From positions 1 through 25,824 of IMG/VR virus record IMGVR_UViG_3300025769_000734: 25,824 nt of DNA; one strand, written 5' to 3'. Origin of the DNA: a virus. The position numbers and the translations under genes were made by a program. Shown one piece after another: positions 1-25,824 of the stretch; within the stretch, counting starts at the first letter, position 1, and every line of letters begins with the position of its first letter. The notes under the pieces were generated by a model, which ran no database searches, was not told where the DNA came from, and worked only from the letters and a program-made list of their open reading frames with translations.

Positions 1-1094
1 GTGCCAAGGTTGCCCTTGAACTGCTCTTCGATGGCCGCAGCCTTGTAGACCGCGTAGGCGGCTTCGAGGTCAGAAGCGCTGACGTCAGCCGGAGCGAGGT
101 AGCCCTTGGAGACTTCGCCGCTGCCGCCGGAGTTCAACTTGCCAATGGCGTTGGTGGAAGGGGAGCCGCCTTCTTGGGCGCGTCCCTTGACCTGACCAGC
201 GAAGTAGTCGGCACCGTCTCCGATGGCCTCTGGCGTGGAGCCGAGGTTGGCCTTGGAGATGCCGTCGAAGTGAGCGCGAGCCGCCATGGTGTCGACGCCC
301 TGAGACTTCAGGGTGTTTTCCATCCACGAGAGGTACTCGCTGGTGATGACGTCGGAGTAGTCGTTGGACTTGGCATACATGCCTTCCTTCTTGTCTTCTT
401 CAGCCATTTCCTTGCCTTCGTCCTTATCGGACTCGGGCTTGTCGTCTTTCTTGTCCTTCATGTCGGCAAAGGGATTTTCGCCCTTTTCCATGGCGTCAAG
501 TCGCCCGTTCAGCCGGTCAAGCACGCCGGAAAGGTCGTTCAGTACGTTGTCTTCGTTCATTGTGGTGTCCTCCTTCAGTATTCGGAATGTGGCCTCAGGA
601 TTGATGCCTTTTTCGCAAATGGTCACTTCGTGCAGTTCCAACTTCGAGATTTCGGTGTAGTCACCGTGACTGGCGTCGCTCTTGCGCATGCGCTTGAACG
701 CCTGTCCCCCGATGCTGAAGCCACGAAGAGCCCCCTTGCGAATCTCAGACGCGACTTCGCGCGCCTTCTCAATGTCGTCGCGCAACTTAATGACGACGAA
801 CATGCCGGCGTCGTCGACACCGGACTTCCAGACACGGCCATCCGAGTCCACGTAGGAAGGGATGACCTGTCCAACCTGAATGTTGGAGTGAGCGAGTTGC
901 ACGTTGCGGAATCCGTCCGCCTTCATGAAGCCGTCAAAAGCGTCACGGAGGGCACTGCGCGTGATGAGGTCGCCCTGCTTGTCCACCATTTCGACGGACG
1001 CGTAGCCAGCGATGACGAGGTCATCGGACGCCTTGAGAATGCTGATGCTCCCGCCGTGGTTGACGGCGGAGGTCCTCAGCGCGGCGGTGGCCAT
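1..1094 (-). CDS. HK97-type prohead serine protease with scaffold-like extension (partial)
   Basis: The frame starts at ATG 1094 and leaves the window at base 1 with 364 residues visible. It matches the HK97 gp4/peptidase U35 family: IAGYASVEMVDKQGDLI near the start, catalytic His69 in QLAHSN, Ser127 in LRGFSIGG and Glu156 in LHEVTI. It cleaves scaffold and capsid N-terminal regions during head maturation. After about residue 175 a helical, charged extension follows (NDLSGVLDRLNGRLDAMEKG, then Lys/Asp/Glu-rich), like the scaffold parts fused to some proteases. The remaining visible part (residues about 230-364) is also helical and acidic; it could be more scaffold or lead into a capsid protein. 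The end is outside the window. Confidence 0.88.
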   Translation of the reverse strand, partial: MATAALRTSAVNHGGSISILKASDDLVIAGYASVEMVDKQGDLITRSALRDAFDGFMKADGFRNVQLAHSNIQVGQVIPSYVDSDGRVWKSGVDDAGMFVVIKLRDDIEKAREVASEIRKGALRGFSIGGQAFKRMRKSDASHGDYTEISKLELHEVTICEKGINPEATFRILKEDTTMNEDNVLNDLSGVLDRLNGRLDAMEKGENPFADMKDKKDDKPESDKDEGKEMAEEDKKEGMYAKSNDYSDVITSEYLSWMENTLKSQGVDTMAARAHFDGISKANLGSTPEAIGDGADYFAGQVKGRAQEGGSPSTNAIGKLNSGGSGEVSKGYLAPADVSASDLEAAYAVYKAAAIEEQFKGNLG

Positions 1095-1109
1095 TGTCCT
1101 CACAACCTG

Positions 1110-1128
1110 TCGTCATTCTACTTAACTA
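1110..1128 (-). promoter_or_regulatory. Promoter-like box before the prohead protease
   Basis: The 31-base gap between the giant gene's stop and the protease start holds TTAAGTAG (1118-1125 on the minus strand), the same octamer as in the 21445-21586 spacer, flanked by a GGTAG in both places. It lies about 24 bases before the ATG at 1094, which would give a very short or absent leader. A separate strong promoter for the protease/capsid genes would make sense, since capsid protein is needed in large amounts. Confidence 0.35.
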
Positions 1129-4100
1129 CCTACGGAGGACGGCCTTGTCCTCTGTGATGTCCAAAACACCTGCTTCCGTAGGTACGCTCATACGCTTGGG
1201 AGCCTCGGAGTCCTCCGATTCTTCCTCAATGTCTTCGTCCTCTCCGGGGCGTTTTCGGTTGTCGTAGTCGGGCATAGTCTTCTCGTCGTGAAGATTGGTC
1301 GGACCCATGGGTGATTCAATGGGTGTTGCGTAGTCAAAGCCCAGACCCTTCGCGCCCGCGTTCGCAGCACCCACAGCACCAATGCTGCTCTTGAAGAGAC
1401 GGTCTACGAGTTCCAGACCTTTGACGAGCACCTTGGCCTTTTGACGGTCGTCCCACCACGAAGTGCCCTTGACCTTCTTGGGCTCAATGAGGGGTTCGGC
1501 CTCTTCTTCGGATTCATGCACCTCTTCCTTGATTTCGAGGTTGGCTTTGAGGAGTGCTCCTGCCACTGGCCCCCAGTAGGGGCGCTGACTCTCCGACAGA
1601 CGAATGACGTAGCGGTTGTCGGCCAAGGGGCTGTGCAACGTCCACATGCCGCCGGACTCTGTCGCCTTGTAGAGCACGTCGCCCTGAGGCATAACAACAC
1701 GAACGCCCGTGCTGGCTCGTTCGACTTCGCAAAGCCACTGCGGTCCAACTGACTTCGCCAACAGGCCCAGTGTTTCGCGGCTGACCAGAGGTTCGCCCTC
1801 GGCTTCGCCTTCAATCTCAGAGCCCATGATGGTGAACACGGGGTCCTCAACTGAGTTCTCAACGCGACTAACGTTGGCAACGTTGACGCGAACGTGGTCA
1901 CCTTCGTTGAACTTCTCAGAACTGTTGAACGCAGCACCCACATCCATGTATGTGTCGCCACCGGCCTCGACAGCGCGGTCCCCAATGGCCTCCTCCTGTG
2001 TGATGGGGCCAGTGCCAAGGCGATACGTGTAGGGGCCTGCGCCCCGTCGTTCGAGCACACGAAGCACTACGTCTTGTCCGGGGCGTAGCATGACCCACTT
2101 AGGATGGCGCATCTCACCGGCCATGTAGACTGACTTCGCGTCGCGCAGCAAGATGTTCTCGTGGTCCTTCTGCAACGACTCGACGGCCAACTTCAGACCT
2201 TCGTCGTCAGTCAAGCGCGTATCGCTGGCGCTCGGCGTGTGAATGTTGTCGATGCCCTCCATGCCGCCACGTAGAATCTTGATGCGGTCGTTGAGAGGCA
2301 CGTCGTGGACCTCCTTGCCGGCAAACTCAAGCACGTCGAAAATGTAGTAACTGTCTTCCAACTTGACGACATCCACCTTGTACTCGTGGTCGGTGACTTT
2401 CTGGAAGTTCTCTTTGTCCTCGTCGGACAGCGAGAACGTCGACGTGATGTCGTCGTCATCGTCCTTCTCAACAAAGCCTCGCTCGCCTTCCGGCATGTGC
2501 GAGACAATCCAGTCACCCGTGAAACCGCGCAGATGCTCCAAGTCCTCCAACTTGAAGATGCGGTGCATTGGCTGAAGCAAGGGGACCTTCGGACCCAACT
2601 CTTTGCGAAGAATGTCCGGGTTGGTCAGGTCGGCCAGTCCCAACTCAGACTTCACGACGTTCGTGCTCCCCTGATGACGCGTGAGCCCAGTTGACGTTGG
2701 CTTCGTATGAGCAGCCTGTCGTTCAAGCGTGTTGAGTGCTGCACGGGCACCAGCATGGTCAGGATGCTTCAGCATGTGCATCCATGCGGCAGGGGCGACG
2801 GCATTCCAAATGGTTTCCGTGGGCTGGACAAGGCGCATGGGGATGCCCTGCGCACTCGGCATAATGCTGACCTCACCGTCGAATCCGATGCGGAAATTGA
2901 AGTTCGGATGGAACAGGTCGCCGTATTCGTGCGCCAAGCCCGAAGAGTTGTACAGGCTGTGGACCGAGTGCCCGTGCGGACCCACCGCATCGACCGGCAC
3001 GGGTGCCCTACCGCGCTTCGTTTCCGTGACCGACGAAGCCGCCTCGACTTCGGGCAGGAAGGTGACGAGGCTGTCGAGATGCTGCTTGGTGTTCCAATAC
3101 TTGCGCTCACGCTGGTTGCCGCCGCCAGCAGGTTTCTTGGTCAGAGGTTCGGATTCACTACGCCGTGAGTCCGCGTTATACGCCTGTGTGAACTGCATGC
3201 CCAACTGCTGATTGCGCTCGTCTGCCTGATAGCCGATGGTGCGGTGAACGCGACCGACGTCCAGTTGCACGTCCATGGCAGCACGCTGCTTCCTCATCTT
3301 CTCGGCCTCGGCAGCGATGTCGCGGTCAGGATGCAGTTTCTCCATCAACTGGCGCACGGACATCACAGGTGCAGGCGGCAGGCCTGCAATCGCTCTTGGA
3401 AGAGCAGTCTCTGCAAGGTAGTCGATTGCGACCTGTTGACTGTGTCGAGAGTTGGGGTCTAAGCCAAGTCGCTCAAGCAATGGCTGTGCGTGATGCTTCA
3501 TTTCTGAAACGCGGGCTTCTTCTCCACGCGTGAGAAGAGGAGTGATAACGCCAGTCAAGTAATCGAAAGCCGTCTGACGGTGAATTGGATTTTTGGGGTC
3601 AATGCCGAGTTGTGCACACATATCGTCGACCAGTGACTTTTCGCTTCGGTCTCCCGGCAACTGGTACGGCTTACTTTCAGGGTGCTCTGCAATTTCAGAA
3701 GAGGTGAACTCGAACGGCTCTCCATGCTCATGCCCAAGGCTCTTGATTTCATGACCGAGGTCAGCGTGCCGCTTCTGTCCCACCTCATGCTCGGTCGTGC
3801 CCATGGTGTGGATGCCGTGCGTTCCATGAGGAGCAGCGTGAAGGAACTCGTTGCCCATGCGAGCCAGCATGCGCATGTTGGCCTCGACCGTTTCGTGAGG
3901 CAAGTTGGGGTTGAGGATATGGTCCCGCGTTTCGGGGTCCATGCGGTCGACGATGTGTCGCACGGCTTGACCGATGGCGTGGTCGTCAGCACGGAGCCGG
4001 TCGGCAAGAGTGTTGCGCTTCAAGCCTACCTTCTTCGTCGAGTCGCCCAGTGCCCCAGACATACGAGAGCCACCTTCAGACAGACCTGTTTCGAGGCGAG

Positions 4101-7026
4101 CCAACTCTTCGTTGAGTTCAGACATCTGGTCGCGGTAAGTCTGAAGTTGACTTCGCGTCGCACCTTCGCGCTGAGCCTGAGCCATCTCATTCTGCAGCGC
4201 TCCGACACGCTCAGCGAGCATGAAGTAACGCTCATGCTCTTCGGTCGCAGGCTGAGTCTCGCTGATGCGTGGCTCCAACTCGCCAGAGGGGGCGGAGCCC
4301 GCAGGGAAGTTGACGCCGTAGTTGACCATCACGCTGGCATCAGGGTCATCGTCCAGAGGTGCCTCGCCAAAGCGGTACATGCGGCGCTCGTGAGTCGAGT
4401 GCAATCGTTCTTTGCGACGAGCGTATTCTTCTTCCAACTCTTGCTGACGACCTTCAGGAGCGACGCGCATGCGCTGCTCGAACTCAGCGTCCAGTGCCGC
4501 CAGTTCGCGCTCAAGGTCTGCGGCGGCAGGTGGCTCATCCCGATGCTGCAACTCCTCCATCTGCGCGTCGTGGTCCGCCAGACTGGACGTAAGGCGACCG
4601 CGGTCATCGGTCAAATGGAAGACGTGCTGCTGCGGGTCCATGGGAGCACGAGCAAAACCCATCATGGTCGCAATGGCGTGATGATGCTGGCTGTGATGCT
4701 TGTCGAACGTCTCCTCGTTGTAGGCACCGCCTGCAACACCGAAGGGGTTCTGCCCAGTCAAATGTTCTGACTCTTGCCCAGTCCTTCGATTATGAGCCAG
4801 CGTTGCCGCCCGACCGTCGCCAGATTCGCGGGCATCATGGTATTCACGCGCCAGCGTGTTGTGGTATGCACCGTCAACCGTGGTCGCGTGGCGGTTATAG
4901 TGCGCGTTTTGGCCACCTGAGCCCTTGATGCGCGACGACACGGACACGTTGTGCGGGTTCATGGTCGAGCCCGCGTCAGTCACGTCGCCCACGTTTTGGA
5001 CGTTGACGACCTTCTTACCCTGCATCATGCGGAACAGTTGCGCCTCGCGCTGGCCAAACGGCCCAATGAAGGGAACCATCGAGGCCCCTTCATCTTCATG
5101 TCGTGCCATGATGCCGGTGCCTGTGCGAGAAAACATCAGGCTGTCTTCCTGCTTTCCGCGAAGCCCAGCGACGCCAGTCCGCGCTTCGACAGGGTTGAAC
5201 TGCGTCGTGGTCTGAGGGGCAGCCTCTTCACCATAGAACTCAGCCAGCATCCTCGCTTCTTCGTCCGCCTCCCCTTCGACCTCTTCCGGCTCAAACAACT
5301 TCGTGTGATGGTGGAGCAGGTTGAACAGTTCGTTGGGGCGCTTACCCATACCGCCACGCATCCACGGCTTCTTCCAGAACGTGGCCAACGTCGTGTGGTC
5401 ACCGTTCGCATAGCCGTAGTGTTCCGGGTCAACGTGCGTACCGAAATGGAAGATGCCATGGTTGGACGCCATGCGGGACGCCGAAGAAACCTGCTTGGCT
5501 GACTCGTCACGGCGACGGAAAATCTCGTCAATCTCGTCTTGTGTGAACACCTTGTCGGGTCGACTGTGGAACATACCGCTGTCCAGTCCCAAGTAATGAG
5601 GTGCGCCAGCCGGCAAAAGTTTCCGAGTTTCTGGGTCCACACCCAGCATCGCGGCCATCACCAAGTAGGAAGGTGCGGTGCCCGAATCAACGCTACCGTC
5701 AGCCTTCTCTTGGTTGAACAGCGGGCGATGAGTGACGCTAACGGTGCCGTCGGTGTGCTTGGTGATGTGAGGTGTTTCGCTGGCAGTGAGCAAGTCTTGA
5801 GGTCGAAGTTGATAGCCGTTCAACTGAGCGTGCTCCTGCAGACGCAGGTTGTACTCTTTGACGGCGCGCTCCCAAGCACTACCTTCCTTCCCTGCTTTTC
5901 CGTGCTCCATCATGGCGCTGAGGCCGTGCACCTTCTCGACGTACTCAGCCTTCTCAGGTAGGCGGATAGGTCGATTCATCACAGGCTCAGTTGGCATACC
6001 GACCGGGCGCACCCAGTGGTCGTAAAGGCCAGAAAAGCGTTGGTGGAAGTTGCGAACAAAGCGAGGTATCAGATTGGCCCCGTTGGCTATACCGGGCACC
6101 CTGAACGGCTGATTTGGGTCAGCAGCACCGTGTTCGCGCAAGTGCTCGTAGAAATCGTGCCGCTGCTCAGGCGTCAGCCACTCAAGTCCCATGAGGTAAT
6201 CCATCAGACCAAAGTCCTGTGACCACTCAGCCTTGCGCTGGTTCATGTGAGCGTCACGCTTTGCTTGCTCACCCTGCTGCACCGTGAGTTCGCCACGACC
6301 GACAGCATCGTCAATTCGACTGGACGCTTCTTGCCCTTGCCCTCTCGACCACTTCAGGTAATTCTCTTCGTAGAGAGCATGGTTGGTTGCGTACTCAGTG
6401 TCCAGTTCACCGTAGTGGTGAGCGTTGAGCATAAAGCGGTGGTCACCTTCACGGGCATGCGTTTCCCAATCGGCCTCACGCGCACTGTCGTGTTCGCTCT
6501 GACCACTGTTGTAGAAGTCAGCGACGTGCTCGTGGTAACGGTCGTGCAGTGGGTTGAACTGTGCAGAGCCCAGAGGGTCGTGCGTTCGGTAGGGGTCCTC
6601 GGCGTTGCCGTCGACCATCTCAAACTTACGACCAGTAAGCGATTGACCGGGCTCAGGAGGAACAACGCGCATCTCGTCATAAGACGGATTGTCGGCCAAG
6701 CCCATGCCGGCACCGTGACTCAGCGCATAGCCGACTTGCGACTGCGCAAGACCAGCGCTCACCATAGGACCTGCTTCGGCCTCAGCCTCCAGACTCACCG
6801 CGCCCTGTGTGCCGGTGGCCTGCGACTCATCCTCCTTGCGGATGACGGCGTGGAACATCTTGACGAGTGCATCATCGCCAGCGTCGAGGAGGTAGCCGTG
6901 GCGCTCTGCGTTCACGACTGCGAGGAAGAAGTCTGCGCCGGCATCGGCCTTCCCAATGCCGTCGAGCAGTGAAGCGGTGAAGGTCTGCCTTGCCCTGTCG
7001 AGGGAATCGAGGGGACCGTCTCGCAT
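1126..7026 (-). CDS. Giant 1966-aa head-region protein with inactive DNA-ligase-like C-terminal domain
   Basis: The ATG at 7026 has GGTGATG five bases before. Most of the protein is unrecognised, hydrophilic and His-rich (for example KHHSQHHHAIA near 776-787), with coiled coils at about 835-880 and 935-985 and a repeated LGxDP...DYL unit at 1140-1159 and 1187-1204. Residues about 1480-1740 follow the order of ATP-dependent DNA ligases: GDWIVSHMPEGERGFVEK (motif I region), YYIFDVLEFAGKEV then PLNDRIKIL (III), ENILLRDAKSVY and RHPKWVMLRPG (IV/V), then an OB-like part. The catalytic Lys of KxDGxR is Met1511 and the later lysines are Arg or Met, so adenylation is not expected. It lies between portal and protease, a place where minor capsid or ejected proteins are found. 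Confidence 0.75.
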   Translation of the reverse strand: MRDGPLDSLDRARQTFTASLLDGIGKADAGADFFLAVVNAERHGYLLDAGDDALVKMFHAVIRKEDESQATGTQGAVSLEAEAEAGPMVSAGLAQSQVGYALSHGAGMGLADNPSYDEMRVVPPEPGQSLTGRKFEMVDGNAEDPYRTHDPLGSAQFNPLHDRYHEHVADFYNSGQSEHDSAREADWETHAREGDHRFMLNAHHYGELDTEYATNHALYEENYLKWSRGQGQEASSRIDDAVGRGELTVQQGEQAKRDAHMNQRKAEWSQDFGLMDYLMGLEWLTPEQRHDFYEHLREHGAADPNQPFRVPGIANGANLIPRFVRNFHQRFSGLYDHWVRPVGMPTEPVMNRPIRLPEKAEYVEKVHGLSAMMEHGKAGKEGSAWERAVKEYNLRLQEHAQLNGYQLRPQDLLTASETPHITKHTDGTVSVTHRPLFNQEKADGSVDSGTAPSYLVMAAMLGVDPETRKLLPAGAPHYLGLDSGMFHSRPDKVFTQDEIDEIFRRRDESAKQVSSASRMASNHGIFHFGTHVDPEHYGYANGDHTTLATFWKKPWMRGGMGKRPNELFNLLHHHTKLFEPEEVEGEADEEARMLAEFYGEEAAPQTTTQFNPVEARTGVAGLRGKQEDSLMFSRTGTGIMARHEDEGASMVPFIGPFGQREAQLFRMMQGKKVVNVQNVGDVTDAGSTMNPHNVSVSSRIKGSGGQNAHYNRHATTVDGAYHNTLAREYHDARESGDGRAATLAHNRRTGQESEHLTGQNPFGVAGGAYNEETFDKHHSQHHHAIATMMGFARAPMDPQQHVFHLTDDRGRLTSSLADHDAQMEELQHRDEPPAAADLERELAALDAEFEQRMRVAPEGRQQELEEEYARRKERLHSTHERRMYRFGEAPLDDDPDASVMVNYGVNFPAGSAPSGELEPRISETQPATEEHERYFMLAERVGALQNEMAQAQREGATRSQLQTYRDQMSELNEELARLETGLSEGGSRMSGALGDSTKKVGLKRNTLADRLRADDHAIGQAVRHIVDRMDPETRDHILNPNLPHETVEANMRMLARMGNEFLHAAPHGTHGIHTMGTTEHEVGQKRHADLGHEIKSLGHEHGEPFEFTSSEIAEHPESKPYQLPGDRSEKSLVDDMCAQLGIDPKNPIHRQTAFDYLTGVITPLLTRGEEARVSEMKHHAQPLLERLGLDPNSRHSQQVAIDYLAETALPRAIAGLPPAPVMSVRQLMEKLHPDRDIAAEAEKMRKQRAAMDVQLDVGRVHRTIGYQADERNQQLGMQFTQAYNADSRRSESEPLTKKPAGGGNQRERKYWNTKQHLDSLVTFLPEVEAASSVTETKRGRAPVPVDAVGPHGHSVHSLYNSSGLAHEYGDLFHPNFNFRIGFDGEVSIMPSAQGIPMRLVQPTETIWNAVAPAAWMHMLKHPDHAGARAALNTLERQAAHTKPTSTGLTRHQGSTNVVKSELGLADLTNPDILRKELGPKVPLLQPMHRIFKLEDLEHLRGFTGDWIVSHMPEGERGFVEKDDDDDITSTFSLSDEDKENFQKVTDHEYKVDVVKLEDSYYIFDVLEFAGKEVHDVPLNDRIKILRGGMEGIDNIHTPSASDTRLTDDEGLKLAVESLQKDHENILLRDAKSVYMAGEMRHPKWVMLRPGQDVVLRVLERRGAGPYTYRLGTGPITQEEAIGDRAVEAGGDTYMDVGAAFNSSEKFNEGDHVRVNVANVSRVENSVEDPVFTIMGSEIEGEAEGEPLVSRETLGLLAKSVGPQWLCEVERASTGVRVVMPQGDVLYKATESGGMWTLHSPLADNRYVIRLSESQRPYWGPVAGALLKANLEIKEEVHESEEEAEPLIEPKKVKGTSWWDDRQKAKVLVKGLELVDRLFKSSIGAVGAANAGAKGLGFDYATPIESPMGPTNLHDEKTMPDYDNRKRPGEDEDIEEESEDSEAPKRMSVPTEAGVLDITEDKAVLRR

Positions 7027-7043
7027 CCGTCATCACCAGCCGC

Positions 7044-7436
7044 TCAGTTCAGACGGCTGGACAAACGGTCCACAGACTTCTTCACGTCGGTCATGGCTGG
7101 ACCGTCACCGCCTTTGAAGTTCTCAAGAGCACCTGTCGTGCTGAATGCAGTTGGGTAGTAAGGCGACGTTCTGGTCAAAACGTCGCTGTTCTCGGAGATG
7201 GCGCCCTTGTTGGCCACATCTTCAACATCAGGAATGACGTTGTTCGTGTTGTAGAACGTGTTGGGAATACCAGCAGGCTGAATCTCAAATCGGTGGTGGC
7301 CCACTGTAGAGCCTTCTTCTTGCGAAGAATAGTCGGGCATGCTCCCTTCCTTCTTGGCGATACGGTCTTCCAGAGCCTTGGCCGCTTTGAGCAGTTCAGT
7401 GGCTTTGTCGCTTCCGGCTTCGTATCGTGGACGCAT
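7044..7436 (-). CDS. Small unrecognised protein (130 aa)
   Basis: ATG 7436 is preferred (GGAGTGA five bases before); a GTG at 7445 would overlap the preceding gene as GTGA and is the alternative. An N-terminal Lys/Ala helix (DKATELLKAAKALEDRIAKK) is followed by GSMPDYSSQEEG and a Thr/Asn/Pro-rich middle, and the end is a short helix (VKKSVDRLSSRLN). The MPDY tetrapeptide also occurs near the end of the 1966-residue protein encoded next. No family is recognised. Ribosome site GGTGATG for the giant gene lies between the two genes. Confidence 0.55.
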   Translation of the reverse strand: MRPRYEAGSDKATELLKAAKALEDRIAKKEGSMPDYSSQEEGSTVGHHRFEIQPAGIPNTFYNTNNVIPDVEDVANKGAISENSDVLTRTSPYYPTAFSTTGALENFKGGDGPAMTDVKKSVDRLSSRLN

Positions 7437-7441
7437 GTTTC

Positions 7442-7813
7442 TCACTCCATTCCCATTGGTTGACCGATGGCCCCAGACTCCTTGGCTTGCTCAGCGAGAG
7501 CATGGATGTCTGACCAGTCCATCTTGTGGAAGTCAGCGTTGGTGGTCGGAACGTCAATGTCCGAACCGTCTTGGCCCTTGAGAATAAAGTCGTCAACCTC
7601 TCCTCGGAAACCATCTTGAAGCACATCTTCAGGGCGCTGCGTCGCTGCCGACACAAAGCCAGCCTTGCGAAGCATCGAAGACGGATTGCGCATCATGCGC
7701 TTGAGTTCTTCGTTCTCAGCCTTGAGAACCTGCATGTTGTTGTCCATGCTTTCCATCTTGCTGATGAGAGCGCCCATAAGACGCTCGGCGCTGTTTCCCT
7801 CTCCCTCACTCAT
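7442..7813 (-). CDS. Small coiled-coil protein (123 aa)
   Basis: The ATG at 7813 follows GAGGTGA by five bases, placed on the preceding stop. Residues about 10-45 form a clear coiled coil (ALISKMESMDNNMQVLKAEN, then ELKRMMR). The rest is hydrophilic with acidic patches (DGSDIDVPTT, MDWSDIHALAEQA). Coiled-coil proteins of this size near the protease often act in head scaffolding, but this protein has no identifying motif. It ends at 7442, and the next gene begins four bases later or in overlap through a GTG. Confidence 0.6.
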   Translation of the reverse strand: MSEGEGNSAERLMGALISKMESMDNNMQVLKAENEELKRMMRNPSSMLRKAGFVSAATQRPEDVLQDGFRGEVDDFILKGQDGSDIDVPTTNADFHKMDWSDIHALAEQAKESGAIGQPMGME

Positions 7814-7822
7814 GTTCTCACC

Positions 7823-8164
7823 TCAGATGGTGCGGCGAGACAAGCGTCGATTGACCATGCCCACGCGGTTGGTACGAACGGTGCCGGGGAGAATGTTCTC
7901 AGTCGGCGCGTGCACGTTGTGCACCTCGCTGGTCATCTTGCGGACGGGAACGCCGCCTGCGTAAATGTCGTTGACGCCAATGCGACGACCGCTGGCTTTC
8001 ACGATGGAACTGTCGATGTCCTTTCCAAGGTAGTCGGCGAACTTGAGCACTTCGCTGATGTGGTCACGTGCCGACATGGTGTCCTGTTCTTCAAGTGCCT
8101 TGTAGAAAGCGTCAACGTGAGTGCGCATTTTGCGCGCCATTGGGTCCAACTTCTTCAGGTCCAT
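7823..8164 (-). CDS. Small protein after the portal gene (113 aa), unrecognised
   Basis: The ATG at 8164 is used because the earlier part of the frame lies inside the portal gene. The product has an N-terminal helical region (LKKLDPMARKMRTHVDAFYKALEEQD, split here at positions 3-28) leading into a second helix (ARDHISEVLKFADYLGKDI) and a beta-rich, basic second half ending MVNRRLSRRTI. There is no membrane or metal motif. Proteins of this size between portal and protease include adaptor and decoration proteins in other phages, but nothing here identifies it. GAGGTGA for the next gene lies at its stop codon. Confidence 0.55.
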   Translation of the reverse strand: MDLKKLDPMARKMRTHVDAFYKALEEQDTMSARDHISEVLKFADYLGKDIDSSIVKASGRRIGVNDIYAGGVPVRKMTSEVHNVHAPTENILPGTVRTNRVGMVNRRLSRRTI

Positions 8165-8188
8165 GCGAATCCCCACCACCGCTGTCGG

Positions 8189-8194
8189 CTTAAA
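8189..8194 (-). promoter_or_regulatory. Possible TATA-like box after the portal gene
   Basis: The 40-base gap between the portal stop (8205) and the next start (8164) contains TTTAAG on the minus strand, about 25 bases before the ATG. A TTTAAG also occurs in the 21445-21586 spacer. It could be a minor internal promoter, but a six-base match by itself is weak. Confidence 0.2.
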
Positions 8195-8204
8195 TGCTCC
8201 TGCG

Positions 8205-9941
8205 TCAGGCCCCCCGAGGGCGGCGAGCATCAAGGATGCTTTGACCGGCCTGTTCGACGCCTCCCATAGGAGCGCCTCGTTGCTGAACGCTGGAGAAAGG
8301 AGCGCCTGCACCCATGCTGGTGCGGTTCTGTGGACTGGCGGGACCACGGTTCCTCATACCGAAGCCCTCGCCGCCGGGATTGGCCATGCCGGGAACCCGT
8401 GCCTGACGCCCCATTTGGGCGGCGAGTTGCGGCGGGATGTTTCGGCTGGGCAAGGCTCCGGGCGTACCCATGCCCCCGCCCATCTGCATGCCGCCCATGG
8501 GCTGACCTTGAGGCGGAGGCTGAGCGCCCGGCTCAGGTTGCTTGTAGATGAAGCGAATGTCGCGGCTGGCATCTTCGACGAGCGTAGGCTGGTAGCCCAT
8601 CATCATCATACGCTGTGCGATGTTGACTTCCATCTCATCACGGCGAAGGCGAGTAACCTCGTCTTCTTCTTCGTTGGGATAGAGGGTCAACTTCCAGTCG
8701 CTGACGTCCATTTGCTCGACCATGCGCGGGAACAGATGTTCGGTGTAGACCTTGTGACCGAACTCGACTGCGCGATTGGTGACCAGAATCTGCATACCTT
8801 CGTTGTTCAGACCGCCAGACTTTCCGGTGTCCATCATGAACACGTTGGACACGCCGTAGAATGCAGCAATGCGCTGACGCATCTCATCACGTGCAGGGAT
8901 GTATTGCATCTCCTCCAACGAATCCATCAACTTGACCCAGTTCACACCACCCTTTCCGTTGCCTTCTGTCGCAATCTTGGGGATGTAGTGCGGGTCACGC
9001 TCCAACTTCTCATCTGTCGCCTTCCAAAACGACTTCATGGATTCGAGGTTCTCAGTGGTGATGCTCAGGATGCCGCGAGGGATGCGGCGCTTCGAGTAAG
9101 CCGTGTACATGTAATTGTCCATGGCGGTCAGCGTCATGGCCTGTCGCCAGAGCGTCGAGACGGGACTGCGCCCGTAGAGTTTCGACGGCTGGTATTTGCT
9201 GACGTGAATGACTTCGCCTTTGAGGTAATACTGCGTCTTGCCGCTTCCAGCCGTGTTGACGTGATGCACGTCTTCCATCTCAGTGCCGCACGTCGGACAG
9301 AACTTGTCGTCCTCCGAGTAAGCCTTGACCTCGGTGCGGTGAACGGGGCAAACGCGGAACCGCCCACCACGAACGCCGCGCTTGTCGGCAATGATGCGCA
9401 TGAAGATAGGGTCGCCGCGCACGACTTCCTTGATGCGGTAGAAGGCCATTTCCTTCGTCTCGGGGTCGATGAAGTATTCTTTGATGAGGACGAGGAAGGC
9501 GTCGTCGGTGATGTTGAGGTCGTACTCAATCTCGCGCAGCACATCCATGAACGTCTGCTCCATGGAATTGCGCTGGTCAAGCAGCCACCTCGGGTAGACC
9601 AGTTGGTCAGGCTCAGGGTCGCGCACTTCTCCACCACATTCAGTGCACATTTCGACATCATGCTGATGCTCTTTGTCGCACTCCACACACTTCTTGTGGA
9701 ACTTCTTCTCCCAGCGATAACCACGACGGAAGATTTCCTGCTGAAGCGTACTAAGCACCGTGCGAAGAATGAGATTCTCGTTGGCCACAGCATAGAGTGC
9801 GGGGATGGTGATACCTTGCACAAGGACAGGCTCTTGGATGCCCGTGGTCCACAGAGGCATCTGGGGTTCAGGCGTCGTCCTACGACGGAAAGGTGCGCTC
9901 ACAGATTCGAGCAAACGGCCGACGCGACTTTTCTCTGCCAT
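8205..9941 (-). CDS. Portal protein with two inserted zinc ribbons
   Basis: The ATG at 9941 (TGATG overlap, GGAGGG upstream) gives 578 residues. The core shows portal features: KLYGRSPVSTLWRQA (about 246-260), a long helical stem region, and an IAAFYGVSNVFMM segment typical of phage portals (HK97/SPP1-like). It forms the ring at one head vertex through which DNA enters and leaves and on which the terminase docks. Two zinc ribbons are inserted: C85-x2-C88 with C99-x2-C102, and C198-x2-H201 with C215-x2-C218. These are not part of the usual portal fold as I know it. The C-terminal 120 residues are Gly/Met/Pro/Gln-rich and probably disordered. Confidence 0.88.
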   Translation of the reverse strand: MAEKSRVGRLLESVSAPFRRRTTPEPQMPLWTTGIQEPVLVQGITIPALYAVANENLILRTVLSTLQQEIFRRGYRWEKKFHKKCVECDKEHQHDVEMCTECGGEVRDPEPDQLVYPRWLLDQRNSMEQTFMDVLREIEYDLNITDDAFLVLIKEYFIDPETKEMAFYRIKEVVRGDPIFMRIIADKRGVRGGRFRVCPVHRTEVKAYSEDDKFCPTCGTEMEDVHHVNTAGSGKTQYYLKGEVIHVSKYQPSKLYGRSPVSTLWRQAMTLTAMDNYMYTAYSKRRIPRGILSITTENLESMKSFWKATDEKLERDPHYIPKIATEGNGKGGVNWVKLMDSLEEMQYIPARDEMRQRIAAFYGVSNVFMMDTGKSGGLNNEGMQILVTNRAVEFGHKVYTEHLFPRMVEQMDVSDWKLTLYPNEEEDEVTRLRRDEMEVNIAQRMMMMGYQPTLVEDASRDIRFIYKQPEPGAQPPPQGQPMGGMQMGGGMGTPGALPSRNIPPQLAAQMGRQARVPGMANPGGEGFGMRNRGPASPQNRTSMGAGAPFSSVQQRGAPMGGVEQAGQSILDARRPRGA

Positions 9942-11248
9942 CACAGACCCTCCGCCCAACTCATGACCGTATCACGGTCGACTCCCCATTCTCGCAACGA
10001 GTCCTCACCTTTGGCAGTTCCGTCTCTGTTCGAGAACTGCACAAAGCGCTTCAACTGCGTTTTTCGCACGGGGTCCTTCTCACCAATGTAAGCCATCACA
10101 GCCTTTGCCTGCATGTCTTTCATGCGCAAGTGAGGGGTGATGCCGTCCAACAACTTCGCAAGGTCGTCCTTCGCGTAGAAACTGACGCGATGCTGACTCC
10201 GCTGAGTGTCCGAGTAGACCTTCTGGTCCAATTGCAGGATGCCGGCTCCAATGTTCTTGTGCAACTGTTCGCAGTGCATGCGCCCTCGGTCGCCCGTAGC
10301 GATGAAGCCGGCACGCGGTTCGCCGCGCTCAGTGATGGTGATGTAGCCGTCAGCGTCAAGGAAGCCCGCGGCGTAGGCCCATGGGTCCTTGAGAATCAGA
10401 CCGTCACGGGTCATGGAAATGAACTCGCCTCGACGATGGCCCTTGACGATGTTGACCTCCTCACCATACATGTTGAGCAACTTGGACAAACGACCAGCCG
10501 TGATGCGACTGACGCCTTTCTCGACGAGGTTGCTGGTGATGGCCCGAGCCGTCATGGCCCCCTTCTCGTCAATCTCAGCCTTGGCCATGTGCATCCACTT
10601 CTGCTGCTCCTTGGTCAGAGAGTCAAATTGGTGCAGCGCAGTGCGCCACATCTTGCGAGCATCTTGCTTCTGCTGCATGGCTCCAACCCACGCCTGTCGC
10701 TCCTCTTCACCCCAGACGTCAGCGAACTCATCCAACTTCTCCAGCGCATCCTCGGCCGCCTCCCAGACGTTGCAGGCTCGAACGAGACTGGACTTGCGGG
10801 TGTTGCCGAACAAGCGCAACGAGCGCAGGTCCTTGTTGGACAGCCCCATCTTGCGCATGGTGTCTGCGTGCGGTACGGCCCAATCGAAGAGGTGTAGCGT
10901 AGCCTCGACTTCTGTTCCCTTGAGTGTACGAATACCCTGAATCAGCGCATCAATTTCGTCTCTGTCGTCTTTCATCACCCGACGCGCCTTACGCAAATCT
11001 CGAATGATGGACGATGCACTCTTACCGAGGCGGTCCTCGAACCAGCCTTCGCCAGTCGGTGAAAAGGGGGCATACTGTGGTGTAGGTGCAGGCTCTCCCG
11101 TGACGATGACGGTCTCCGAAGCAATGGCTTTGGCAATGTCGCCGTCGACCAGAGGGTGTGCGGTCAGGCTGGATGCGATGGTCGACAGAAGGTCGTGACC
11201 CATGTCGATGTGTTGGGTTGGACCCCCTACGCTCAGACTCGGCCACAT
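9941..11248 (-). CDS. Winged-helix plus LAGLIDADG-domain protein
   Basis: This 435-residue protein lies between terL and the portal gene; GAGGGAG precedes its ATG. Residues about 1-225 are mostly helical and unrecognised. Residues about 226-285 look like a winged helix (ARAITSNLVEKGVSRITAGR then a strand pair). Residues 294-301 read AGFLDADG, a LAGLIDADG motif with its acidic residue, followed by YITITERG and a pattern fitting one LAGLIDADG fold to about residue 400. A single motif means it would act as a dimer, as homing endonucleases of this type do. No intron or intein surrounds it and the frame is continuous with the long N-terminal part. It may be a domesticated nuclease working with the terminase, like HNH proteins beside terminases in other phages (inference). 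Confidence 0.75.
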   Translation of the reverse strand: MWPSLSVGGPTQHIDMGHDLLSTIASSLTAHPLVDGDIAKAIASETVIVTGEPAPTPQYAPFSPTGEGWFEDRLGKSASSIIRDLRKARRVMKDDRDEIDALIQGIRTLKGTEVEATLHLFDWAVPHADTMRKMGLSNKDLRSLRLFGNTRKSSLVRACNVWEAAEDALEKLDEFADVWGEEERQAWVGAMQQKQDARKMWRTALHQFDSLTKEQQKWMHMAKAEIDEKGAMTARAITSNLVEKGVSRITAGRLSKLLNMYGEEVNIVKGHRRGEFISMTRDGLILKDPWAYAAGFLDADGYITITERGEPRAGFIATGDRGRMHCEQLHKNIGAGILQLDQKVYSDTQRSQHRVSFYAKDDLAKLLDGITPHLRMKDMQAKAVMAYIGEKDPVRKTQLKRFVQFSNRDGTAKGEDSLREWGVDRDTVMSWAEGL

Positions 11249-11276
11249 GATACTCCCTCAGTTTGGTGCACTATAA

Positions 11277-12755
11277 TCATACCGTGAACCACGCGCCAGC
11301 GACCCTGCGAGAGGGCACGTCACCGAACCAGTCGTCAACTCCGTCGAGGTAATCGTCGAGCATTACGATGCTGCCCTTGAACTCCTTGGTCGCCCAATTG
11401 GCCAGTGCGAGGCTGACGGCCAAGTCGTCGTGCGAACCCACGGACTCCATGCGCCCGTTCTTCTGCATACCGAACCGACTCAGTTCTGTCTCAAGCGTGC
11501 GCGTGAACTCCTTGCTCCGCTCATCGCCCCACGGGGTCTTGATGTGGCCCTGCTCAAACGCCATGAGCAGCGACATGAACATGCTCTCCTTCTTCTGGCG
11601 CGTCGTCATGAACGTCTTGACGGGGATGTCTTCGCGCATGTCGCGCAACTCTGCCTCGAACATGCGCTGGAAGTTGTTGCCTTCCAACTCGATGAGGTCG
11701 GGTTGGAAGCGGTTGTTGAGCATGATGATGTGACGCTTCTGCGCCGTGCTGTTCAGCCCCTTCTGATGGACGACGTGCACGATTTCCTTTCGCTCGCTGC
11801 CCGGAGGCATGCGCATGACGGTCATGGCCGTGTAGTCGGCGTTCGAGTCGCTGGCGATGGCGGGGTCCCAGCCGATGAAGTGCTGACCAAACAGGCCACT
11901 GGCTTCGCCTTCCTCGTCGTACTCGTTCTCGGCTCTGTCCATCAGGAACAATTCTGAGTCGCGCGCCTTCTCCAGCAGCGTCATCGGGAACATGCTCGAC
12001 ATGTCGTGAATCGGCTCGCAGAGGTATTCACGTGCGAACTTGATGGCGGGCATGGACTCCTCACGCTGCTTGAGGGCGTCAAGCGGCCATCGGTTTGGCC
12101 AGAGCGGTTCGCCGTTGGGCAGAATCGCCGGATAGGTCTCGACGGTGAACGTGTCCTTGTCCTCCAACTCAGCATACAGGTCGTTGTACGAGAAAGGTGT
12201 GCCGACCATCATCAGTCGACCCGTGTGGTGCAACACAGGAAGCAGAACGGTGTAGAACCAGTCAGCCGCACGCTGCAGTTCAGAACTGGTCGTGCCCCAC
12301 AGAATGTCGTCGCAGACGACCACGTCGGGGTGGAAACCACGGGTTGCACCGCCCACGGACTTGGCCATGATACGGCTGCCGTTGGTGAACTCGAAGTAGG
12401 ACTTAGCCCACGGCTTGCCCGCAGGCTTCAGACCCTTGAGGATGTCCGAGGACTCAATGTTGTTGCGAATGAACCGCATGTGTTCCAGCGTCTGCTCCAG
12501 CGAGTGGGAGAAAATCATGACGTGCGTGTTGGGCTTGAACGCCGCCAACCAGAGTGCGTAGGACATGAAAAACACGGACTTGCCGTGGTCACGGCTCGCT
12601 TTCACGCAGTAGTAGCGGTGTTCGTTCAAGCCCTTGAGCCAGTCTTCGTGATGAGCGGACAACTCGAACTCCAGAATGTCCGTGAAGAAGTACGCGAAGG
12701 ACTTCTTGGACATCTGCGTGTCCATGTCGTGAATGAGGTTGTTGACGTCAGCCAC
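11277..12755 (-). CDS. terL: Terminase large subunit (ATPase and nuclease)
   Basis: This 492-residue protein is the DNA-packaging motor: its ATPase drives DNA into the prohead through the portal and its nuclease cuts the concatemer. The ATPase part shows a terminase-type Walker A, ASRDHGKS (53-60), a Walker B, VVVCDD (145-150), and the coupling motif MMVGTPFSYND (182-192). The RNase H-like nuclease shows D297 in IGWDPA, an acidic LIELEGNNFQ stretch (355-363) and SHDDLAVSLA (441-450). Length is normal for the family. It starts at GTG 12755 with GGTGA just upstream and overlaps nothing. The gene after it encodes a LAGLIDADG protein, then the portal. No intein is present. Confidence 0.95.
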   Translation of the reverse strand: MADVNNLIHDMDTQMSKKSFAYFFTDILEFELSAHHEDWLKGLNEHRYYCVKASRDHGKSVFFMSYALWLAAFKPNTHVMIFSHSLEQTLEHMRFIRNNIESSDILKGLKPAGKPWAKSYFEFTNGSRIMAKSVGGATRGFHPDVVVCDDILWGTTSSELQRAADWFYTVLLPVLHHTGRLMMVGTPFSYNDLYAELEDKDTFTVETYPAILPNGEPLWPNRWPLDALKQREESMPAIKFAREYLCEPIHDMSSMFPMTLLEKARDSELFLMDRAENEYDEEGEASGLFGQHFIGWDPAIASDSNADYTAMTVMRMPPGSERKEIVHVVHQKGLNSTAQKRHIIMLNNRFQPDLIELEGNNFQRMFEAELRDMREDIPVKTFMTTRQKKESMFMSLLMAFEQGHIKTPWGDERSKEFTRTLETELSRFGMQKNGRMESVGSHDDLAVSLALANWATKEFKGSIVMLDDYLDGVDDWFGDVPSRRVAGAWFTV

Positions 12756-12756
12756 A

Positions 12757-13863
12757 TCAATTCACCCCTACGAGTCTCCTCTGAGGATTCTGCTGCGCCT
12801 GCGCTGCACGAAACTCCTCCTCCTCTTTTCGACGCTGCTCGCTCTGGCTCATCCCACTGAATGCGCGCGTCTGCAAGTCACTGATACCTTGCTCTGAACC
12901 ACCCTCTTCCTCCATTGGTCGAGAAGGCTTCACAGCAACATCACCGGGCTCGTTTTCAGTTACCATGTTGAATCCATCCCTATCCGTCACACCTTGTCCT
13001 GCACGGTCGGCTGTTTCGTTGTTACTGGCCACGCTACCGGCAGGAGGAGGGAGTTGGGGTAGTTGAGCATCGACTTCCTCTCCCCTTGCATTGGTAGGCG
13101 TGAAATCTGCTACACCTACATTCCCGCTTCCCCTTGCGGCCATTGCTGCAGCGGTTCGATGCTCCAAGTCGTCAATGCTCATTCCCCCCACCATATTACC
13201 GAAGTTGCGAGCCACTTGCGCGTAACGCGCATCTTCTGCGCCGAACTCATCACCACGAGCCGCTGCACGCGCTTGTCTGAAACGTGCTCCTTCACGACGC
13301 ATTTGCGCTGCATCTTCTACGTTCTGTTGAGCCTGCTGACGGACTCCAACATTCGCTTCATTCGCACGTCGAAGAGCCTCTTGTCGTTCAAACGCACGGC
13401 GGCGATTGTACGCACCCGGATTCATCGCACCCGCTGCAAATCGACGTGCCATACTTGAGCCATCACCTTCGAGCATAGCGAGGCTACCGAGGTTACGCCC
13501 TTCCTGATACGGCTGCTCAAGTTCAGCCGCTCTCTCAGCAGCACTGTCCAAACGACGCTGTTCACGAAGGTCAGCACGGGCTTGTCCAGTGCGCGTCGTA
13601 AGTGCCCGACCAACACCACGACCGAGTGCAGAGCCCTGAGCGCCGCCCGAAATGGCGCTTTGAACCAGTCCACCAAGACTACGGTGCTGACCGGTGAGGG
13701 CGCCCGCTGCACCAGCGAGCATGCCAACTGCACCGAGCGCACGCTGTCCGCGGGTGACGCCGACGGCACGTCGGCCACGCCCTCCGCCACCAGTGACCAG
13801 AATCGGTGCACCTGTAACGGGGTATTGCACACCCACTGCTTTGCGAACAGCGACCTTGTCCAT
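12757..13863 (-). CDS. Arg/Ala/Gly-rich protein (368 aa), unrecognised
   Basis: The true start is the ATG at 13863, which overlaps the preceding stop (TGATG) and has GAGGTGA upstream; two GTGs just before it belong to the overlap. The N-terminal 100 residues are Gly/Arg/Ala-rich with a hydrophobic zipper (RALGAVGMLAGAAGALTG). A long, highly charged helical region follows (about 105-245, many Arg, Ala, Glu, Gln), with a Pro/acidic tail and a coiled-coil end (SQSEQRRKEEEEFRAAQA). The overall style, including a NPGAYNRR turn, recalls the gene at 21587 (QPGAFRQG). It sits directly before the large terminase. Function unknown; virion internal or scaffold protein are options. Confidence 0.6.
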   Translation of the reverse strand: MDKVAVRKAVGVQYPVTGAPILVTGGGGRGRRAVGVTRGQRALGAVGMLAGAAGALTGQHRSLGGLVQSAISGGAQGSALGRGVGRALTTRTGQARADLREQRRLDSAAERAAELEQPYQEGRNLGSLAMLEGDGSSMARRFAAGAMNPGAYNRRRAFERQEALRRANEANVGVRQQAQQNVEDAAQMRREGARFRQARAAARGDEFGAEDARYAQVARNFGNMVGGMSIDDLEHRTAAAMAARGSGNVGVADFTPTNARGEEVDAQLPQLPPPAGSVASNNETADRAGQGVTDRDGFNMVTENEPGDVAVKPSRPMEEEGGSEQGISDLQTRAFSGMSQSEQRRKEEEEFRAAQAQQNPQRRLVGVN

Positions 13864-15824
13864 CACCACTCACCTCGCAGGAAGCCGTCGAAGTAGCCCA
13901 TCTTCTTCCTCAACAGGTCGAGGTCGGAGGCCACATCATTTGAGCGTTGCACCAGCGAGCCGGTGCCGATGTCGAAGAAGGTCTGCTCACGCGGGGTGCC
14001 GCGGAACTGCTGGTATTGTTCCTCCAAAGCAGTGGCGGGACGCATCGGATAGGGTGCGATTTGAGGAGCAGGGGCCACGCGGGGTTGAGGCACGGGTGCA
14101 GCAGGTGGGAGAGCCGGAGCCGTGGGAAGTTGAGGCGGTGCTGGTGCACTCCTTCCCTGCAAGAAATCATCACGGAGTTCGGATAGAGGGCGCCTGACGC
14201 CCACTCCATCTCGGGGCGGCTGCTCGGGAAGCGGCCGCGAAGGCTCCTTTCGACCGATGGGCTCCACCTCGTTTGGAAAGTGCATGCGAGGAGACCAGTG
14301 GTCAGGTGATTCTGAGTGGTCGAACACAATGCGTCCGTGCGACTGGATGCCCTGCGTTGGAATGCTGCCCAGTGAAAACGATTCGTGGCCCGTGCGACCA
14401 AGCATGGCGTCAATGACGGACTCCGCTTTCTCGCGGAAACCGTCGTGGTCTTCATGTGGACCAAAGCGTGTTCCCGCAGAAATGTCGGCTTCGCGCACGC
14501 GTCGCACGACTTCGACTTTGGCCTCGTCTTCGGACATACCTTGGTCCATCAACTTCGCAGCCACGTGGCTCATGTGTGCCGCAATGTCTGCCGCATGCTT
14601 GTTCGCTTTACGACCAAAGTCGCTGCTCGCGTCTTGCACAGCCGCCCCAGCGTGTTCAGCGTGAATGCCGAACGACTCCTCGTTGTGGTCAGAACCAATG
14701 TGCTGCAGCAACTGCTGCGTCAACTTCTTCGTCGCACCGTCGCCACTGGGCACGCCAACACGGTGACCCCCACTTTGGAACAACATGCGCATGGCGCGAG
14801 TGCTGGCCAGCCTCTGCAACTCTTCGTCACTCATGTCGTCAGCAACGCCCATGCCACGAATGCTACTGGCAATGCGCTCTGGCAACGTCGTACCATCCTT
14901 ACTCTTGCGACCGCCAACCCGAGCCGTAGTGGGGTGAAAGTAAGCATCAGGGAGCAACTTGGCCATCTGATGCGCATGCACCTCTGGATGCGAACGCTGG
15001 TCTGCGCGGGCCTGCCGCAACTCATCGCTCAAATACATGTCGGGAAGCGTTCCGGTGCTCAGGTAGGTTCGGAAGTCTCGCGGCTTGACGCTGCTCACCA
15101 AACCGCCAGACAGTGTGCCGGGTAAGAGTGCACTGTGCTGTGCCCAAAGTTCAGAGTTGACGACTTCCGGGCGCTGCCCATCCGCAATGAGGCGGTCGGC
15201 CAACTGCTTGCCAATGTAGACCAGTCCGCCGTCAATCCAGTTCCCTGTCTGACCGCCGGCCACGTTTCCCTGATTCATCGAATACGTGAGGAGATGGCGC
15301 TTGCCGGTCGACTCGTCAATGCGTTGAGAACGAGACTGTCGGGCATGCTCAGGCAACTCCTTCTTATGATGCGGCCCAACGTGCACTTTGCGCCACTGCG
15401 GACTTTCGGCCGGAGGCAGGTAGTGGTTGCTCTGGTCTTTTCCATGCACGTCATCGTGTATGGCGTTGTAGTCGTCAATGGCACCGTTTGCCAGTTCAAG
15501 GGCCCGTTTAGGGTCATAACCGAAGATGTCCTGCAATCGACCCAGCATGTAATCCATGGGGTGCATACCGCCGGGAAGCAACTCACCGGTCTCAGGATGG
15601 TGGTTCCATGGAGGGTGGTCAGCGCCCTCTGGGTCAGGATTGATGGCACTTTGTGGTGCCCAAGGTGGGTGAGGGACCGGTTGGCCGTTTGGTCCCCGAA
15701 GGTAAAGCAGACCGGCACTCTTCAGAAGCGGGGTGCCCCGCATCACGTCGAGAAAGTGGTTGGTGCCAAAGAAGGGAACCTGCTTGCGAAGGTACGACGT
15801 CGCGGGCAGGTGCACCTTGAACAT
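13863..15824 (-). CDS. Large unrecognised head-region protein (653 aa), His-rich
   Basis: The ATG at 15824 overlaps the preceding stop (TGATG) and has GGGAGG seven bases upstream. The protein is rich in His, Pro and Asp in its first 300 residues (for example PPWNHHPETGE and VHVGPHHKKE), has a helical centre (residues about 340-460) with several HAxH and AAHMSHVAAK stretches, and a Pro-rich linker near 555-605. It ends with a helix, SNDVASDLDLLRKKMGYF. No membrane span, nucleotide-binding loop or paired CxxC is present. Its His-rich style resembles the giant protein at 1126, and both may be minor head or internal proteins. Family unknown. Confidence 0.7.
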   Translation of the reverse strand: MFKVHLPATSYLRKQVPFFGTNHFLDVMRGTPLLKSAGLLYLRGPNGQPVPHPPWAPQSAINPDPEGADHPPWNHHPETGELLPGGMHPMDYMLGRLQDIFGYDPKRALELANGAIDDYNAIHDDVHGKDQSNHYLPPAESPQWRKVHVGPHHKKELPEHARQSRSQRIDESTGKRHLLTYSMNQGNVAGGQTGNWIDGGLVYIGKQLADRLIADGQRPEVVNSELWAQHSALLPGTLSGGLVSSVKPRDFRTYLSTGTLPDMYLSDELRQARADQRSHPEVHAHQMAKLLPDAYFHPTTARVGGRKSKDGTTLPERIASSIRGMGVADDMSDEELQRLASTRAMRMLFQSGGHRVGVPSGDGATKKLTQQLLQHIGSDHNEESFGIHAEHAGAAVQDASSDFGRKANKHAADIAAHMSHVAAKLMDQGMSEDEAKVEVVRRVREADISAGTRFGPHEDHDGFREKAESVIDAMLGRTGHESFSLGSIPTQGIQSHGRIVFDHSESPDHWSPRMHFPNEVEPIGRKEPSRPLPEQPPRDGVGVRRPLSELRDDFLQGRSAPAPPQLPTAPALPPAAPVPQPRVAPAPQIAPYPMRPATALEEQYQQFRGTPREQTFFDIGTGSLVQRSNDVASDLDLLRKKMGYFDGFLRGEW

Positions 15825-16957
15825 CAGCCAACCCTCCCGCTTCCGCGGGCGACGAACATCGTGGACGGCGCACCCCAGTTCTTGGGGTCATCTTCCAGAT
15901 TCTCGGTCCCACCCTCAGGTTTGGTCGTGCTGTCTTGCCCTTCGCGGTGACCCGCTTCGCGGTTGTTCCCCGGACCTCCAGACACCGCCGCCTTCAGGCG
16001 GCGCTCTTGTCGCTCAGCCGTCTCCTTCAGTTGACGAAGGAGGCGGCGGAGTTGGGAAAGGTGCAGGTAGTCCCGCATCTTCTGCAGGTCCTCGATGTCC
16101 TCTTTGATGAGGTCAACAGACTTTCCAAAAGACTGGCCCATCTCTCGGGGCAACTTGGGCTCCGTTAGTTTCAGACCCTTGCCCGATGCTACCTTGGGCG
16201 TCTTGGGCTGATACGACGTCTCTGGACCAAGGCCGTGGCCGGCAGGAATCTGAGGGACGTTGCCCATCAACTTCCTACGTGATTGCGTGGCCATCTGGTG
16301 GCCGTACTTCTGCGGGAACATGCGAAGCGGCTGCTTGGTGTCGATGCCAAGGTGCGTGCGGTGGACGCTGAGCGGAGCCTCGTCAAGCCCACGCTTCTTG
16401 TGACCGCCCATCGCACGTGACTGCTGCTTGGCTCGACGGCTGGTGGCCGTCTCGATGCGAGCACCACCGGGCTGCACCTCGAACTGAGGTTGTTGCCAAC
16501 TCTTTGAGCGGGCCTTGCCCGCGTCGTCGAGTCGGGACTTCATCAGCGAACTCCAAGCGTGCTCCATCGGCTCACCCGTAGCGAGCATACCGCCGGGGGC
16601 AGGCATGGTGCCGGTCGCGTTGCCGATGCTGAGGTTGCCCATGTCGGGCATACCCGTCATGGCGCCAAACTGCTGCCCTTCGTTGAACTGGTCGTCCATC
16701 ATCGGAGGCTCTTCTTCCTCTTCAGGCATCATCGGGGGCATCTGCGGTTCGGGCTTGGGGATGGACAGTTGAAGGTGAGGGAGGTCGTCAGCCGACGTGG
16801 ACTGTTCCTTGTCCTTCATTTTCTGGTCGCGGACCTGCTCCATGACCTCAGGGTCACCAATGCCGTGGTCGTAACCACCGTCATCTTTGGAGTAACCAAG
16901 GTTGGACTCGCTACGCGGACTGTACATCCGCGTGTCGGAACCCGTCGTCATTGGCAT
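15824..16957 (-). CDS. Unrecognised 377-aa protein with internal AW..L motif
   Basis: The start ATG follows GAGGTGAG at good spacing, right after the preceding stop. The N-terminal third is disordered-looking, acidic and Pro/Met-rich. Residues 128-140 read GEPMEHAWSSLMK, the motif shared with the genes at 24300 and 23514. The centre is basic with many Arg, Lys and Gln. A coiled coil follows at about 290-320 (EDIEDLQKMRDYLHLSQLRR), then a hydrophilic tail. There is no enzyme or metal motif. The stop overlaps the next start as TGATG. Scaffold or virion-associated protein is plausible by position; no homologue is recognised. Confidence 0.65.
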   Translation of the reverse strand: MPMTTGSDTRMYSPRSESNLGYSKDDGGYDHGIGDPEVMEQVRDQKMKDKEQSTSADDLPHLQLSIPKPEPQMPPMMPEEEEEPPMMDDQFNEGQQFGAMTGMPDMGNLSIGNATGTMPAPGGMLATGEPMEHAWSSLMKSRLDDAGKARSKSWQQPQFEVQPGGARIETATSRRAKQQSRAMGGHKKRGLDEAPLSVHRTHLGIDTKQPLRMFPQKYGHQMATQSRRKLMGNVPQIPAGHGLGPETSYQPKTPKVASGKGLKLTEPKLPREMGQSFGKSVDLIKEDIEDLQKMRDYLHLSQLRRLLRQLKETAERQERRLKAAVSGGPGNNREAGHREGQDSTTKPEGGTENLEDDPKNWGAPSTMFVARGSGRVG

Positions 16958-16968
16958 CCCATCTCACC

Positions 16969-17670
16969 TCACAGCAAATCGAGGATGTCCTCGTCGACGT
17001 CTCCGCCCCCACTGGCCAGCAAACTGGCCTTCACGCGCTTCCACACGTCAGGACTCTCCTTACCGAGTTCCACCTTCAGCACATTGATGGTATTATTGGC
17101 GACATTCGTCGTCGGCTCAGCCCATTTCTCCTGATACATGCTCAGGTCCTTCAGCGTCTCGCGGACCTCTTTGTGCAGGCGCACCATGTCGCCAATGACG
17201 CCATCGTCATGGACACTGCTCTCCTGCATGAACTGAGCCAACTTACCGTTGAGGTTCTGGACGTTTTCACGCAGGATGTCGATTTCCTGACCCGCGCTGA
17301 TGGCCACGATGGCCGCGGAACTTTGCTTGACGAGCGGCTGGAAATGCTGCTTCATGTGGCGGTAGACCGCTTCTTCACTGCACTCCAGTTCAGCCGCGAT
17401 GTCCTCAGTGGTCCGCTCGCCCTCGAAGTATGCGACCTCCAGCATGCGTCGGTCATCGTCCGTGCACACGGCGCACGAATGGTTTGCCCCCACGTGATAG
17501 TCGCCCACGTGGTTGCGCATATGCCGCTCGGCTGTGTTGGCTCGCCAACCCATGTCCTTGTCCATCACGCGAACGTCTGCAACACCGTCAATGATGTTCT
17601 GTTCCAGCGTTTCACGGTCACCGTGCTGGCAAAAAGGGCAGGACCGCTTGTTCTGTCGCCCAGCCCCCAT
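16969..17670 (-). CDS. Candidate small terminase: two zinc/HTH repeats plus coiled coil
   Basis: This 233-residue protein has two copies of one module at identical spacing: C11-x2-C14-x35-H50-x3-H54 and C66-x2-C69-x35-H105-x3-H109. Between the cysteines and histidines each copy has a helix-turn-helix-like stretch (second copy: TTEDIAAELECSEEAVYRHM). A helical region with coiled-coil character follows (residues about 115-190), then a C-terminal segment and an acidic end (DVDEDILDLL). DNA-binding head plus oligomerising helix is the layout of small terminase subunits, and the gene opens the operon containing the large terminase. It is three genes away from that gene, so a transcription regulator is the main alternative. 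The Cys/His pattern is certain; the role is inferred. Confidence 0.6.
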   Translation of the reverse strand: MGAGRQNKRSCPFCQHGDRETLEQNIIDGVADVRVMDKDMGWRANTAERHMRNHVGDYHVGANHSCAVCTDDDRRMLEVAYFEGERTTEDIAAELECSEEAVYRHMKQHFQPLVKQSSAAIVAISAGQEIDILRENVQNLNGKLAQFMQESSVHDDGVIGDMVRLHKEVRETLKDLSMYQEKWAEPTTNVANNTINVLKVELGKESPDVWKRVKASLLASGGGDVDEDILDLL

Positions 17671-17773
17671 GCGTTACGCCACGACCTTGGCCATCATAAC
17701 GGTTTTCAAGGCGGGGACCTTCCCTCCGACGATGCGTCTACCCCGCGCTCAACCCCGAATCCGAGGTGTTCCG
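17671..17773. promoter_or_regulatory. Divergent spacer between the packaging operon and the plus-strand gene
   Basis: These 103 bases separate a minus-strand start at 17670 from the plus-strand start at 17774. Any promoters for the two divergent genes should lie here. I see no convincing TATA-like box; the only AT-richer patches are near 17694-17708. The plus strand has GAGGTG at 17763-17768 as a ribosome site. Promoter function is inferred from gene orientation alone. Confidence 0.25.
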
Positions 17774-18013
17774 GTGTCCATCGAGACCGCGAGAAGCCTC
17801 AGCAAGGCTGCACGAGACGTGGTCTTGCGACGACGTGTGCCCGAGATGGTGCAGACGCAGCGTCTTGAAACGTGCCGTGCGTGCCCCAGTTGGGACGCCG
17901 TCTACAGCCGTTGCACAGAATGCGGTTGCCAGATGCGCGTCAAGGCTGCGCTGTCGTCAAGCGAATGTCCACTCAAAAAGTGGGGGCCTCATATCTCGGA
18001 AATCCGAGAGTAG
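17774..18013 (+). CDS. Cys-rich small protein, the only plus-strand gene
   Basis: A plus-strand frame carries a clear cysteine pattern: C34-x2-C37 (CRACP), C47-x2-C50-G-C52 (RCTECGC), K57, and CPLKKW at 65-70. CxxCP...C..CGC...K...CP..KW is a known small zinc-ribbon pattern in phages (DUF6171-like, from memory). The GTG at 17774, with GAGGTG five bases before, gives the usual size of about 80 residues. Upstream ATGs at 17669 and 17732 are alternatives, but the sequence before the GTG has no family features. The minus strand here has no credible gene from 17671 to 17988. Its 3' end overlaps the end of the membrane-protein gene on the other strand. Confidence 0.65.
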   Translation: MSIETARSLSKAARDVVLRRRVPEMVQTQRLETCRACPSWDAVYSRCTECGCQMRVKAALSSSECPLKKWGPHISEIRE

Positions 18014-18228
18014 ATACCGCCGAGCATGAAGAACGCACCGAAAAGACCGGCCACCAAGTAAGCCATGGTGTCGCTGTTGAGTTGTGCTGAGGCCAGCAAA
18101 AGGATGGCGCCGAGTGCGACAATGATGGAAAGCAACTGTACCATCACCATGTCGATGATGACGCTCTTCACGGGAGCGAAAATCTCCATGGTCGTCGACG
18201 CGAAGCCATACATGGAATCCTGAATCAT
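17989..18228 (-). CDS. Two-span membrane protein (79 aa)
   Basis: The ATG at 18228 overlaps the preceding stop as TGATG, after GAGG. The product is almost entirely hydrophobic: spans at about 22-49 (possibly kinked) and 55-73, with a short loop (QLNSDT) between them and a polar end (YSRISEI). Size and topology resemble small phage holin-like or membrane-pore proteins, but no lysin gene is seen near it and no motif proves the role. It is the last gene of the membrane/GTPase unit, and its end overlaps the end of the plus-strand gene by 25 bases. Confidence 0.6.
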   Translation of the reverse strand: MIQDSMYGFASTTMEIFAPVKSVIIDMVMVQLLSIIVALGAILLLASAQLNSDTMAYLVAGLFGAFFMLGGIYSRISEI

Positions 18229-18869
18229 CACCTCATCCCCATCATTTTGCCCATGAAGGTGCCTGCAGCACCACCAGCCTTGTCCATGAATCCGTCATTG
18301 GCCAATGCAGCGCTCAGAGCGCCACCCATCATGCTCTGCTGAGCAAAGGCTGCAATCTGCTGCTGCTGCATCTCAGCCTGCTGAATGTTTTGCTGACTGG
18401 TCATCTTCAACGAGTTGAACTGACTGGTGACGTTTTCTGCGCTCATGGTCTGCAAATTGGATGGAAGGCTCGTGATGTCCATTTTCATGGAGCCCTCGTC
18501 TTCATCAATCGTGAACACAGCGTTCTTGAGGATTTCAAGAACCGAAAACGACACGAGGTCATTGAGCATCTGGAGCAGGGTTGCCATACTGGCACCTGCA
18601 ATGAAGCGGTCGATGGGGGCGAGGGTGCGCATCAGCGCCATCTGAATCTCCATTTCGCTTGGAGGAGCCATGGGCTGTTGCATCATTCCCGGCTGCATGC
18701 CCATACCGCTGGTCATACCGCCCATAAACGCGTTCTGCTGCGCCTGCTGCATCATACCGCCTTGGGGTGCAAATGGGTTTCCGAAGGACTGTGAGCCTGC
18801 CCCAGACTGAGGCATGCCACCACTGGCACCCAAATTGAGTGCGCCAGAGTTCTGCTGATTACCAAACAT
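18228..18869 (-). CDS. Met/Gln-rich protein (213 aa), unrecognised
   Basis: ATG 18869 is preferred because GGGAGGCGAT lies six bases before it and the preceding gene stops just upstream. The first 70 residues are low-complexity Gly/Met/Gln/Pro. Residues about 72-135 form a compact domain with helices (RTLAPIDRFIAGASMATLLQML) and a strand pair (AVFTIDEDEGSMKMDI). A Gln-rich helix and a Gly/Ala/Met tail ending GKMMGMR follow. Low-complexity ends around a small folded core are common in virion assembly proteins. The stop overlaps the next start as TGATG. Function unknown. Confidence 0.6.
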   Translation of the reverse strand: MFGNQQNSGALNLGASGGMPQSGAGSQSFGNPFAPQGGMMQQAQQNAFMGGMTSGMGMQPGMMQQPMAPPSEMEIQMALMRTLAPIDRFIAGASMATLLQMLNDLVSFSVLEILKNAVFTIDEDEGSMKMDITSLPSNLQTMSAENVTSQFNSLKMTSQQNIQQAEMQQQQIAAFAQQSMMGGALSAALANDGFMDKAGGAAGTFMGKMMGMR

Positions 18870-18882
18870 TTCATCGCCTCCC

Positions 18883-19890
18883 TTACTGCGTGAACAGCCC
18901 CGGCTCACTTTGAGGCAGTTCGGCCTGACCCATAGAGGCTTCGACGACAGGGTTCCCCTGCACTACGCTGGGATTAGGATGCTGCATGATGCCCAGATTC
19001 GTGATGGCGTCGGACAACTGTGGCCTTGTTGCCAGCACTTCTTTTTGGAACAAGCGAAGGTCAAACACAATCATGGTCACGTCATTGATGCCCGTTTCTG
19101 GATTTTGGTAGTGAAGAAGGTTGATGCCCGGTTGCACCTTGGAATCCTTCTCCAGTTCCATGAAGAACGGCTCGTACTTCTTGAGAAACTCAGGCGTGTT
19201 GTCCTTTTTCTTGACTACGGCGATTGGTACGGCCACGGTCGAAACACCTTTCTTGACCATTTCACGCATACCTGTCTTGGTCTTGTTGTGGTCCTTGTCG
19301 TTCTCAGCCTCCCACTTGCACAGCAGATGGTAGAGATGCAAGTGCTCAGGGCAGTACGTACCTTTCATTTTCTGCCCGTTGGTGACTTTTTCTCGGGCCA
19401 CAAAGGGCTCAGGCGTTTGCGTGACGGGGTTGCGCCAGTAGAGTTCCCACAGGCTCTTGCTTGTTTCCTCATCCGTAATTTTGGCATACAAGTTGTCGTA
19501 CTGAATGAGTTCTTCGCAGTTGCAGCCATCGACCACGCAGAGGTTGCTCTGTCGATTGTACCGATACTTGAGGCCGCCCAGCCACCGTAGGGGATTGTAC
19601 CACGGACGCTTGGTCGGTTTGAGCAACTTCCGTGCTTGACGAATGTCTTGCTTGCGAGCCTTGCGAGGGTCAGGATGTCGGCTGGGGTAGAAGTTGACCT
19701 TTGGCACCTCGATGTTCTGCTTGCCCGCCATCTGACGCATACCCTGCTGAGCGGCCTGCATTTCCAGCAACTGTTCATGACTCGCATTCCCCTGTTGACT
19801 CAGCGCCACCAAGTGCGCTTGACTCATCGTCGCAAGCCCTGCATCGTTCTGCGGCACTTGCCCATAACCCCCAAATCGCCTTCCAATCAT
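18883..19890 (-). CDS. Unrecognised 335-aa protein with Cys/His metal-binding region
   Basis: ATG 19890 is chosen because AAGGTGA lies five bases before it and the GTPase stops 11 bases upstream; the longer frame would overlap the GTPase. The protein has a Gln/Ala/Met-rich N-terminal helix (residues 15-60), a very basic segment (RHPDPRKARK to YRYNR, 71-112), a Cys/His group (C118, C123, C125, C180, H183, H185, H188, C191) and an alpha/beta C-terminal half with VTMIVFDLRLF. The Cys/His set probably holds one or two zinc ions. Its position directly after the GTPase makes it a candidate partner or effector. No family is recognised. Confidence 0.65.
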   Translation of the reverse strand: MIGRRFGGYGQVPQNDAGLATMSQAHLVALSQQGNASHEQLLEMQAAQQGMRQMAGKQNIEVPKVNFYPSRHPDPRKARKQDIRQARKLLKPTKRPWYNPLRWLGGLKYRYNRQSNLCVVDGCNCEELIQYDNLYAKITDEETSKSLWELYWRNPVTQTPEPFVAREKVTNGQKMKGTYCPEHLHLYHLLCKWEAENDKDHNKTKTGMREMVKKGVSTVAVPIAVVKKKDNTPEFLKKYEPFFMELEKDSKVQPGINLLHYQNPETGINDVTMIVFDLRLFQKEVLATRPQLSDAITNLGIMQHPNPSVVQGNPVVEASMGQAELPQSEPGLFTQ

Positions 19891-19901
19891 TTCATTCACC
19901 T

Positions 19902-20624
19902 TTACGTCGTCAGGAGTTCCAACATTGAGTTTTCCACGTTCCAACCAATGCGCGTCGCCATCATTCCCCTCTTCGTAGGAATCCCCGCCTTCTGAAGGCG
20001 GACGAGGTCTTCGCGGAATGGGTCATACATCTTGTGCTCCCCAAGCCGCTGTTGCTGCCATAGAACGTTCGCTTGGTCGTCCCACCATTGGTCGGCTTTG
20101 TTCGCCACGAGCATAATGACTTTCGGAACATACTTCTTCCCCTTGAGCCGCGCACGGATGTTTCTGTAGCGGTATTGACGGTGAAGCACAGCATCAACGA
20201 GGTATTTGAATCCGCCAACGGCTTGCACCGCGGGGTCACCACCTTTCGCGCTGCGATGGTCAAAGAGAAACACAACTGATTCGACTTGACGGTTGACCAT
20301 GTCGTCAATCCAAAGATTCCAGAACCGCTCTTCGCCTCCGATGTCGCTTGAGTACACGACACGCGTGTCGCCCTTGTATGCAACTCGCTTTCTGGTCGGA
20401 GAAGGGAGCAGAAAACGATTGATACCGGGCACCTTGAAGTGCTTGGTGCGCTCTTCAATGGGAATCTCCTCCATCTCTCCGGGGGTCGTCATGTATCGGT
20501 CGAGGGTCGTTTTGCCCACCATAGGGGGGCCGTATATGCCGACGCGACGTGGCTTCCAGTAGTGCCACAGTTCACGGGCGAACACCATGCCGCCGACGAG
20601 GGCCGTGCCTCCAAGTGCCGTCAC
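19902..20624 (-). CDS. Arf/SRβ-like small GTPase with N-terminal hydrophobic anchor
   Basis: The 240-residue product starts at GTG 20624 (GGAGG seven bases before). Residues 3-16 are hydrophobic and may anchor it to the membrane. The P-loop is GPPMVGKT at 32-39. Switch II is DIGGEERFWNLW (D94-x-G96-G97), very close to the DVGGQ...LW of Arf, Sar and SRP-receptor-β GTPases. The guanine-specificity motif NKAD is at 175-178. Glu98 stands where Arf proteins have the catalytic Gln, so intrinsic GTP hydrolysis may be slow or differ. The G5 motif (ATR) is weak. Such GTPases recruit partners to membranes in a GTP-dependent way. In a viral structural operon, beside three membrane proteins, this is unusual. 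The GTPase identity is well supported; the role is not. Confidence 0.85.
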   Translation of the reverse strand: MTALGGTALVGGMVFARELWHYWKPRRVGIYGPPMVGKTTLDRYMTTPGEMEEIPIEERTKHFKVPGINRFLLPSPTRKRVAYKGDTRVVYSSDIGGEERFWNLWIDDMVNRQVESVVFLFDHRSAKGGDPAVQAVGGFKYLVDAVLHRQYRYRNIRARLKGKKYVPKVIMLVANKADQWWDDQANVLWQQQRLGEHKMYDPFREDLVRLQKAGIPTKRGMMATRIGWNVENSMLELLTT

Positions 20625-20625
20625 G

Positions 20626-20883
20626 TCAGTTCCTCCATGAAAAGATGCTGTCCGACCAAGACCTCAATTTCTCTTTCAGCCAGTCACCCGTGACTTCCCA
20701 CAGGCTCCATTCACTGTAGAACTCGATGCCGCTGATGGTGAAACCGGTGATGATGGAGAACACAATGGCCTTGAGCCAGCCCCAACCGCGCTCGTAAGCC
20801 ACGTCAACCGTGTTGGCGATGTGCATGCTGCGCAGCGTCTCCTCGACAGCGTCGTCCGACGGCGTCTTGAAGATGCGCCCCAC
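20626..20883 (-). CDS. Small single-span membrane protein
   Basis: The GTG at 20883 is the likely start: GGAGTGATG lies just upstream, and the nearby ATGs are in another frame. The 85 residues comprise an acidic/helical N-terminal part, one membrane span at about 37-53 (LKAIVFSIITGFTISGI) and a Trp-rich C-terminal helix (WSLWEVTGDWLKEKLRSW) that could lie on the membrane surface. The stop lies one base from the GTPase start, so the two are probably made together. No family is recognised. Confidence 0.6.
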   Translation of the reverse strand: MGRIFKTPSDDAVEETLRSMHIANTVDVAYERGWGWLKAIVFSIITGFTISGIEFYSEWSLWEVTGDWLKEKLRSWSDSIFSWRN

Positions 20884-20889
20884 GCATCA

Positions 20890-21444
20890 TCACTCCTTCT
20901 TCTTGAACTTCCCATCGGGTCCGCGCTCAGGCTTTGCTTCTTCTTCGGGCTGAAAATCAAGTCCGAGGCTCAGAGGGGCAGTCTGCTTCGGCTCTTCAGG
21001 AACAAAGTCAACCGTCGAAGGCGCTCGTCCGGTCAACCTTGCCTCAATCCAAGGAGGGGTCTTGCCGGGATTTTTCTCCATCCAACTGAGTTCAGCCTCC
21101 AACTGGGCCTCTTGCATGCGCATTTCCATGTCTTGACGGCGGCGGTCAAAGGTCATCTCCATCGAGCGGTAGCGGTTCTTGCGCTGACGCTCCATGGCAG
21201 ATGCACGTGCACGCTCGTCCATGCCCTGTTGAAAGAACATCTTGAACAGGTAATAGGCCAGACCCTGTACAGCAAAAGCCGCCATGGCGTAGGTTACGCC
21301 GTTCAGACTGGGCTCATCCAGTTCAAGCCAGATGCCTGCATCGAAGATGGCAATGGCCAGTCCAATGGTGACGGCTTGGGTCAGAATCAGACCCATCAAT
21401 CGGATTTCTGCTTGGTCTGCGCGCGGTGGTTCGAGGTTGCTCAC
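20890..21444 (-). CDS. Two-span membrane protein with basic coiled-coil tail
   Basis: This 184-residue protein starts at a GTG with GGGGGAG upstream. It has two predicted membrane spans, residues about 16-38 and 49-70. A long charged helix follows, rich in Arg, Gln, Met and Glu (residues about 74-125, with RRRQDMEMRMQEAQ), and a Pro-rich acidic tail ends GPDGKFKKKE, a closing pattern often seen in phage structural proteins. The loop between the spans is short, so both ends should lie on the same side of the membrane. It is the first gene of its transcription unit and is followed by another membrane protein and an Arf-like GTPase. Function unknown; a membrane platform for the GTPase is an inference from position. 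Confidence 0.65.
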   Translation of the reverse strand: MSNLEPPRADQAEIRLMGLILTQAVTIGLAIAIFDAGIWLELDEPSLNGVTYAMAAFAVQGLAYYLFKMFFQQGMDERARASAMERQRKNRYRSMEMTFDRRRQDMEMRMQEAQLEAELSWMEKNPGKTPPWIEARLTGRAPSTVDFVPEEPKQTAPLSLGLDFQPEEEAKPERGPDGKFKKKE

Positions 21445-21481
21445 GCTGTTCTCCCCCTGATTGGCGGACGAGTACGAGCCT

Positions 21482-21508
21482 CTTAAACAGGCACCCTACC
21501 TACTTAAG
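21482..21508 (-). promoter_or_regulatory. Promoter-like AT-rich boxes before the membrane/GTPase operon
   Basis: The spacer between 21445 and 21586 is one of only two on the minus strand that look intergenic. On the minus strand it holds TTAAGTAG (21500-21507) and then TTTAAG (21482-21487), about 56 and 38 bases before the GTG at 21444, in otherwise GC-rich sequence. The same octamer TTAAGTAG occurs before the prohead protease. The placement suits an archaeal TATA box about 25-30 bases before a transcription start, leaving a short leader that contains the GGGGGAG ribosome site at 21451-21457. Confidence 0.4.
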
Positions 21509-21511
21509 TAC

Positions 21512-21562
21512 ACCAAAATGGCGGGGCGGGGGACCAAGAGGGAGGCCAAGCCCCCCACCCCG
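21512..21562 (-). terminator. GC-rich hairpin with T-run ending the upstream operon
   Basis: Bases 522-532 of this kilobase (21522-21532, CGGGGCGGGGG) and 21552-21562 (CCCCCACCCCG) are complementary over 11 pairs, with one G-U wobble in minus-strand RNA, and enclose a 19-base loop. On the minus strand the stem is followed by GCCATTTTGG. It stands 25 bases after the stop of the 21587 gene and before the next promoter-like box. This is the form of an intrinsic terminator, though the T-run is short. Confidence 0.55.
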
Positions 21563-21586
21563 GTCAAAGGTAGACAGTCATCTGCC

Positions 21587-22744
21587 TTAGTCTTCCTTCT
21601 TCTCGGAATCCAACTTTTCCCGCTTACCGTCCTTCGACGGGCCGGGTCCAGCCTTGGAACCGATGACGATGACCATGCCGTGCGCAGGCTTCTTGTCCTT
21701 GTCGGCTTTGGCCATGCAGCCCATCTTGTCCACGCAGTCAGACTTTCCGCAGCCGGGGCACTTGGCCTTGGTGAGGTGCATCTCGTGCATTCGCGCGTTC
21801 ACTTCTTTGAGCAACTGGTCTCCAATCCGCATGTTCTCACCTGTTCTGACGCCGAATCCTCCAAACTCGCTTTCGTCCCTGAATCCGGTCAGCGCCTGAT
21901 TACCCTGAGCGAGCGTGGGGTCAAAAATGACTCGGTCAGCCGTGGCGTTACTGTTGACGTTCGCAAGGTCACCCATACCACCCTGCCCAAAGCCCGCAGT
22001 ATCGAGTCGACTGGCTCTCTGTCCACCGAAACCGGAACTTCCCATCGGATTTTGTCCGTCCGGCGCTGAAGGGTCGTCGCCAAACATGCCCCTTGCAGCA
22101 CGGTAACCAGCATATCCAAGAGTGCCCAAAGCACCCGCTCCGAAGGGGACACCCACCATCCGACCTGCGGATTGGTCGAGTGCAGTTCCTGCGCGCCCCA
22201 GTCTGGAATACGCGCCTTGTCGAAAGGCACCGGGTTGATACGCCTCGCGCCCGGCCCGCATTGCTTGGCTATTCACGTAGCCGGAACTTGCTGCATCGGC
22301 AACCATCTTGTCGTCAAGTGCCCGCAAAGTTCCGGGCCCGGTAATACCTTGGCGAAGAGCCTCCGCTTGAACCGCGTCCGCTTGTTCTCGTGCCAAAGCA
22401 GCACGCGTCGATGCTTCCGCAGCCTCCTTCGCAGCAAGTCTTTCTGCGGCTACCTCCATGGCTTTTCGACCGCCAAACTTGCCAACCGCTTTACCTCCAA
22501 GTTTAAGAGCGGCTCCTGCACCTATGCCTTGAGTGACGCCGGTACCAAACTCTGCCACGTTACTGCCAAAACTGTCGTCGCCTTCAGCAACCTTCACACC
22601 CAAAAACGGGTCAGTAATCTGGTTGTTCCTTACGTTCTGCACACCCTGATAGACGCCGTAGCCAGCAAGTGCTGCAGGCAAGGCTGCTGCTAACAAGGGA
22701 GCAGCCTTTCGCACCAAGACGTGCTCAGATGAGGGCCTCGGCAT
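21587..22744 (-). CDS. Gly/Ala-rich protein with hydrophobic N-terminus and C-terminal zinc motif
   Basis: ATG 22744 is preferred over the GTG at 22756 because GGAGG lies five bases before it. The 385-residue protein opens with a hydrophobic segment (APLLAAALPAALAGYGVY), then a glycine-zipper-like stretch (GAGAALKLGGKAVGKFGG) and an Ala/Glu helix near residues 85-125. A long Gly/Arg/Ala region follows, with NPMGSSGFGGQ and similar repeats. Near the end is a compact cysteine cluster, C329-x2-C332-x4-C337-x5-C343, which may bind zinc. Glycine-zipper and membrane-like stretches occur in phage proteins that meet the cell membrane during DNA entry, so a virion or ejection role is possible. It is the last gene before the terminator-like hairpin. 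Confidence 0.65.
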   Translation of the reverse strand: MPRPSSEHVLVRKAAPLLAAALPAALAGYGVYQGVQNVRNNQITDPFLGVKVAEGDDSFGSNVAEFGTGVTQGIGAGAALKLGGKAVGKFGGRKAMEVAAERLAAKEAAEASTRAALAREQADAVQAEALRQGITGPGTLRALDDKMVADAASSGYVNSQAMRAGREAYQPGAFRQGAYSRLGRAGTALDQSAGRMVGVPFGAGALGTLGYAGYRAARGMFGDDPSAPDGQNPMGSSGFGGQRASRLDTAGFGQGGMGDLANVNSNATADRVIFDPTLAQGNQALTGFRDESEFGGFGVRTGENMRIGDQLLKEVNARMHEMHLTKAKCPGCGKSDCVDKMGCMAKADKDKKPAHGMVIVIGSKAGPGPSKDGKREKLDSEKKED

Positions 22745-22934
22745 GTTGTCCTCCACGGCACCTGTCGAAATAAGCCTGCCGAATGAACTGATATTGCTCT
22801 GCAGCCTCCATCAGCAGGCAAAGTGCTTCAGGAGAGCCGTCACCGTGCGTCTCAATTTGGTGAACATTGAACTCTGCTACGCGTAGCATTTCACGGAAAA
22901 GGTCCACCCACCATTCACGCGCTTCTTCGGCCAT
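22725..22934 (-). CDS. Small helical protein (69 aa), unrecognised
   Basis: The start at ATG 22934 is chosen because the sequence becomes regular there (MAEEAREWWVDLF). An upstream ATG at 23036 would add 34 residues with no clear structure and overlap the previous gene far more. The 69 residues look almost wholly helical: an amphipathic helix with WW and DLF, an HxxE-containing turn and a second helix (ALCLLMEAAEQYQFIRQAYF). No metal motif or membrane segment is seen. It overlaps its neighbours by 20 bases on each side. It could be a small scaffold or chaperone, but nothing shows that. Confidence 0.5.
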   Translation of the reverse strand: MAEEAREWWVDLFREMLRVAEFNVHQIETHGDGSPEALCLLMEAAEQYQFIRQAYFDRCRGGQHAEALI

Positions 22935-23517
22935 CTTCGACAAGGACAAGGTAGGTGGGGTCAATGAGGGTTTCGGACTTAAGCGTCCCACGTTCCTTGA
23001 AATGTCGGGCTCGATTGGTGTGCGGGTCCTCAGCAACGAGCGTGCCTCGCTTGGTATGGCTCATGTCGGGGCCACCTTTCCCCTCGATACCCCGCTTTCG
23101 ACGCTCGCGCTTGAGGTCTGAGCGATACTTGACGCGCTCTGGGGTGGACTCGTACTTCGTGTCGTACTCCAACTTGTGACGCTTGGCCTCAGGCGAAACC
23201 GGATTCTTCAGGACGAGCACGCCCTTGACGATGGTCGGCTTACCGCCGACACCTTGCTTCTTGGACCGCTTACGTTTGGTCGCCGCACGCTTCTGACCTT
23301 CGCTCATCGAGCCACTGGTCTTCGGGGTCTTGTCGCTGACCTTGACGGACGGACGGCACTTTGGATAGCCCTTGCTGCTTGTCTTGGCCTTTGAACGACC
23401 ACATGGCGGATGCTTGCCGTCCTTGTCCTTACGACTGACGTCGACCCACTTTTCCTTGAACCAGCGGTTCAAGTCCTTCACCACGAGGGTGTCGTAGCAG
23501 GTGCAGCGCTCGGTCAT
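22915..23517 (-). CDS. DUF5872-like basic protein with an HNH-like second half
   Basis: This is a 200-residue basic protein. After a CTC cluster (C5, C7) and a helix comes WFKEKWVDVSRKDKDG, then PCGRS, KGYPKCRPS and the basic MSEGQKRAATKRKR. That order (EKWVD, PCGR, YPKC, then a KRK helix) matches my memory of the DUF5872 family of marine viruses. Residues about 112-172 form a second module with YESTPERVKYR, a Gly-rich turn, DMSHTKRGTL and NRARH. It resembles HNH-nuclease-derived domains but has Ser where many have Asp before the His (D-x-S-H), so catalysis is doubtful. Both ends are coupled: ATGA at the start and a 20-base overlap with the next gene. Confidence 0.7.
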   Translation of the reverse strand: MTERCTCYDTLVVKDLNRWFKEKWVDVSRKDKDGKHPPCGRSKAKTSSKGYPKCRPSVKVSDKTPKTSGSMSEGQKRAATKRKRSKKQGVGGKPTIVKGVLVLKNPVSPEAKRHKLEYDTKYESTPERVKYRSDLKRERRKRGIEGKGGPDMSHTKRGTLVAEDPHTNRARHFKERGTLKSETLIDPTYLVLVEDGRRSA

Positions 23518-23726
23518 TCTTCACCCGCCCATGCGTCGCATACGTGGTCAGCCTTGCACATGAAATCGTACCACTCGCAATATCCGGTCGTGGGGTCATC
23601 CGACTTGGATTCATCCCACGCCTTGCAGTTACCACACCGCTCAGAACCTGTAGCCTTGCGGTAATTCGGAGCGTCCTCTTTCCCCTTGAGGATGCGCCAC
23701 GCATGCTCCATGGCTTCAGGGCTCAT
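23514..23726 (-). CDS. Cys-rich small protein with N-terminal AW..LK motif
   Basis: This 70-residue protein starts in an ATGA overlap with the preceding gene. Residues 2-14 are SPEAMEHAWRILK, the motif also seen at 24300 and 15824. The rest is a four-cysteine module: C31-x2-C34 (CGNC), C50 in GYCEWYDF and C63 in VCDAW, plus an extra C57. The order CxxC...GxC...VCDAW resembles small cysteine proteins of phages related in pattern to HiPIP-type iron-sulfur domains. Whether it binds zinc or an Fe-S cluster cannot be told from sequence alone. It ends in an ATGA overlap with the next gene. Confidence 0.65.
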   Translation of the reverse strand: MSPEAMEHAWRILKGKEDAPNYRKATGSERCGNCKAWDESKSDDPTTGYCEWYDFMCKADHVCDAWAGEE

Positions 23727-23917
23727 TTCTTCTTCTCCTTTTTCTTGCCACGGAACTTCCCTTTGCAGTATTGCACGGCCCAGCCGTTGGCGTAGGCTGA
23801 AGGATAGACCTTGAACTTCCGCTTGGCCGCAGCCTTGCCTTCAGGGCAGAGTTTCTTCTCCAAGAAGTCGAAGGCTGCGTTGACGCCGAGGCAGTGCCCG
23901 CAGTCACAGTCGGTCAA
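23723..23917 (-). CDS. Small Lys-rich protein with YPSAYANG motif
   Basis: The start chosen is TTG at 23917, because it overlaps the upstream stop as TTGA and has GGAGG eight bases before it. A GTG at 23926 is possible but sits on that ribosome-binding site. The 64-residue product opens TDCDCGHCL, then a helix (AAFDFLEKKL), a basic stretch, the motif FKVYPSAYANGWAVQYCKG and a poly-Lys end. A YPSAYANG...CKG pattern recurs, from memory, in marine viruses together with the domains of the neighbouring genes. Here it is a separate gene coupled to them. The family's function is not known to me; the charge suggests binding of nucleic acid or of an acidic partner. Confidence 0.65.
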   Translation of the reverse strand: MTDCDCGHCLGVNAAFDFLEKKLCPEGKAAAKRKFKVYPSAYANGWAVQYCKGKFRGKKKEKKK

Positions 23918-24303
23918 CAGTTCCACCTCCTGAGAGCCGCACCCTTCGGCGTCAACTTACCACCCTTGCTCGTTGGGCCCTTGACCCCGCTCATACGAGC
24001 GCAGAACGACTTGCGGCGCTTGGCCTTCTTTGAACCGGGCTTCAGTTTGCTCGGCTTCGTCGTGACCGGGGGCTTGAGATTGGCGCCCTCTTCGCGCTTG
24101 GCCTTGGCGCGACCTTTGGCATTCAGACCACCTTTACGGTGATGCTTGTTCGGGTTGTACCCGTGAAATGGCTTGGACTTCTTCTTGGCCTTGAGTACAG
24201 CCAGCGAAAGTTCCAGCGGCGAGCAGCAGTCGCAGAAGGACACGTCAGACCAGTCTGTCTTGCCGACAACGTCAGCCTCGGTCAACCATTCGACGTCACT
24301 CAT
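23914..24303 (-). CDS. Lys-rich protein with C-terminal FCARM...ALRRWNC motif
   Basis: From the ATG at 24303 (ATGA junction with the gene before, GGTGA six bases upstream) the product is 129 residues. The N-terminus is acidic and holds a CDCC cluster (C24-C27) followed by a short helix. The middle is strongly basic with many Lys-Gly stretches. The last 31 residues read KSFCARMSG then a Gly/Lys loop and ALRRWNC. From memory this closing pattern (K-S-F-C-A-R ... A-L-x-x-W-x-C) is a recurring small domain in phages and large algal viruses, often beside the domains found in the next genes; an exact Pfam number should not be taken from this entry. The charge suggests nucleic-acid binding, possibly as a virion component. 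Biochemical role unknown. Confidence 0.7.
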   Translation of the reverse strand: MSDVEWLTEADVVGKTDWSDVSFCDCCSPLELSLAVLKAKKKSKPFHGYNPNKHHRKGGLNAKGRAKAKREEGANLKPPVTTKPSKLKPGSKKAKRRKSFCARMSGVKGPTSKGGKLTPKGAALRRWNC

Positions 24304-25142
24304 GCACTCACCGCCTTCAGCATGCGCCACGCAAGGTCCATCGGTTCACCCGTCTGCACGTCTCCACCTTGCTCACGTAGGAAGTTGGCAATCAAGATGT
24401 CGCGGATGTGAGGTGGCATGGTGTCGAAGCCGGGAGGAGTGCTCATACCCTCTGGGGCAGGCGTCCGCTCTGGTTCAGGTGTCGCTGGCACGGCCTGCGC
24501 CACGGAGGCGACAGCGGTGCCAGCACCACCAACAGCAGTCGGTGAAAAGTTGAATCGTGCAGGGAGTTCATCCTGCAACTCGCGCGGGTACACTCTGGGC
24601 TTCATTTGCCCTCCTTCGGGAACAACGTGAATGGTCTGACGGTCGCTGGCACCGGTCCCTCCGATACCAGCGCCTACCGTCAACAGCCCAACCTTACCGT
24701 TTTCATGCTCAGCAAAGACAGGTGAGAAGATGTGAGAAGCATCCCCTCGACCCGTTGGCTTCGACGTCACAAACATGTCGAACATCATAGCAGGCTTCGT
24801 CTTTCCGTGCTTTTTGTCCGGTGCGAGAATAGGGGTGCGCAAAGCCTTCGGTAACTCTGGATGGTTGGAAAGGACGTCGTTGAGCATGAAAAGCGCCACC
24901 TGTTCAGGCGTGAAACCCTTGAATCCTTTGGGCATCTCTTGGTTTGGATGAAACCGCTCGTTTCTGCGCTGCACGTAGTGTGGGAGAGCGTCCCGCGAGA
25001 TGTGCTCCAACTCATACGGTCTTTTCTGATACTGCTTCATCCGGGCAAGGAGGTTCTTGATGTACTCCGGCGAGTGGTCCTTCAGAAACGAGAAGTCCTT
25101 GAGCAGAAGCCACGCCGTATCAAGGGCATGGCTGGCGCTCAT
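24300..25142 (-). CDS. Unrecognised 280-aa protein with AW..LK motif at both ends
   Basis: The ATG at 25142 is preferred because it forms an ATGA junction with the frame upstream. A longer version from 25211 would overlap that frame. The protein opens SASHALDTAWLLLKDF and closes with a similar motif, GEPMDLAWRMLK, just before its end. Between them are a basic N-terminal helical region (residues about 15-65), a mixed alpha/beta centre with a Gly-rich loop (VGAGIGGTGASD), and a Pro/Ala-rich linker near residues 205-245. It has no membrane segment and no cysteine motif. The repeated motif also occurs in the genes at 23514 and 15824, which suggests a shared binding or incorporation signal. A virion-associated protein is the best guess; no family is recognised. 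Confidence 0.7.
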   Translation of the reverse strand: MSASHALDTAWLLLKDFSFLKDHSPEYIKNLLARMKQYQKRPYELEHISRDALPHYVQRRNERFHPNQEMPKGFKGFTPEQVALFMLNDVLSNHPELPKALRTPILAPDKKHGKTKPAMMFDMFVTSKPTGRGDASHIFSPVFAEHENGKVGLLTVGAGIGGTGASDRQTIHVVPEGGQMKPRVYPRELQDELPARFNFSPTAVGGAGTAVASVAQAVPATPEPERTPAPEGMSTPPGFDTMPPHIRDILIANFLREQGGDVQTGEPMDLAWRMLKAVSA

Positions 25143-25279
25143 GCTTCGCGCACGCTCACACTCAGGAAAAGTGTTGGGGTGGTCGACGAACCCCCAAGAG
25201 GTGAAACGCACACAAACCCAAAAAGCGCGAGGAAGTTGGCTCGTCGACCAGACTTTCGTAGCGGACTACCGTATTTCAT
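25139..25279 (-). CDS. 46-residue coupled peptide with hydrophobic segment
   Basis: A 46-residue frame begins MKYGSPLRKSGRR and continues with a hydrophobic stretch (ANFLALFGFVCVSP) and a Ser/Thr/Gly-rich tail. The basic start followed by about 14 apolar residues looks like a signal or anchor sequence. Its start overlaps the zinc-ribbon stop as ATGA, and its own stop overlaps the next gene's ATG as ATGA, so it exactly fills the space between two credible genes. That arrangement is the main evidence that it is translated. No homologue is recognised. The alternative is a short spacer. Confidence 0.4.
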   Translation of the reverse strand: MKYGSPLRKSGRRANFLALFGFVCVSPLGGSSTTPTLFLSVSVREA

Positions 25280-25425
25280 GGTGCCGGCGAATCTTCGGTG
25301 TAATGCCCGCATTCTCCGCACCGCCAAGCGATGCCGCGAAACACGTTGGACTTCTTGATGTAGACGCGGCGCGTCGGATGCGCCCCGCAAACCTCGCAAG
25401 GCTCACTCTTTCGCTTTCCGGTCAT
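25276..25425 (-). CDS. Small zinc-ribbon protein (49 aa)
   Basis: The frame encodes 49 residues starting MTGKRKSEPC and ending TEDSPAP. Two CxxC knuckles are visible, C10-x2-C13 (CEVC) and C36-x2-C39 (CGEC), 22 residues apart, with basic residues between (RRVYIKKSN). This is a classic four-cysteine zinc ribbon, a fold used for nucleic-acid or protein binding. Its ATG lies inside the end of the upstream membrane-protein gene, and its TGA overlaps the next ATG as ATGA, so translation of the three genes is probably coupled. The cysteine pattern and the junctions support a real gene despite its size. The specific role is unknown. Confidence 0.65.
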   Translation of the reverse strand: MTGKRKSEPCEVCGAHPTRRVYIKKSNVFRGIAWRCGECGHYTEDSPAP

Positions 25426-25585
25426 CGTCATCCCGCTCCTGCGCCAGCGCCCTGTGCCGGAAGACCCTGACCATGGCGGTCAACGCCTCGACTTCCTTTT
25501 CCAACTCACCCACGCGCTGAATGAGTTTGCCGAACACGTAGGCGCTTGCGACCAGCGCAAGCCCCACCAGCGTGTCCCAGAGCAT
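25403..25585 (-). CDS. Small single-span membrane protein with coiled coil
   Basis: This is a 60-residue protein. Residues about 3-21 form one hydrophobic segment (LWDTLVGLALVASAYVFG), followed by a short heptad-like helix (IQRVGELEKEVEALTAMV) and a charged tail ending DDDDRKAKE. The layout, an N-terminal anchor with a coiled coil behind it, is typical of small phage membrane proteins such as spanin-like or holin-associated peptides. No family-specific residue allows a choice. A GTGATG stretch eight bases upstream may serve as ribosome-binding site. The gene overlaps the next one by 23 bases in another frame. Function unknown. Confidence 0.6.
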   Translation of the reverse strand: MLWDTLVGLALVASAYVFGKLIQRVGELEKEVEALTAMVRVFRHRALAQERDDDDRKAKE

Positions 25586-25623
25586 GGTTGTCCATCACGG
25601 GGCGACTTTTAGTGATACCGAAC

Positions 25624-25824
25624 TCACTCGTTGAGTTTGAAAGGCGATTCATGCGCCCCTTCCGTGAGTTCTGCAGGCAACTTTGACTGCGTCATCGGAC
25701 GCATGCGCTGCATTCCCGGCAGTTCAAGCGGCTTCTGAGGCTGCTTTCGCGCCCGCATGTCGCGCATCCCCTGTGCCAGAGGACCGTCTGGGTCGGCGTT
25801 GGGGTCGAGCGCCTCTTCTTTGAG
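25624..25824 (-). CDS. C-terminal end of an unrecognised protein (partial, runs off right edge)
   Basis: An open frame enters from the right edge and ends at a TGA at 25624-25626, giving 66 visible residues. The visible part is rich in Pro, Met, Gln and charged residues and shows no domain, membrane segment or cysteine motif. It ends FKLNE. A 38-base gap separates it from the next gene, which reads in the same direction. The composition is like the low-complexity tails of other proteins in this window (for example the portal C-terminus), so a structural or virion-associated protein is possible. That is inference only. Confidence 0.6.
   Translation of the reverse strand, partial: LKEEALDPNADPDGPLAQGMRDMRARKQPQKPLELPGMQRMRPMTQSKLPAELTEGAHESPFKLNE

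Follow-up and report, generated by a model that had tools for sequence, protein, structure and literature searches.

A ligase-type domain without catalytic residues in a giant head-module protein of putative magrovirus-type archaeal viruses

INTRODUCTION

Magrovirales have been described with a characteristic gene set (PMC10768690, PMC12999244), likewise given in the accessible text of PMC10160649, and are recognized by the combination of PolB, a clamp loader, a chaperonin, an HMG-CoA lyase, an HK97-type head module and a genome of 90 to 110 kb. Their ligase has been counted with the replication machinery (PMC10768690, PMC12999244), where the accessible text of PMC10160649 places it as well. 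In the group A magrovirus contig_156409, according to the part of PMC7318539 that is accessible, a gene named "ATP-dependent DNA ligase" adjoins the prohead protease. The Druskaviridae have a large protein (HVTV-1 gp115, HCTV-1 gp109) with a Zeta toxin domain and, in HVTV-1, an ADP-ribosyltransferase domain between the portal and protease genes, and the role of their zeta toxins is stated as unknown in the accessible part of PMC4284463. Archaeal LigI-type DNA ligases of the PF01068 family, such as those of Pyrococcus furiosus (2cfm) and Thermococcus sibiricus (4eq5), combine an adenylation domain with an OB fold.

Here, we describe what appears to be a dead DNA ligase, under strong selection and fused into a giant head-module protein, that occurs across a large ocean virus group. 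No description of an inactive ligase within a head protein was found in the literature searched. New here are the finding that catalytic residues have been lost throughout the family despite strong selection, the dispensable OB domain, the presence of a true ligase alongside in one genome and a probable misannotation in the literature. The domain also offers a testable case of an enzyme fold that may have been recruited for genome packaging or delivery.

RESULTS AND DISCUSSION

Head module and virus group

The stretch of DNA analyzed (the window) comprises the 25,824 nucleotides of IMG/VR virus record IMGVR_UViG_3300025769_000734 and contains the following head-module genes.

3..1103, minus strand, prohead protease, the next gene downstream of P0001, running off the window (PF04586, 37.7 bits)
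1126..7026, minus strand, giant head-module protein P0001 of 1966 aa, with a pseudo-ligase domain toward the C-terminal end
8205..9959, minus strand, portal protein, upstream of P0001 (phrog_18178, E 7.5e-67; PF04860)
11277..12755, minus strand, terminase large subunit (phrog_38, E 1.7e-62)

Among relatives, a portal gene was found upstream of the giant frame on the same strand in 90/90 loci with enough flank, and a prohead protease gene directly downstream in 25/25, both counts being of loci, some of which share contigs. These counts support the location between portal and protease given in an earlier note made from the letters of the window. The nearest proteins within the phages collection were those of Druskaviridae for both neighbors, with identities of 31 to 33% for the protease and about 30 to 33% for the portal. 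No relatives of P0001 were found in cellular genomes (two scans) or among phage records.

One of the relatives, G001 (100,986 bases), encodes PolB, a group II chaperonin (Cpn60_TCP1) and HMGL-like (HMG-CoA-lyase-like), ERCC4 and AAA clamp-loader-like genes, and shows the whole Magrovirales trait set listed above. Judging from gene content, the window and its relatives are putative magrovirus-type archaeal virus genomes, the window itself (a 25.8-kb head-module piece) being assigned via its relatives.

Ligase-type fold

The C-terminal part of P0001 was divided into three regions.

2593..4026, minus strand, residues 1001 to 1478, region upstream of the domain, mostly helical (AlphaFold2 model)
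2077..2592, minus strand, residues 1479 to 1650, ligase-type nucleotidyltransferase core (PF01068, AlphaFold2 model and Foldseek/VIA)
1747..2076, minus strand, residues 1651 to 1760 approximately, OB-fold-like domain (VIA alignment to 2cfm)

Whole P0001 matched the Pfam family PF01068 (DNA_ligase_A_M) over residues 1540 to 1645 with 31.0 bits (E 2.5e-7; cut-off, 26.2), and the isolated domain reached 34.5 bits. All 27 members of the relatives' alignment A2 matched the same family at E ≤ 1, and 26 of them also matched the LigI-type model TIGR00574 (dnl1). When compared to the PDB, the family profile found a Thermococcus DNA ligase at E 4e-5 and the profile of one subclade did so at E 1.8e-6. 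The AlphaFold2 model of residues 1479 to 1831 (m7df4757672a8, 27 sequences) had a mean pLDDT of 79.8, with blocks at about 80 to 94 over most of the core. Ligases ranked top in the Foldseek search with this model (best E 3.8e-11), and VIA-align superposed it on the P. furiosus ligase 2cfm with a Z of 19.2 over 265 residues (4.4 Å). Since this alignment spans model residues 1 to 289, both the adenylation domain and the OB domain are matched. The top viral match, in BFVD, was an unnamed protein of 827 residues (A0A516LT18, E 2.1e-22, 21% identity). A chance resemblance to ligases was rejected on the PF01068 scores of the window and of 27/27 relatives, together with the Foldseek and VIA results.

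As judged from profiles and the predicted model, residues 1479 to 1760 are a LigI-type ATP-dependent DNA ligase fold, adenylation domain plus OB, captured into the giant protein. The earlier note had recognized the motif order and spacing of ATP-dependent ligases, followed by an "OB-like tail," at 1807-2589, which covers approximately residues 1480 to 1740. The motifs were indeed found in the minus-strand open reading frame 1126-7026, the predicted model aligned to the archaeal ligase through the OB domain, and the outcome named there as refuting, a predicted structure with no nucleotidyltransferase or OB fold or the lack of a ligase match, was not obtained, so that the proposed fold stands.

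The rest of the giant protein yielded little. The model of residues 1001 to 1490 had a mean pLDDT of 80.9, but its best PDB matches, at E 2.4 with Foldseek and Z 3.6 with VIA, did not exceed chance, and a helical DNA-binding domain of the ligase type was not recognized upstream of the core. Such a domain in front of the core is a property of larger ligases only. Among 14 giant-protein members, Pfam gave PF01068 in 13 (the lone miss is likely L089, shortened by its locus) and otherwise scattered weak matches, and PHROGs gave one tape-measure match in a single member.

The OB domain was missing in 41/171 distinct relatives among the matches listed. The loss is clean (in L099, L231, L233 and others of L227 to L278), with 59 to 63 residues after HPKW versus 142 to 172 in the others; 11 of the remaining 130 relatives escaped this length pattern but have a full-length OB stretch.

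Loss of catalytic residues

The 171 distinct domain sequences compared are a sample, as the scans gave the best 80 of 251 and the best 80 of 227 relatives. They were drawn from 354 open reading frame matches, 347 of them with the motif I region, and many of these are overlapping loci of shared contigs. The degenerate motifs of the window are given below, numbered I, III, IV and V after the ligase motifs.

2479..2502, minus strand, residues 1509 to 1516, degenerate motif I, SHMPEGER, with Met1511 where ligases have their catalytic Lys
2365..2373, minus strand, residues 1552 to 1554, degenerate motif III, DVV, with Val1554 in place of Glu
2083..2160, minus strand, residues 1623 to 1648, degenerate motifs IV and V with the family signature RDxKSxYxxGExxHPKW

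The position of the catalytic Lys was occupied, among the matches listed, by W (69), M (59), Y (14), H (12), F (6), Q (6) or L (5), and by Lys in 0/171, which answers the question of the earlier note whether any homologue had kept it. None of these 171 sequences, which came from five viral scans (two by alignment profile) and include distant relatives, had a canonical motif I Lys. Among the matches listed, the Glu of motif III was found in 0/167 relatives; the Lys of motif IV was Arg in 164/165 (Arg1628 in the window) and Lys in one; the Glu of motif IV, present as Glu1623 in the window, was kept in only 42/166; and the first Lys of the motif V Lys-x-Lys, which reads Met1646-x-Arg1648 in the window, was seen in 0/165.

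The register of motif I was obtained from two alignments. HMMER placed the SKWYDGKR of relatives without gaps on the EIKYDGAR of Thermococcus ligases, with the catalytic Lys opposite the W that corresponds to Met1511 of the window; motif I itself has a low score (approximately 5 bits), the segment of motifs III to V being what carries the match. MAFFT put the catalytic Lys of a separate viral ligase (QRKFDGVR, from genome G046, see below) in the identical register, with the caveats that it misplaced motif I of the T7 ligase and that the match between the family profile and the G046 ligase was poor and shifted in register. Both alignments agree with the earlier reading of the M of SHMPEGER, Met1511, as the residue replacing the nucleophilic Lys. 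The companion claim, that the later motif lysines are missing, is correct for motif IV (Arg1628) and motif V (Met1646-x-Arg1648) but not for Lys1643 of PKW, which is kept and invariant, although it is none of the catalytic lysines.

A Lys adjacent to the catalytic place was present in 84/171 sequences among the matches listed (75 one position before and 9 one position after) and absent from either side in the other 87. A Lys one position off breaks the K-x-D-G spacing. K-x-[DEN]-G strings near motif I, found in 13 sequences, were rejected as candidates; all lie in the loop after motif I. With these replacements, the domain would be able neither to take AMP from ATP nor to seal nicks.

Distribution and selection

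The search for PF01068 covered 58 distinct IMG/VR records, all found via relatives (18 + 19 + 6 + 15), 27 of them of at least 80 kb. The match within the giant frame, which is approximately 1730 to 2150 aa long, was present in 58/58. A second PF01068 frame was absent in 57/58, no genome being certified complete. The sole record with an additional, canonical ligase was G046 (102,093 bases), in which L377:2642-3778 encodes a protein of 379 aa with KFDG and an OB domain. Neither NAD ligase (PF01653) nor RNA ligase (PF09414) was found in any of 18 records, and the two records of Druskaviridae and the methanogen virus vir335 gave no ligase domain. The pseudo-ligase is not the replication ligase, as G046 encodes both.

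Among the matches listed, Trp1506, Gly1514 and Arg1516 were invariant in 171/171, and the D, S, Y, G, E, P, K and W of RDxKSxYxxGExxHPKW were found in 165/165. Across 30 diverse relatives, mean column conservation was approximately 0.55 to 0.76 in the ligase-like part versus 0.1 to 0.6 in most of the remaining protein; the extreme C terminus (residues 1876 to 1925) was also conserved (0.62 to 0.68). The dN/dS values by the Nei-Gojobori method, a crude estimate with some dS above 1, were 0.011 to 0.053 for residues 1483 to 1650 versus 0.12 to 0.29 for residues 1 to 1450. Among 11 pairs, the core had the lower value in all 10 for which both could be computed; dS reached saturation in both regions of one pair and, in another pair, in the OB domain only. 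The domain with the strongest conservation and the lowest dN/dS is being maintained and is not decaying. The ligase-like domain is probably a pseudoenzyme, maintained under strong purifying selection, and not a relic.

The dS of the two regions differed severalfold in some pairs (L075/L079, 2.3 for residues 1 to 1450 and 0.29 for residues 1483 to 1650), as if the C-terminal part had been exchanged by recombination.

Possible role

We favor, with some reserve, a ligase-derived and catalytically dead domain of a head protein that has been kept as a binding module, docking a nucleic acid or a nucleotide-like ligand. The captured ligase domain has lost its catalytic machinery in every relative among the matches listed and has a new set of invariant residues, and the core of the adenylation domain would dock its ligand via the surface around RDxKSxYxxGExxHPKW. 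This ligand could be a nucleic acid, either the genome end or duplex DNA close to the portal, or else a nucleotide-like molecule, and docking inside the virion head may serve in holding, ordering or releasing the packaged genome, while most of these viruses would rely on the host ligase. The gene position suggests that P0001 is present in the virion, and the binding module would then belong to a head protein near the portal.

In ligases, the region of motifs IV and V holds nucleotide and DNA, and the location of invariant residues in what was once this region favors DNA or nucleotide docking. DNA binding is weakened by the lack of OB in 41/171 of the matches listed and by the fact that no helical DNA-binding domain was recognized upstream, and the domain is unlikely to serve throughout the family as a complete ligase-type DNA clamp. 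Compared to the archaeal LigI-type ligases, the P0001 family has kept the fold, the motif order and spacing, the Gly and Arg of motif I (both invariant) and the Y..G...KW of motifs IV and V. It differs in having other residues for the catalytic Lys, the Glu of motif III and the Lys of motifs IV and V, in some 1450 residues of unrelated protein fused to the domain and, in one subclade, in the loss of OB. Another, more distant likeness is to the m3G-cap-binding domain of Snurportin-1 (PF21974), matched weakly by 7/27 members at E ≤ 1 (best, 0.0061) and through PDB chains at E 0.15 to 0.4. This domain has a nucleotidyltransferase-like fold and binds the cap without catalysis, providing a precedent for a dead nucleotidyltransferase acting as a binding module, although Snurportin-1 is a eukaryotic RNA import factor and the likeness is only of fold and fate.

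It is possible, if less probable, that the ligase fold is a structural scaffold, a rigid domain for protein-protein docking (for example, with portal or protease) that touches neither DNA nor nucleotide. The dispensable OB domain and the freedom of pocket position 1511 to vary among W, M, Y, H, F, Q and L would fit this, and a conserved surface could equally be a protein interface. However, for a random docking surface, the coincidence of the invariant residues with the former nucleotide and DNA region of motifs IV and V would be fortuitous.

Delivery into the cell together with the genome was also considered. That the dead ligase is a virion-borne decoy, ejected with the genome to sit on ends or nicks or to displace the host ligase until takeover, seems unlikely to us, and we are a little more doubtful still of the broader version in which the giant protein is an injected payload whose pseudo-ligase occupies DNA ends and nicks or competes with the host ligase early in infection. 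A parallel exists in Druskaviridae, whose giants are, like P0001, large proteins with an enzyme-type domain lying between related portal and protease genes, with Zeta_toxin (plus an ADP-ribosyltransferase in HVTV-1) where P0001 has the ligase fold; moreover, the annotation of T4 Alt describes an enzyme carried in the capsid and entering along with the DNA. Yet P0001 and the Druskaviridae proteins have no detectable sequence relation, the family profile giving no credible match to HVTV-1 gp113 to gp116 or HCTV-1 gp106 to gp109, so that the parallel is one of synteny only, and a toxin-type domain was found in 0/14 magrovirus-type members scanned. By analogy, the comparison suggests that the portal-to-protease slot of archaeal tailed viruses may collect domains of enzyme type, which might enter the cell together with the genome.

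We consider it very unlikely that the domain is still an enzyme, using a neighboring Lys or Arg1628 as the nucleophile or sealing only pre-adenylated DNA. Ligases lacking this Lys retain, in vitro, the ability to seal nicks that are already adenylated, nearly half of the matches listed (84/171) have a Lys one residue off, and both the Gly and Arg of motif I and the KW of motif V never vary; nevertheless, the motif III Glu and the motif V Lys have been lost as well, and 87 sequences are without any adjacent Lys. Finally, a ligase gene that was fused by accident and is now decaying would explain the loss of the catalytic motifs but is contradicted by the strongest purifying selection within the protein and by the presence of the domain in 58/58 records, and we give it hardly any credence.

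Returning to the binding module that we favor, its place in a head protein bears on how the magrovirus ligase has been described. The published ligase is counted with the replication machinery, whereas the domain found here is part of a head-module protein and has degenerate catalytic motifs. The "ligase" of contig_156409 stands beside the prohead protease, at least in the accessible part of its description, as P0001 does in the window, from which we infer that it is the pseudo-ligase. At least some of the published magrovirus "ATP-dependent DNA ligase" genes may thus be the giant pseudo-ligase gene, and an annotation of the pseudo-ligase as a ligase in the literature is probable. If so, the view that the magrovirus replisome is nearly self-sufficient would have to be revised, and the 57/58 records without another ligase of the PF01068 family would depend on that of the host.

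Other features of the head module genes

HVTV-1 gp115 (L224:22117-26058), annotated solely as a zeta toxin, also has an ADP-ribosyltransferase exoenzyme domain at residues 1148 to 1297 (Pfam, E 1.4e-8). In the window, a protein of 435 aa lies between terminase and portal (9941-11248, minus strand). Its C-terminal part (residues 290 to 390 approximately) has an HNH/homing endonuclease PHROG match (E 3.7e-6) and, by eye, resembles a LAGLIDADG homing endonuclease (GFLDADGYI), while its N-terminal part resembles, also by eye, the open reading frame of G001 in the equivalent slot. Two CxxC pairs resembling zinc ribbons (Pfam Zn_ribbon_3 and DZR) occur in the portal of the window (8205-9959, minus strand), which is unusual for portals, and the first of these pairs is also present in the portal of G001.

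Follow-up and report, generated by a model that had tools for sequence, protein, structure and literature searches.

The GTPase gene and its neighbours

The window, by which we mean the whole 25.8-kb linear IMG/VR record analysed here (25,824 nucleotides), is a fragment and carries on its minus strand a gene for a Ras-superfamily small GTPase of 240 amino acids (19902..20624, GTG start, end including the stop codon). A Shine-Dalgarno-like GGAGG lies 7 nt 5' of the GTG, within the 3' end of the upstream gene, which itself stops one base short of the GTPase ORF. That upstream gene encodes an 85-aa protein with one hydrophobic segment (20626..20883, minus strand; median gap to the GTPase 1 nt) and is preceded by a gene for a protein of 184 aa (20890..21444, minus strand), which has a charged C-terminal part besides two hydrophobic segments and whose resemblance to SLATT_4 is weak and sub-threshold. 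Directly downstream of the GTPase lies the gene for a 335-aa Cys/His-containing protein (18883..19890, minus strand; start at 19890 as in its orthologues), followed by those for a 210-aa Met/Gln-rich protein of no recognised family (18228..18860, minus strand), an 80-aa, holin-sized protein with two hydrophobic and probably transmembrane segments (17989..18231, minus strand) and a candidate small terminase subunit (16969..17670, minus strand; sub-threshold matches to HTH and terS families). This last, terS-like HTH gene marks the beginning of the packaging genes. The window also encodes the large terminase subunit (terL; 11277..12755; phrog_38, E 1.6e-62), the portal protein (8205..9959; phrog_18178, E 7.5e-67) and the head maturation protease (3..1103; phrog_23555, E 3.3e-14), which runs off the window. 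All three are likewise on the minus strand, in agreement with the earlier note, which had located the GTPase within a viral structural operon.

The arrangement from the 184-aa gene through the 85-aa gene, the GTPase, the 335-aa, 210-aa and 80-aa genes to the terS-like gene is collinear and on one strand wherever the genes are present (150/150 loci), with median gaps of 1-9 nt as far as the 80-aa gene. All seven genes were found together at 108 of the 150 loci, the rest being mostly cut by contig ends or missed in the search. Three of the GTPase's neighbours in this block contain hydrophobic segments. The 335-aa protein yielded no recognisable fold (its AF2 model has a pLDDT of 68, and its fold matches do not exceed Z 3.3), and the other neighbours gave only sub-threshold matches that we judged to be chance (SLATT_4, Vp25_capsid, T7_gp14, CxC6); none of these neighbours has a recognised function. 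Nothing in the block was recognisable as a GEF, as a GAP or as a partner of the roadblock/MglB kind, and profile searches of the block proteins gave no roadblock/MglB match, the neighbours being divergent enough to hide one; the prokaryotic GTPase MglA is encoded near MglB/roadblock genes (PMC4316618). A role in defence or counter-defence was set aside as no meaningful PADLOC match was obtained. Sigma-70 promoters were not found above chance, as expected of an archaeal virus.

A small Cys-rich gene lies on the opposite strand (about 17700-18013, plus strand) inside the operon, which otherwise runs on one strand, with a DUF6171-like match below the cut-off (E 0.0013) and an orthologue in a related contig (L037:13353-13634, minus strand). 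In three relatives (L035, L036 and L037) the GTPase and the 335-aa gene are separated by an insertion of 0.6-1.06 kb, which in L037 comprises small ORFs, two of them starting with an AWxLLK motif and one AbrB-type DNA-binding-like by eye.

G motifs, conservation and fold of the GTPase

The ORF is a genuine small GTPase, with each of the five G motifs in place. The P-loop (G1) reads GPPMVGKTT (residues 32-40), G3 lies in the stretch DIGGEERFWNLW (residues 94-105) with the core DIGGE and Glu98, and G4 is NKAD (residues 175-178), all as the earlier note had described; a plausible switch I Thr60 within RTxH and a G5-like ATRIGWNVE (residues 223-231) were found in addition. The Ras-superfamily motif order, namely GxxxxGK[ST], DxxG and NKxD, is thus seen on a predicted G-domain fold. 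The window sequence alone found no match above the cut-off in Pfam, PHROGs, NCBIfam or the PDB, its best NCBIfam match being small_GTP (TIGR00231, E 0.0083, below cut-off). Among 43 relatives, models of Roc, Arf, Rag and Ras recur at weak E-values (best Roc, E 0.0012), and no single member of the family, window and 43 relatives included, attains a curated family cut-off.

IMG/VR scans with three GTPase seeds, limited to the best 80 loci each, returned 133, 142 and 125 confirmed stretches. The relatives from all three seeds form one family with at least about 54% identity, and no more distant relatives emerged from these three queries. Across 149 GTPase loci (this and the other locus sets include some contigs fetched twice, and the loci counted therefore outnumber the viruses), GKTT, the switch I RTxH, DxGG, W-[NS]-L-W, ANKAD and ATx[IV]GW are invariant, save for an Ala at the third position of DxGG in 10 loci and one truncated row. 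Such invariance in homologous loci means that the motifs of the ORF are not a product of chance. At the 108 loci with all seven block genes, the GTPase has the lowest dN/dS (0.047, vs 0.068-0.11 for the other block genes) and the highest mean pairwise identity (66.5% vs 40-57.5%). It is present in every locus with room for it, whether loci were ascertained by the 335-aa neighbour (77/77) or by the large terminase (27/27). The GTPase is a core gene of its virus lineage, under strong purifying selection, and probably a late gene.

The residue following DxGG, position 98, is the exception to this constancy. It is Gln in 85 of the 149 loci, Glu in 51, Asp in 11 and His in 2, and among 56 non-redundant sequences 32 have Gln and 24 Glu or Asp. 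On a tree of these 56 sequences with site 98 masked, four label changes are counted, at least two of them forced by well supported branches. The earlier note had taken a Glu in place of the catalytic Gln as a hint of unusual hydrolysis. The substitution is real in the window, but Gln is the commonest residue and the site has changed about four times on the tree, so that Glu98 represents a recurrent local state and not a rule, or trait, of the family.

AlphaFold (AF2) modelling from a 43-sequence alignment gave a structure with the strand and helix order of a G-domain (pLDDT 71, pTM 0.73), in which the switch regions are the least certain part. With this model, Foldseek retrieved 920 PDB chains at E <= 0.001, small GTPases throughout among the matches listed; the profile and structure searches that the earlier note had proposed thus led to small GTPases, and the predicted structure does contain a G-domain. 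An unrelated P-loop ATPase was rejected, AAA_24 and Sak4 matching only around the P-loop at E 0.08-0.1 and the fold being that of a small GTPase. Motifs, invariance across the 149 loci and predicted G-domain together bear out the original reading of a G-domain GTPase.

The placement of this GTPase within the superfamily is less clear-cut. In structure alignments, where Z differences under 1 are ties, the best scores were obtained with Arl8b (14.4), Arf1 (13.7) and the group of Arl1, Arf6 and Asgard ArfR1 (13.1-13.3, with ArfR1 at 13.3), with Asgard RagA at 13.1 and Rab at about 12-12.6. For profile comparisons we used 27 small GTPases from one Asgard MAG and Era/Der/MnmE domains from two others. 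Against the 27 Asgard proteins together, hhalign gave the viral family a probability of 98.0% (E 1.6e-12), compared with 0.04-0.07% in control comparisons with unrelated viral alignments including terminase. By group, Rab/Ras reached 97.7%, Arf 84% and the bacterial Era/Der/MnmE domains 68%; size-matched Rab/Ras subsets scored 38-63 vs 36 for Arf, and the two best single-sequence profile matches were Asgard Arfs (12.3 bits). In a 47-row tree the viral clade falls next to Rab/Ras on a branch of 5.8 substitutions per site, and AU tests reject no Arf, Rag or bacterial placement of it. The proposed assignment to Arf/SRbeta is therefore not borne out in the form given: structure alignment slightly favours Arf/Arl while profiles favour Rab/Ras, and the reference panel contained Arf but no SRbeta. 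An Arf affinity by tree with archaeal (here Asgard) GTPases was not recovered, the clade's neighbour being Rab/Ras and none of the Arf, Rag and bacterial placements being rejected.

Like Arf/Arl and Asgard ArfR, the viral protein combines a G-domain (Z 13-14) and the DxGGQ-x5-LW spacing of switch II with a hydrophobic helix before the P-loop and the lack of a C-terminal cysteine; it differs from them in that residue 2 is not Gly, its Arf profile score lies below its Rab/Ras score and the tree does not join them, and it exceeds the Asgard Arfs by 18-19 residues in switch I and by 18-22 in the G3-G4 stretch. With Asgard Rab/Ras it shares the best profile match (97.7%), tree neighbourhood and, in Gln-bearing relatives, a GQERF-like switch II, whereas the absence of a prenylation cysteine, the two insertions, the 5.8-substitution branch and the hydrophobic N-terminal helix set it apart. 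Both insertions are present against every Asgard relative measured: the G1-G3 distance is 62 residues vs 43-49 (a switch I insertion of 13-19 residues) and the G3-G4 distance 81 residues vs 57-63 (an insertion of 18-24 residues, holding the conserved basic stretch YRYR...KGKKY). These insertions mark a divergent branch of Ras-superfamily GTPases. As to lipid anchors, the Gly2 that is myristoylated in Arf-type proteins is replaced by Thr in the window and, in most relatives, by Ser, Thr, Val or Ala, and the C-terminus reads ELLTT, a C-terminal Cys for Rab/Ras/Rho-type prenylation being absent in the 42 relatives inspected. The hydrophobic N-terminus pointed out in the earlier note is real and family-wide, but the short helix is of borderline hydrophobic character (Kyte-Doolittle mean of 1.22 over the best 19 residues) and has a low amphipathic moment; it is a possible transmembrane or amphipathic anchor.

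A magrovirus-like lineage and the rarity of its GTPase

The larger relatives of the window provide the clues to its identity. A family-B DNA polymerase (PolB) is encoded in 23/23 large relatives (79,956-118,155 bp), and in one of these (G006) the best phage-collection matches of PolB are haloarchaeal tailed viruses. The same relative carries a Cpn60_TCP1 chaperonin (E 4.8e-125), whose best PDB matches are archaeal group II chaperonins (thermosome), as well as an ERCC4 nuclease. Magroviruses (Magrovirales, viruses of Poseidoniales) have genomes of 90-110 kb (PMC12999244) and a published list of replication genes (PMC10160649), and a thermosome-bearing clade is described among MGII viruses (PMC5332604). 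They resemble the family described here in size (about 80-118 kb here), PolB, group II chaperonin, ERCC4 nuclease and tailed-virus morphogenesis module, and differ in that no GTPase is mentioned for them in PMC10160649, PMC5332604, PMC5628999, PMC8651126 or PMC12999244. On the strength of PolB, thermosome, ERCC4 and genome size, we assign the window to a magrovirus-like tailed virus, with marine archaea of the Poseidoniales as the probable hosts; the assignment, made by gene content and genome size, is well supported if not proven. In two further relatives the PolB match is spread over two separate frames of 471 and 349 aa (G013:C1:29184-30328, plus strand; G014:C1:73771-74918, minus strand), representing a split gene or an interrupted frame.

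A conserved-peptide scan of 84,980 species genomes returned only three contigs (L082, L083 and L084), binned in MAGs of Maricaulis, an Asgard archaeon and Cytophagaceae. Host assignment from these matches was rejected, for they are mutually inconsistent, carry the viral block and are best taken as misbinned viral contigs, which likely represent contamination of these public genomes. No tRNAs were found for host assignment.

No comparable gene surfaced in the catalogues of bacterial and archaeal viruses that we searched (PHROGs and INPHARED). In tblastn against 50,697 INPHARED phage records no relative was found even at E 10, bar one partial match (31% identity, E 0.9) covering a third of the GTPase, and comparison of PHROGs with canonical Arf and Rab proteins of Asgard archaea brought up no small-GTPase family. 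These results sustain the view that small Ras-superfamily GTPases are unusual in head-tailed viruses. The literature searched, which did not take in the Philosof 2017 description or the Prabhu 2025 survey, such that an earlier mention in a supplementary table is possible, contained no report of a small GTPase in a magrovirus or tailed prokaryotic virus. Where BFVD matches carry an organism name, those listed are from giant viruses of eukaryotes. The Rab/Ras proteins of Pithovirus, Klosneuvirus, Bodo saltans virus and others are likewise virus-encoded and have the same fold (BFVD), but their genes are annotated as host-type, whereas the GTPase described here is a core gene in the structural operon of a tailed archaeal virus, with no close cellular homologue found. 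Among prokaryotic GTPases, Group 1 of the Rup family likewise lacks the G3 Gln (PMC4316618).

Possible roles in late infection and further features of the late genes

We favour, with a probability of about 0.5, a reading in which this divergent Ras-superfamily GTPase, encoded by a core late gene of thermosome-carrying, magrovirus-like tailed viruses of marine archaea, is a membrane GTP switch in late infection. Ras-superfamily switches are a hallmark of eukaryotic membrane trafficking and are abundant in Asgard archaea. By analogy with the family, and from motifs and fold, the viral protein would bind GTP, cycle as a switch and coordinate Mg2+ through Thr39 and Thr60. The N-terminal helix and the membrane-protein neighbours suggest that it works at a membrane: the short hydrophobic helix, the co-encoded proteins with one and two hydrophobic segments, or both, would hold it at the host cytoplasmic membrane, where its switching would depend on GTP. 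When GTP is bound, partners could dock on the enlarged switch I and on the basic G3-G4 insertion; the first to consider are the 335-aa Cys/His protein and the 210-aa protein. Such docking would organise a late-infection step at the membrane, for which head assembly and egress are the most likely choices; the place of the block in front of the packaging genes would suit either, as a positional guess. Recruitment of proteins to the host membrane, as suggested in the earlier note, would be plausible given the N-terminal helix and the membrane-protein neighbours. GTP hydrolysis would probably be assisted by a partner, for the gene is retained while its catalytic position drifts among Gln, Glu and Asp, a drift suggesting that hydrolysis is not tied to one intrinsic residue.

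The same operon context could speak for a component of the virion. The GTPase and its hydrophobic neighbours would then be packaged, internally or near the portal, for use when the genome is delivered: the membrane segments would help DNA through the archaeal membrane, and the GTPase would set the time of this step. The block does lie in the structural operon beside the terS-like, terL and portal genes and is conserved very strongly, like structural genes, and one member of the 184-aa family matches the ejected protein T7 gp14 at a sub-threshold and probably chance E of 0.0074; the GTPase itself shows no homology to capsid proteins, however, and GTP would not be renewed inside a virion, such that we regard this role as unlikely. 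Somewhat less probable again is a switch directed at the host, which would enter its small-GTPase or membrane network and remodel the cell by mimicking or titrating one of the host's GTPases. A Ras-superfamily fold close to Arf/Rab and the host-like Rab/Ras genes of eukaryotic giant viruses are compatible with such a role, but the sequence is not host-like (the 84,980-genome peptide scan returning only contigs in inconsistent MAGs), the viral GTPase sits on a very long branch, and its gene is locked in the virion operon instead of an early or auxiliary region.

The replacement of Gln98 by Glu or Asp in nearly half of the non-redundant set (24/56) could alternatively reflect loss of hydrolysis in a plain assembly factor that does not cycle and in which the nucleotide stabilises the fold. 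To such a scaffold the (nearly) invariant switch II, DxGGx-x-R-[FY]-W-N-LW, and switch I RTxH would be needless, and position 98 changes only among Gln, Glu, Asp and rare His; we give it a low probability. Equally low is that of a GTPase-gated egress cassette, in which the 80-aa and 184-aa proteins would be holin-like and the GTPase would time or place their action at the archaeal membrane. The holin-like reading is prompted by the location of two small proteins with two hydrophobic segments before the terS-like gene, as lysis genes are found before terS in lambdoid phages. Lysis genes usually diverge fast, and the strong conservation of the GTPase therefore argues slightly against a lysis timer; if true, the cassette would be a release mechanism of a kind undescribed in prokaryotic viruses.

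Under the favoured reading of a membrane GTP switch, the presence, throughout a widespread lineage of archaeal tailed viruses, of a small GTPase that is tied to membrane-protein genes and under the strongest selection within its block would imply a conserved, GTP-controlled step of virion building or release. The gene gives a concrete way into a group of viruses that metagenomes alone have revealed, and it adds to the diversity known among small GTPases of prokaryotes.

Other features of the late genes deserve mention. A short motif, approximately [PM]-x-x-x-AW-x-[LFI]-[LI]-K, recurs at the N- and C-termini and internal junctions of many late proteins, its core pattern occurring 27 times, where shuffling of the proteins leads one to expect 3.0 occurrences, with a maximum of 8 in 200. 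In the window it is found in the minus-strand genes at 23514-23726 and, at both ends, 24300-25211. In relatives it occurs at L152:9916-11207 and L155:12347-14429 (both minus strand), at the C-termini of L158:286-5784 and L159:1169-4209 (both plus strand) and in three internal copies in L037:6092-8932 (plus strand); it may be a capsid-targeting, scaffold-docking or protease-linked tag. Adjoining the head protease gene, a 1966-aa ORF (1126-7026, minus strand) contains an ATP-dependent DNA ligase/nucleotidyltransferase domain at about residues 1540-1645 (PF01068, E 2.5e-7), an unusual find within a cluster of head genes. One relative carries, close to its GTPase block, a candidate auxiliary metabolic gene for an HMGL-like (aldolase-type) enzyme (L155:11308-12153, minus strand; Pfam E 3.4e-19).
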